Shown here: positions 1 through 64,000 of the stretch, in pieces
Position numbering within the stretch: position 1 is the first letter of the stretch
How the letters are laid out: each line of letters starts with the position of its first letter
Assembly: GCA_030248195.1 (NCBI GenBank)
Contig: JASAND010028820.1
Location: 27,283-91,282 of the forward strand
Direction of reading: 5' to 3'
DNA: 64,000 nucleotides
From: Trissonchulus latispiculum
Taxonomy: Eukaryota; Nematoda; Enoplea; Enoplida; Ironidae
Position numbers and translations under genes: made by a program
Notes under the pieces: model-generated
Seen by the model: only the letters and a program-made list of their open reading frames with translations
Database searches by the model: none
What the model was told of the DNA's origin: nothing

Positions 1-280
1 TTGTAACCATTGTTGATGTACAGTTTTGCCAAGTTTAACTGGCAGAACTGCGTTTGTGAGGGCTTCAGTCAATTTTGCCAACGTGACGGCCAAGAAGCCA
101 AAAGACTTAGCTAACCATATATATCACTAAAATTACAGTGGTCAAATTTATTAAACTTGAAGATTTTCACTTTGACTCTTATTTTTGTGCAATATTAACA
201 GGGTAGGTTTCATTGATCAGCGTGGTTATAGACGTTCCACAGTTTTGCCAACGTTAAATTGGCAAAGCTGACGGCGACGC
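1..280. repeat. Palindrome-rich flank (AGTTTTGCCAA repeats)
   Basis: Short imperfect palindromes built from CAGTTTTGCCAA and TTGGCAAAGCTG recur at about 22-52, 239-270 and, beyond the hAT element, at 1739-1769. They look like remains of an older repeat into which the hAT element inserted. No exon was recognised here. This is probably an intron of the copy B protease gene. Confidence 0.4.
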
Positions 281-1722
281 CAGAGTTGGTCGCGGGCCGC
301 GGGTACCCGCGGGTACCCGCGGGGCGGGGCGGGTATCACCAAATTTCAATACCCGCACTACCCGCGCGGGTATCTGTGCGGGCCTAACCTAAAAATTTTA
401 ACTATTTCTGTCTAAAACTAAGTAAAATATACTAGTTAAGCAGAACATATTGCATTTGTATTTTCACCTCTCATTTTGTTTTGCAAGTTTTCTTAACTGT
501 AATAGTGGGTCTGTGCTAATTTGCTTAAAAGAGCGGACCAGTCATCTCGGCACTACTGATACTTTCAGCGATTTCAAACCCGATAAAACTTAAATGTTTG
601 TGTGACTATATACTGTAAGATTTTAAGTCTTCTTATCCGACACAGTTCCTGAGTCTACAAGGTTTAGAGACGTTTGCTTAGTAAACCTAGAATTGTATTA
701 ATTTAGTTGAATCTAGTTGAATGAGTTTTCACAAATATTTATATAGTTTTTAATATTAATCTGTTGCCGGATTGTAGATAAAAGGATTCTTGTTTATGAT
801 TAAAAATAGGTCAATACGAACTAAAGCCAATATAGGCACAAGTAACGGCGACAAAGGAACCAGGACCGGGAACATGAATAGGAACAAAACTGCCTTTAAA
901 AGGAGCGGAAACCTAATTTTAGAAATAGGAGCAAAAACTGGGTTCTAACAGGAACAGGAACGGAGACCTATTTTTACGAACCGGAAGGAAATTCATTTTC
1001 AGGAGCAGGACCGAAAACAGATGTTTTTTTGCAGCAACCACAATGTCAGTTTAATTTCAGCAACAGGAACGAGAGTCTAATTTCAGACAGGGTTCTATTA
1101 TACACCCATAATTTCCACCTTCAAGCATATTTAGCTTGCGGGTGGTCGGTCAATGTATAAAATCTTATTTGCCAGACTAAATCCGCATATTAAGATTAAG
1201 AAGAGTCATAGTGACATTACATCCAAGGTAATATCAAAGCAGGTCATGTGGAGACCTTGTGATCCTTGTGATCTTTTAAGTTCATGTTTCGGTTCCTGGA
1301 GTTTATCCGATTTCGTTCCTGTTCTTGTTACTGAAACCATATTCCTTCCGTTCCTGTTTCTATTTCTGTTCTTGTTGAAGCTTTTAGATGTCACCTTGAA
1401 ATGTCAAGCTTTTTCGAAAGTCGTCAAGAAATTTTAGTTTTCATTATTTGTTTTAATTTTCAAAAAATCTGATGCACTATTTGCTTGCAACGCATTTTTA
1501 CGATTATTTCAGTGTAAACGATGAAACAAACATACCTACCTAAAAATGAAAATTGCCGTTATAATTTAGTTTTTCACAAAAGCGGGGCGGAAAAATTTTG
1601 CGGGTATCTTGCGGGTACCACTTGTCTGCGGGCCGCGGGCCGCGGGGCGGGGCGGGGCGGGTACCCTTCTGCTGGCCGCGGGCCGGGGCGGGTAGCAAAA
1701 ATCCGGCCCGCGACCAACTCTG
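281..1722. mobile_element. Non-autonomous hAT-type DNA transposon with 8-bp target duplication
   Basis: The left end CAGAGTTGGTCGCGGGCC (281-298) is exactly inverted at the right end (1705-1722). The 8 bases GGCGACGC occur directly outside both ends (273-280 and 1723-1730). An 8-bp target duplication and CAG...CTG ends are diagnostic of the hAT superfamily. The 1442-bp interior has no transposase frame. Just inside the ends lie GC-rich GCGGGTACC repeats (297-335 and about 1583-1690), and farther in there are degenerate GGAAC-rich arms. It must have been moved by a transposase encoded elsewhere. Confidence 0.85.
850..1385. repeat. GGAAC / GTTCC inverted subrepeats inside the hAT element
   Basis: Bases 850-1075 are dense in degenerate GGAAC and GGAGC words. 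Bases 1265-1385 are dense in the complement GTTCC and GTTCT. The transcript could fold into a long imperfect hairpin. Open frames across this stretch are low-complexity by-products. Confidence 0.45.
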
Positions 1723-2168
1723 GGCGACGCTCTCAACTGCAGTTTTGCCAATGAAATTTGGCAAAGCTGTACATGAGCAACAGCTAGAACATTTTGTTCA
1801 GCCTTCAGCTAGAGAAAGTGCAGCTACTCCAAAATATTGGCAATATGCACATTTGCCAACTTGCGTAGTTTTGCTACGGCACATATATGTGGTAGCAATA
1901 GTAAAATTGGAAAAGATAGTTCGCTATCCTGCCAGCTGTCATACTCTGATGTATTATGTACTCCTGCTAAGAGTTTGGCAAGATATCTTGCCACGAAATT
2001 AAGCAAGATTACTATTTCACCAAAATTGTTGGTAAGATTGAAATCTTACTACTAGAATTTAGCAAAATAATAATCTTCTCAGTTTCAGTATGAACGGTGC
2101 TTTCAATTTGGAAACAAAGGCAGTCATTAATATACCCAATCTTGCAACGACATATATGCATATTTCAG

Positions 2169-2240
2169 TATCATGCACTACGAGGAAGGAGCATTTGCCA
2201 AACAGTCTGGCTTAAAAACGATTGTTCCAAAACAACAAGG
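2169..2240 (+). CDS. Copy B exon: astacin Met-turn
   Basis: The acceptor TATTTCAG precedes T-ATC-ATG-CAC-TAC, giving the Met-turn SIMHY once joined to an upstream exon ending in AG. In astacins the Met underlies the zinc site and the Tyr is the fifth zinc ligand. The donor is GTAAGG. The 72-bp length equals exon 8 of copy A. Confidence 0.88.
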
Positions 2241-5200
2241 GTAAGGAAAACTGCTATTGTTTGCTGGAAACAACGACCGTGGCCTGATTTGGCTTGAATG
2301 CTAAGCGACCGTTACGTGGGACTCCCACAGATATTTAATAACTTCCAGTTATCTTGGAAACTCGGCTGTCAAAAACAAAATTTACTTTGAGACGACGACT
2401 TACGTCCAGGTACAAACTTACTGAGGAAACCAAATTCTAATAAAGTCACAATCAAATTCAAAATTGCTGCCACCCGGGTACCTTGAGGGGTGCCAAGTGA
2501 AATGCTCAAGGATTGTACGGAGAGAGTATAAGAAAATTCGAAGCATCAATGACAATACAAATGCACGTCAGGTACACCCCTATCAGATCATGTGCTGGAA
2601 AAAACTTGAAAGGACATGAGACAGTTACGAAAAAAACCGAAAAAGCAAGTTAAATCTAAAAATCCAATTACTGCTGCAAACGGATTATGTTAAAAATACT
2701 TCCTCTACAAGTAATGGGAAGTGCTTGGGTGTAACTTACAATTGACTGTATTTCTGAGCCACTTTCCGTGAAAGCGTCTAATTTAGCTTTACTTTGTGTT
2801 CGTGATTATAGTGCTACTATCAGTCGACAGGAAAAGTTCAGCGATTTGGATATTAAGAAGTTGAATAAGCTTTATGACTGTGATCAAAGTGCCATTAACG
2901 ACGACGTTGATCAGACCGGAGCAGATGGTAAATCTATTTTTATATATTAGTCTATACCAGGCTAATTTGTTAATCTTTAGTTTTGCTGGAATCAGTATTG
3001 AAATATTGTGGGGCAAGGACAACATTATTTCCGGGCCTAGAAACTACACTATGCTTCATACCAACTTGAAGATATCAATGATGATATCTGCCACTAACTG
3101 ATCGAGTTAATACTTTCTTAACAAGGGGAAGGAACCGGTTCGGGGAAAGCTAATTGTAGTTTTTATAGTTATTGATTGATTCTTGTTCATCCTGAAAAAA
3201 GATTGAGGTCAAATCATACCTGAACGGAAGGTCTAATTTCACTGACCCTTGTGGAAGCAAACGTACCCCTTGTGGCAGCAATTTTTCCTATGAGTGCTTT
3301 TGAAAGCGATTTTTGAGGTTTTTTAACGAAAAACAGTGGTTTTTCAGCAAAAAGAATGCTTTTCGGACGTTTCTTTAGCAAAACATAGTTATTTTAAGTG
3401 AAAAATTTCGGAGGAGCCGGAAAATTTTTCGAAATTTTAGATTTTTTTGGCAATTTTCTTACCCCTTTTGGCCAATTTTCTTACCCCTTGTGGGAGCAAA
3501 TTCTGGACCATTTGTGAGCGACTTCGCCGAGGGGGGAATTTCTCCCTTCCTTTCAACACCTGGGGCCAGAGTTATCAAAATAGGGTTGAGTTCAACCCGG
3601 GTTGAACCCATTTTTGGGTTCAACCCTAAAATTTTTGGGTTGGCTAAACCCCGGTGCTCAACCCAATGTTATCAAATATTTTGGGGTTGACACATCTTTT
3701 CCAGCGTTAATTAGGTTCTAACTCCACCCAAATTTTAAACTCAGCCCTGTTTTTTTAATCCGGGTTGATTCAACTCAGTTTTGATAACACCGGAGTCATA
3801 ATTTTCAACCCAATCTCAACCCGGGTTGGGATTTCAACCCGGGTTGAGATGCTTGATAACATCGATCCCTGGTCCACCTTGTGTGTTTGTCCACAATGAA
3901 TTTTTAAAAAAACTTTACTGCTTTTTATTATGTCATTATTTATGCTGCAAATCAGTTTATATTTTGCATACTATAGTTATTATTAGTTCAGGCTGTCCGG
4001 TTGGCTGGGAAAATTACAATGGAAAATGTTATTTGGATTCTTGGGAAACCTACGACAAAGACGGTGCAGAGGAATTTTGCCGAAAGAATGGAGGCGTCAT
4101 TCTTACCATCTCTAGCGAAGCTGAAGAAAAAGAAACAGTGGCATTTATGTAATTTCAGGGATTTCCATAACTTAGATCTTAGAAAAGTTAATATATTGCT
4201 GTTCTTAGTATCGTCATGAGCCAATCTTCAATCAATCAAAGCTATACTGTTGTCTATAATCCTGGATTTACTAGCTAATCCCAAAAAAGTATAATTATCG
4301 AAATAATTATTTGGGTTGCGTTCAAATTGAGACACTAAGGCCTAAGCTTTATTGTATTAGCTGGGCTTCATTGGTTGTCTAAGGTGAAGATTGGACGTAT
4401 ATAAATACTCGTGGTTTTAGCTTCGTTTTAAGAACCTGACTCGTGGTTTTAGCTTCGTTTTAAGAACCTGCTCAATTTGATCAAAGTCTTCATGTTAAAC
4501 TTAAAAATATAATATTTGAGACTTGGAACTTGCAATATAGGCTAAGAAGAATATTTGTAAACGGTTGAATTTAGGAAGAAATCTGGAGTGACTATCATGT
4601 GGTTGGGAATGATCGCCAAAGATGGAGCTTGGGTTATGCCTAATGGTCAAAAGCTCACCTTCAAAAAGTTTGCCAATGGCAACGACAGGATCACAGAAGA
4701 TCGTCCCTGTGTTTACTATTACGGAGGCGCCGGCTGGTACGCAGCTCAGTGCGACTGGACATTCAGAGCTGTTTGTGTTAAAGGTAGTATATCAACGTTC
4801 TTAGTGTTTACGACATTTTTAACGTCTTAGCCGTGAGCAGGGAATTTTCATGTCCACTCCTTCCTTAATACGTTTGCTGCCATAAAACTCGTCAAAAGAA
4901 GCTATATTTCAACTGTAGCGCATGGTGGAATTGGGTACAACCTGTGACATTTTCCCCTACAGAGCGTCTCCAGTTGGCCAATCTTAGCACCTTTTAAATT
5001 AAGGACACTAATGTATTTAAAGTTACAGGGCAATGAATAATATATATCACATTGCCAAGTCAAACCAAACTCAGTCAGCCCAATGTGAATCATTCAGTAA
5101 AAAGTCTTAATTCGTAAAAAAACTGGGAAACTGCTCATCGGTTAATCCCAATAAATCTAAGAAGACGTAGCCCAATCGCTGAAATCAAAATGTGGTATCG

Positions 5201-5614
5201 CAATGTGAACATCATCATTGACCACTTTGTGATCACATCACTTCACATCACTGGTCATCGGGTGCACATGGATGACTTTATTTATTTATTATTAATTAAT
5301 TGGTGTGTGATTATTTAGAGGGTAACAATGGCGGCGGTACAACAGGTGGTGGATCTGGGGCAGGTGGAGGAAGTAGGTTTTAACATTCTAAACACGGTTT
5401 GCCTGTTGTTGTGTAAATGTTTTATTTGAGACCCTTGTACTTTTGCTTTTGAACCACTCAAGTAGGATCTTACAACCAACGTAATATTGAAATTTATCTT
5501 CTAGGCTGCGCTGACAAGACGGACTGTTCCGGATATACCACAGATATGTGCAACCAACCGCAGTACAAAGATTCACTGAAATATTACTGTCCGAAGTTTT
5601 GCGGTTTTTGTTAA
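2169..5614 (+). CDS. Secreted astacin-CTLD-ShKT metalloprotease, 3' part (copy B)
   Basis: Six exons join in phase: 2169-2240, 2812-2927, 3992-4148, 4575-4783, 5319-5372 and 5505-5614 (718 bp; 238 codons plus TAA after a split Ser codon). Every exon except the linker (54 against 63 bp) has exactly the length of its counterpart in copy A (17.2-28.6 kb). The product begins at the astacin Met-turn (SIMHY) and runs through the end of the protease domain, a C-type lectin domain, a Gly-rich linker and a six-Cys ShKT domain. The zinc-binding and N-terminal exons should lie left of the window, pushed away by the hAT insertion. All visible splice sites are GT-AG and no frame break is seen, so the gene looks functional. 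The family cleaves extracellular proteins; the substrate is unknown. Confidence 0.9.
2812..2927 (+). CDS. Copy B exon: end of astacin domain
   Basis: It encodes the conserved astacin C-terminal helix (LDIKKLNKLYDCD), with the last domain Cys, followed by an acidic spacer. The acceptor is TTATAG and the donor GTAAAT. It is 116 bp, the same as copy A exon 9, and ends in phase 1. Confidence 0.88.
3216..3545 (+). repeat. Interspersed repeat (TTTCACTGACCCTTGTGGAAGC family)
   Basis: Starting near CCTGAACGGAAGGTC, this stretch recurs at about 37000-37270 and 38900-39180, and inverted at about 28250-28380. All copies share the CCTTGTGG words and the TTGAAAGCGATTTTT core. It is an old non-coding interspersed repeat in an intron. 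Confidence 0.6.
3567..3872. mobile_element. Palindromic MITE (TTATCAA...GGGTTGA)
   Basis: The left end CCAGAGTTATCAAAATAGGG mirrors the right end, where TTGATAAC and CCCTGG appear. The interior alternates GGGTTGAA with its complement TTCAACCC many times, giving a foldback of about 300 bp. It lies in the copy B intron ahead of the lectin exons. Exact ends and target duplication were not resolved. Confidence 0.6.
3992..4148 (+). CDS. Copy B exon: C-type lectin domain, first half
   Basis: The exon (157 bp; acceptor TTCAG, donor GTAATT) encodes GCPVGWENYNGKCYLDSWET followed by EEFCRKNGG. This is the classic CTLD start: Cys, the W-x-x-x-x-x-x-CY strand, and the alpha-1 helix Cys. It ends in phase 2 and continues in the 4575 exon. 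Confidence 0.92.
4407..4470 (+). repeat. Perfect 32-bp tandem duplication
   Basis: A 32-base unit beginning ACTCGTGGTTTTAGC occurs twice head to tail without mismatch in the intron between the two lectin exons. The perfect match points to a recent replication slip. Confidence 0.85.
4575..4783 (+). CDS. Copy B exon: C-type lectin domain, second half
   Basis: The 209-bp exon encodes the WLGM core strand, a WVMPNGQ segment, two conserved Cys and the terminal AVCVK strand of a CTLD. The Ca2+/sugar motifs EPN or QPD and WND are absent, so calcium-dependent sugar binding is doubtful and a protein-binding role is likelier (inference). The donor is GTAGTA, phase 1. Confidence 0.92.
5319..5372 (+). 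CDS. Copy B exon: Gly-rich linker
   Basis: This 54-bp exon encodes EGNNGGGTTGGGSGAGGG, a flexible spacer between lectin and ShKT domains. It is symmetric phase 1-1, so it can change length or be lost without breaking the frame. Copy A has nine more bases. Confidence 0.8.
5505..5614 (+). CDS. Copy B last exon: ShKT domain
   Basis: It encodes a 36-residue ShKT domain with six Cys (CADKTDC ... C ... CPKFCGFC) ending directly at TAA. In animals this fold often follows astacin domains, for example in nematode and cnidarian astacins. It is usually a binding or docking module and only sometimes a channel toxin. Confidence 0.93.
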
Positions 5615-5646
5615 AGTAGCAAGAACAAATTCTGCACTGTATTGTC

Positions 5647-5652
5647 ATTAAA
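5647..5652 (+). promoter_or_regulatory. Poly(A) signal ATTAAA for copy B
   Basis: ATTAAA lies 33 bases after the TAA stop. It is the commonest variant of AATAAA and matches the position of AATAAA after copy A. Confidence 0.65.
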
Positions 5653-8600
5653 GTCTTTACACGTGCTTCTGCTGGCCAGTCATTCAGATCGCGTTTGAAT
5701 TTCCGAAAGTTAGCCAAGTTTCTATCCAGTCTGATCCTTTATACTTCCAAGGATTCTAATATTGACAAATATTTTCCTGTTAGGTCGTCGTAGAAGACAT
5801 TATGAAAATATAACTTTACCCCCAATTTACAGAAGATGCCTAAGACAAACGTCATCAGTCACATATGATTTTCCCGTTAATACGACAACTTTAAGCTGAC
5901 TATCTTCGCAGTTACACCAAATATTGATCTGTTCGAGATAATGGGATAAAAGAAAATGTGTTACTATGGTCGTTGAGCATTAAGAAAACGTAGACCGCTG
6001 GTGGAATCCGATGACGATGTGGTGGATGATAGCATAGAAGGACACTATTCGCTTTATCCAAACCAAACTTTTTCGCTTCTGCGTAACTCAGCGTCGGATA
6101 CATAACGCATAAAGTGCAAATGGACGTCGAATTCAAGTTTCAGTGCCACAGAATTATCAGAAGTCGGAATAACGAGATAGAAGATGACTTCATGATGGTC
6201 CAAATAGGCAGTTAATTCCCTGCAAAATTCCCAGGAACCAGGAAAGGAGGAATGCAGATGTCTCGGGCCCCGAGTATGGACATCCTTCTCATAAATCACC
6301 AACGTTTTCAAATAAACAGGCAGAGAGTCGTTCACATAATCGTATGCAACATAGCTAGGAGTACGTTAACGGCAAGGATAGCACTCCCAGCACGAATAAT
6401 GATAGCAACAAGTCCACCCCCGAAAGGAGAAATATTCCGACGTTGAGCTATACAGATATCATTAATTAATAAAAACGCCGGACTTCAGCTTTCTGAAGAC
6501 AGTTTTGACGTGGATAGCAGCTTTCGTGTGAAAAATGAAAGTGTCATGAGTTATTGCGGATTATTATTATTGAAGTAGCCAAGTACATATTAGAAGCCCA
6601 TCACCTTTCAAGCAAATGTCAGTTAAAATCGTCAAGAGATATTGCGATTATATAAAACAAGAGGACCCCTAAAAGGGGTGAGGTTCTGCAACAGAGACTT
6701 CAAATTCAATATATTGAAAACGGAACATTGACGATTTCGACATTCCAGTACCAGACTTTGGTCCTGACTTCGTCAAGCAGAAATAGATGCTCTCCGACTG
6801 TATAAATTTCGATCTGAATTATTTTGCAAAATTGCAGAAATTTTCCCTATTATTTATTTACTTTTCGAGACCACATACCTGTTTTCAGATCCAGTATACA
6901 AAGTAGATCTTAATTTGGCTTCAAAGAAAAACACAAATATTATTTTTAATTGTAAACGTTAATTAAAACTACAGACTGCAGCTTAACAATGTTATGTTCA
7001 GATAAATGAAAGTTTTACTGTACACAGTTTTTATGGAAACAGGTTCTAAATACAGTTTCCCGATTCTGTATGAATGATAGTCAATATCGACTGCTAGCCT
7101 ATGTAAGTAGTAATACATCAAAATTAAACTACTTTGCATACTAATTTGATTTTTATCGTATGAGCTAGCTTTCTAGTGTAGGCCTGGTCGGGTTACCTTA
7201 CTAATTTAATTACCACTGTCAGCTATTGCAAAATTAATATTAACAAACAACTTTTTGCTTCAGTGAGCCATGACATAACAATATTTAAAAGCATGTATGT
7301 AAGATACAGCGAGTCTGCTAGCCGGCTGCTTGTCAAATGTTAACAAAATCTGCAAATCTCATTTGCATAATTATTATTACATATTCCCTTCAAAACTGTG
7401 TTCATAATTGAAGTTTACGGGAGGGTTCAGTGAATATATCCATGCAATATTTTGGCTGAAGGGGGGATTATAGTAGGAGGACAATAAAACAATCAACCAG
7501 ACGAATAACATGGATTAACTCAAGCACATGTGCGTTTCTTGTTTGTTGAAGGGCTCCTAACTTACGTGGTTTCTTAAAGTAGGCTCTTAAAATCGGAGCA
7601 CGTTCTAGCACTCCTAAACCCCTCCTAAATTCAAAACACCACTGTTTGCAGTATAATACCATAACTTTGCTGCAGTAGGCTACTATAATTCTAAGAAACT
7701 TCAAACGATGTTATGGATTATATAATGAAATTCCTTAAATGTAAAAATGTTAGTTTTTGTTACTAAATTGTGGATATTTAAATAAAACTTTGTGAACTAA
7801 TAACCGGGATTTAATTGTTTAATATATGTCATTTCTTTTATTTATCGCCAACCATATTACTTGAAATTACCAAAAATATGCGCTATACATAAGTAAGAAA
7901 CTTAAGAGGAAACATACAAGAGTGCTCCTAAAGTTCAATTTTTAAGAGACAATCGTGTTAAGAGCGCTCTTAGCGTTACAATTTAAGAGCAGTCTCCAAG
8001 TTATTTTGTGAAACAGTTTAAGAAGTCCTCCTAGTTGCTTGGAAAGACCTCTTAACTTTTGACTCAGGAGCAGCTTTAAGAGCAAAATTTAGGAGGACTT
8101 TGTGAAACGCGGCCCAAGACTTAAAATTATTCCAAACCGTCAAAAACGCTTTAGTGCATACTATGCCCCTTTTAGTTAAAAAAGAGCTCAACCGCATACG
8201 AGACCAATGTTCAAGATAGGGAAAACTGGAATTGAGAAACATTAAACAGCCGGTTGCACCAAATATGATTAACTTCTAACTAAAATGTTATTAGCTAAAA
8301 TAGTATTATCTTCTTATTATCTTATTTTAATCAGATTCTCCGTTGCACCAAGCTTTTCCTCTGGTTAATAAGGGATAATGTTTAAAAATTCATTGCTGGC
8401 GCAATATAATTCGTAGCAACAAAAGCTTTATATCGTTGGATTCAGCTCAGCTTGAATTTTATGATTATCTTATTTTTACTCACTTTTGTTTATCTGCTTT
8501 GCCGAAATTTTTGGCCAAAAGTGGTATTTTTCAAAAAAATCGACTTTCAAAAGTTGAAATACCACACATATCAGGTGAAGGCGGACACCTTGGCCATCCT

Positions 8601-9241
8601 GAAAATCTAATCGAAAAATTTTCCGTTGAGCGTGTCGCGAGTAATAACCAGTCAAAGTTGCAAAAAGCGGCAAACATCAAAGGAAATGGAAAAACGAAAT
8701 TTTGCAGTAAAATGCTTATTTCTCAACCGATTTTTTTGTTCTTGTGTCAATCGATGCGTCTTCGGACGGGAAAAGTTCTCTGAAAGAATGAGCTGAATAG
8801 CTTGAACGGTCCGAAAAAATTCCCCAAAAAACCGATATTTTAAAATTTTTTAAATTTAAAAAAATTTAAAGTTTATAAAAATGTTTGTCTCGCTGCAAGT
8901 ATTCCGATAATATATGGTTATATGGTGTTACTACGTATATTGAGTTTACTGGAGGCCTTTCAGATTTTTTACACACTTTGTCAGACTTTAGTTAGATGTT
9001 ACTGTTAGTCACATTTGACACACAACCGGCCATTCATTGTGCAATTCCTATCTATGCATTTATACATCTATACATTTACAAGAAAAATTTACATTTCCGT
9101 GTAAATAGTTCTGCCTCTAGGCAGAACAAAAACTAAACAAGTTTTTCTATCCGTGTGGTTAGGAAAGAATGAGAAACAATTCCTAAATACCGCTGAATTT
9201 TGAACCACGTTAACATTTACTAGTCTTTCTTCTAACATAGT
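5653..9241. other. Intergenic DNA, no gene recognised
   Basis: This is AT-rich sequence with only short accidental frames. Two stretches rich in CTCCTAA / TTAGGAG words (about 7540-7640 and 7920-8110) look like remains of a foldback repeat; similar words recur near 53370-53620. Nothing here shows splice-linked coding similarity to a family I know. Confidence 0.5.
8470..8790 (+). repeat. Diverged interspersed repeat, pair with 16340-16600
   Basis: The words AAAAGTGGTATTTTTC, CGACTTTCAAA, ATAACCAGTCAAAGTT and GGCAAACATCAAAGGA appear in the same order in the stretch at 16340-16600. A frame of 115 codons crosses it but is not shared by the second copy, so I treat it as non-coding. Confidence 0.55.
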
Positions 9242-9441
9242 GTAGCAACGCTTGATTTGTGTCAATGGAAAAGTAACAAATATGTACAGTGTGAATCAAC
9301 CTCGGGTCATTGCGGTGGAAGACTGACGTCTAACCACTACACCTCTGCAACTCTAACTCCTACACACAGTTTTCATTGGATTACTAATCGGTGTCTTGGC
9401 CAAAATAATGGACATTCGGACTTCTGTCAAAGCGTTGCTAC
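9242..9441 (-). mobile_element. 200-bp element: tRNA-like core inside 12-bp inverted ends
   Basis: GTAGCAACGCTT (9242-9253) is perfectly inverted at 9430-9441. On the minus strand the interior holds a tRNA-like stretch: an A-box-like TGTAGTGGTTAGACGTC, then TCTTCCACCGCAATGACCCG, then a B-box-like GGTTGATTC, at about 9350 down to 9290. That is the head of a tRNA-derived SINE. Inverted ends are not normal for a SINE, so this may be a SINE captured in a MITE. Confidence 0.5.
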
Positions 9442-11073
9442 GAAAATCAATTGAATTCAATGTATTTAAGACATGTACATTTAAGACATATATTACTGTT
9501 TAATCTATGCATGGACCTCCGCTAATCGATATTATATTTCAGAAGCAAATAACGCCAGGGCGTATTACTAGGCTTTGCAAGATTTATACGACAAAATTAG
9601 ATGAAATGTCAAAAACAAAATTAGATCGGATTCTTCTGAAAGCCTACGGGATTACCTTGATCGATTTCTATTTACTCTAAACTAGTAGGCTCCAAAAGGG
9701 CAATATTCCTTTGTAGACCTTTATTATTCTATTGCTAGAATCGTTCTTGATCCTTGCCCATTAAACGATAGGAACTCCAGCAAAGGTTTCAGCTTCCCTG
9801 ACATTCTACCCTTTCTCCTGATGTCTTCAATTATTTATTTCGATATTAAGCGATTTCTTAGCAGGTCAGACAAGCAAAAAGTATCTATAGATACATATAT
9901 ACACTTTCATTCCAATTATATAAATAGAAAAACAAAACCTTCCCAGTACTAGAGTTTGTCACTTGTCCCTTTTCAGCGAATTTTGATTTTCGCTGAACTA
10001 CATTAAGATCTGTGTGAACAGAGGCCTATGGTTGCCATGCCATGTTTGGGCCGCCATGAAAGCCAGCGCAAGCTAGTACCTTGCTTATCTAATGCACCCA
10101 AGTGCAGCTCACAAGCTACACAGGTGCTCAAAAAACTGCAACCGTTTAGATTGCTGACAGCCAAAGACAGCGTGAAGGCAGTGAATTCAGCTTAAATTCT
10201 CGAAGACAGTCTGAATTCTTAGTTTCTAAACCTAATTTGCATAATCTGCATACAAAAAATTTACCTAAGCTAGTCCTCTGTTGAAGATAGGGCATCCGAA
10301 TAGAGAAATGACTCACCATGAACTAAACATAGTAATTTTCTTTTTATTATACATTCCTGCTCCAGCAGGAATAAAGATAAACAAACTGGTTCTTGTGTTC
10401 AGAAGATAGGAGGGACTGAAGACAATAACAACAGCGTACACGCATTACATGCCATAATACCGGGAATATATTCCACTCCAGCGGAATAAAAACTGTTTTT
10501 CGAGGTAAAGGTAGCAAGCAGCGGTTATATCTGTTGGAAGCCTAGGAGCGTCAAAGTTAAATAAACTGTTATTTGAAAGGTAAACAGAACAAGTTTTTCC
10601 TGCTGCGCCTCAGCGCGGCAGGTATCTTAATTTTGCCTAGCCCGGGCCCTCACACGCAGTCTGCTTGATAAAGATGCTTTTTCACATAAATGCGTGTGAG
10701 CAGTGGTTGAAGATAGGGCCAGCATGATTTCTATGTAGAATCTTGTTTTCTTTTTTAAAGAGCTTCTGTTTCTGATTCATGCAATAATTACGCATATATG
10801 CTTTTGTAATAATGGCAGTTTGAAAACCGGAAACATTGATTCATCACTCTACTTGGATGACTCATAATCAACTTTTGACATTAACAGCACAGCAAAATAT
10901 TCTTAAACAACATGAAGCACATGAATAAATGCCTAAAGCTTAATTTTCTTAATTAACTTAACTTAAGGTACAAAGCCGTCCTCAGAAAGCGATATGTAGC
11001 AAAGTGCAGACGTGTCCTCCAGAATGCAGGCACAGTCTTGATTCGAATTCAAACTATAACTTAGTTCGACAGA
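9442..11073. other. Intergenic DNA, no gene recognised
   Basis: No exon chain, repeat array or RNA gene could be supported here. Short GC-rich words (GCCTCAGCGCGGCAGG near 10605) stand out but have no partner I could find. Confidence 0.4.
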
Positions 11074-11144
11074 GTTCCAGTGGCTCAATGGTTAGGCGTT
11101 GGTCTAGAAAACCAAGGGTTGTGTGTTTGATCTCTACCTGGTAG
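11074..11144 (+). pseudogene. tRNA-like sequence (SINE head or tRNA pseudogene)
   Basis: TGGCTCAATGGTTAGGCG resembles an A box. TTGGT-CTAGAAA-ACCAA forms a perfect 5-bp anticodon stem with a 7-base loop (anticodon AGA if real), and GTTTGATCTCT resembles a B box. The acceptor strands GTTCCAG and CTGGTAG pair at five of seven positions. The D stem is broken and there is no long variable arm as tRNA-Ser needs, so it is not a working tRNA. Confidence 0.4.
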
Positions 11145-11569
11145 AAATTTTTCGAACGGATGCTGTACTGTCACATCTTTTTTCGTTTTATTGCAGTATT
11201 AAACTGAATTGAAACATTGGTAAAATTATTGAAACAACGTCTTGCACGTGTGTTTTCTGTAGTAAGCAAAAAGAATTCCGTTATAAAGAATTAGCTGCGC
11301 AGCAGGTTTACAATTACTGAAAATGTCCGTTCAGTAGAAACTTGACTTTTTGCAAAAAATCTTGCTTGTTGCAATAGTAGATATAAAATGGCGATTCTGG
11401 CACAAAATAGGATTCAATTCTAGTTCAAATCTAAGGGAATCCTACTTGCTCCTAGTTCAAAAGTGAATCCTGCAAAGTAGGATTTCTCTGGGAATCCTGC
11501 AATGTAGTAAGTTTGGTTACTAGCGACAGTACGCGTCTCTCCGTATAAATTATAAAGTTGGCTAGCTGC

Positions 11570-12265
11570 AAATCATATGAAACCTGTTTTAGAAGACAAG
11601 TATCAAGAAACATTACAATTCTCAATTTTATTCACTATTTCAAAACAGCAACATCATACGTACGTACAAAACCAGTTGCTGTATTTTTTCTTGCTTGTCA
11701 ACAGATATTGTGGCATTTGAATTTAGTGCAAACGTCACATCAACAGTAATAGAAACATGTTCTCACAAAACCAGTTAGATATGGCTGTATTTTTGCAAGC
11801 ATAACTTACTTTTGCGGCATTAGACTTTACTACTGTCTTCACGTGCTTTAAGAGCACCATAGATCGCACAAAACCGGTTACAAGTTATTTTATTGGGTAT
11901 TTTCTGCTTATTAACACTAACACCGCTAACGTGTTTACGCTTGTTTATCAAGAAACCTGTTTCGTAAATGAGTAAGACCGTTGAAGAACACTGCTCTGTT
12001 TTCTACATCGACAACAGCATTATCATTCGTACGAAACTAGTTAATAGTTATTGCTATGTTTTCGATTGAGCAATAACATCGCGGGTGTATTTTAATGTCA
12101 TTACAATTCGCTCCCTTCTCCACTGTTTCAAATGTCATATAAAAACCAGTATTTGTCGTAACTTGTTATATTCTTTTACAGATTAAAGTCGGACACCTGA
12201 AAATTACTTACTTATGAAATTGTAACTCTACTTGCGTCTCTCTTATTTTCGTAGTATCAAAACTG
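11570..12265. repeat. Degenerate ~95-105-bp subterminal repeats in the palindrome arm
   Basis: The word AAACCAGTT or a close variant (AAACCTGTT, AAACCGGTT, AAACTAGTT, AAACTGGT) recurs near 11580, 11670, 11766, 11873, 11953, 12044, 12148 and 12252, usually followed by TATTTTC-like and ATTA/ACATC words. The mirrored set lies at about 13965-14650. Such arrays could be binding sites for the encoded zinc-finger protein or for replication factors; this is inference. Confidence 0.45.
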
Positions 12266-12309
12266 GTCCGTTTTCCATGTGCAAAGTACTTACGTTTATT
12301 TGAAAAATA

Positions 12310-12315
12310 TTTATT
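12310..12315 (-). promoter_or_regulatory. Poly(A) signal AATAAA, left-arm gene
   Basis: The complement of TTTATT lies about 60 bases beyond the stop of the left-arm zinc-finger gene and mirrors the signal at 13911-13916. Confidence 0.55.
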
Positions 12316-12373
12316 CAAAAACTCTCGTATTCGCATTATGGTATTAGTAATGTTAACTGTACTAGTGCTCAGT

Positions 12374-12982
12374 TTACGTGTCTATATGATCGCCTTCCTT
12401 GTCTTCTTCTGTCGTCATCTGGTAGTCTTCTTCTTCGTCATTCATTTTCGCTAGATTGGCAAGTATATGAATGTCGATGCTTTTGTTCTTTTGAATCGCC
12501 AATTGATAAGCATCCATGGAGTCTATACCTTTGTCTTCTTCAATCAATTCCTTTTTATCGTGTATTTCTTTTATTATTGGATCATTTCTGAAATCAGTAA
12601 GTTGTATGAATTTGTTTAATAGCAAATGATTTAGCGTCTGGCGGATACGTGGCAATAAATCGGCTAATGCTTCAAGTCTAGCTCCAGCTGACGAATAACC
12701 GTCTTCTTCATATTCTCTTAAAACCCTCTTGAACTTAGGAGTATGCCTTTCTAATGCTTCAGTCTTTAAGTCATTCCAGAAAGCGCCTAGCTGTTCTGTT
12801 TCCTGGTCTTTCGCGTCATCGCTGGTCTTATTTGAATCCTGATCAGAGTCAGTATCGTATTTATCGGTTTCATCAGTGACAGCTTCGTTATGTAAGTTGT
12901 CTGCTTGGTGAGTCCTCATCTTATGATTGTATAGGCTTTGACGATGTGAATAAGTCTTCATGCAAACAGAACAGTCATACAT
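12374..12982 (-). CDS. Single C2H2 zinc-finger protein, left-arm copy
   Basis: Starting at ATG 12982, this 202-aa protein opens with one C2H2 finger (C-x2-C-x12-H-x4-H: Cys and His within YDCSVCMKTYSHRQSLYNH...H, residues about 3-24). A highly acidic Asp/Glu/Ser segment follows (about 30-65), then a helical region with FWNDLKTEALERH, ALADLLPRIRQ and a DAYQLAIQKNKSI motif near residue 165, and an acidic tail. I recall a loosely similar plan (one finger, acidic stretch, LLP and AI-KNK helices) in uncharacterised proteins of many invertebrate genomes, but cannot search it here. No intron is needed. It differs from the right-arm protein at 8 of 202 residues. The function is unknown; nucleic-acid binding is likely. 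Confidence 0.82.
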   Translation of the reverse strand: MYDCSVCMKTYSHRQSLYNHKMRTHQADNLHNEAVTDETDKYDTDSDQDSNKTSDDAKDQETEQLGAFWNDLKTEALERHTPKFKRVLREYEEDGYSSAGARLEALADLLPRIRQTLNHLLLNKFIQLTDFRNDPIIKEIHDKKELIEEDKGIDSMDAYQLAIQKNKSIDIHILANLAKMNDEEEDYQMTTEEDKEGDHIDT

Positions 12983-13028
12983 TCTCAATGCTTACGTCAG
13001 TACTTATTGTAAGTATGGAACCTATTGC

Positions 13029-13197
13029 CCTTTTATTAATTCTGGCTTACGAAAGTACTTACACAAGTCTATGCATCTACTCCCCGTCCACCTCATATCT
13101 AGAATACAAACCAAAGTTGAGAGGTGGACGTTGGATGGGGGCGTAAAAGATGCATAGACTTGTGTAAGTACTTTCGTAAGCCAGAATAAATAAAAGG
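13029..13197. promoter_or_regulatory. Central divergent promoter of the palindrome
   Basis: On each side of the centre an AT-rich TATA-like word (AATAAATAAAAG at 13185-13196; its mirror ATTAATAAAAG near 13030-13040 on the minus strand) lies roughly 45-60 bases before the ATG of the gene on that side. Head-to-head genes sharing one symmetric control region is the simplest reading. The start sites themselves are not visible. Confidence 0.5.
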
Positions 13198-13243
13198 GCA
13201 ATAGGTTTCATACTTACAGTAAGTACTGACGTAAGCATTGAGA

Positions 13244-13852
13244 ATGTATGACTGTCCTGTTTGCATGAAGACTTATTCACATCGTCAAAGCCTATACAAT
13301 CATAAGATGAGGACTCACCAAGCAGACAACTTACATAACGAAGCTGTCACTGATGAAACCGATAAATACGATACTGACTCTGATCAGGATTCAAATAAGA
13401 TCAGCGATGACGCGAAAGACCAGGAAACAGAACAGGTAGGCGCTTTCTGGAATGACTTAAAGACTGAAGCATTAGAAAGGCATACTCCTAAGTTCAAGAG
13501 GCTTTTAAGAGAATATGAAGAAGACGGTTATTCGTCAGCTGGAGCAAGACTTGAAGCATTAGCCGATTTATTGCCACGTATCCGCCAGACGCTAAATCAT
13601 TTGCTATTAAACAAATTCACACAACTTACTGATTTCAGAAATGATCCAATAATAAAAGAAATACACGATAAAAAGGAATTGATTGAAGAAGACAAAGGTA
13701 TAGACTCCATGGATGCTTATCAATTGGCGATTCAAAAGAACAAAAGCATCGACATTCATATACTTGCCAATCTAGCAGAAATGAATGACGAAGAAGAAGA
13801 CTACCGGATGTCGACAGAAGAAGACAAAGAAGGCGATCATATAGACACGTAA
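13244..13852 (+). CDS. Single C2H2 zinc-finger protein, right-arm copy
   Basis: Inverted twin of the left-arm gene, 202 aa from ATG 13244 to TAA. The finger (YDCPVCMKTYSHRQSLYNH...H), acidic stretch and helical domain are all kept. The eight differences from the left copy (S/P, T/I, L/V, V/L, I/T, K/E, Q/R, T/S) are mostly conservative and none touches a zinc ligand. Both frames stay open, which argues for selection, for gene conversion between arms, or for recent formation. An AATAAA at 13911-13916 is the likely poly(A) signal, and the left arm has the same at 12310-12315 (complement). Confidence 0.85.
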   Translation: MYDCPVCMKTYSHRQSLYNHKMRTHQADNLHNEAVTDETDKYDTDSDQDSNKISDDAKDQETEQVGAFWNDLKTEALERHTPKFKRLLREYEEDGYSSAGARLEALADLLPRIRQTLNHLLLNKFTQLTDFRNDPIIKEIHDKKELIEEDKGIDSMDAYQLAIQKNKSIDIHILANLAEMNDEEEDYRMSTEEDKEGDHIDT

Positions 13853-13910
13853 ACTGAGCACCAGTACAGTTAACATTACTAATACCATAAAGCGAATGGG
13901 AAAGTTGTTG

Positions 13911-13916
13911 AATAAA
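13911..13916 (+). promoter_or_regulatory. Poly(A) signal AATAAA, right-arm gene
   Basis: AATAAA lies 59 bases after the TAA of the right-arm zinc-finger gene. Confidence 0.6.
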
Positions 13917-14855
13917 TATTTTCCAAATAAGCGTAAGTACTTTGTACATGGAAAACGGACCAGTTTTGATACTACGAAAATAACAGAGACGCAAGTAGAG
14001 TTACAATTTCATAAGTAAGTAATTTTCAGGTGCCCGACTTTAATCTGTAAAAGAATACAACAAGTTACGACAAATACTGGTTTTTATATGACATTTGAAA
14101 CAGTGGAGAAGGGAGCGAATTGTAATGGCATTAAAATACACCCACGATGTTATTGCTTAATCGAAAACATAGCAATAACTATTAACTAGTTTCGTACGAA
14201 TGATAATGCTGTTGTCGATGTAGAAAACAGAGCAGTGTTCTTCAACGGTCTTACTCATTTACGAAACAGGTTTCTTGACAAACAAGCGTAAACACGTTAG
14301 CGGTGTTAGTGTTAATAAGCAGAAAATACCCAATAAAATAACTTGTAACCGGTTTTGTGCGATCTATGGTGCTCTTAAAGCACGTGAAGACAGTGTAAAG
14401 TCTAATGCCGCAAAAGTAAGTTATGCTTGCAAAAATACAGCCATATCTAACTGGTTTTGTGAGAACATGTTTCTATTACTGTTGATGTGACGTTTGCACT
14501 AAATTCAAATGCCACACTATCTGTTGACAAGCAAGAAAAAATACAGCAACTGGTTTTGTACGTACGTATGATGTTGCTGTTTTGAAATAGTGAATAAAAT
14601 TGAGAATTGTAATGTTTCTTGATACTTGTCTTCTAAAACAGGTTTCATATGATTTGCAGCTAGCCAACTTTATAATTTATACGGAGAGACGCGTACTGTC
14701 GCTAGTAACCAAACTTACTACATTGCAGGATTCCCAGAGAAATCCTACTTTGCAGGATTCACTTTTGAACTAGGAGCAAGTAGGATTCCCTTAGATTTGA
14801 ACTAGAATGGAATCCTATTTTGTGCCAGAATCGCCATTTTATATCTACTTGCAAT

Positions 14856-17158
14856 CAAATTCATAATGAGAAGTACAGACAGATAAAACAGATATATTCA
14901 GACAAATGATATTGGTGTTTAGATGTTACTTACCTCTCCATGTTCAAGCAATCTAAAAGTAAATTTCCGAATCAAAGACTTCGTAAATCAAATTGGTCAG
15001 CTTCAATCAGAATTCGTCTTTTTGAAAACTCTCACCACAAAATTTGCCGTGAAATAAAGTCTAAGAAGTAAACTTGTAAATTTCACAAATTCTCCACCAA
15101 TTAACGATCAATTTCCATTATTATTGTTATCGTAAAAATGAAGGAACACTATTCACATTTATTATTGTTACGCATGTTAATTCTTGATGTGTGAAGTTTA
15201 AATCCAGACTATGCGCCACCTGTAAGCTTTGGCCAGTGTCTGTGTTTCCAGATTCTTTACTCTGCTGTCATGGTCAGTTCCGTCAGGCGCGATAACAGAG
15301 GCTTTCTCATTATTGGCCGGAGATTCGAATTTATTGTTGCTAGAGTTGCATGAGCAATGTCTTCCGCTGTTGTATTAGCCAGACATGGACGTTATTGTTG
15401 ATGCTGATTTTAAGCCCAATACTAACAATTTAGAGGAATTACTATAGACTTCACAAACTGTAATAGCTCAAGCTTGAGAACAACTCGAGTATACCTGGAA
15501 AATTAACTGCCATGCTCGAGTGAATCCCCAGCACTCGCAGGAATAAGCTAACCACGAGCATAGAATTGCAGTCTTCTTTCGAGCCATTATTCATCCTGAC
15601 CAGGTTTCGCTCGAGAATAAGGATATTTCTAGAGAATTTTGACTGCTGAAATATTTTCTCCTCGGTGAAAAATCATAATATTATGTAACATCATGTGTTG
15701 AAACTAAATGTAATGGCTTAATATGTCAAAATCCAATTCATGAAACGTGTTTTGCTATGGACACATCAATCTGGCTCCGGAAAACCGCCATTTCTGTAAC
15801 CTGTTATTTCATAACCAACCGTTAAAATTGTTTTATTCCTGCAGTTCGAATTGAGATTTATGAAACCTCAAAGATTTGCTTAACATTGAGCTAATCTTGA
15901 GCTAGTTTTATTTAATTTTAAGCTCGAGAATAGCTAAGGTAAATTTATGAATGGATGCGTAAAATTGATTGTCTACTTTTTAAAAGTTAGAGAATAAAAT
16001 TATACTCGAGCTAACCTCAAGGTTTGTAATTCTTGAGCTAAACTCTAGTGGTGCTGGAGAATAACACTCCGAGAATAGCTGTGGACTAGGGCGAGAACCC
16101 GGAGTTTGCTTCGACAGAGACTAAATTCGAGAATGGCTTATGCGTTCGCCGTTAGGCTTTTCATCTATGATTATTGATTAAGAAGCTGTTTTAAGCATTT
16201 TATTCGTAAAGTGCAGGGCCCTAGTGTAAGAATGTTAACAGATTAATTTATTTGTGATAAATGAGTTGATATTACGTTGTTTCCAGATTTTAGATACATA
16301 CTCAAAAACTATTGGTTATCACCATTAAGACTAGCAGACTTTACCGCAGGCAGCGCAATTTGTTCTTATTCTATCCGTATTTTGTTCAGATCACATTTGG
16401 ATTTTTTGGACAGAAATTTTGGATCAAAAAGTGGTATTTTTCCAAATAAATCTACTTTCAAATTTAGAAAAACCGAGTAGATCACAGGAAAGCTGACACA
16501 TTAGCGGTCCTAAAAATTCTATTGAAATTTTTCCATAAAGTGAGTCGGGAGAAATAGCCAGTTAAAGTTAGAAAAGTGGCAAAGATCAAAGGATTTTGAA
16601 AATTGAAAAAATTGAATAACTCGCACGCAGTTCTTGTCGAAATTAGCGGATATTTGGGAAACAGTAAGTTTGGGGCCTGGCTAATTTTCCACTTTACGGC
16701 TAGTTCCTGCCATCTACTGATTTTTTAGAACCGAAAAAACTATTCTTTGAAATATTTAATTTTTTCAAATTTTCTTTTCAGCCATAGGAAAGTTCATGCC
16801 GTGACGGTTCCGAAAAAAATATTCATTTTTACTGCAGCAAAAACGTGCCGCTAAGGCTAAGCCAGTTAAAACAGTTTAGCTCCCTACATTTTTTGAGGCT
16901 GCCCTATCCCTACAATGAGAAATAGCGAAGAAAATAAAGATGGCACTATATCTGTGAGAACTGGGATACTAACTAAAACGACTAACAACTTCATCCTTTC
17001 TTTGTAAACATTTGCCTATAATTTTTACATTGTATTTAAGATTCATTGCAGCATAATATCAAAATAGTGTCTTTAATATTTGCTAATTCAAAAGCTGTTC
17101 AAATAAAGATGATTTGAAGAAAATAAATGCATTATGCTATTTTTCTCGACAAAGATAC
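14856..17158. other. Intergenic DNA upstream of protease copy A
   Basis: No exon was recognised. Bases about 15460-16140 are rich in CTCGAG and CGAGAATAGCT words in both orientations (for example GCTCGAGAATAAG, AGCTCGAGAATAGC and TTGAGCTAAACTC), consistent with a worn foldback element. Bases 16340-16600 are the second copy of the interspersed repeat at 8470-8790. Confidence 0.5.
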
Positions 17159-17168
17159 TATATAAAAG
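17159..17168 (+). promoter_or_regulatory. TATA box of protease copy A
   Basis: TATATAAAAG lies 63 bases before the ATG. About 25-30 bases downstream there is an initiator-like TCAGT (around 17188), which would give a leader of about 40 bases. Confidence 0.7.
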
Positions 17169-17230
17169 CTTCGCCCCAACAGTTTAGTCAGTAGTCAAGT
17201 CTTGAGCTCTGCACTTGCAATCGCGGGATT

Positions 17231-17303
17231 ATGAAATTGTTTATCCTGTTAGCTATTTTTGGCGCTACGTATAGCGCTAGCAGAGGCAGACTACCGTTAC
17301 ATG
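17231..17303 (+). CDS. Copy A exon 1: signal peptide
   Basis: The start ATG follows the TATA box. MKLFILLAIFGATYSA is a typical signal sequence with a Lys, a hydrophobic core and small residues before cleavage. The donor is GTAAGA, phase 1. Confidence 0.88.
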
Positions 17304-20300
17304 GTAAGATGGTTATCGGAAATTTGTCTTGTTTCTTATTTTATTACAGTTTAAAATACAATACCTATAATTGTTTATCCTCTTAGCTGTTTTCGGCGTC
17401 AGTTATGGCGCTGGCAGGGGCAGAGTCAAAAGTGTGGTTTCGTTGCATGGTAAGATTTGTGGGAATTTTAAATTTTTTGTTGTCGAAGCTTACTTTACAA
17501 CTGCCCTTTCAGCTCTACATTTTAGTAAAACCCGTGCAGACCCTAGTGACCTTGTTAATCAACATGGAAGTTGTATTATCACACGTCGCCTGAAATGAGA
17601 CCAGTAGTTTATAAAATAGGTATTACAGTAGAAGTTCTGAAGCACCAGACATAGTTTCTGTATGCACGATTGTTTCAGGTCAAGGATCAGCCAGCAGAGG
17701 AAATGGAAAATACGGTAAAAAATATGCATAGCAGATAAACGCCTATTGAATACTTACACTTGATTGCACTAAAAGAGATAATCTCGAGCTTCAGATTATC
17801 AAGAGATTAACTCAAGATTAACTGGAGATTATCCTCATCGAGCTTTCCACCAACTAAAGCTAGAGATAATCGTGAGCTCGAGATAATCTCCAACTACTAA
17901 AATTTCAACCCTACCCCTGAGTAGGATTAAGTCAGGATTATCTCGCAGTTTTCATTGGAAATGCCTGAATTTGAACCGTTGGTGTAAATTACTTCTACTT
18001 TAGCAACAAGTTTTCAGCATTGTTACACTTTGTAAATACCATAGCTCACAATACTTGATAAAAGATGCCTTTATCGATATATTCGAAAACCTTTTAGTTT
18101 TCTAAACACCTTATTAAAAAATTGTTTAGACACAAAAAATAAAGAAGAATTTATTGATATATCCTTATCTAAACGTTGAAACCTAAATCAGCTACATCTT
18201 GTATTTGAATCTCCAAACAATCCTTTTTATTTAAAATGCATAAATTGGATAATAATATGGTCAAGCACATATTCCCGGCTGATGCCGCTCAAGTACCGCT
18301 CAAGTAAATATTATTTTGTAATCGACAGATTACCCTTCAAAAAGTTCCCAATTTGATTGGCGAAACTGCTCATCACATGACATAAAAATACAGTTTGATT
18401 GGTGAATCTTGAACTTGAGATAATCTCGAGCTTGAGCTGCAGATCGGATAATCTCGAACCATTTTTAGTTGGCACAGCAGATAATCTCTAACTCAGAGTC
18501 AGAGATAAGCACAGCTAATTCAATCCTGAACTTGAAGATTATCTCTAGCTTAAGCTTGAGATAATCTAGTTGTTGCTGAAAACGGGCGTTTGTTTGGGCT
18601 AAAACGTATCGAGTAGCAAGAAAACTCAATGCGAAGTTGCGAAATTTCGTGTTACCTTGCATTTGGTCGATTTCCTCGATCGTTAAGACCTGCTGAGCCA
18701 AATCTAATAAGTCGTCCCTCGACCCATATGTCCTTCATTTCATACCGTGGCACAAAAACAACTTTCGGCCGATTCTTCGGCTGTAGCTAACATAGCTTAC
18801 AGCAATTCAATGCTGAACTGAAGATTATCTCTTACTTAAGCATGAGATAATCTTGATGTTGGTGCCAACGGGCGTTAATCTCAAAAATGAACTATTTTAA
18901 TTCCAAAAAACGATGCATGCAAGTCTGCAAGCATGCGCAACTGTGTGTGCACTCAGTTATGGAAAGGGTACTGGGAGCTTAGTTCACTTTTGGGAGGGGA
19001 TACGACATTATCTGTATCGTCATCCTGAACTGAGACTTTTGTTTTCTCCTATGTCATTGCTAACATTACAATTTATGGAATTCTAGGGGACTTATTCGAA
19101 GGTGATATTATTTTGACCAATGAAGAAGATAAAGTGGGTATTTGTTCCAAATCATTTAATTTAATCAGACTATCAGATTAATTGAAAAATAGAATTTGCT
19201 TGTAAAATTAAGTATTATTTAGATAATAGGAAATAAATTATTAGGATGACAATCGAAAGGAATCAGTTCAGACAGCTGTTTCAGAAAGATGAACTAACTT
19301 TTTAATTCATGTACAGTTACCGATCATGCTAATTGCGACATTGTTTGCACAAATCCAGTGGAATGTGTATAGTCTGAAATTTAGAACCGGAATGCCATAA
19401 CTGATCCCGATAAGAAATGGCCAAAAGACTCCCATGGTCACGTGATCATTCCATTTGTTTATCACAATGATCTACGTAAGGGTTTATGGCTCAATAGAAT
19501 TTTAGCGATACAAAATAGATATTCAATCTTCAACCATACACTTACGTTGTTGGATCAATTTACTCAAAACTATTTCACAGAATAAATAAGGAACAACCAG
19601 CATATCCGTGAAAATATGACAGAGGTGTGCGTGTGCTGTGCTGACTGCTCATGTGCTGAGGCTGTGCTGACTGCCCATACCAAGGCTTAGAGTTTTGGGC
19701 TTGCACAGTCTGGAATATCGTAGACTAATAAATGATGCTGTGTTGTGTTTTAAGATAGTTAGACATCTAATTGATTTGGAATTTTCTGACTTTTTTGAGT
19801 ATTGTCCAGATGGTGGGACTAGAGGGCATGGACTTCGACTTAAACCAATTAAAAGACCGCTATTAGTTGTAACGCAGAATTTCTTTAGTTGGCGTGTAGT
19901 TAGACTTTGGAACTCATTGACTGAAGAAGTTGTAAATGCAGCCACTGTAAATATTTTCAGGCAAAGGATTGAAGAACTAGATTTGGGTGCTTTTTTAATA
20001 GGGCGGGGGCTTAGATGACCAGTGCTGGTCTTCTCTCGTCCTTCTTGAAATTAATTATAAACATTTGAGTATATATGTAATTATTGAACTATAACCATTT
20101 TTTTTTGTTCGATGCTAATAAAATTTATGTACTAATTTGTTTATCGTTTCTTTTTCAAGTAAACGAATTGTCTTGTCTTGTCTTGTCTTGATCTAGCCGA
20201 AAAGACTATTGAGTACCTTGCAGCCGTTTTGAACGTTTAAGATTTTACACCTTTTTAGCGCACGGTGCCAAAAGAGGCTTCGAAGCAGCCAGGCTGATGT

Positions 20301-23300
20301 ATGCCAGAAATACCTGCATCCGTTATGTGGAGAGAACCAATGAAAAGAATTATATTGAAGTTAATCCAAACGGAGGGTACTATTTTTATCTTGAGTTATT
20401 GATAATATTTTAAAATTTTACAGGAAATATGGACAACTTCAACAACAAAGGTTCTTGAGTATCACATTAACGTGAGAAATATCACCTTTCCTACTCTAAA
20501 CTTAGCTCATGCTTTTGCTGTGAAATGTTTAATTACAAATATTTGTCAAGGCATGTCCTTCTGACCATTTCTAGTTTAACTTTTCCTACAATTTATTTCC
20601 TGCTTCTTTAGATGTTCTTCTCATGTGGGAGTTCAGAATAGCGGAAAGCAAATCATGACATTGGGTGGCGGATGTCATAGCCGGGGAACGGCTGGACATG
20701 AAATGATGCACGCGGCGGGATTTTGGCACGAGCAGAGCCGACCCGATAGAGATGATTACATCACCATTGTTTGGGACAACATTGCTGAAGGTAGGGATAC
20801 CACTAATCAAAAGCCGCAATACTAATTGTAAACTAGAGACGGCATAAATTTATTTTGTTATATGCCACGTTTCAACTGGGTTTATGTCTCGCCCACGCGG
20901 AAGGTTTTATTTTGGCTAAAATATGACTACTGCTGGAAATATTTTCCTACATTTGCATGCACTGTATTAATACCTGTTTAGGCACAAAGTATAACTTTGA
21001 AAAATGCAAAGAATGCACAACACAAGGATTACCCTATGACTACGGAAGGTTTGCTGTTAAGCTTATAATCGAATAGCTAAAGAAAACAGCTCCAATCATT
21101 TTAACTTTTGTCGTTAATTTATTTTTTAATCTTAGCAGCTAGAGTATATAATAGGAAGAGTGAAACACTCAACCCTTCCTAATGTTGTAAGCGTGCGAGA
21201 TGCCCTGCAGATTCAGGCCGAAATCTCGGGAGGGGTTAACCATACGTTTATATTCGTTTGAACTAAAACCCATCTGACTGACTAATCACCTAGCTGATTT
21301 CAAGTTTACCTGTATAAGTGGACCCCGCTCCCCGAGATTTCGGAGGAGGAGGGTCCCAACTCCCAATTACCCGTAGAATCACGTCCCAATTCTCATGTTA
21401 TTTTTAAATATAGTCAAATTGACTAGTGGTAAGTGCTGTAATTATAGTAACTTTGATAATTCGTTATTAAGATAGTAATGGTTTAATTCATTTTTAGAAA
21501 CTTATAGTTTTTTAGTATCATGCACTATGAAGAAGAAGCATTCACTAAGCAAGCTGGCCTGAAAACTATCGTTCGAAAGCAGCAAGGGTACGTTAAACCA
21601 AAATATACTAAATTTGGACAGTTATGGGCGAGCCATCTATTTGTGGGATAGGCTTGGGGGAAACAGTCTGAAGGCTTTAATTTTTGCACACTTGAGGATT
21701 TCTCAATTTTTTTGAAATCCTTTCACTTTATCCAGCTGGATATTTTGAGCACTGTTGCCATGTATTGCTTATTTCAGGCCTGAAATCAGTCGACAGAGTA
21801 AATTCAGCAATTTGGATATCAAAAAGTTGAATAAGCTTTATGACTGTGATCAAAGCGCTATTAATGATGATGTCGAAGAGACTAAGCCAGATGGTAATAA
21901 TAAATCAGAAAATATTGTGAATAAATTAATTAATTGGGGGCTAACCATAGGTTAACGCGGGGGGGGTCTGGGAGGGGTTCAAGCCCCCCCCCCCCAACCC
22001 GGACAAAGTACAAGCCCTACCACCGTCGGGGACTAGGGGTAACAAAAAATGGCCAAGGTGTTGTGATCTGTACTCATGCTATATCGACAATGTCGTGATC
22101 TAAGCCCACATGTATCAAATTGTTCTGATGTTAGAATGTATCTGTTTAAATAAGCTGAGTAACTGTTGTAATGAATCATTCTGGTTAGTGACTGACAAGT
22201 CAGTAAAACACCACATTTGGCGACGAGGTATGGCAGTACACTCAGCTTTTGGAAGCCCTCCGATACCATTTTTGGCCACTCCGGGTGAACCATCAATGTC
22301 TTGGAAGATCTTAAAGAAAGCGTTTCAGAACTATCTTCTCGCGAGTGGGGGCATGGAGAGTCGGTTCGGTGAGCAGCGTCGGGTTGCGCTTTTCCTCAAC
22401 TGCGTCGGTGCTGAAGCCCTACGAGTCTACTACACGTTGCCAGGATCCGAGAACAACGACATGACGTTGGAGCAAGGCATGGATCTGATTGGGAGTCACT
22501 ACGATGCAAGGGTTAACGCAGTGGCAAACCGATACAAATTCAAACAGAGGAAACAAGGATCCCAGGAATCTGTAGACCAGTGGATGGCCGATCTTCGCTT
22601 TCTCATAGCCGACTGCGACAATGGCGAGCTGCAGGCGCGTAGCCAGGGGGGGGGGCGAGGGGGGCATGCCCCCCCCCAAATGGAAGACAAAGGAGAAAAT
22701 GTTATGAGTAGCTGCAGTGTGAATGAATATTTCGAAAATTTTTCGCCTGCGACGCTACTTTTGCACAAAATATCCCAAAAATCCCTAGATTTTGCTTGAA
22801 ATTTGCCTCCACTGGTTCCGTTGCGGTAGAAATTTCAGAGCATTTTTGACTTGCCCCCTCCGAAATTTTTTTCTGGCTACGCTAGTGGCAAGCTGCAAGG
22901 ATACGCTCCGGATAGGATATCACTATAGGATATAGGATATCCTCAGGATAGGCTACGCTCACTCAAAAGGATCTATCCGTTCAAGTTCATGCTAGCGGGA
23001 GCAAGAAGGGCAGCTTTCAGGGTCACCAAAGAACCAGTCAAAGTGATAGCCGTCATCGTCCCTAACCAAACAAGCCGGCCCTTCGTATGCTACTACTGGG
23101 TGCCCTAGTTGTGGTGGTGGTGGAGGACACAATGGCAAATCTTGTCCAGCGTCCCGTGCAACATGCAATGGTTGCGGCGGAAGAGGTCATTATAAAAGGG
23201 TGTGTCCCACTCAGTCCTTGGAAGCCGACATTGGGTTCATTGAGGATGAAGAAAAGCATAAAGTTATAATTATTTCAGTCGTAACAATTTTTCAAATTTT

Positions 23301-26300
23301 TCCTGTTTAAATTTGTGGTAGAGCCTTTAAAAGTGAAAGGAAGGTGTTGTGATCTGTACTCATGCTGTATCGACAATGTCGTGATCTAAGCCCACATGTA
23401 TCGAATTGCTCTGATGTTAGAATGTATCTGTTTAAATAAGCTGAGTAACTGTTGTAATGAATCATTCTGGTTAGTGACAGGTCAGTAAAACACCAATAGC
23501 AGGAAAAAATTAGTTTTTACAGAAAAATTTCAAAAAAATTTCTGGTTTCGCCGGAATTTTTTAGCTAAAATGTTTATTTGTTCGGGAAAATCGGGCAACA
23601 TTTTGAAATTTTTTCCAAAAAGGGTAAATGTTTTGCAAATTTTGATAAAAAATTGCAAATTTTAATAAAATTTAAAAGTAAAATTTTACAAATATGTCCT
23701 TGAGGTACAAGCCCCCCTGAAAATTCTTGTTGAAGGTACAAGCCTCCTCAAAATTTTTTGGAGACAAGCCTCCCCAGGACCCGACCCTATGTTAATGTAT
23801 GGGGCTAACCGTAATAGCAAAGTGTGTTAAGTTTGGGTTAACATAACAACTCAATCATATTATTTATTTCGACTGCGCTTTTCACTCGTCTCAAATTTAA
23901 ATGCCTCTAGGAAAGCATTAGTTTAGCGAGTTAGGTTAACGTATGTTAATGAGTGTGCGCACATCCAACATAAGCCCGATTCACGGTGAAGTGCATTGTG
24001 CTTTGTGCGTTGTTTCCTGTGTTTTGTGCTTTGTCTTTGTGCTCTGGAGACAGAAAACAAATGACTAATGATGAGAAAGCACAATATCAAAAGCACAGGT
24101 AACGGAAGCAAGCTTGGAGGGTATTCAAAATTTTCATATCTCAAAAAACGTTAACAGGATGAGTTTATTGACGTTTTAAATTATATAATGTAATTTAATA
24201 CTAATAACAACGATCTTTAATAATAATACAAAATATATAATTATTATATATTAACTTGAGAAATTAAATTTTTGAAAACTCTTTATTTATTTACGATTGT
24301 CAATTCATGATGATTAAACACGCATTCACGCAAAAATTAAATCTTTGTCCAAATAAGATTTAATTCAACATTGGGAATACTATAGTGCTCATGTGACGTC
24401 CAGTTTCTGTGTGCGACCAGTCCGCATAGAACAAGGTCTGTTTTGATTAGGAAGCACTGAAAGCACAATTTAAAATGTTTGTCATTGTCAAACATCCCAA
24501 AGCACGACAAAAGCACAACGCACAGAAAACCATCACGAACCAGGAAAGCACAAAGCACAAAGCGTTGTGCTTTTCAAACCATCATGAACCGAGAAAGTAC
24601 AGAGCACAAAGCACACCATCGTGAACCAGACTATATCAGATTGGGACCTTCTTTAATCACAGTTGAAACAATACTTCCTAGAAGAGTGCATGAAATACTA
24701 CAATACAATGCAAAACAATCTATTGCACTGAACTGATTAATCCAATAATAAGTTCTACTATTAGATTAGGTCTTCGCGTTCAGGCATGGTTTACTCAAAA
24801 GACAAATATGATATGCTTTTTCTGTGCCCACAGCATTTCATCAGGACTTTTTGAAATCTAAGATATGATGATAAAATTGAAAGAAATAATTGCCACTGCT
24901 GCATATGAAGATGCAGCATAGTCGCACAGATTGGTACAGTAACTAAAGTCTGACCAGAATATGTATTATTGCATATACTGTTTTTAATATGTTCCGCAGA
25001 CTTTACTGTGATACTCTAACATTGTTCTAAATGGTGTTAATGTGTTTCAGGTTGCCCAGTAGAATGGGAACGTTACAACGGGAAATGCTATTTGGATTCT
25101 TGGGAAGATTTCGATAAGAAAGGTGCTGAGGAATTCTGCCAAAAGAATGGAGGCGTTATTCCATCCATTGCCAGCAAATCCGAAGAAGATGAAATGGTGT
25201 CATTCATGTAAACATCAAAATATCCAATTGATTCCGCAGCTTTTTACTATAATATTCCCCAAAATTTTTACTGAGCCGCCTTCATCAGGAGGCTGCTTTT
25301 TGCTGTTGGAGTTTTGAGATATTCCAGGAAATATAACTTGCATACCTCAGTAACTCTTCTAACCGTTTGTCAAAACGTTTAAATTAACCTTATTTTTAAT
25401 CAAATGATTAATATAATTAATTAAGAATACACTTCGTAACACCAAAGTCTCAGAAGTTATTTGCATAGTCCAATACCAATATCTTAGTTTAGGGAGAAAT
25501 CTGGAGTGAGCATTTTGTGGTTAGGAATGGTCGCCAAAGATGGTGCTTGGACTTTGCCTAATGGTCAAAGGATTACATTTACTAATTTTGCCTACGGAGA
25601 TTCAACTGCCTCCGAAGATCGTCCCTGTCTTTACTATTACGGTGGTACTGGTTGGTTTGCAGGAGAATGTGGCTGGAAACAAAGAACAGTCTGTGTTAAA
25701 GGTATGGTTTGGTATGGTATGGTAGGTAGGTCCATTTGGTTCTACCAGTCAATATTCTTTGCTTCTCTCAAACTCCGGGAGCATCTGGCTTATGCGAAGT
25801 ACCGGCAGAGGCTCTAGCTTGCACGAGCAGTCTCTGCTTGTATTGTGTCACTTAATTAGTCTTATCTGACACAATCGAAACGTTTCTGTTGAAATAAGGA
25901 CATCATTATTTCTGTTTTTAAAAAAGGAAACAAGGCTGACTGCTCCAAGTATCGCGGAATAAGCTTACTTTCGATAGCCGGTGTGAGATATTCGCAGCAG
26001 CACGGTAGAATTTACTTGAAATTATTGTAAACTACAGTATTCTTTTCTTACTTCTGTGTGAATTCCTTGGCTTTGGAATTTAGCTATCCTCCTTCTGTGT
26101 GGAAATTTTGGCTTCGCCTTTTGGCTATCTCAAAATTACAATTTCGTACAATATGCAAATTAGTTTTCTACTATAAAAGGAAGGAAATCTTCAAAAGAAT
26201 CGGTCACTTTTCAATCTCAACTTCAATAGCATCATCATCAGCGAAGCCAGGAGGAGGATCAGCAGCCACGAGTTAGAGGTTGGTCAGGGGGGCAAGGGTG

Positions 26301-28573
26301 GATTTTGTGATCACAGTCACTATTCTTTGTTTATTTCCTGTGGAAATTATACTTGAATTAAAGAAAGCTATTTCATTATTAGCCCTTTCATTATTCTAAA
26401 CTTTGATAGGGATCTAAAATCACGCACTCTTTACGAACTTACAACTTCCGTTTAGTTCTCCGTAAATTTCAAGTTATTTACACCGGGAAAGTTGTAACGG
26501 GGATTATTCGAATGTGGATGCTGGATTTGCACGAGTCTATTCTGCGTGAGCGTAAGGGAGGATTTCGACGAGGAATGGGCTGTACGGACCAGATATTCGC
26601 TTTGCGTCAAATTATGGACACTGGTAACCAACTGTAGTATGTTTTGTTGACTTTGCGGCTGCGTTTGATAGTTCCCATCAGCAGTCTATGTGGGACATCC
26701 TACGCCAATGCGGTTTGCTTAATGGGCCTCTGTACGCAATAATCCTCCTATGTGCAAAGTCAGGACGGTTTGTCGCAGGAATTCACAGTCCGCAGAGGAG
26801 TTCGCCAGGGTAGTAGTCTGTTCCCCTCCTGTTTAAACCGCGAAGCTCCGACGGTGATTCGGTCGGAGACAACCTGTTTGTAGCAGATTTCGGTTATGCC
26901 GCCGACAACGCGCTGTTTCAGCCCTACTTATGCTTGATCGACTTTCGTGAGTTGCTGAGGGTGTGGCACCTAAAATTATACCCTTAAAGACCAAGGGTAT
27001 GTCATCTACTCTATAGTACAAACTGTACAGATTTACAGTGAGCTCATTGAACTAGTGACTTCATACTGCTATCTAGGCTCCGTCATAAGTGCGTCAGCTA
27101 TTAGATATCGATAGATTAGATTAGATATTAGATATTAGATTAGCCCCAGCAGAAGATATCAATGTTCGTATTGGCAAAGCATGCATCACTTTCAAGCGCC
27201 TGGCTGCCCGTTTATGGAGAAGTCATAATATTGCCGTTTCTATCAAGATGAAGATTTTTAATGACAGCATCATCCCGATCATTCTGTACGGATGCAAAAC
27301 TTGGAGTCCTCTCGTCAGCGCTCTATCCATGGTGTAAGACATGTCGATCATATTCAAATAGTGAAATCCGCAGACTCTGTTCCTCCAACCAGGCTGCCAT
27401 TTCTGAAAGACTCCAACAGTCCAGATAACGCTGTCTGGGACACATAGACTGTCTGCCTTCGGAAATTTTTTGTGCCAAAATGTGGCCTATACCAGCATCC
27501 AACGGCTGGAAGTGTACGCGTTCTGCCCCAAAGGCTGTCTTAGGTGCCTAAAGAATGCCTGCTTCGCAGCAGACTGGACACGAAGTTTCCGGGAAATCAT
27601 GCGCAACATGACACAAGATCGATACTGATCCACGGGGGGTCACTAGAGTCTGATTTGTGGGGGGGGGGCCGATAGCGAACAGAGCCGTTTTTGCTCTGAA
27701 AACATAAAGTGTGCATAGTGGCACACTCTTATATTATGTACTCTTGGTGCAAGGAAGTGTAAAGTCTGTATTATGTGCAGTTCATGCAATTCTAAAGCAG
27801 CAGAAGATATGCGGAATGCAATCGCTGAAAGCATTTATGTACAATACATATTAAAGACCTGTTGTGTATAGTTCGATCTCCACCTGAGAACAGAGTGGTC
27901 CGGGTCTCTCATGCTCGAATAACATTTCTTAGAGGATTCATTTTCACAGTTAGCTAAATTAAACTGAACACCTTTCCAAAATTGGCATAAACTTTTAACC
28001 TCACGATTTTTTCCATGTCTGTTTTTTCAGAAGGAAACAATGGAGGTGGTAACACAGGTGGTGGCTCAGGAGGAGGAGGAGGAGGAGGAGGCAGTGAGTT
28101 TTTTCTCAATATCAGATTATGACTTTAGGTTCAAAAAATCATCGTACGTATACGGCATAGGAGATAGATCACCCCAAGGATCCGTCGTCTTGCGTTTTTG
28201 CCAGAGGGAAAATCCAGGTTTCTCAAGGGGGATTTCAAAGTAGCTTTTTGGTTAAAAAGGGGGAAAAATCGCTTAAAAATCGCTTTCAAAAGTACCCCTA
28301 AGAAAAATCGCTCTCACAAGGAATACCCAAGTTTGCTTCCACATGGGTCAGTGAAATTTGACCTCCCGTTCAGGTAGGCTCCCGGCGCGTGCCCGATTTC
28401 AAATCTGTAGCGAATCAACACCTTTCGCACAATTTAATGCGGTTGACATGCAATGTGTTTCAGGCTGTGCTGACAAGACGGATTGCTCCGGATATACGAA
28501 GGATATGTGCAACCAACCTCAGTATAAAGAATCCTTGAAATACTACTGTCCTAAGTTTTGCGGGTTCTGTTAG
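17231..28573 (+). CDS. Secreted astacin-CTLD-ShKT metalloprotease, complete (copy A)
   Basis: Thirteen exons join in phase to 1338 bp, 445 aa plus TAG: 17231-17303, 17679-17714, 19087-19133, 19385-19475, 20259-20376, 20612-20790, 20982-21048, 21516-21587, 21778-21893, 25051-25207, 25493-25701, 28031-28093, 28464-28573. Order: signal peptide (1 to about 16), propeptide with DLFEGDI, mature astacin start RNAI (about 54), TCIRY (about 104), zinc site HEMMHAAGFWHEQ (His 151, 155, 161; Glu 152), Met-turn SIMHY (204-208), lectin domain (268-388), Gly linker (389-409), ShKT (410-445, six Cys, last residue Cys). The enzyme should be secreted as a zymogen and cleave extracellular proteins. Copy B just upstream is its tandem sister. 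Substrate and tissue are unknown; the gene looks intact. Confidence 0.93.
17351..17449 (+). pseudogene. Duplicated signal-peptide exon without a start codon
   Basis: This copy of exon 1 encodes LFILLAVFGVSYGAGRGR and ends CATG|GTAAG like the real exon. Where exon 1 has ATG-AAA it has CTA-TAA, an in-frame stop. If spliced from exon 1 at the upstream TTACAG it would also stop at once. It is best read as a decayed tandem copy of exon 1. Exact left edge is uncertain by a few bases. Confidence 0.7.
17679..17714 (+). CDS. Copy A exon 2: short Gly/Ser propeptide segment
   Basis: The 36-bp exon (TTTCAG acceptor, GTAAAA donor) is symmetric phase 1-1 and encodes GQGSASRGNGKY. Its identity rests on splice sites, phase and position rather than family similarity. 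Confidence 0.65.
17770..18870. repeat. Foldback repeat rich in GAGATAATCTC
   Basis: GAGATAATC and GATTATCTC words occur many times in both orientations at 17778-17960, 18405-18570 and 18820-18860, separated by unlike DNA. ACCAACTAAA near 17853 and TTTTAGTTGG near 18462 mark possible ends of separate palindromic MITE copies. Open frames across it have no coding signal. Confidence 0.55.
19087..19133 (+). CDS. Copy A exon 3: astacin propeptide
   Basis: It encodes GDLFEGDIILTNEEDK. The FEGDI motif is the conserved propeptide part whose Asp coordinates the catalytic zinc and holds the zymogen inactive (known for the family). Phase requires the GTGGGT donor after AAA. Confidence 0.85.
19385..19475 (+). 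CDS. Copy A exon 4: activation site and start of mature protease
   Basis: It encodes NRNAITDPDKKWP followed by a VIIPFVY strand. RNA(I) marks the usual mature N-terminus and the W-P...IPF run is the first strand of the astacin domain. The acceptor TTTAG and donor GTAAGG fit both neighbours in phase. Confidence 0.85.
19672..20190 (+). mobile_element. 5'-truncated LINE, end of reverse-transcriptase frame
   Basis: The frame LGLHSLEYRRL...TRGHGLRL...RVVRLWNSLTEEVV is the typical C-terminal tail of non-LTR retrotransposon ORF2 proteins. It ends in GGGLR-stop near 20018, then a short 3' region and a (TCTTG)n tail at 20168-20190. It sits in an intron of protease copy A. The upstream GCTGTGCTGACTGC repeats blur the left edge, and no target duplication was found. 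Confidence 0.75.
20259..20376 (+). CDS. Copy A exon 5: astacin TCIRY segment
   Basis: It encodes a helix followed by NTCIRYVERTNEKNYIEV. TCIRF/Y is one of the most conserved astacin motifs and its Cys forms a domain disulfide. 118 bp, phase 1 to 2. Confidence 0.93.
20612..20790 (+). CDS. Copy A exon 6: astacin zinc-binding site
   Basis: It encodes CSSHVGVQNSGKQ, LGGGC and then HEMMHAAGFWHEQSRPDRDD. HExxHxxGxxHEQ gives three zinc His and the catalytic Glu, and SRPDRD completes the astacin signature. 179 bp, acceptor TTTAG, donor GTAGGG. Confidence 0.97.
20982..21048 (+). CDS. Copy A exon 7: astacin Cys segment before the Met-turn
   Basis: It encodes TKYNFEKC...LPYDYG, ending in AG that joins T of exon 8 to form the Ser of SIMHY. 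67 bp. Confidence 0.88.
21516..21587 (+). CDS. Copy A exon 8: Met-turn
   Basis: It encodes (S)IMHYEEEAFTKQAGLKT, 72 bp, with the zinc-site Tyr. It parallels 2169-2240 in copy B. Confidence 0.92.
21778..21893 (+). CDS. Copy A exon 9: end of astacin domain
   Basis: It encodes ISRQSKFSNLDIKKLNKLYDC and an acidic spacer, 116 bp, phase 2 to 1. The terminal Cys is the partner of the TCIRY Cys in astacins. Confidence 0.92.
22059..22210 (+). repeat. Left LTR
   Basis: 152 bp, TG...CA. It differs from the right LTR by a 4-base indel in GTGACTGACAAGTCAG and a few substitutions, so the insertion is not brand new. Confidence 0.82.
22230..22631 (+). pseudogene. Gag-like coding region, N-terminal part, interrupted by a MITE
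   Basis: From the ATG after the primer site the frame has the capsid-like plan of Ty3/gypsy gag: FQNYLLASGG, RRVALFLNCVGAEALRVY, LEQGMDLIGSHYD and QESVDQWMADLRFL. A MITE interrupts it at codon 134. Beyond it the frame reaches a stop within a few dozen bases and only returns, shifted, at the zinc knuckles. It is therefore inactive. Confidence 0.72.
22632..22887. mobile_element. MITE in gag, 8-bp target duplication
   Basis: The ends CAGGCGCGTAGCCAG and CTGGCTACGCTAGTG are inverted over GCGTAGCCAG. Target copies GCGAGCTG (22624-22631) and GCAAGCTG (22888-22895) match at seven of eight bases. A sister copy lies at 56560-56794. An 8-bp duplication suits hAT or P-type elements. Confidence 0.82.
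23101..23310 (+). pseudogene. Gag zinc knuckles
   Basis: The frame encodes CPSCGGGGGHNGKSC and CNGCGGRGHYKRVC, the second a canonical CCHC knuckle (C-x2-C-x4-H-x4-C), then a short tail and TAA. It is in another frame from the gag N-terminus, showing indel decay between them. Confidence 0.7.
23345..23492 (+). repeat. Right LTR
   Basis: 148 bp, preceded by the polypurine tract and followed by CCAATAGC. Confidence 0.82.
23968..24640. mobile_element. Foldback MITE rich in GCACAAAGC
   Basis: CGATTCACGGTG...GTGCTTTGTGC near 23977-24005 is inverted as GCACAAAGCACACCATCGTGAACC near 24606-24630. GCACAAAGCACAAAGC and GTGCTTTGTGC words repeat within. It is about 0.66 kb in the intron ahead of the lectin exons. 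Confidence 0.6.
25051..25207 (+). CDS. Copy A exon 10: C-type lectin domain, first half
   Basis: It encodes CPVEWERYNGKCYLDSWED and EEFCQKNGG, 157 bp, acceptor TTTCAG, donor GTAAAC. Same length and phase as copy B. Confidence 0.93.
25493..25701 (+). CDS. Copy A exon 11: C-type lectin domain, second half
   Basis: It encodes the WLGMVAKDGAW core, EDRPC, WFAGECGW and TVCVK, 209 bp. As in copy B, EPN/QPD and WND sugar-site motifs are missing. The donor GTATGG is followed by a short GGTATG repeat. Confidence 0.93.
25916..27628 (+). pseudogene. Decayed RTE-like LINE reverse transcriptase
   Basis: Pieces of a reverse transcriptase appear in order but in different frames with stops: KKGNKADCSKYRGISLLSIAG (25921-25985), ERKGGFRRGMGCTDQIFALRQ (about 26550-26620), a VLYGCKTW-like segment (about 27275-27305) and a tail. 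About 0.5 kb of foreign DNA (25985-26480) splits the first two. It is an old, dead copy inside the intron between the lectin and linker exons. Confidence 0.72.
28031..28093 (+). CDS. Copy A exon 12: Gly-rich linker
   Basis: It encodes EGNNGGGNTGGGSG plus a run of Gly from (GGA)n, 63 bp, phase 1-1. The GGA run (from about 28069) is a microsatellite in coding sequence and likely varies in length between individuals. Confidence 0.82.
28464..28573 (+). CDS. Copy A exon 13: ShKT domain
   Basis: It encodes SCADKTDCSGYTKDMC...CPKFCGFC-stop. Six Cys at residues 411, 417, 425, 438, 442 and 445 fit the ShKT pattern. 110 bp, same as copy B. Confidence 0.94.
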
Positions 28574-28602
28574 CATTGCAACAAAGACCAAACTGTATTC
28601 TC

Positions 28603-28608
28603 AATAAA
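28603..28608 (+). promoter_or_regulatory. Poly(A) signal AATAAA for copy A
   Basis: AATAAA 30 bases after the TAG stop. Confidence 0.75.
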
Positions 28609-28710
28609 TGACAAACGCATTGCTTTGTGACATGCTACTAAATGAAGTCAACTGCAATCAAGAGTAGACAAAGGTAAAAAAACAAAAAAGTCTTAGCCTT
28701 AAAAAGTCTT

Positions 28711-29306
28711 GGGTCTTTTCCAGATTACCCCCCACCACTCAAAGTTCTTAAAACTCGACCAAATGAGTTGAAATTTTGTGTGGGGATGTTCTCGACCACG
28801 CTGAGTTCAAATATGTCAAAATTTTTCGATTTCGCGAAATTCGATTTTTTTCGATTTCTAAGGGGGGACTTCCAAGGGTACCGAAAAATTTTTTGTCTTC
28901 GATTTTGCTGAAAAGTTGTATATAAGGGTTTTAAGGGTCGCAGAACACGAATCTGAAGTCCGTTTTTCGATTCAGCTTTTCGTTAGCTCAGCATAGCTTT
29001 CATCTTAAGCTTACAACTTTAGCTTACGTCAGGCTAACGAAAAGCTGAATCAAAAACAGACTTCAGATTCGTGTTCTGCAGCCCAGAAAACCCCTATATA
29101 CAACTTTTCAGCAAAATCGAAGACAAAAAATTTTTCGGTTACCCTTGGTCCCCCCTTAGAAATCGAAAAATTCGAATTTCGCGAAATCAAAAAATTTGGC
29201 GATATTTGAACTCAGCGTGGTCGAAAACACACCCACACCAAATTTCAGCTCATTTGGTCGAGTTTTAAGAACTTTGACTGGTGGGGGGGTAATCTGGAAA
29301 AGACCC
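28711..29306. mobile_element. 596-bp foldback element with perfect 8-bp target duplication
   Basis: GGGTCTTTTCCAGATTACCC at the left end is inverted at the right end, and the two halves pair almost throughout. AAAGTCTT lies directly outside both ends (28703-28710 and 29307-29314). It has no protein frame. Related copies are 45481-46078 and parts of 33240-33900 and 47220-47880. Confidence 0.85.
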
Positions 29307-29639
29307 AAAGTCTTCTTAAAAAAACAAGTCAATTCAGTTACAGCAATAAAATCTATCCCAACGATTTGCATCTGTGCGGTGGAGGGGCTGTTCTATCATT
29401 GGAGGTCCAACCTCAAATATTAATCGAACAATAGACGATCATAAATTTTGAACAATTTAGTTTCAAGGGGTCTGTACTCCGTAGTCTGTGCTATGTATAC
29501 TCCACCAGTATACTAAATACTAATGTTTAAATATTAACAACTTACATTTTCATAAGGACCCGATAATATAGGAAATCTCACAATTCAATAGGCAGGACGA
29601 GTGGAAATCATTGCAGGAGCAATATTATAGTAGATTCGC

Positions 29640-30800
29640 CCAATCTGCGTCATACCCCAAAGTGCGTCACTCAGTTGTTTAAAGTTACCTGGTGCACTAC
29701 AAAATAGAAGATATCCTAAAGTTTTCACATTTCTAAGCAGGTCTATTCAAGCTCTATGCAATGGTGTAAAAATTATTTCCTTAAAATTTTTTAACAGTGC
29801 ACAATGCTACAAAATTCAATATACTTTGAATAAAACACCCATTGTCCGTCAAATTTTAAGCAATGTCCCGAATTCAGTTTTATGCACCTAACAATCTTAA
29901 TACTTAACAACATTTAATGTGCCAGCTATCAAATTATTCGTTAGAATCTGCTGATTCCAAAAATATGAACGATTCCTGATTTGACCGTACTAGAACTGAG
30001 AAATTCTGATTTTACTGGAACCAGTGATCAGTGCCTAAAGTGCGTCGCTCAAAATTAACTTTTTGCGCAAATATCCCTAATGTGCGTTCGTATCTTTTAC
30101 ATGTAAATTTGCTTCAAATAAATGCAAATACTGGGTTTATAACTTAACTTAAGACAAAACTAAGTGCAAAAACACAATCCTAGGAATAATTCTGAGCAAT
30201 GTGATACCAAATTTTCTGTTTTTATGGCATTTTATTTTTTTAGGAAAAGTCGTTGTTTCCTGCTTTAAATCATAAAATTACATTTTATTAATTGTTATAG
30301 TTTAATTTGCAAATCAAATTCGCTTTAAATAATACAGTACTGGCATTTTAACAAATTTTTCGAAGATCACAGATTTTGTTGATTTTGATATATATTGTTT
30401 ATATACGAGCCAACTACCATATAAAAAATTTTCGTAGCATAAAATTGTCGGAAACAGGGGTTATTGCATCTCAAAGTTTGCTTTTCTAATGCAAATCATA
30501 GGAACTTTGAAATGACGCACTTTAGGACACGTCCGACGCACTTTAGGGAATGATCTTTTCACAGCGAAAAATTGCAATTTTTAACATAAAAATGGCTATA
30601 ACTTACGATTGGCTTTACCTAATACCGTCAAATTTTACAGAAATGTAGAAGCAGAGGTGCTTGAGACTTCTGTAAAGTTTTATGTTATGAAATTTTGCCA
30701 TTCAAAAGTTACAGATTTTCAAAGTGACCACTCCTTTTGCGTACACAAAAGGTGACGCAGATTGGGCGCATCTACTATACTGCTGTAATCAATTCTTCAA
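29640..30800. other. Non-coding stretch in unit 1
   Basis: AT-rich DNA without an exon I can support. The words GTGCGTC and GACGCACTTTAG recur in both orientations (about 29650, 30040, 30515, 30535), suggesting a worn foldback repeat. It is absent from unit 2, where homology jumps from about 45420 to 45430. Confidence 0.45.
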
Positions 30801-31035
30801 GTACATTTTAAGGCGAATGTCCATATTGCTAGCTTTCACGATTTATATACTCGAATCAGTTGCTTGCTTACCCTTGTCATGTTTGCTTCAGCTAACTTTT
30901 GAGCTTTGCTTTTAAATGAATAATCGGCAAATCCTGGCTTTAAAACTTACAGAAAAGTTCTTCGAAATGGCCATCTAGCCTTAATGAATGGGATACGTGC
31001 GCAGCATAAATAAAGCAGGTTTCATAAAAGACTTT

Positions 31036-31157
31036 CTCAGCAATGCAATTCTCGGCAATGCCTTTCTCGGCAATGCAATTTATGATTCTTTGACTTTCTC
31101 GGCAATGCAAGAAATGAGCATTGACCTTTCTTGGCAATGCAATTCTCGGCAATGAAT
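31036..31157 (+). repeat. Minisatellite (TTCTCGGCAATGCAA)
   Basis: About six degenerate copies of a CTCGGCAATGCAA unit. The same array is at 46273-46397 in unit 2, so it predates the duplication. Confidence 0.7.
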
Positions 31158-31601
31158 GTTGAAGCGACCGTTGAAACTTTTACGCATATGCAGATTGCAG
31201 AGCTGCACTTTCCAGAGCGCTGTTTTCTCTGTGCGTCTGAGTGTGCTACAAATGTAGTGTCTGTCATTCAAATGGCTTCAAAAGCTTTAACACATGGCCA
31301 GAAAAGTGCTGGTTTTTATTGATACTTCCTGAAAAATGGTGCAGGGTCAGTTTATTGTGAACGATTATAATTCCATTTTTGAATTATTGTTATATTTACC
31401 TTTTCTAGTGTAGTTTTTTTAGCCCGGCCGGGGTTGGTTGGGCAGGCGGCCAGAGTGAGCGAGATGGATTTTATGAGTTGTATATTTGCGGTTATTCAGC
31501 AGGCATTTTACAGTTTTCACAGCTTGTTTTGAAAAATTAAGTTTAAATTTACTTGGAGAAAGTTTGACATTGTTAACTGTATACTACACATTATAACGTG
31601 T

Positions 31602-32591
31602 TTAAGGTGGTGATTCCTTTTGGGCACATATTGTTGATTGACGGCGTAAACCAGGATGAAATTCAACGAAACTTTTCAAAATAAGTTGTTTTAGCGTTCT
31701 AACACTCTCTGCGCAATCGCGCTTCAAAAATTCAACATTTGCGTTCAGGGCGGTTTTTGCCAATTTCTGAACGTTTGGCAGCAGCTGCATGGCTATGACT
31801 ATATCCATTCGAAAGAACTCGTTAAACTCTACTATTTTGCTTTTGGAAGCAACTTTCTAGCTTTTCCCTATCGTGAGATATAGCCAATTTTCTTATTTTG
31901 GCGTCAAAAACTTGTCCTTTCTGCAGAAATCAAATAATCCACTACTTCTTAAGCTACGAAAGCCGTAAAATTTAACTAAGGGTGTCGATTTAAAGGTCTC
32001 ACAGAGGCTAATTATCGGAGGCATGACCATCGTACAATTGCTATCCCTTAGGCTGCTATCACAAAAAATGTAGTTTTTGCAAAAACACGACCAAATTTTT
32101 TCCAGCGATTGTGCAGAATTTAGTATGCAAGCTAGAGAGTTGCCACTTAGCAGATGTGTTCTACACAAAAATACCCCGGGACCCTTTTTTAGTTGCCCCG
32201 ATAGCTGCTTTCTAACTGAAGTAGTGGCTTGCCAAAGTAGTGAAAAGTAGGCAAAATCCAGGTTGCGCAGACATTTTAGTTTATTTCTCCATAACGAAGA
32301 GCGATATCACAATAACTAAAAAAGGGTCCCCAGCTATTTGATAGAGGTATCGAATTCTCTAACCGATGTCCTGCGAAAAAATTTACTTCAGCCTGCAAAA
32401 AATCTGAAAAATTATACTTCTTCTAAAATACAGGAAAAACATTTTGGAAAGCCAAACTTAGATTCATTGTACTCATTAAAACGAGAAAATGTTAGGCTAC
32501 ATTTTGATATAAAGATGACTTCTTAACTCCAAATAATGAATGAATAATAGTGGTTCAAAGTTGATGTCTCCAAAAGGAATCACCACCTTAA
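31602..32591. mobile_element. TTAA-flanked DNA element, 18-bp inverted ends
   Basis: TTAA-GGTGGTGATTCCTTTTGG at 31602 is perfectly inverted at 32570-32591, CCAAAAGGAATCACCACC-TTAA. TTAA target duplications are typical of piggyBac and Kolobok elements. The 0.98-kb interior has no transposase. A truncated relative with the same right end lies at 43745-44381, and a more distant one at 59366-60931. Confidence 0.85.
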
Positions 32592-34120
32592 ATGAATAAT
32601 GAAACTCACTCACTCACAACAACAACTACTTCAGCTTCGATTATATAAATTAAAAAGTAAAGCAATTTTACTATCATTAATGATAGTAAAAATGAGTCGG
32701 ATCTCTTTAACTGTTCCCCCCAACTCGTTTGGGGGGAAATAGTTAAATTGGGGTCATATGTGTTAAGATGTACTTAAAGGTTGAAATAAAGGTGATAGAA
32801 GTTATCTGGGTGATTCTGACCTGTTCTGAATGAAAAATAAAATAATATTTTAGTCCCTTGTGTTCAAACTAAAAATATCTATTTTAAAATAATTTATTAG
32901 CTCAAGCTAATTCTTAAATTTAGTATACCTACATGTACAATGAACTAATGGTAACTTAAATAATTCATGAAATTTAAACATTAAATATTTTTAAAATTCA
33001 ACATGTTTAAAAGTTATATAACTTAAACATTTTTTGGAAAATTTAAAGTGTTTAATTATTGGTTGATTGATTATAATATTATTATAATTATTATATAATT
33101 ATTACTATTATATATTATTATAATATATATAATTGACTGGAAGCATCTGTTGTCAGTTCCATTTGTGTATACTTTACTTGCGTTACTAAACGCTGCTAAA
33201 ATACGAGTTTATGTACAGCTTCCAATTTGGGGGGAATAGTTAGAGTCCAGTTAAAGTTTCCAGATTACCCACCACCACCACTCAAAACTCTTAAAACTTG
33301 ACCCAATGAGCTGAAATTTGGTATGGGTATGTTGTCGACCTCGCTGAGTTCAAATATAGCAAAATTTGGGTTTCTTGCGCTCCCCCCAGCCATAACTGTT
33401 GAGTTTTTGACCATTAACTTTGAAGTTGGTCTGGGTGCACAGTGGAGGCTTATAAATTCAAAAATTCTAACATTAGAAAATATTTTAAATTTTAGTTTGG
33501 TAAGGGGGAACCTAGGGGAACCGAAAAATTTTTGTCTTCGATTTTGCTGAAAACTTGCATACAGGGCTTTTCAGGGGCGCTGAGCACTAATCTGAAATCC
33601 GTTTTTCGATTCGGCTTTTCGTTAGCTCAGTAAGCTTACATGTTAAGCTAACAACTTTAGCATATACTGAAATTCTCCTTGCCAAAGAAAAATTAAAAAT
33701 TTTTTAAAATGTTTTAAAATGTTTAAATTTTTTAATTTCTGAATTCATAAGCCTCCGGTATATATGCACCCAGACCAAATTTAAAAGTTATTGGTCAAAA
33801 AATCAAAAGAAATGGCTGGGGGAAAAGCGCAAGAGACCCCAAAATTTTTCGATTTAGTGAAATTCAAATTTTTTTCGATTCGCAAGGGGGGGGACCAAGG
33901 GGGAACACACATTACAATGTGAACTTAAATTAGTGGCCGCTGAAGTAGAATTTCATTATATATTTCTTGAACTAAACTTGGCCCACGTCAAGATTAAAGT
34001 CAATTTTTCATGCGATCTACCATTTGCTTTTTTTCTTGGAGCTTTTATTTTCATGGTGGTTGTGGGCGTTCTTAATGTTTTGTAGAGATTTGATCTATAA
34101 CTTTGGGAGGTGACTAAAAC
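32592..34120. other. Non-coding stretch with AT-rich hairpin and foldback remnants
   Basis: A (TTATAA)-type palindrome at 33070-33135 is kept in unit 2 (47050-47115). Bases 33250-33900 are relatives of the 28711 foldback element, sharing CCAGATTACCCACC and ATGAGCTGAAATTTGGTATGG. No exon seen. Confidence 0.5.
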
Positions 34121-34620
34121 CAGGACCAGGACCAGGATCCATTTCAAAATCAGGATCAGGATCGGGTGTCTAAAAACAGGATTCATTTCAGGATCGGTCT
34201 AAAATTTCAGGATCGGCTTCAGGATTGACTTGTAACTTCAAGATCGGGCTTAGGAATGGATCCATAGTTCAGGATCGGGTGTCTGAAAAAACAGGATACA
34301 TTTTAGAATCGGCCGAAAACTTCAGGATCGGTTTCAGGGTCGGCTTAGGAGTGGATCCTGAGTTCAGGATCCGGTGCCTAAAAACAGGATCCGTTTCAAA
34401 ATCGCCTTGTAACTTGAGGATCCGGTTAGGAGTCACAACCTGCAATCGACCTAATTTTTTGACACCCGATCCCGAACTCAGGATCCACTCCTAACCGGAT
34501 CCTGAAGTTAGAAGCCGAGCCAGAAACGGATCCTGTTTTAGACACTCGATCCTGAACACAGGATCCATTGCTAAGCCGGATCCTGAAGTTACAAGTCAAT
34601 CCTGAAGCCGATCCTGAACT
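34120..34620. repeat. GGATC hairpin array, unit 1
   Basis: From 34120 to about 34400 a unit of about 100-110 bp with many CAGGATC words repeats three times (ACAGGAT-C/T/A-C at about 34138, 34177, 34287, 34386). From about 34470 to 34620 the sequence is its reverse complement (GATCCTGAA words). The whole can fold into one long stem. It lies just beyond the 3' end of the ERI1 copy and is kept in unit 2 at 48060-48560. Confidence 0.75.
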
Positions 34621-34748
34621 GCCTTCTTACTTAATTAATTAGGTATCTTACCCAACTGACAAAAACCACAACAAATAAATGTTTACTTAGTATACAAGCA
34701 CTAAAAACCGAGTACACATAAATAAGTAAAAACAATCAAAAAATACAA

Positions 34749-35125
34749 TTAGCCGGAATCAGTATCCGATCCTGAACAAGTCTGACATTCGTCATAAAGA
34801 TCGGCCAAGAATTCTCGTTTACTAACAGACAATAGTTTATATCTAGCTTCACAGCAAGATTCGACAGAAAGTCCCTGTCCCCTATCAGGCGATAGGCCCC
34901 GAAATTTTCTGGCAACGTCCGTCTTGAATCCGACGGAACTTTCGCCCGCACTCTGATTCTGTTCCTCATCCAAATTTTCCAAATCCTTTTCGCGAGTTTC
35001 CGTTAGTTTTCTTCGGTTACGACTGACAATTCGTTGATTGATTCGAAAATCAATACCGTCCTGAAGCATGCGAATCACAATTCTAGTAATATTTCTAGAA
35101 TCATCCAAGCCGCAATGCTGCCGAC
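34749..35125 (-). CDS. ERI1: ERI1 left copy exon 6: exo III motif and C-terminal extension
   Basis: Encodes RQHCGLDDSRN, with the catalytic His and Asp, then a charged tail of about 100 residues ending in an acidic GSDTDSG and TAA. Human ERI1 ends soon after the exonuclease domain, so the tail is lineage-specific. Acceptor TTGCAG. Confidence 0.88.
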
Positions 35126-35321
35126 CTGCAATAAAGAATCAACAAAAAACTTAAACCGTACGCTGACACGGTTGGTTTTCATTCACTAATCATACACACT
35201 AAAAAATGCGGCTACGTTAGGTAAAGGGACAATGGAATAACTTAACAAAAGGTAAGGTAAGGTAGAAATACCATGGTATGGTATTAAAATAATACAAGTA
35301 TCAGTGGAGACAAAAATTTAC

Positions 35322-35491
35322 CTTCAAACTCCAGTCCAAGACTCTGAAGCATCTTTGGAAGGGTCAGAAACTGGATACGATAGGAATAAGTGAACAGCTT
35401 TCGGACGTTGATCCAGTAACGGAACTCGTGCGGAACCGGAATACCGCTGTGACGACACTGAAGGGGAAAGAATTTGGCCAAGTCCCAGGGT
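35322..35491 (-). CDS. ERI1: ERI1 left copy exon 5
   Basis: Encodes PWDLAKFFPLQC and YWINVRK, then MLQSLGLEFEG. This is the middle of the ERI1 exonuclease domain (human WD-KFLNIQC, WINIRK, MLEKLGM). 170 bp. Confidence 0.9.
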
Positions 35492-35865
35492 CTAAAAATC
35501 AACAAAAAAATTGTAAAGTAAAATAAAAGACTTTAAAGAAAAGCAGAATCAATTTTAATCAGAAAAAAGTGCTCTGCCCACTCCAACAGCACATTGTAAT
35601 TCCTGCCGCACATCGCTGGACTGGTAAACACTATCGATTCATACAATCAGGAGTTCATAACACACGTATACAAAGACATTCTTATCATAAGTGCGGAACG
35701 ATAGTCTCACCAAAATACGCGAATGTTCCCGCATTTGGGAGGGGGGCCTACACAACAACGCCTTTACCAAGGTAAGGCAGAAAAGGTAATTTGTAATTGC
35801 TTACTCCAAACAAACTTGGAAGGAATTTCTGCGACCTGGCTGACCCACCAGTGATAGCTACTACC

Positions 35866-36532
35866 AAGAGTGCATAATTGCGCTATATATTAGAAGAAGA
35901 GTAAGCCGCTAGAGGGCTTCTCTTCTTGGCATTGCGTAACGGTGCTCCGACCACAATACGCGAATGTTTCCCTGTTTGGTGGGGGGTCGACAAGCATACC
36001 CCCTCCCCGTTTGGTGGGGGGTATGCAAAAGGGGTCCCCGTTTGGTGGGGGGGGGGGAGTAGGCAGAAGGGGGTGCCCGTTTGGGGGGGGTCGCCAAGTC
36101 AGGCGGAAATTGGGTGAATCTGATTGGCTGTTGGCGAGCCCCCCCCCAACGGGGCCCTCTTTTGCCTACCCCCACCCAACGGGGACCCCTTTTGCATACC
36201 CTCCTCCCACCAAACGGGGACCCCTTTTGCATACCCCCCCCACCAAACGGGGACCCCTTTTGCATACCCCCCCACCAAACGGGGACCCATTTTCAAATAG
36301 AACAAAAACTACCGTAATCCTCTGCTCTACCCCCCCACCAAACGGGGACCTCTTTTCAGCTACTCCCCCACCAAACGGAGGGGGGGTATGCTTTGTCGAA
36401 GAGAGCTACCCCCCACCAAACGGGGAAACGGGAACGGGGTATTGTGGTCGGAGCACCGTTACGCAATGCCAAGAAGAGGAGCCCTCTAGTGGCTTACTCT
36501 TCTTCTTATATATAGTGTAACTATGCACTCTT
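35866..36532. mobile_element. 667-bp MITE in the ERI1 left copy, empty site preserved in unit 2
   Basis: The inverted ends exceed 90 bp: AAGAGTGCATAATTGCGC... against ...ATGCACTCTT, with shared inner words CGTAACGGTGCTCCGACCAC. Flanks GCTACTACC (35857-35865) and GCTACCACC (36533-36541) are a likely 9-bp target duplication. Unit 2 has the single uninterrupted GCTACCACC at 49805-49813. The interior is an array of CCCCGTTTGGTGGGG / TATGCAAAAGGGG modules in both orientations. Long ends and 9 bp suggest a Mutator-type element. Confidence 0.83.
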
Positions 36533-36534
36533 GC

Positions 36535-39500
36535 TACCACCTTTAGACGGCGAGTTTCCCAGCGACCCCAAAACGAGGGTCTCGTTCATCTTCCACCTTC
36601 GAAAATTAAACTGAAACTATCGTCGTAATCCTCTACCTAAGCTCTGCCCCCCCTTTCCGTTTGGCGAAGTGTCTCTCCAATATGATTGGCTGTTGACTAC
36701 CTCCCTCCCCAAACGTAGAGAGGGAATGTTTTGTCGACCCACCACCAAACTGGAGAACACTTGCGCATTCTTAACTGAGAAAAATTAAGAAAAATATAAG
36801 AAGACGTTCTTCTTCTCTTCTTCTTCTTCCTATAATCATACAGTTGTGACCTTTCAGACAATCCTTAGAAAACAGCACAATAGATGATAATATAATCATG
36901 CTTCGTCTAATCTTTGCACTAAGGATGAGGGTCCGTCATAAAAAATTGGACAGTCATCGATTTCGCTCATTTTTACACATAAGTTAGCCCGCCCATACCT
37001 GAACGGTAGGTCAAATTTCACTGACTCTTGTGGAAACAAATTTCGGTACCGACGGTGGAAGCAATTTTTGAGCCACAGGAAGCAATATTCACTAGCCTTA
37101 TATTTGAAAGCGAGTTTTCAGCGATGTTTGCGGTTTTATAAAGAAAAGCAGCGATTTTTTAGCAATTCATAATGTTTTACGCTTTTGAGACAAAAATAGT
37201 AATTTTAAGTGACAATTCCCTTGTGGCCAATTTTCTTACCCCTTGTGGGAACAATTTCGTGACCCCTTGTGAGCTACTTCGCCGGGGAGGGGGAAATTTC
37301 CCCCTATCCACCTGTGGGTTAGCCACAAATGCCGTCCTATCAAGTTTAAGTATAGAGTTGTTTCCTCCACTTTTCCACGAGTTACGAGCTTTTAACTGCT
37401 TGCAATTTGAATAATGGGCGAAAACAAGGGTACCGCATTAGACTAAGGCATTTTTTCTTGTACAAACTTCGACATAGAGCTTCAATGGGGTGTATATTTG
37501 AAAATTGATCTAATGAATTAAGTTTGTGCCGATTTTAGCAGAGGCTAAACTTGATTTGAAGCTTTGTTTGACGTCTTTTTCACGAGCAGCATCGCCACTG
37601 TTGAGGCTTTAATCACAAAAGCCTCTAACTGGCCATTAACTTAAATTTGGTGCATTTGCGAACAATCGTTCAAGAAGAAAAAATGTTCCCCACAATAAGA
37701 GCTTTAAATTTACGTCAAACTTGTCTTGTTTTTAGAAATTTGAGAAACCGGAAATTTTTGCCATATGGGTGCCAGTCCGACAGATTGGGATGCAGCCAAG
37801 TTGGGCCACTTAGCTAAAACAATTGTAGTCATTACTGAGCTACTACCACCAGAAATAACGTTCAACAAGATATTTTGGCAATTGGTAGCTGCTGATTCCC
37901 ATGGTCACACGTCATGTGAGCAAAAAATCGAAAAATACAAAATTTTGGAAAAACCAAATTTCTAGCGACAAAGAATCTTGAAATTTGACAAAGCAGACCA
38001 GCATCATTTGGTATCGTTAGAAACGTCTATTTATATACTGTGATTTGCTGGGATTAGATGTTTTAGACCTTTCAATATTTGTATGCTTGATCAAAATAGG
38101 AGTTGCTTTCAGTAACGAAAAACGTCAAATTTCACAGTTATGAGGTTTCAAAAATTATTTAGAAAATTCAATGCCCTAACTCAAAAATCTAATTCCAACA
38201 AATCACAGTATAGACCTTTCTAACGATACCAAACAAAGCTGGTAATCTTTGCCCAGTTTAGAGATTTTGTCACCAGACCTAAATTGAATCTTCTCAATTT
38301 CCTATGTTTAACATTACCGTCATCAACTTTGAGGTGAAACTACTCGCTAACCGTAAGAGACCCGACGTTTCAACAACTCGTTAAAATATATCAATCGGAC
38401 AACAAAATATGTGACAATGAGCAAACTCGGAGATGGTGGAAACATCGGCCAGAAATGAAAATAGCTACCTTTAACGGCCAGCTTCCCAGCATCCCCATAA
38501 ACGTTCACCTCCTACCTTCAAAAATTAAGCTGAAACTATCGTAAACCTCTACCTAAGCTCTACCCCCCGCCCGTTTTGGAAGGTGTCTCTCCAATCTGAT
38601 TGGCTGTTGGCTATCCTATCCCCAAACGTGGAGAGGGAATGTTTTGTCGACCCACCACCAAACTGGAGAACACTTGCGCATTCTCATCTGAGAAAAATTA
38701 AGAAAAATATAAGAAGACGTTCTTCTTCTCTTCTTCTTCTTCCTATAATCATACAGTTGTGACCTTTTCAGACAATCCTTAGAAAACAGCACAATAGATG
38801 ATAATATAATCATGCTTCGTCTAATCTTTGCACTAAGGATGAGGGTCCGTCATAAAAAAATTGGACAGTCATCGATTTCGCTCATTTTTACACATAAGTT
38901 AGCCCGCCCATACCTGAACGGTAGGTCAAATTTCGCTGACTCTTGTGGAAACAAATTTCGGTACCGACGGTGGAAGCAATCTTTCCCTATATTTGAAAGC
39001 GAGTTTTCAGCGATATTTGCGGTTTTATAAAGAAAAGCAGCGATTTTTTAGCAATTCATAACGCTTGACGCTTTTGAGACAAAAATTGTAATTTTAAGTG
39101 GAAATTTCCTTGTGGCCAATTTTCTTACCCCTTGTGGGAACAATTTCGGGACCCCTTGTGAGCTACTTCGCCGGGGAGGGGGAAATTTTCCCCCCGTCCA
39201 CCTGTTGGTTAGCCACAAATGCCGTCCTATCAAGTTTAAATATAGAGTTGTTTCCTCCACTTCTCCGCGAGTTACGAGCTATTAACTGCTTGCAATTTGA
39301 ATAATGGGCGAAAACAAGGGTACCGCATTAGACTAAGGCATTTTTTCTTGTACAAACTTCGACATAGAGCTTCAATGGGGTGTATATTTGAAAATTGATC
39401 TAATGAATTAAGTTTGTGCCGATTTTAGCAGAGGCTAAACTTGATTTGAAGCTTTGTTTAACGTCTTTTAAGGAGCAGCATCGCCACTGTTGAGGCTTTA

Positions 39501-40380
39501 ATCACAAAAACCTCTAACTGGCCGTTAACTTAAATTTGGTGCATTTGCGAACCATCGTTCAAGAAGAAAAAATGTTCCCCACATGAAGAGCTTTCAATTG
39601 ACGTCAAATTTGTCTTGTTTTTAGAAATTTGAAAAACCGGAATTTTTTGCCATATGGGTGCCAGTCCGACAGATTGGGATGCAGTGGACAAGTTGGGCCA
39701 CTTAGCTAAAACAATTGTTGGCAAACTGAGCTACTGCCATCAGAAATAACGTTCTACAAGATAATTTGGCAATTGGTAGCTGCTGATTCACATGGTCACA
39801 CATATGGGCAAAAAATAAAAAATACAAAATTTTGAAAAAACCAAATTTCGAGTGACAAAAAATCTAGAAACTTGGCAAAGCAGACCAGCATCATTTGGTA
39901 TCGTTAGAAACGTCTATTTATATATATACTGTGATTTGTTGGGATTAGATGTTTTGGACCTTTGAATATTTGCATGCTTGATCAAAATTGGAGTCCCCCA
40001 GCTTTCAGTAACGAAAAACGTCAAATTTCACAGTTATGAGGTTTCAAAAATTATTTAGAAAATTCGATGCCCTAACTCAAAAATCTAATTCCAGCCTTTA
40101 TTCAAACAGCTAATTCCAACAAATCACAGTATAGACCTTTCTAACGATACCAAATGAGGCTGGTTATCTTTGCCCAGTTTAGAGATTTTTGTCACTAGAC
40201 AAAAATTGAAACTTTCAATTTCCTATGTTTAACATATACTTTGAGGTGAAATTACTCACTAACCGTAAGGGATCCGGTGTTTCAACAACTGGTTAAAATA
40301 TACCAATCGGACAACAAAATAATATGTGACAATGAGCAAAATCGGAGATGATAAAAAATCGGCCAAAAATGGAGCCCCCC
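36535..40380. repeat. Tandem duplication, two units of about 1.91 kb
   Basis: The block starting at CTACCACCTTTAGACGGCGAG recurs at about 38460 with a period near 1913 bp (for example GTTTTGTCGACCC at 36728 and 38641; the CCTGAACGGTAGGTC word recurs likewise). Only a short piece of it exists in unit 2 (49805-50110), so it arose or expanded after the ERI1 duplication, or collapsed in unit 2. It lies in ERI1 intron 4 and has no exon. Confidence 0.8.
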
Positions 40381-40442
40381 CCCCCTTTAACCTAATAAGT
40401 CCAGACCCTGCAGTAACTTTCTAGAAGAAAAAGCATACATAC

Positions 40443-40552
40443 CCATCACAGACAAAGGCATAAGCACATTCGGTTCCTAGCTTATGCGACTTCAGCCAAG
40501 CTCTGACGTCCTTGAGCACTTCAGGAAAAGATTTGGCTTCATCAACCTGAGC
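40443..40552 (-). CDS. ERI1: ERI1 left copy exon 4: exo II motif
   Basis: Encodes AQVDEAKSFPEVLKDVRAWL and then FVCDG, the last Asp being the exo II catalytic residue. Donor GTATGT, 110 bp. Confidence 0.9.
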
Positions 40553-40883
40553 CTGAAAAACAGGACATACATAAATGCATCAAAGCATATCGTTCTGCAT
40601 CAAAACAGTAGCAAATTCAATGACAGAAAAACAGAAGATGAATGCCACATCCATATAAGAGCAAAATGCAGTTACACAAGTGTACATTACACCATATAAT
40701 AGTTTTTACCAATATTATCATCGAAAACCAATTACAAACGTTTTCATTTAGTTAGACAGAAAAATCATGACGGTTTAATTTTAATTAAAACTATATAATT
40801 TTTATTAAAAAAGGAAAGCGCGGAGTTACCCCCTTCCAGAAGCGTTTTTGCAAGAAAGCACAAATACATATATACCTGTTTAA

Positions 40884-42436
40884 GGGGGGGGGCGACTAAA
40901 ATGGGGGTGCCCAAAGTTATTCGGATTTCAATTCTTTTTTGCAGGCATGTAAAGCATGTGCGTGGCCAAAACAGTATGAAGTCTCTATTTCCTAGGTGGT
41001 TCCTATAATCCACAACTTCCGCGAAAAGCTGGCCGACCCCCCGATTTTGGCGACACCCAACATAAATACTTAAAAATTTCTCACAGCTGTTTCGTTCAGT
41101 GAAATCATCTACGCTTTGGCACAGGAGGAGAAGACATATTGGGTAACATGTACACTGCATTAGCTTTGCTGTAACCCTAATGGTTGGAGAGCAATGCTAG
41201 CCCAAACTTGAAGAAATGTCGAAAATTTGGAAAACTTTGGCCGCCGAATCGAATAATTTAAACGGGGTGCGAGCCTGGAAGCTGAAACTTGGTGTGAACA
41301 TAGACCCCATAGGTCTCCAAAATTGTGCCAAATATGAAGGAGTTTGGCCTGCGCAAAATAGATTTGTGCCACTCGAAACATGAAAAATCGTCAATTTGGA
41401 CTGGTTCAAAAAGTATCCTAAGGCGTTCTAGCATGATAACGTTGACGAATTTGGCTCAAATTGTGCTGATATGTAGCCTTACTGACCCTGCCACAACAAC
41501 ATAAGTTTCAACCTGTTTCCTTCATAAATGGATGCATGTCTGTTACTTTGAGTATTCAGTTGAATGTCAAATAAGCTGCCTGAACGGTACATTCTTCTAG
41601 CGTTTGTACAGCCTGCCACACGACAAGAAAACAATATTACACAGTTGTTAAGCAATGAAATACACGTAAATGGCTGAGTTCTACCCGATACAGCCATTTT
41701 CCAAACTTAATCAAGTCTTCTAAACTAAGGCAAATTGAAGGTAAAATCCCTCAATTCAGTGGTCCATTCAAAAGATGAAATTTCAGTTTTTCGAAAATAA
41801 CTTGAAATAGGTGGCAAATACGCGATTGCGCCAAGAAGAAAAGTTGTTCAGCATCATGAAAGCTATCGATTGATATACATATTGTGTATATTGAACAATC
41901 TTCAAAAATTCGCTTTTTTCTGGTTTTTGCCACTTTTTTCATGTTTCGAGTGGCACAAATCTATTTTGCGCAGGCCAAACTCCTTCATATTTGGTACAAT
42001 TTTGGAGACCTATGGGGTCTATGTTCACACCAAGTTTCAGCTTCCAGGCTCGCACCCCGTTTAAATTATTCGATTCGGCGGCCAAAATTTTCCAAATTTT
42101 CGACATTTCTTCAAGTTTGGGCTAGCATTGCTCTCCAACCATTAGGGTTACAGCAAAGCTAATGCCGTGTACATGTTACCCAATATGTCTTCTCTTGCTG
42201 TGCCAAAGCGTAGATGCTTTCACTGAACCAAACAGCTGTGAGAAATTTTTAAATATTTATGTTGGGTGTCGCCAAAATCGGGGGGTCGGCCAGGTAATTC
42301 GAAGCGTAGCGGGTCATAGAAAGGCAGCTAAGAACAAACGAGTAGATACTTTTTTGCTCACACACATGCTTCATATCCATGCCAAAAATGAATCAAATCG
42401 AAAGATGTTTGGGCAAAAGTTTAGTCGCCCCCCCCC
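40884..42436. mobile_element. 1.55-kb TTAA foldback element inside ERI1 exon 3
   Basis: TTAA copies at 40880-40883 and 42437-42440 flank G-run ends (GGGGGGGGCGACTAAA and its inverse). The two arms (roughly 40884-41440 and 41880-42436) are inverted copies, and a pair of mirrored accidental frames reads across them. In unit 2 the same exon has a single TTAA (50866-50869) and no insert. Joining the flanks restores exactly the 84-bp exon length. TTAA use suggests piggyBac- or Kolobok-driven movement. Confidence 0.92.
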
Positions 42437-42440
42437 TTAA

Positions 42441-42516
42441 TACCAGTAAACCATATACAAAAATCACTCAGGACAGGATTAACCTTTGGCTTACAATAAG
42501 CATGAAATTCGTCTAC
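42441..42516 (-). pseudogene. ERI1: ERI1 left copy exon 3, main part
   Basis: Encodes VDEFHAYCKPKVNPVLSDFC and WFTGI (human ERI1 has YVRP...LSDFC-LTGI). The last 8 bases and the donor are stranded at 40876-40883. Confidence 0.9.
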
Positions 42517-42721
42517 CTGAAATAAACGTCCAACAATACAACGAAAACCAATGTCAGATTTATGAATTGAAATCTTTACCATAAAATTGAAAAATCGTTT
42601 TCTCAAACACGGAGAAAATCTGCAAAATCCAAGCCACAAATGCAAAGACAGTTTACTGCACATTGCCCGCCAAAGACAAACGTATACAAAAGAATCCAAA
42701 CCTTCAAGAAATGAAACCTAC

Positions 42722-42950
42722 AATTTCTAGCGTGGACGTTTTCAGCAAAACGATGGGAAATTCTATGATTTCATGAGGATAGTTGAGCTGCTGCCCCTCC
42801 AGACAGGTACACTCAAAGTCCACAATGCAGAGGAAGTCATAGAACCGATCGTATACTGGAGTGTCCTTGTCTTTGGTCTTTTTGTCGTTCGTTTTGGTTC
42901 GATTGCGACAATGATCCTTCAGGCGGCGTTTCAGCTGATCCTTATTTCCC
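42722..42950 (-). CDS. ERI1: ERI1 left copy exon 2: SAP end and exo I motif
   Basis: Encodes GNKDQLKRRLKDH (end of SAP), a basic spacer, then FYDFLCIVDFECTCLEG and HEIIEFPIVLL. D and E of DFE are exo I metal ligands. 229 bp. Confidence 0.93.
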
Positions 42951-43744
42951 CTAAAAAAACGCAGTCACAAGAAGATTACAGCTCATTGCAAAAGGTTCTA
43001 TCAGCTTGCTCGTCGAGCTGCAACACGTAAACATAGAGCGAATGAGCGTCCACAATTGTCTACTGGGCAATTGACCTTTCAGCTTGATAACTAACAGTGT
43101 GTCGCTTGTCACACCCTTCCTGCGTATTATAGGGGTGTGGTTGTGACAGAGCTTCTCTAAAATCTGAGTGTGCACTTGCTGCACCTGCAGGTTGGAAGGA
43201 ATCAAACCAGGAGACTAGGTGTTTCCCTAGAGGGGGGGGCGCCAGAAGTAGATTCCCCCAGACTTGGGTCGTCCTCCTTCCCTGTGTGAAGTTAGCACCG
43301 ACAGGAAAGATATAAATTATATGCGAGCTGCTAAGCCCAAGTGAATTAGTATTATATTTCGACAAACGTTCAATGATTCTACGTCACTCCTGTCTAAATT
43401 CATAGGTCTGATTAGCTAATACTTGTGATTTGCCATATTGGGTATTCTTGTGCGCAGTTGTGGGTGTAAGCTGATCGAGAGTGGTTGGGTAGCGACGATT
43501 AGGTTCGAATTTGGGGAGTGAATTTTTGGGTTTTGGTCTAATTCCCTTGTCGCACTGTCGGCTTCTGCAGGGCGTTTGTGGTTGGTTCTGGTATTTTGTC
43601 AAGGTTTATACTTTTGGTTAAAATTAATGTTTTATATTAATCTTGTTGTCAAATTTTGCTCGAAAGTTAATAAATCGTTGTAATCGCCAAATTGACTATT
43701 AGTTGGTCAGGATCCTCCATTTCTCCAACATCGCACACCACCTA

Positions 43745-44381
43745 CGCAAGCCGTAAAATTAAACTACGGGTGTCAATTTGAAGGTATCGTCGAGGCCGAT
43801 TATCAGTTGACATTATAATCTTTTTAAGTGCTATCCCGTTCGCTGCTATCATAAAAAATGTAGTTTTTGCAAAAACATGACCAAATTTTTTCCAGTGATT
43901 GTGGAGCATTTACTATGCAAGCTAGAAGGGTGCCACTTACTGGATGTGTTTTACACAAAAATACCCAGGGACCCGTTTTTAGTTGCCCCGATTGCTGCCT
44001 TCTAGCTAAAGTGGTCGCTTGCCAAATTTGGGAAAAGTAGGCAAAATCAAGGTTGCGCATACATTTTAGCTAATTTCTTTACAATGAAGAGCGGTTTCAT
44101 AATAATTAAAAAAGGGTCCCCAGCTATTTGATAGCAGAATCGAATGATGTGGCCGATTCCTCACGAAAAAATTTACTTCAGTCTGCAAAAAATCTGGAAA
44201 ATTAAATTACTTCGAAAATGCAGTAAACTAATTTCCAACACCTAAAGTTAGTTTCACAACATTCATTTAAAAGAGCAAATGTGAAGCTACTCTTTGATAT
44301 AAAAATGTCTTCTTAACTCCAATGAATGAATGAGTAATAAGGGTTCAAAGTTGATGTCTCCAAAAGGAATCACCACCTTAA
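43745..44381. mobile_element. Truncated TTAA element
   Basis: Its right end, CCAAAAGGAATCACCACC-TTAA (44360-44381), and body match the right two-thirds of 31602-32591, but the left end is missing. On both sides lie two copies of a host segment (about 43070-43270 and 44383-44540) that is single in unit 2 (51540-51740), so a local duplication accompanied it. Confidence 0.7.
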
Positions 44382-44860
44382 CAGTGTATAGCTTGTCACA
44401 CCCTTCGTACGTATTATAGGGGAGCGTGAAGAGTGCTCGCCTATAATCTGAGTGTGCACTTGCACCTGGAGGTTGGAAGTAATCAAAACAGGAGACTGGC
44501 TGTTTTCCTACGGGGGACGCAACAAGTCGATTCCCCCAGACTTGGGTCGTCCTCCCCCTCTTTGGGATTTAGGGCTTTCCCCACAGAATCCGAAAGTGCC
44601 CGGAAAATAGGGACTTGATGGTAAAGTAAAATTTTCCCGACGAATTCTTAGTTCATTTTAGCAATTTTAAGCTGAAATTTTAAGTTAAAAATTGTTCCAC
44701 TGTTTTCCTTTAGCATGTTTTCAGACATTTTGTGAACAAATTCCCTCACCCCCATAGATTTTCCCTCATCAGAAAATTAAGACTTAAAAGAATTTAAGAA
44801 GAGAATTTAAGCCAGACAGGCATTATAAAAATCGCGTATTGAAGGGGGGGGAAGCCGTAC

Positions 44861-45078
44861 CTTGTATTCAGGCGAAGTTTGGACAACTGATCCACGATTT
44901 CGTCCTTTTTCAGCTGATTTATGATCCCACAATAGTGGGCTGGTTTGGTGCACAATTTCCGACTGTTTCCGGAAACGGCAGCCAGATTTCGAAACACATC
45001 CCGTCCGGACGTGGACCGTTCCCCGGATCCATTGAAGACCTGAATATTTGAGGCTTCAGCTTTGGAACTGCCACTCAT
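44861..45078 (-). CDS. ERI1: ERI1 left copy exon 1: start and SAP domain
   Basis: MSGSSKAEAS... followed by YCGIINQLKKDEIVDQLSKL, matching the SAP start of ERI1. 218 bp, donor GTACGG. The open frame continues upstream only for a few codons before unit-2 DNA begins. Confidence 0.9.
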
Positions 45079-45480
45079 TTCAACTGCGAGTACGCACAAA
45101 TTTTCTTAAAAAAACAAGTCAATTCAGTTACAGCAATCAAATCTATCCCAACGATTTGAATCTGTGCGGTGGAGGGGCTGTTCCATCATTGGAGGTCCAA
45201 CCTCAAATATTAATCGACCAACGGACGATTATGCATTTTGAACAATTTAACTTCAAGGGGTTGTACTCCGTAGTCTGTGCTCTGTATACTCCACCAGTAT
45301 ACTAAACACTAATGTTTAAATATTGTATACTTATATTTGCATTAGGACCCGATAATATCGGAAATCTCACAATTCAATAGGTAGGACGAGTGGAAATCAT
45401 TGCAGGAGCAATATTACTGCTGTAATCATGTTCTTCTTCAAGAACATTTTAAGGCGAATGTCCATATTGCTAGCTTTCAC

Positions 45481-46078
45481 GGATCTTTTCAGGATAACCC
45501 ACCCCAGGCCCAGATTCCGCAAAACTTGATCAAATGAGCTGAAATTTGGTATGAGTATGTTTTCAACCACGCTGAGTTCAAATATCGCAAAATTTTTCGA
45601 TTTCGCGAAATTCGATTTTTGTCGATTCGTAAGGGGGGACCAAGGGGACCCGAAAAATTTTTTGCCTTCGATTTTGCTGAAAAGTTGTATTCAGGGGTTT
45701 TCGTGGTCGCAGAACACAAATCTGAAATCCGTTTTTCGATTCAGCTTTTCTTTAGCTCAGTATAAGCTACATCTTAAGCTTAGAACTTTAGCTTATATTG
45801 AGCTAACGAAAAGCTGAATCGAAAAACTAACTTCAGATTCATGTTCTGCGACCTCGAAAACCCCTGAATGCAACTTTTCAGCAAAATCGAAGACAAAAAA
45901 GTTTTAGCGTCCCCTTGGTCCCCCCTTACGAATCGAAAAAAAATCGAATTTCGCGAAATCGCAAAATTTTGCGATATTTGAACTCAGCGTGGTCGAAAAC
46001 ATACCCATACCAAATTTCAGCTCATTTGATCAAGTTTTGCGGAATCTGGACCTGGGGTGGGTTCTCCTGAAAAGATCC
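45481..46078. mobile_element. 598-bp foldback element, empty site preserved in unit 1
   Basis: GGATCTTTTCAGGA...TCCTGAAAAGATCC ends, flanked by GCTTTCAC on both sides (45473-45480 and 46079-46086). Unit 1 keeps the uninterrupted GCTTTCACGATT near 30833. Same family as 28711-29306; arms contain the ATTTCGCGAAAT word. Confidence 0.87.
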
Positions 46079-46272
46079 GCTTTCACGATTACCTACTCGA
46101 ATCAGTTGCTTACCCTTGTCATGTTTGCTTCAGCTAGCTTTTGAGCTTTGCTTTTAAATGAATAATCGGCAAATCCTGGCTTTAAAACTTGCAGAAGAGG
46201 TCTTCGAAATTGCCATCTAGCCTTAATGGATGGGATACGTGCGCAGCATAAATAAAGCAGGTTTCATAAAAG

Positions 46273-46397
46273 ACTTTCTCAGCAATGCAATTCTCGGCAA
46301 TGAATTTCTCGGCAATGCAATTTATGATTCTTTGACTTTCTTGGCAATGCAAGAAATGAGCATTGACCTTTCTCGGCAATGCAATTCTCGGCAATGA
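46273..46397 (+). repeat. Minisatellite (TTCTCGGCAATGCAA), unit 2 copy
   Basis: Counterpart of 31036-31157 with scattered substitutions. Confidence 0.7.
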
Positions 46398-46684
46398 ATG
46401 TTGAAGCGACCGTTGAAACTTTTACGCATATGCAGAGCTGTACTTTTCAGAGCGCTGTTTTGTCTGTGCGTCTGAGTGTGCTACAATTGTAGTGTCTGTC
46501 ATTCAGATGGCTTCAAAAGCTTTAACACATGGCCAGAGAAGTGCTGGTTTTTATTGATACTTCCTGAAAAATGGTGCAGGGTCAGTTTATTGTGAACGAT
46601 TATAATTCCATTTTTGAATTATTGTTATATTTACCTTTTCTAGTTTTTTTAGCCCGGCCGGGGTTGGTTGGGCAGGCAGCCAGG

Positions 46685-48059
46685 GCAAGTGGGACCCCCC
46701 CCCGGAAGTTTCGGGGGGGGGGGTCCCGAGTTAATGAATTGAGCATACCTTACATAATTTGTACATGCTAGCGTAAGAGTTTCTTACTCTTATCTATTAT
46801 GTACTTGTATGGACCTATTCTGAATGAAAAATAAAATATTTTAGTCTTTTGTGTTCAAACTAAAAATATCTATTTTAAAATAATTTATTAGCTCAAGCTA
46901 ATTCTTAAATGTAGTATATATGTACAATGAACTAATGGTAACTTAAATAATTCATGAAAGTTAAACATTAAATATTTTTAAAATTCAACATGTTTAAAAG
47001 TTATATAACTTAAAAATTTTTTTGAAAATTTAAAGTGTTTAATTATTGGTTGACTGATTATAATATTATTATAATTATTATATAATTATTATTATTATAT
47101 ATTATTATAATATAATTGATTGGAAGCATCTGTTGTCAGTTCCATTTGTGTATACTTTATTTGCGTTACTAAACGCTGCTAAAATACGAGTTTATGTACA
47201 GTTTCCAATTTGGGGGGAATAGTTAGAGTCCAGTTAAAGTTTCCAGATTACCCACCACCACCACTCAAAATTCTTAAAACTTGACCAAATGAGCTGAAAT
47301 TTGGTATGGGTATGTTGTCGACCTCGCTGAGTTCAAATATAGCAAAATTTGGGTCTCTTGCCCCCCCCCCAGCCATAACTGTTGAGTTTTTGACCATTAA
47401 CTTTGAAAGTTGGTCTGGGTGCACAGTGGAGGCTTATAAATTCAAAAATTCTAACATAAAATATTTTAAATTTTAGTTTGGTAAGGGAGAACCAAGGGGA
47501 ACCGAAAAGTTTTTGTTGCCGAAAAGTTGCATATATACAGGGCTTTTCAGGGGCGCTGAGCACGAATCTGAAATCCGTTTTTCGATTCAGCTTTTCGTTA
47601 GCTCAGTAAGCTTACATGTTAAGCTAACAACTTTAGCGTATACTGAAATTCCCCTTACCAAACAAAAATTAAAATTTTTTTAAATGTTGTAAAATTTTTA
47701 TATTTTTTAATTTCTGAATTCATAAGCCTCCGGTATATAGGCACCCAGACCAAATTTAAAAGTTATTGGTCAAAAAATCAAAAGAAATGGCTGGGGAAAA
47801 GCGCAAGAGACCCCAAAATTTTTCGATTTAGTGAAATTCGAATTTTTTTCGATTCGCAAGGGGGGACCAAGGGGGGGACACACATTACAATGTGAACTTA
47901 AATTAGTGGCCGCTGAAGTAGAATTTCATTATATATTTCTTGAACTAAACTTGGCCCACGTCAAGATAAAAGTCAATTTTTGATGCGATCTACCATTTGC
48001 TTTTCTTGGAGCTTTTATTTTCATGGTGGTTGATCTGTAACTATGGGAGGTGACTAAAA
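46685..48059. other. Non-coding stretch in unit 2
   Basis: It starts with a small hairpin of C and G runs (46695-46731), absent from unit 1, and lacks the TTAA element found there. The rest parallels 32820-34120: AT hairpin, then foldback remnants at 47220-47880. No exon. Confidence 0.5.
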
Positions 48060-48560
48060 CCAGGACCAGGATCAGGATCCATTTCAAAATCAGGATCAGG
48101 ATCGCGTGTCTAAAAACAGGATTCATTTCAGGATCGGTCTAAAACTTCAGGATCGGCTTCAGGATTGACTTGTAACTTCAAGATCGGGCTTAGGAATGGA
48201 TCCTGAGTTCAGGATCGGGTGACTGAAAAAACAGGATTCATTTTAGAATCGGCCTAAAACTTCAGGATCGGCTTCAGGGTCGGCTTAGGAGTGGATCCTG
48301 AGTTCAGGATCCGGTGCCTAAAAACAGGATCCATTTCAAAATCGGCTTGTAACTTGAGGATCCGGTTAGGAGTCACAACCTGCAATCGATCTAATTTTTT
48401 GACACCCGATCCTGAACTCAGGATCCACTCCTAACCGGATCCTGAAGTTAGAAGCCGATCCAGAAACGGATCCTGTTTTAGACACTCGATCCTGAGCACA
48501 GGATCCATTGCTAAGCCGGATCCTGAAGTTACAAGTCAATCCTGAAGCCGATCCTGAACT
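48060..48560. repeat. GGATC hairpin array, unit 2
   Basis: Counterpart of 34120-34620 with the same tandem units and inverted arm. It lies about 135 bases beyond the ERI1 stop codon, so it could be part of the 3' untranslated region or mark the end of the transcript. Confidence 0.75.
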
Positions 48561-48693
48561 GCCTTCTTACTTAATTACTTAGGTATCTTACCCAACTGAC
48601 AAAAACCACAACAAATAAATGCTTACTTAGCATATATACAAGCACTAAAAACCGAGTACACATAAATAAGTAAAAACAATCAAAAAATCACAA

Positions 48694-49070
48694 TCATCCG
48701 GACTCAGTATCAGATCCGGAACAAGTCTGACATTCGTCATAAAGATCGGCCAAGAATTCTCGTTTACTAACAGACAATAGTTTATATCTAGCTTCACAGC
48801 AAGATTCGACAGAAAGTCCCTGTCCCCTGTCGGGCGATAGGCCCCGAAATTTTCGAGCCACATCCGTCTTGAATCCGACGGAACTTTCACCCGCATTCTG
48901 ATTCTGTTCCTCATCCGAATTTTCCAAATCCTTTTCCCGAGTTTCCGTTAGTTTTCTTCGGTTACGACTGACAATTCGTTGATTGATTCGAAAATCAATA
49001 CCGTCCTGAAGCATGCGAATCACAATTCTAGTAATATTTCTAGAATCATCCAAACCGCAATGCTGCCGAC
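48694..49070 (-). CDS. ERI1: ERI1 right copy exon 6
   Basis: RQHCGLDDSRNITRIVIRML, then the charged tail ending GSDTESG and TGA. 377 bp, acceptor TTTCAG. Confidence 0.9.
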
Positions 49071-52000
49071 CTGAAATAAAGAAACAACAGAAAACTTAAA
49101 CCGTACGCTGACACGGTTGGTTTTCTTTCACTAATCATACACACTAAAACATACAGCCACGTTAGGCAAAGGGACGATAGTTTAACTTAACAAAAGGTAA
49201 GGTAAGGTAGAAATACCACGGTATGGTATTAAAACAATACAAGTATTAGTGGAGACAAAACTGTACCTTCAAACTCCAGTCCAAGACTCTGAAGCATCTT
49301 TGGAAGGGTCAGAAACTGGATGCGATAGGAATAAGTGAACAACTTTCGGACGTTGATCCAGTAACGGAACTCGTGCGGAACCGGGATACCGCTGTGGTGG
49401 CATTGAAGGGGAAAGAATTTGGCCAAGTCCCATGGGCTAAAAATCAAAGAAAAAGATTGTAAAGTAAAATAAAAATTTAAAGAAAAGCAGAATCAATTTT
49501 AATCAGAAAAAAGTACTCTGCCCGCTCCAACAGCACATTGTAATTCCTGCCGCACATCGCTGGACTGGTAAACACTATCGATTCATACAATCAAGAGTTC
49601 ATAAAGCTTTTATCACTATACAAAGACATTCTTTTCATAATTGCGTAACTGAAGTCCTACCGGAATAGGCGAATGTTCCCTCATTTGGGGGCGGGGGTCT
49701 ACTCTACAACGCCTTTACCATGAGGCAGAAAAGGAATTTGTAATTCCTTACCCCCAAACAAGCTTGGAAGGAATTTCTGCGACCTGGCTGACCGACCAGT
49801 GAAAGCTACCACCTTAAAACGGCGAGCTTCCCAGCGTCCCCAAAACGGGGGTCTCGCACCTTCGAAAATTAAACTGAAGCTATCGTAATCCTCTACCTAA
49901 GCTCTTCCCCCTACTTCCGTATGGGGAAGTCACTCCAATTCCAATATGATTGGCTGTTGGCTACCCCCCGCCCCCCCCCAAACGTAGAGAGGGAATGTTT
50001 TATTGACCCACCACCAAACTGGAGAACACTTGCAAATTCTCAACTGTGAAAAATTAAGAAATTATAGGAAGACGTTCTTCTTCTCTTCTTCTTACTATAA
50101 TCATACGGTTATGAACTTTTGAGCGTACCCATCACAGATAAAGGCATAAGCACATTCGGTTCCTAGCTTATGCGACTTAAGCCAAGCTCGAACGTCTTTG
50201 AGCACTTCAGGAAACGGTTTGGCTTGATCAACCTGAGCCTAAAAAACAGTAAATACATAAATGCACCAAAACAAATCGTTCTGGCCTCAAAACAGTAGCA
50301 AATTCAATGACAGAAAAACAGAAGATGAATGCCACATCCAAATACGTAAATGCAAAAGCCAATTATGCAAATGTAACTATATATTATAGAAACAAGTTAG
50401 TTTACGTACCACTATTTTTCCTTTTTCGGAATTTATTTCTGGGATGAAGTGAACAAAAACAGAAGCCCGTCCAATGTTAAAGAAATAAATAAAATACACT
50501 CTCGTGCTAATTCCAACATTTTCAGTTATCATAATATGTACACGTAAAAACACATTCAATTCCTATATTAGTAGTGCATGCGACCTCTGCCAGACTTGGT
50601 TCAAACACTTGCGGCTCATCAGTGGAGAAGTGTAGAACTAAGTTCTTTAGGATGCTTTGGAAAAATCACATATACATATACAACACCATACACGTTATTA
50701 CCAATATTGTCATCGAAAAACATTTACAAAAGTTTTTGTTTAAGTAGAACAGGAACATGGCTGTTTAATTTTTATTAAAAATATAGTATTTTTATTAAAA
50801 AAGGAAAGGGCGGAGTTACCCCATTCCAAAAGTGTTTGTGCAAGAAAGCAAAATTATATACCTGTTTAATACCAGTAAACCATATACAAAAATCACTCAG
50901 GACAGAATTAACCGTTGGCTTACAATAAGCATGAAATTCGTCTACCTGAAATAAATATCCAAGAATACAAAGAAAAGTAATTTCAGATTTAAGAAATGAA
51001 ATCTTTACCATCAAATTGAAAAAATCCGTTTACTCAAACACGCAGAAAATCTACAAAATCCAAGCCACAAATGCATAGACAGTTTACTGCACATTGCCCG
51101 CCAAAGACAACGTATACAAACAAATCCAAAACTTCAAGAAATGAAACCTACAATTTCTAGAGTTGAAGTTTTCAGCAAAACGATGGGAAATTCTATGATT
51201 TCATGCGGATAGTTGAGTTGTTGTCCCTCTAGACAGGTACACTCAAAGTCCACAATGCAGAGATAGTCATAGAACCGATCGTACGCAGGAGTGTCCTTGT
51301 CTTTGGTCTTTTTGTCGTTCGTTTTGGTTCGATTGCGACAATGATCTTTCAGGCGGCGTTTCAGCTGATCCTTATTTCCCCTAAAAACGCAGTCACAAGA
51401 AGATTACAGCTCATTGCAAAAGGTTCTATCAGCTTGCTCGTCGAGCTTTAACACGTAAACATAGAGCGAGTGAGCGTACACAACTGTCTACTGGGCACTC
51501 ACTTGTGGCTGTGGGTAAGAGGTGGTCAGCCGTTATTAGGCAATGGACCCTTTCAGCTTGATAACTAATAGACCGTCGCTTGTCACACCATTCGTACGTA
51601 TTATAGGGGAGCGTGAGAGTGTTCGCCTATAATCTGAGTGTGCACTTGCACCTACAGGTTGGAAGGATTCAAAACAGGAGACTGGCTATTTCCCTATGGG
51701 GGGGGGCGCAAGAAGTAGATTCCCCCAGACTTGGGTCGCCCCCCCCCGGATTCAGGGGTCTCCCCACAGAATCCAAAAGTGCCCAGAATAATAGAAATTT
51801 AATGGTAAAGTAAAATTTTCCTCGACGAATTCTTAGGTCATTTTAGCAATATTAAGCTTAAATTTTAAGTTAAAAATGGTTCCATTGTTTTCCTTTAGCA
51901 TGTTTTCAGACATTTTGGGAACAAATTCCCTCACCCCCAATAGATTTTCCCTCATCAGAAAATGAAGACTTTAAGAATTTAAGAAGAGAATTTAAGCCAG

Positions 52001-52256
52001 ACAGGAATCATAAAAATCGCGTAAGGGGGGAGCCGTACCTTGTATTCAGGCGAAGTTTGGCCAACTGATCAACGATTTCATCCTTTTTCAGCTGATTTAT
52101 GATCCCACAATAGTGAGCCGGTTTGGTGCACAATTTCCGACTGTTCCCGGAAACGGCTGCCAGATTTCTGAACACATCCCGTCCAGAACTGGACTGCTCG
52201 CCAGATCCATTGAAGATCTGAAGATTTGAGATTTCAGCTTTGGAACTGCCGCTCAT
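48694..52256 (-). CDS. ERI1: ERI1 3'-5' exoribonuclease, intact right copy
   Basis: Six minus-strand exons join in phase to 1188 bp, 395 aa plus TGA: 52039-52256, 51152-51380, 50862-50945, 50129-50238, 49267-49436, 48694-49070. Order: Ser-rich N-terminus, SAP nucleic-acid-binding domain (about 50-86), basic spacer, DEDDh exonuclease with exo I D117/E119 (VDFECTC), exo II D213 (CDGPWD), exo III H274 and D279 (HCGLDD), then a charged extension of about 100 residues. Animal ERI1 trims 3' ends of histone mRNA, 5.8S rRNA and small RNAs, and limits RNA interference. All catalytic residues are present, so this copy should be active; the tail is not in the human protein. Confidence 0.94.
49267..49436 (-). 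CDS. ERI1: ERI1 right copy exon 5
   Basis: PWDLAKFFPLQCHHSG...YWINVRKLF...MLQSLGLEFE, 170 bp, donor GTACAG. Confidence 0.92.
50129..50238 (-). CDS. ERI1: ERI1 right copy exon 4
   Basis: AQVDQAKPFPEVLKDVRAWL...FICDG, exo II Asp at the end; donor GTACGC. Confidence 0.92.
50862..50945 (-). CDS. ERI1: ERI1 right copy exon 3 (empty target site)
   Basis: VDEFHAYCKPTVNSVLSDFC...WFTGIKQ, 84 bp, donor GTATAT. Contains the single TTAA that is the target of the insertion in the left copy. Confidence 0.93.
51152..51380 (-). CDS. ERI1: ERI1 right copy exon 2
   Basis: SAP end, basic spacer and exo I motif VDFECTC; 229 bp, acceptor TTTTTAG, donor GTAGGT. Confidence 0.93.
52039..52256 (-). CDS. ERI1: ERI1 right copy exon 1
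   Basis: MSGSSKAEISNLQIFNGSGE... then the SAP start; 218 bp, donor GTACGG. The first in-frame ATG with similarity between copies is chosen as the start. Confidence 0.9.
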
Positions 52257-55232
52257 CTGAACTACTGATAGTCCACCCACAGACAGTTAAAAGTTCGAAT
52301 TTTCTAAAAGAACAGTCATTGTGTACCACAAAATTATGTTTTCAAAGAGGTGTTGTTTCATTGTCTCGACTAAGTTCACAGTGTTCTATCACCAAACAGG
52401 TCTAATCTAGCCTTTTTCGAACCGGTCAAACAAGAACAATGAAAAAATTCTAAAAATGTGCCATACGCATGCGTACATCCTTTAAGGATCTGTTCATGAC
52501 TTTTCATAACAGGTCTCGCACGCATTGATTTTAAAAATGTAGGAAGCAACTTTCAAAAAAGTAGGAAAAAGTAGGAGTTTCAGCAAAAAAGTGTAGTTTT
52601 ATCAAATAAAACTACATTACATGCATCTTACTAGAAATGCATAAAATCCCCTATATCAAGCAATGAGTGAAATTTGATATCAGTTTGTACAACAGGCACC
52701 TGTCCTTTGCATCGGTCTCGGTGGTTAGGCTTCGGTCCCGACCGGTATCATAATTTCAAAAAATTTGTCATTTTTGAGATTATTTCAAAATGGTGCCATT
52801 CTGAAAGTTAAAAATAGGTTGATTTGTTGTAAATCATTATACACATATTATGATGACTTAAGGAATTGAATAAAAAGTACCAATGGTAATTGTATGCATA
52901 TCTGAAATTATAGCAAAATCTGAATGACTAAGAAAATTTCTAATTTGGAGCCTTCCCCAATTTTAGGTACAGGCTCTAGTCGAGTCAGTGAGGTTTCGGT
53001 CCCACAGAGCATTTTAAAATAAGGGAAGAGGGAAGACATATTCAAAATTATTTCTGCAGCCTTCAGAAAATGGTCAGGCTCCGTGAGGTAAAAGTTGGAA
53101 GATGGGAAATCACTCCTACCAATCATTCGGACAAAATCAACTGTAAACAACTTTTTTGATATTTTCCGAGAAAGAGAAAGTTTGGAAATTCTAAAGTAAA
53201 TTTGTCAAAATGCAATAAATTATAGCGTAAAATGCGTTTTAAAACTTAACTTCCCTCATTTCTGACACCATCCCGAACAATCACAGAACTTGACAAATTT
53301 CGCGAATTTTTAAACGAAGTTTCAAAAATTCCAGGCTTGGCCGAATTTTTGTAAATTTTTTCCCAAAGATCCTCCAAATCCTAGGAGCGCTTCGAAGATC
53401 AGCTCATGTGGTCAGTTATGACAACTGGGTTTCAAAAGATTCTCCTAAACTGGGAGTGCTATCCACCACTCCTAACTATTCAGTTAGGAGTAACACCATT
53501 TAAACTCAGGGTAAATCTTAAGAAACTGGTTTGTGGTTCGTACACTCGTCCTAGATATCCTCCTAAGTATTCTTCGATGAGGGCAACTGGGGGAATCTTT
53601 TGCAACGGACCCTGAGAAATTTTGAGTCAGAAAGTAATTTCTTTGAAAAGTTTTAAGTGTTTTCTTGGGAAAACGAAGTTTTCCTGCAAAAAAACTAGGG
53701 AAAAGTAGGATTTCTTAGCTAAACGTAGGAAACAAAAGTAGGAGGTAAAGAAAAAGGAGGAAAAAGTAAGAAAAATAGAAAGCGAGCGACCACTGCCCTA
53801 ACACAAAACATTCTCTATTCTCTAGGAGAGTGCCTAACTCAAACATAACAACCGTGTTGTATGTAAGCGTGATCCCAGGTTCCAGAATTCACCACTATAC
53901 GTACTTTGTTTAGCAACGAATCAGAGCCGAAAATATCTGAATGTGCCGCCATAATTTCCTAACAGTAGCCAGAGTTTGGTTCAGCTATTCTTTGGGATTT
54001 TACGCCATGATCAAACTATGACACACAGCACTTCACATGAGTAAAATGCCCATGCGCTCTTTTCACTTGAGTTTGGATGTGAACGTCTTGTAGCTGGACA
54101 TAACCTGTGGTCTTGGCAGCTCAGAGCGCGGAGCGATTGGAGTGTTAATCCGACAGTCGTGGGTAATGATTGGCACCGGATATTTTTCATATCCGGTTAT
54201 CCGCCTATTCAAATCTTAACCTCAAGAGCAATTTTCGTTTCTTAGGTTCAAAAATTCCAATTTTTCTGTGACTTTTGCTCCCCAATGTGTTAAGTTTCCA
54301 TCATCAAACTAAACTATAATCTAAATTTGAAAAAACATTTTCACAGCAGACATTTTTGTAACAAAATATAAAAATTTCTAATTTTTGTGAAAATTTGCTA
54401 ATTTTCTATTACTTAGTCCTAAATGTAGACTTATATCTGAATATTTTTCTCTAATCAGATACTATCCGGATATACAGTGCCCACCCACTAGTCGTGATTT
54501 GAATCCAAACGGAGTCCCGAATATTTCAGGACGCAGGTGCTGGAGTGACAATTAAATTCTGAGCAAAAAAGAACAGCTAAAGCCATGAAAGGCAGGTGCC
54601 ATTACGTTTGCTACCATACCATACGTTGATTTAAGCAAAGCAAAATTTTCATTGGCATAAGAATCCACGACAAAAACTGATTTCGTACACGAAGAAGTTT
54701 ACTGCATATACACGATCAACAATTATGTACACACACACAACGGTTAACACAGAAACAATAAGAAAAGAAACAATAAGAAATCCTAATGGTCAAATTACAG
54801 ATAACAGAATAATATAACAGATAACACATATTCAACCAATGGAGTACAAATAACATTGTTTCACAAAATCTTTCTGATAATGCTGAAATACAGAACCGAA
54901 TTGATACAAAACTGAACAAATCTAACTTCGAACGAAACACGATGCATTTAACAAACAAGCGTAGGAATCACGGTAAACAAAGGCGATTCCACGTGAACGC
55001 CGAAAAGCTCTGAAATCTTAATCAGTGAAACAACCGAAGTTCTAAAAACGAAGTCTTCAGCCTCTCAACTATAGATCCTTCGGTTCAATTTTTCATTTTC
55101 AAATTCAATTCAGAAAATAGGTATAATGTATTATGTTAGCTATTGCAGAGCGGCAAACAAGAATATGAATGAACAACAAAAGAATATGATCCAAAATGAA
55201 GATTCCGCGGGAAGGAAAGGATTGTTCCTTAA
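52257..55232. other. Intergenic DNA between ERI1 and RNMT
   Basis: It should hold the ERI1 promoter (just above 52256) and the RNMT 3' end. No TATA box stands out near the ERI1 start. Bases 53370-53620 are rich in CTCCTAA / TTAGGAG in both orientations, like 7540-8110. Bases 52540-52600 and 53640-53790 repeat AAAGTAGGA words. No exon was seen. Confidence 0.5.
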
Positions 55233-55420
55233 TCATTGCTCATCCGTCGGAGAATCGACTTTGACCGCTTTTCTGGAAGGAGGGGAACCGTCATTGTCTT
55301 TGACGCTGACAGGCGGTGACTTCCGCTGACCACCGCTATCCGAGGCAGCAGAAGAGGCGATATCGCTGACCTGGCCGGGCAGAAAGCCCTTCTTTTGAAA
55401 CGCAAACACCATGTATAAGC
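55233..55420 (-). CDS. RNMT: RNMT last exon with Ser/Lys-rich tail
   Basis: CLYMVFAFQKKGFLPG ends the methyltransferase fold. The tail (SSAASDSGGQRKSPP..., SPTDEQ-stop) has no counterpart in human RNMT and looks disordered. Taken alone this exon mimics a small membrane protein because the intron before it is T-rich. Confidence 0.88.
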
Positions 55421-58400
55421 CTACAATACCAAAAAACACAAAGCAACAAAAATTGGAACGTCTATTTTTGTTACAAAAACTCATTAAAACCGAACTTTTC
55501 GTCGTCATCAATCTCAATCTAATATTAAAGGAAAGTACGTACGTATGTCACGTAAATAATGAGAAAACCATCAAAATTTGAAATTCAAACCAAATATGAC
55601 TTTAATTTACACATTCTGGTTATACATTTTGTTTACCCTTAATGAAATGATCAGGTTACCAACACTTTAACAAAGACAAGAAATAATACAAGGTAAATAC
55701 TAAATATAGCTTACAGGCAACTTCCCATTCATCAGCAGAAAGAGTGCCCTGAAATGAACAACAAGAAACAATAACTAATGAAAAATTATTAAATTGTTAA
55801 ATCTTGGAAAAAATAGTTCAAAATTAGTTCACCATAAAGCGAACTAGAAAGGTTGGCAAAAATTTAAAGATAAAATTTTCTATCCTATTCTTTAACACAC
55901 ATTGTAGTTGTCCAGCTTTCATTTTTCAAGTCCTAGCTTTCAAGATTTTGTACAATACTGAAATTGTACAACACTGAGATAATTACAACAAGCAACAACA
56001 ACAACAACAAAAATATACAATAATTATACATAGCTAGACCTATTATTGCAATAGAAGCACGTTCCTCTAGTACACATACATAACGTACCACCCTATATCT
56101 ATGATCGTCCTTCTGAAGGTCAACAGATTTAAGATATTCCTGAGCATGGTCATAGTCAGAGGAAGGATTTCCCATCAGTTCCACGTCCCCGTCCGGTGGA
56201 TAAGGCTAAACACAGATATCTACCAAAACTGACATACCAGCCTATCACACTGCGAATGGTGTCAATTTATCAGTAATTATGAAGAGTTTGCCGCTAGGCA
56301 GGCAGCTTTACCACTATATAAATAGGGAGGGAGGGTTAGATATTTAATGGCCATGCTTCTATTCGCGTAAATTCAAGTATTGTGATCGGAGAACCGTTAC
56401 GTAAGCGCATCGAAGATAAGCCTAACAGCCACATCTTTCCAAATCACACCAGGTAGAAAGGTAGACGTAGAATTCACTTCCCGCCCGCTAGCTGGTGAGC
56501 TGTCGCGAGCAGAGACAACCAAGGTGAATAACTCCGACTGCATCGGGGTTATCCACACTCAGGCGCGTAGCCAGGGGGGAGGGGCGAAGGGGTCATGCCC
56601 CCCCGAAATCGGAGACAAAAGAAAAATTTTTAATGAGTAGCAGCAGCGCGAATAAATATTTCGAAAAATTTTCGCCTGCGGCGCAACTTTTCCATGAAAA
56701 TATCTCAAAAAACACCAGATTTTTCAATACGGTAGAAATTTTAGAGCATTTTTGGCTTGCCCCCCACCGAAATTATTTTCTGGCTACGCTAGTGTTCACA
56801 CTGGATGCAGGAAGCTTAAATCAGAGAGTCACCCCCACACTTTTATGTGCCGGCAAGCTAGACATTGAAGTGCGCACAGAAGGCTAAACACTGACACCTA
56901 GTAAAGTGGTGTGGTCACCCCACTGAGGCGGTCAAAGCACACCAAAAAACATGAAAATCGTGTATAATACTAACGTTATAATATAACCATTTATAGCAGC
57001 AGTTTCTAAATATGTCGGTACACATGCCAGCGAAGTTACAAAATCTTTAATCGTCCATACCTTCTTAATTTGTAATTTCTTCTTCTTCTGTCTTCCTGGA
57101 CCATTGAAATCAATCAATTTGGCTGGGGCAGCTGAATGCGCCCCACATCCTTCAGGAACCCAATTACCTTGACGGGACCCGAGGACAGGACCTCCAGGGA
57201 GGGATTCCACCCAAACCATTTACGCCGGGCGAGTCGGTGCGAGGGACAGGTTAGGAATAGGTGTTTTAGATCCTCCTCCTCCAGGTGGCAGTCCGGGCAG
57301 AGAGGGGATCTGTCGATGCCAAGTCGGTGCCGAAAACTGGCCAGGATATTGCAATGGCCTCTGCATCTAAGCTGCGACAGAAGGGAGCGGAAATTTGTAA
57401 TTTCACTTAGGACTTTTTGCCTGATGAGTATCAAGTATCAATATCATGAGTAGTATACGTATGGGGAGCAGTTTGCTCTCTGTATGTATTAGTATCATGC
57501 AAAAATAAAATGCTGACAAAAGATTTTAAGCATTTGCGCATATTCGTCTAAACATGTATATACGTACTTCTAAAGCCTGCATTTTATGGAGAAGTGAGCT
57601 GCCTTCGCCGGTATCCTTGTGCTCCTGCATAAACTGGGAAAACGATTTCTTGTATACCAGTTCCATTCCAAGCTTAGACAAAAGCCTTAAAACAAAAAAT
57701 AAGAAACAATAAGCCAACTTAAAATACAATAATTTCCTTGACTAATCCAGCAACGAACTAATACCAAACGAATGTCAAATATTTTGCCTTGTACCCGAAA
57801 TGGATGAGTCAATTTTAACTCTTCTCGTACCAGGAGGTACTATTACTACCAAACAACTGTTCCCTTCCCAGACAGGGGCAAAAAAGGAGACAGCCCAACT
57901 CAGCAACTAATCAAATTGAAAACTGCAGAATTCTTTGAACTTTCGAACAAAAAGACAACACTTTAATTACAAATTCCAACTATTTTAAATTTTTCTTAAA
58001 ACTGTTTTGAACATACTAGTCCAGTAATGGGCCAGACTATTGTGAACCTCCCTATTTTCACCAGAGTTGGGCCTCCTGCTATTTAATCTTTAAACTTAAG
58101 CTAACAGAACATTAAACTGTACACCAGCATGGACTCACTCTTCTAAGACCGGCATGTAAATCAGGTACTCTGGACAGTCAACCACTTCTTCCAAGGAAAA
58201 CTGGTATTTGGCACCAAAAAGTGGGATATTGTCTTTGTCCGGGAGATCAAATTCCACCCTGTAAACACTGTTTCCATAGGCCATAGTTTTGCTACCGCGC
58301 AAATGATATCTACAAAAAAAGCAAAAAACGCTTGGGACTGAAACGTTTACATTTCAAAACAAAACACATTTTAATTGACAAAAGTGCTAAAACTAGATAA

Positions 58401-58997
58401 AAATCTTCAAAAAATTAGGCCTTCAGGGCAAAATTTAGTACTAAAAGGGACACCACTGTTGGAGTGGGACTCGATTTGGGGGAAAACTACGGCCAGAAGT
58501 CCACCCTTCAACCCCGCTTATCTCTTTTGTATAAAACCAGCGGTCTGGATTCTCAGTAAAATAAGCCCAGGGGAAGACAATGGACTTAGTTTGCTTGTTT
58601 AGTTACGTCTAATCGTCTAAATATGACAGCAGGGTCTTTTCCAGTTTTTAGCCATTTTAAGACTAAAATTAGATTAAAATTGCCTAATGTTTAGCCCAGC
58701 AACAAAAATAGTTGTTTTTAAGCATTTTCGAAAAAAACTTTTGCCCCCCCCCCCGAAATTAGTGAATAGGAAAAAGCCAGAAGACAACCGTACGTATAAA
58801 CGTTAACTTGCTTACACCAATTTATTCGAGTCCGGTATGGTCCCAATAAAATAGCCACCGGGCCTGAGTGAGTCACAGGCGTTCTGTAGCATTCTCTCAG
58901 CCCGAGACAGGGTGCCAAAGGCATAGTGAAGGGAAAACTGGATGCTGGTCAGGTCAAAGCCCTGCTCTGAGTCGGCAAACCTGTCATGCAGACGAAC
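55233..58997 (-). CDS. RNMT: mRNA cap guanine-N7 methyltransferase, C-terminal six exons
   Basis: Minus-strand exons 58816-58997, 58139-58309, 57568-57685, 56089-56205, 55715-55748 and 55233-55420 join in phase to 810 bp (269 codons plus TGA). Order: FDLTSIQFSLHYAF and GGYFIGTIPDSN (human QFVCHYSF, GGYFIGTTPNS), YGNSVYRVEF, LFGAKYQFSLEEVVDCPEYL (human [20 protein letters not shown]), MELVYKKSF, KMQALE-PYP, GTLSADEWE, LYMVFAFQKK (human IYLVFAFEKQ), then a Ser/Lys-rich tail of about 45 residues. RNMT methylates the cap guanine in the nucleus with S-adenosylmethionine. The SAM-binding DLGCGKGGD exon is beyond or near the right of the window and was not found. The gene looks intact where visible. 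Confidence 0.93.
55715..55748 (-). CDS. RNMT: RNMT micro-exon
   Basis: 34-bp exon encoding GTLSADEWEVA (human GTLSKSEWEAT). Acceptor TTTCAG, donor GTAAGC, phase 0 to 1. Confidence 0.88.
56089..56205 (-). CDS. RNMT: RNMT exon, PYP segment
   Basis: PYPPDGDVELMGNPSSDYDH then AQEYLKS (human PYPANESS...DDYEHAAKYMK). 117 bp, phase 0-0. Confidence 0.88.
56560..56794. mobile_element. MITE, sister of 22632-22887
   Basis: Same ends CAGGCGCGTAGCCAG...CTGGCTACGCTAGTG. Target copies TCCACACT (56552-56559) and TTCACACT (56795-56802) match at seven of eight. It lies in the RNMT intron. Confidence 0.82.
57110..57440 (-). mobile_element. LINE fragment, C-terminal end of ORF2
   Basis: Minus-strand frame of 106 codons with LLSQLRCRGHCNI...FRHRLGI, CPDCHLEEEDLKHLFLTC. 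The C-x2-C-x8-H-x4-C knuckle after a GHG/HRLG region is the common C-terminus of Jockey/R1-like ORF2. It starts abruptly and is a truncated piece in the RNMT intron. Confidence 0.75.
57568..57685 (-). CDS. RNMT: RNMT exon, MELVYKKSF segment
   Basis: LLSKLGMELVYKKSFSQFMQ...LLHKMQALE (human MKLVYKKTFLEFYEE...LLKRMQALE). 118 bp. Confidence 0.92.
58139..58309 (-). CDS. RNMT: RNMT exon, GCKYDF-like segment
   Basis: YHLRGSKTMAYGNSVYRVEF...PLFGAKYQFSLEEVVDCPEY LIYMPVLEE. 171 bp; donor GTGAGT. Confidence 0.92.
58816..58997 (-). CDS. RNMT: RNMT exon, QFVCHYSF-like segment
   Basis: FDLTSIQFSLHYAFGTLSRA...MLQNACDSLRPGGYFIGTIP. 182 bp; phase requires donor GTAAGC. This is the last exon I can identify toward the right edge. 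Confidence 0.92.
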
Positions 58998-59365
58998 CTG
59001 GAGATTAAAAAATTTAGTTCAAGTAAAAGAAATATTACATATTATGCAACCAACGAAAAGCAACGCAATACAACAGAGTATCGCCTGAGCTGATAACCAA
59101 ATGCGTAATGCAAGAGACATTATAACTTACTATGTAGTGATGAGCGCCGATGCTCCAGTCCGGAGTTTTCTTTACTTTACTCCGCTCCGAAGTTTTGGCT
59201 TATTTTTGGCCAAAATTTATGGAGGGCTTTATGGGGAGGGGGAGCTCAAAGTTGCCCCCATGGCTCACCAGAAATGACATATTTTTGAAATTAATTAATA
59301 ATTTTTACGTTTTTGTGCAAAAATTGTCAAAACTCGTTAAAAGATTACTAACTTTAGCTGTTTAA

Positions 59366-60931
59366 GGTGGTGGTATCCTTTTGTGCAGTGCTTTTGGGAT
59401 GATTTTTTGAAACGCTATAACTTTCGCAATTTTTGGAGTTTGAAAGAGCTTTATACATCGTTTTAAATCTTATTTTCTGTACATTCACATGAGCTTACGA
59501 AACTAGCAAAGTTAGCACAAAACTAGCAAAAATTTTCAGACATACTGACATCTGACAGGCTGAATATAGACCAAAAATTTTTGAACATCGATTTCTCAAA
59601 ACTGTGGAATCGGCCAAAATTTTTTCTTGTGCCATAATATGAAGGACATATGCACCGAGGGACATTTTTTTGGATTTGGCTCAACAAGCCCCAATACGCC
59701 AGAAAATCCGGCTAATGTACGGTGACACGAAATTTCGCAACTTTGTATCGAAATTAGATCCAGAATCGCTAAGGCTGAACACGTGTTTTCAACCATGACT
59801 GACTGCCTATGGAGAGACGACCGAATAAGCCTGCGAACAAAGGTGAAAGTATACCTGGCAGCTGTCCGACCAGTGATGCTGTACGCATGCGAAACATGGC
59901 CAATCAAAGTTAACGACCTTGCACGTCTTCAGGCCTTTGAATTCCGCTGTTGGCGACGTATACTTAAAATCAGTTACCTTGACAGGGTCACTAACCGGGA
60001 AGTTATAACCCGCATCCAAGCTGGGTCGCTGTGCTCTGAAGAATTGCAAAGGCGCAGGCTAAAATATCTTGGCCATATACTGCGCAGACCCATCTCTTTT
60101 CCTGCGAAGAGAGCATTACTGACAGAACCTCCTCCCCATTGGAAACGTCCTCCTGGCGGTATCCGATTGACGTGGCAAAGGACGATTCTGAAGGACCTGT
60201 CCTGTCTGGCCCTCCATCGTATCTATCGATCCTGGTCATCCGGGAACAGCGGAGGGTCCTGCTCAGGCCTCCATATAAGCAAGCAAGCAAGCAAGCAACT
60301 TTGTATCCAGTTTTCTCACAACTGGAGGTGTTTTAGCTGAAACCAAGAAAAATGTCCTTCCGCAATAGTGCGAATTTTCATTCAGCCGAAAATCACGCGA
60401 ATCCGTTGGGCAGTTTTTGAGAAATCGATGTTTAAAACAAAATAATCGCAGTTTTGCGAAAATCGTTTTTCGGCCGAATCTCTAGCTTAAAGCAACGAAT
60501 CTTAGCGAATATGCATTGATAAAATGGGCAATTAGACCGCGTATCGATTGAGTATAAATAAACGAAAATTGTCCGTACGATTTGGCAGTAATCTTGAAAA
60601 AACTGATTTCCTCGAAAATGGCCGTTTTTTGGCTCCAAAAATCGTTTTTGGCTTATACTGACTTAACCACTGGAGATAGCTCAAAGGTTGTAAAAGCAAA
60701 AACGTTCGTTTTTGTACCCTCTTTCCATCCATAACAGCCAATCTGACGTATCGATTATCGAGTGAGAGTATAGTGCCAAAAACCGAAAATTTTTCATCTT
60801 TTCACCTAAAAATGTGGGACTGGTCCCAGAATGTTAAAGAGCACCAAAACAGTATATTTGGAAAGTTTCATCTACTTTCATAAAGAATTGAAGCCTATAG
60901 GGTCGAATTTACACAAAAGGAAACCACCACC
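59366..60931. mobile_element. TTAA-flanked DNA element carrying a nested LINE
   Basis: TTAA at 59362-59365 and 60932-60935 flank GGTGGTGGTATCCTTTTGTG and its near inverse CACAAAAGGAAACCACCACC. Distant kin of 31602-32591. Without the LINE it is about 1.0 kb and non-coding. Confidence 0.82.
59750..60294 (+). mobile_element. 5'-truncated RTE-like LINE with 13-bp target duplication
   Basis: The frame LWRDDRISLRTKVKVYLAAV...LYACETWPIK...RRLKYLGHILRRP...PGGIRLTWQRT is the end of an RTE-type reverse-transcriptase protein. It ends in a (CAAG)n tail (60277-60294). GCAACTTTGTATC occurs at both sides (59737-59749 and 60295-60307). Confidence 0.9.
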
Positions 60932-61049
60932 TTAAACTAAAACAGCGAAACCGGAAAATTTTTGAAAATTTAGGGAGGGTAAATGGTAAAATTTGGCAAT
61001 TTTTTGGTTTATTGGGGGAGGTTGGAATTTATGGAGGGCTTTTCAATTC

Positions 61050-61880
61050 ACGGTTTTTTTTGTGTCCAGGAGCGTGTCCAGACACAAATTTTCTTAGCTG
61101 GACACAAAAATTTTTAGCTGGACACAAGGTAGACACAGCTAAATTTTTCATAGAGAAGTGTCCAGAAAAAATTCCTGAGCATCCCAAATCCTTAAAAAAG
61201 CTATAACTTTTCTGGGGGGCTATCGCCCCCCAGACCCCCCGCTCTTATCCTTACATTTTTTCTCCTTTAGGCTTTGGCCACCTATCTTAACTTGGTTAAT
61301 CGTTCCGCAACTATGTACCTACCTCCTATGCTTAACATTTCTATTTTTACTTATTTTATTTATATTTGTATTTAACTTAATTTAATAATTTCTTAGAAAA
61401 TCCACCTTTAGGGCGAAGTTTCTTTAGCAAATCGATGAAGTTAGTTCGATTTGGCAGTTGAAATTTCAAGGTAACTTAGCCATTATTTGTGCCAAAATTA
61501 GCCAATATTAATTTCTTAGAAGGCTAGTTTTTAAAAAATCTTCGGCTTCTGGGGGGCTCCGCCGAAAAAAAAACTGCGAAATTCCGCACTTTTTTGAAAT
61601 TCCGCAACTTTTTTCGGAGCTCTGCGTAAAGTTCCGCAAAAATTTTTGACCTTGAGTAGAAATTTTCAGTTCTCTGATAATAAATACAAGTGTTTCAGGT
61701 ACTTTTTGCAGAAAATTCCAAAAAATTTTCGCGCCTGCGGCGCGAATTTCTGTATTCATACCTTTCAGTCGAAATCAAAGTTTTGAGTATTTCCATCAAG
61801 GATTTTCATCAGTTTTACAAAATTTTCTCAGCTTCTGGGGGGCTCCGCCCCCCCAGACCCCCCGCATCTCTACGTTTAAA
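61050..61880. repeat. TTAGCTGGACACAA repeats and GGGGGGCTCCGCC hairpins
   Basis: TTAGCTGGACACAA occurs at about 61095-61140 and again at 63492-63537. TTCTGGGGGGCT...GCCCCCCAGACCCCC palindromes lie near 61210-61245 and 61830-61862, with a partial one near 61548. Repeat DNA; no exon chain. Confidence 0.5.
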
Positions 61881-62100
61881 TTTTATATTCTTGTAAAAAA
61901 CACCACGTACACATGCTTCGACTTTTGAGAAATAGTTGTAACTTGGTTAGTACGTACTATGTATATGTTCGTTAAATGTTAAAAATACGTTTAAATACAA
62001 CCTAATTAATAAAATTCATTAGTTATAATTGAAAAACTAAAAAGTATGAAATTCGCAATTTTTTGCGAAATTCCGCAAAAAATTTTGGAGGTCTGCGTAA

Positions 62101-63206
62101 GTAAGTAAGTAAGTAAGTAAGTATTCCTTCCCGCCCGCTAGCGGTGAGCTGTCGCGAGGCCCCTTAGGGACATTCAATGGAAGCCACCTTGTTTAGCGCA
62201 AGGGTGCCGTCACCGAATGTAGGAAGTTTGCCGAAGGCTTGTCGTCCACACTTTTATGTGCAGAACAGTAGAACGAGACCATAACAGTCCGAGCATGTTT
62301 TATAACGACACTCCCCCAGCTGACCGTTGGGCCCGCTGGAGGGAGAGTCTCGAACTGATATGGCCAAACCTCCATATCGTCCATTTGGCCAACTGACATC
62401 GACCTGTAGCGGGCAGGTTACCTGTATATGTCCTGATCTAGTGTGTCTTACTATCACTTTGTCCAATGGCTTGTTCTGTTCTGTTTATGTGGTTGAACTG
62501 TCACAGGATGGCGGTCCGTAGTTACGAACCGATCCTGTGACAGTTGTTTTCTGGTGGAGACTGTACTTCAGATTCAAAATACGACCAAGCAGGCCCGGTG
62601 CTTCCTCTCTGTACCACCTATTCTATAGTCTAGAAATCTATCTGCAACATATATAAATGGGCGGGGAATACATCTTTGACACTAGGAGCCCCCAACAGAA
62701 ATAACCACGGGATATTTTCTCTTCCCCCCCCCCCTGTCCTAGTGGCTGATACAGGAATACCCCTGATCAGTATAGTTCGAGACTTCACGTGCCTCCGGCA
62801 CATAGAATTCCCCCATCTTTTTGAACCATATTTTGAAAGTAGGGAAAAAATATAGGGAAAATACACGGAAAAAAGGGGGGGAGAGGGAATCGGGTATGTA
62901 AGGCTTATATGTTGTCTGACGGGACCTCAGCCAGCATACAAGTCTTACGGGACATATGAACTATGTACTCGTGGGCTTGACTACATAGTCCGGGCTCACA
63001 TCTGTGCCAGCCAGGGCCCGCTCGAGGGTTCTGGCTGACGATGCAAGGAGCAGCTGTCAGGGCCCAGCCTCAGATATGCTTCATTGGCCGGATACCATAC
63101 TGCCCGATTTCAGTATGGCGTCCTTGCATTCGCAACCAGCAAGACCCTCCCGGTTGCGAGAGCTCAGCGCAGAATCCATATGCCACGCATATGGATCCCT
63201 CTTCGG
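62101..63206 (-). mobile_element. Retroposed insertion with (TTAC)n tail and 13-bp target duplication
   Basis: GAGGTCTGCGTAA lies at 62088-62100 and again at 63207-63219. Just inside the left copy a (GTAA)n run to about 62122 is, on the minus strand, a (TTAC)n tail. The body shares CTTCCCGCCCGCTAGC...GGTGAGCTGTCGCGAG with 56475-56515. It is a truncated non-LTR element; no clear protein remains. Confidence 0.75.
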
Positions 63207-63219
63207 GAGGTCTGCGTAA

Positions 63220-64000
63220 AAGTTCGCAAAAAGTTTCGACGAAAAAAACACCCCCAGACATTGTTCCTGTGGCTTGCGACGTCAACAAGAAAAGTGTGGC
63301 ATCGGTGACCCTTGCAAATTGCTAGACAATTGCAAACAATAGACAACTATATATAATTTATTCGCATAATAACAAATTTTATTCCTACACTAAAATAGCG
63401 CGTTAAATACCACTTACATAATATATTATATATTATAATATAATGATATAATACATTATATTAGCGCTGCGCGAAATTTTGTTTCTGGACACAACTTTTC
63501 TTAGCTGGACACAAATAAAATTAGCTGGACACAAGTTTGACACAGTCCCGATTTTCAAAAAAAAAACCTGCTTTTCATGAGGGCACCTCAAATGGGGGGA
63601 GGTCGCAGGGGGGGCGCCCCCCGCCCCATTAAAAATAAGCCAGAGTTCTGACCAGAGCCGTAGAGCACTCGGCCATCTCGACGTATGATGACGACGACGG
63701 TATGTAGCTTTTAAACTTAGCAGTCATTTTCAAGCTTTGAAGCTTGTCTGTTGTTCATAAGTTGGGTAACGAAGAAAAATTTGAAGAGTATTTATCACGA
63801 CTTGCTGTATATAACCTCACTATTTCTTAGAATAGTAAGTAGTTAAGTATATGCTGTAATGAATTAGTGCTAGTATTATTTTTAAAAATTTCCATTTTCT
63901 CAAGACTGCTGTATGATTCGTTTTCTGGAGACAAGTTTTCCAACTTGTCCAGATAAAAGAAAAAATTTAATTTAAAAATGTATATAATTCTAAACTATAA
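63220..64000. other. Repeat-derived DNA at right edge
   Basis: It contains the second TTAGCTGGACACAA cluster (63485-63540), an AT palindrome (63418-63462) and G/C runs. No RNMT exon with the SAM-binding motif was found here on the minus strand. Confidence 0.45.

Follow-up and report, generated by a model that had tools for sequence, protein, structure and literature searches.

A palindromic, gene-bearing element with Polinton-type ends in the nematode Trissonchulus latispiculum, interpreted as a Polinton satellite

The genome of Trissonchulus latispiculum harbors a mobile, multi-copy family of palindromic elements in which a C2H2 finger gene is carried once per arm, and the outermost sequence of the copy studied here is that of a Polinton resident in the same genome. 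We interpret these elements as very probably non-autonomous, gene-bearing satellites of Polintons, which would use the integrase and protein-primed polymerase of the larger element in trans and replicate by way of a hairpin or fold-back form. The satellite reading alone, already suggested in a preliminary description of this DNA, is well supported because both genome checks proposed there were positive: the genome contains a full-length Polinton that shares these ends, and other palindromic copies have different 6-bp flanks.

Anatomy of the element and its family

The window, that is, the whole stretch of 64,000 nt analysed here, belongs to contig JASAND010028820.1, and the copy it contains measures 3,474 nt (Table 1). 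The anatomy first described for it was confirmed. This includes the 3.5-kb palindrome, the AGT...ACT ends, which read AGTAG...CTACT (AGTAGATATAAAATGG at 11376 and CCATTTTATATCTACT at 14849), the perfect TGCAAT duplication immediately flanking both ends, and arms of about 1.72 kb, with a symmetry that, allowing small indels, extends inward to a 9-bp central stem. The loop is likewise present, with 26 nt rather than the 25 originally given, and the only open reading frames of at least 130 aa are the two divergently oriented copies of the C2H2 gene, in line with the reported absence of Polinton core genes. Alignment of the arms (11376-13078 against 13148-14849) over 1,702 positions shows 32 substitutions and one 1-nt indel. 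Of 60,514 window positions, 29 have an identical 6-mer at the spacing of the two TGCAAT motifs.

Table 1. Features of the palindromic element, in window coordinates.
Feature	Position	Strand	Details
Target-site duplication TGCAAT, left	11370..11375	.	6 nt
Left palindrome arm	11376..13094	+
Terminal 107 nt, left, common to Polinton family	11376..11482	+
AACYNGT array	11581..12267	+	9 motifs, spacing mostly 80-110 nt
Two AATAAA polyadenylation-like signals, 3' of left gene	12315 and 12300	-
C2H2 gene, left-arm copy	12374..12982	-	202 aa
Centre	13086..13129	.	9-bp stem GTCCACCTC/GAGGTGGAC, 26-nt loop 13095-13120
Right palindrome arm, mirrors left	13121..14849	-
C2H2 gene, right-arm copy	13244..13852	+	202 aa
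AATAAA polyadenylation-like signal, 3' of right gene	13911..13916	+
Terminal 107 nt, right, mirrors left end	14743..14849	-
Target-site duplication TGCAAT, right	14850..14855	.	6 nt

The terminal 107 nt combine AGTAG, TATAAAA and spaced GAATCC motifs, and further inward the arm carries nine AACYNGT motifs against 0.8 expected in shuffles, with 3-9 per arm across five copies of the same subfamily. Loops of 25-26 nt homologous to that of the window copy were recognized in C19734, C2854 and C9902, making four copies in all, and not in C20833. An assembly artefact was judged unlikely as the source of the palindrome because the flanks differ, the arm substitutions are private, and independent copies lie on other contigs.

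A search of the 734-Mb host genome recovered at least seven complete two-gene palindromes, all seven with a different perfect 6-nt duplication (TGCAAT, CTTGTG, AACAAT, CAAGAA, GATGTT, CACTGC and AACATT). Three shorter complete copies are also perfectly flanked (ATCACT, GTCGAT and GACGAT), and a 6-bp target-site duplication was thus present in 10 of 10 complete copies examined. These many copies with different exact duplications show that the family has been mobile. Its members span 3-5 kb, and their end motif is exactly AGTAGT in C6488, with five of six letters retained in the others (AGTAGA or AGTAGC). No integrase, polymerase or capsid gene was found in the satellite copies, and the stretches examined of C10020, C18234 and C6488 contain no open reading frame of 120 aa or more besides the two C2H2 gene copies. 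Among the 150 matches listed, 39 pairs of neighboring gene matches lie within 6.5 kb of each other, 36 of them divergent, one convergent and two overlapping on the same strand. Since C8922 and C13112 each have one intact gene, and 72 of 110 contigs among the matches listed have a single gene match, the two-gene palindrome is not the sole form; the single-gene forms may represent losses after insertion or a limit of the scoring.

Shared ends and the C2H2 gene

The full-length Polinton with the same ends (C3326:3827-17905) is 14,079 bp long, with a 6-nt duplication TGTGAG and terminal inverted repeats (TIRs) of 215 nt. Polintons with this type of end were found at 24 loci among 40 places scored, and several copies are more than 99% alike, an identity that suggests recent activity. 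The first 15 nt are identical in 31 of 34 ends (9 satellite, 25 Polinton). Across nt 1-107, these 9 and 25 ends share a mean identity of 91.4% (minimum 80.4), falling over nt 108-207 to 55.1%, against 53.6% in a shuffled control; the similarity of the arm to Polinton ends stops at about nt 107-157. Furthermore, no AACYNGT motif occurs within the first 1 kb of either end of the C3326 Polinton. Ends common to an autonomous element of the same genome are therefore established for the subfamily of the window copy; for the C10020-type end, no Polinton-length pair was found among the 40 of 779 candidates scored.

The C3326 Polinton encodes an rve integrase (E 3e-15, above the Pfam cut-off) and shows weak matches, below Pfam cut-offs, to the Pox_A32/Adeno_IVa2 ATPase, Peptidase_C5 and a DJR-like capsid. 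Its 1174-aa open reading frame has endonuclease VII matches and a DTDS motif; the label "polymerase" relies on these and on size, because no polymerase model matched it in Pfam (E 0.1), PHROGs (E 1) or the sequences of solved structures, and a 1251-aa relative likewise matched none (Pfam, E 5).

The satellite gene encodes a 202-aa protein with one C2H2 finger and a predicted helical part. Aligned proteins are as little as 45% identical, and dN/dS was 0.15-0.38 in 21 of 28 gene comparisons (those with dS >0.1); by these ratios, the gene is under purifying selection between lineages. The window copy compared with C19734 gave 0.58-2.84 on few changes, which counts against our preferred explanation. 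The earlier claim of a conserved gene holds within this genome and not beyond it, where word- or pattern-limited searches found no relative. The full-length protein yielded 127 candidates, none at E 0.001, and residues 55-202 yielded 241, none at E 10. In viral contigs searched with a single protein and two alignments, no homologue was confirmed, and the exact end sequence had no match. Comparison of the element DNA with phages returned nine records, whose brief matches with E values of about 1 or higher were attributed to chance. No Pfam family reached its cut-off with the protein, which has weak matches such as TRIP12 (E 2e-4 to 1e-3, inside residues 16-124 of 205), and PHROG 6283 matches the finger region (E 3e-5). 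The AlphaFold model is helical (pLDDT 56.7 alone, 67.6 with six sequences), and a Foldseek comparison of the predicted fold with the viral and PDB libraries gave no match at E 0.001. The databases searched yielded no other member of this protein family, and the protein may act as a DNA-binding replication, packaging or regulatory factor.

This protein matches none of the rve integrase, ATPase, protease and capsid families and no C3326 open reading frame beyond chance, and searches of Polinton stretches did not recover its gene. The preliminary view of the element as two gene-bearing terminal repeats stands as anatomy, but these repeats are not those of the C3326 Polinton itself, whose similarity to them ends after about 107-157 nt.

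Arm likeness and alternative origins

In five copies compared, the two arms of one copy are mostly 97-100% alike, while the copies differ from each other by 24-45%. No arm difference is common to two copies, and in all 10 pairs of the five, 12-307 sites group by element and none groups across elements. Polarised differences (left/right/ambiguous) number 15/16/1 in the window copy, 5/13/1 in C19734 and 3/2/1 in C2854. Judged from these substitutions, the three copies that could be polarised are shown to have been near-perfect palindromes at insertion. The arms of C20833 are 98.8% alike over their outer 752 nt but drop to about 80% further in, and a perfect palindrome at insertion does not simply account for such a diverged centre. 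As a separate observation, the arm tree does not place the two arms of the window copy as sisters (82/87 for the left arm with C19734), a point in which the other four copies differ from it and which was counted against our explanation.

Long chromosomal palindromes undergo gene conversion, and the arms might have been homogenized in this way in an element that otherwise moves as an ordinary long-TIR element. The homogeneous outer arms of C20833 beside its diverged centre would fit conversion tracts, as would the scarcity of differences in the first 570 nt of the window copy (2 of 32; P 0.0003 in shuffles, with the boundary set post hoc). Nonetheless, we consider this origin unlikely: the 31 polarised differences of the window copy split 15/16, as simple post-insertion decay predicts, and 14 differences persist inside one 170-nt stretch, where conversion has therefore not removed them. 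Less probable still is that the element arose by internal deletion from a larger Polinton whose TIRs were very long and carried the gene. Vertebrate Maverick TIRs reach 1,447 bp (PMC8097293), a cryptophyte polinton-like virus survey retained TIRs between 100 bp and 8 kb in length (PMC12220804), and 9 of 36 divergent gene pairs among the matches listed, known by spacing alone, lie 1.3-5.6 kb apart. However, the TIRs of the C3326 Polinton measure 215 nt, this Polinton has no match to the gene, and random deletions would not leave four copies symmetrical up to 25-26 nt from the centre.

The fold-back geometry with its 26-nt loop also recalls a one-off snap-back of the defective-interfering type, in which copying of a Polinton end was followed by fold-back and a single insertion; AAV is known to form snapback defective genomes (PMC8235507). 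A single event of this kind was rejected for what is a multi-copy family, and the account as a whole is very improbable: the homologous loop recurs in four copies, the palindromic form recurs among deeply diverged copies, and the inner arm and gene have no match in the C3326 Polinton stretches. Arms made from the parent's own end would match it throughout, whereas the C3326 match stops at about nt 107-157, with an unseen parent possible; a snap-back may have given rise to the family rather than to the window insertion. Scarcely credible, finally, is an origin outside the Polintons, as a foldback element or another cut-and-paste transposon (Galileo/Foldback, IS3EU/GingerRoot), although 6-bp duplications are also produced by IS3EU and GingerRoot (PMC10045372) and Galileo is characterised by TIRs that are long and internally repetitive, with binding sites repeated in them (PMC3688188). 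IS3EU and GingerRoot have TA..TA or TG..CA ends (PMC10045372), unlike AGTAG..CTACT, and IS3EU identity was rejected on this basis. Moreover, the terminal 107 nt belong to a resident element that encodes an rve integrase alongside further genes of Polinton type, and THAP (P-superfamily transposase) had no match in the satellite protein or the C3326 open reading frames scanned.

Proposed mechanism and known systems

The Polinton satellite reading can be developed into a cycle. As the outer 107 nt or so are those of the resident Polinton, its integrase would insert the satellite, leaving the 6-nt duplication, and its polymerase probably initiates protein-primed replication at the AGTAG ends. Inside these ends, the satellite carries its own C2H2 gene alone, once per arm, which would be transcribed from the centre outward. 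Because the entire sequence is self-complementary, a displaced single strand would fold on itself as a single long hairpin whose end is duplex, and copying through this hairpin, or fold-back at the central stem, would restore a near-perfect palindrome before each insertion. The 107-nt end region, the sole sequence common to satellite and Polinton, points to a cis site recognised in trans, while the near-perfect palindromes may be a genomic record of the hairpin or fold-back step, which would fit protein-primed replication. The alternative raised in the preliminary description, a new small hairpin replicon, is a possibility that this mechanism partly incorporates. These elements suggest that Polintons in an animal genome can themselves be parasitized by elements that carry a gene. 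More tentatively, they could form a distinct class of animal satellite replicon, self-complementary with a mirrored gene, hairpin-copied by the Polinton polymerase, possibly packaged in Polinton particles, and with the palindrome re-made each cycle; it would include at least three subfamilies with different ends, perhaps matched to different Polintons.

Polinton satellites that are palindromic and carry a gene were not found described in the literature searched, which included few subscription papers and not Repbase. Among known systems, virophages and other large-DNA-virus satellites are likewise small partners relying on the machinery of a bigger relative, but virophages have their own capsid genes, whereas the satellite carries one gene twice. 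The Kluyveromyces pGKL hairpin plasmids are also palindromic derivatives of a protein-primed linear element; unlike the satellite, they are laboratory-arisen deletion derivatives of pGKL1, cytoplasmic and non-integrated. We know of no gene repeated in both arms of Foldback/Galileo elements. These share very long TIRs and repeated subterminal motifs with the satellite and differ in their P-superfamily transposase and ends (PMC3688188). AAV snapback genomes resemble it in their self-complementary duplex and suggested satellite role, but carry pieces of the parent virus (PMC8235507), in contrast to an integrated multi-copy family whose gene was not found in the Polinton. Some adintoviruses reportedly have zinc-finger ("Ziftr") genes (PMC11071296). 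For Polintons/Mavericks (polintoviruses, adintoviruses), the end motif is given as (AGT)2 or (AG)3, and Mavericks encode capsid proteins although their particles had not been observed (PMC8097293). The 6-nt duplication of these elements (PMC8097293) recurs in the satellite, as does a repeated end motif of AGT type, complete in C6488 and in five of six letters in the other copies, and the terminal 107 nt are common to the satellite and the resident full-length element. It lacks the gene set of autonomous Polintons (protein-primed PolB; rve integrase, ATPase, protease and capsid), no integrase, polymerase or capsid gene having been found in it, and is instead a palindrome of 3-5 kb that carries a gene of its own.

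The palindromic satellite and its gene

The palindrome, with its AGT-type ends and TGCAAT duplication, lies exactly where the preliminary description had placed it. Its arms differ by 32 substitutions over 1,702 aligned positions and one 1-nt indel, with 14 differences inside 170 nt and 2 in the outermost 570 nt (both windows picked post hoc). Small indels near the centre offset the mirror, yet symmetry reaches a 9-bp stem enclosing a 26-nt loop. Each arm carries one 202-codon ORF directed outward from the centre, and a stop-free run of that length occurred in none of 3,000 random arms of equal base composition. The N-terminal part of the protein is a C2H2 finger, whose top solved-structure match is Aart (E 2.8e-7).

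Genes of the window copy (W), C19734, C2854, C15826 and C20833 were compared for selection. The 21 of 28 comparisons with dS >0.1 gave dN/dS of 0.15-0.38; therefore, the gene has been conserved between lineages. The remaining seven, with few changes, gave 0.58-2.84 or undefined values, so that constraint is not evident among close copies. The left and right genes of W gave 0.61 on 11 changes. Both genes are open in W, C19734, C2854, C10020, C6488 and C18234, and those of C9902, C20833 and C9047 are damaged by stops, frameshifts or deletions.

Features of the window and of other contigs of the same genome
Feature	Location	Length	Flanking repeat	Remarks
Palindrome W	window 11376-14849	3,474 nt	TGCAAT	ends AGTAGATATAAAATGG; flanked on both sides
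Inverted ends	window 280-1723	1,444 nt apart	GCGACG	perhaps another mobile element, or chance
Diverged blocks, several kb	window 28750-40371 and 42437-52263			two copies, roughly 76-94% identical; nested inverted repeats, about 600 nt
Reverse-transcriptase-like ORF	window 59726-60340			PF00078 in 2 of 3 database relatives; with the 734-Mb assembly, suggests a eukaryotic host
Polinton	C3326:3827-17905	14,079 bp	TGTGAG	terminal inverted repeats 215 nt, 97.7% identical
TATA-binding-protein gene	L018:3758-4255, also L021:4255-4752			L018 is a stretch of the C3326 Polinton; PF00352
NADAR-domain gene	L033:1679-2494			stretch of the C3326 Polinton; product also bears a C2H2 finger
C19734 centre	L009:2272-2483			left host flank of this copy repeated here, with first 166 nt of the element
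Geneless element	C14841:17365-18456 (L054)	1,092 nt	perfect, 6 nt	C10020-type ends; second end pair on this contig, 1,094 nt apart

Copies and subfamilies in the genome

A query of the outermost 525 nt of the W arm was run against the 734-Mb assembly, and the 40 places scored among 94 candidates comprised 15 satellite places (9 loci) and 25 ends of larger elements (24 loci). The preliminary description had raised the question of further 3.5-kb copies with other flanks, and palindromes with other flanks exist: the W subfamily counts five complete palindromes, W included, with five different perfect 6-nt duplications. The remaining four satellite loci (C15826, C13201, C4180 and C9047) are partial, two of them close to a contig end. 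The extra copy at the C19734 centre reflects either faulty assembly or a genuine rearrangement.

Two further subfamilies are represented by C10020 (3,096 nt, duplication CACTGC, protein 59% identical) and C6488 (4,930 nt, duplication AACATT, ends AGTAGT, protein 45-48% identical), whose arms are 99.1% (outer 1,450 nt) and 99.95-100% (two stretches) identical, respectively. C18234 is another palindromic copy, known from a stretch short of its ends. Three shorter copies also have perfect duplications: C8922, with the gene of one arm cut, C13112, with one gene, and C14841. Ten copies have inserted with 6-nt staggers at AGTAG ends. Among 40 of 779 candidates scored with C10020-type ends, 16 plus/minus pairs were spaced 1.1-3.1 kb, in one of which an end is incomplete; no pair was of Polinton length.

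A search with the satellite protein gave 151 matches from 150 scored among 1,292 candidates. Neighbours within 6.5 kb among the 150 matches listed were divergent in 36 cases, convergent in 1 and same-strand in 2; the latter overlap and are split hits of one broken gene. A single hit was present on 72 of 110 contigs among the matches listed, which may reflect lost arms or the scoring limit. The divergent pairs include 27 spaced 0.1-0.9 kb and nine spaced 1.3-5.6 kb (C13014, C5580, C11996, C5446, C18074, C3197, C3544, C9355 and C368), the latter being candidates for satellites that contain inserts or additional genes, or else for ancestors.

A resident Polinton with the same ends

The arm-end query also recovered, on contig C3326, a full-length Polinton of the kind that the preliminary description had suggested looking for. 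Its ORFs exceed Pfam cut-offs for an rve integrase (E 3e-15), NADAR (E 1e-38) and a TATA-binding protein (E 9e-26), with matches under cut-offs to a Pox_A32/Adeno_IVa2 ATPase, adenovirus protease (E 5e-4) and a double-jelly-roll domain (E 0.005). At the other end, a 1174-aa ORF bears a C2H2 finger, endonuclease VII matches and a DTDS motif, which we take to be polymerase motif C. No polymerase match was found in Pfam, PHROGs or solved-structure sequences; because of its size, motif and place, the ORF is taken as a putative Polinton polymerase. All 23 other Polinton loci have sequence in common with this element at 76-99.7%, confined in locus L026 to the end region because the contig stops there.

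Across 9 satellite and 25 Polinton ends, mean identity was 91.4% (80.4-98.1) over nt 1-107 and 55.1% over nt 108-207, where a shuffled control gave 53.6%; the first 15 nt are exactly alike in 31 of 34 ends. The W subfamily has a resident Polinton with the same terminal 107 nt. The satellite gene had no tblastn match in three stretches of the C3326 Polinton (E 1) or in 0.9-6.1 kb of each of the other 23 loci (E 0.01). An AACYNGT array, present in all five W-subfamily copies, is missing from the terminal 1 kb on either side of the C3326 Polinton; binding of this array by the satellite protein is a guess.

The TATA-binding-protein gene adjoins the Polinton terminal repeat, and Polinton ends start AGTAGATATAAAATG, with a TATAAAA box. 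One idea is that the encoded protein works at the element's own ends. No relative was found on viral contigs, and a literature search brought up just a review whose title and abstract concern a different subject.

Arm likeness, proposed mechanism and known systems

In five copies, the arms within one element are 97.9-100% identical, barring the C20833 coding region (91.4%), the W 3' region (96.2%) and the innermost arms of W (96.9%) and C9902 (96.6%), while non-coding arms of the most distant lineages fall to 55-77%. In every one of the 10 copy pairs, between 12 and 307 sites group the arms by element, and no site links arms of different elements. Both arms of a copy pair at bootstrap 100 in four of five copies; W is the exception (82/87), which we attribute to too few changes since the W-C19734 split. 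Differences private to one arm (left/right/ambiguous) number 15/16/1 in W, 5/13/1 in C19734 and 3/2/1 in C2854, and the arms of these three polarised copies were near-identical at insertion. The clustered differences in W and the inner arms of C20833, about 80% alike beside an outer 752 nt at 98.8%, speak against a perfect-palindrome picture.

Polinton integrase and polymerase probably serve the satellite in trans, and the displaced strand would form a hairpin; copying of this hairpin, or fold-back at the central stem, would renew the palindrome. What equalises the arms could be mismatch repair within the hairpin, copying of half the genome, or gene conversion at a later stage. The homologous central loop in W, C19734, C2854 and C9902 suggests that the palindrome formed once in the W subfamily, before these copies diverged.

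Our literature search, which covered sources other than Repbase, found no account of a Polinton satellite that is palindromic and carries a gene, and we file the element among non-autonomous elements. Defective adenovirus genomes of palindromic form and the hairpin plasmids of yeast are palindromes born in linear DNA replicons. Vertebrate Mavericks make 6-bp duplications and end in (AGT)2 or (AG)3 (PMC8097293); the W subfamily has AGTAGA. Snapback AAV genomes are also palindromes arising in linear DNA replicons (PMC8235507).
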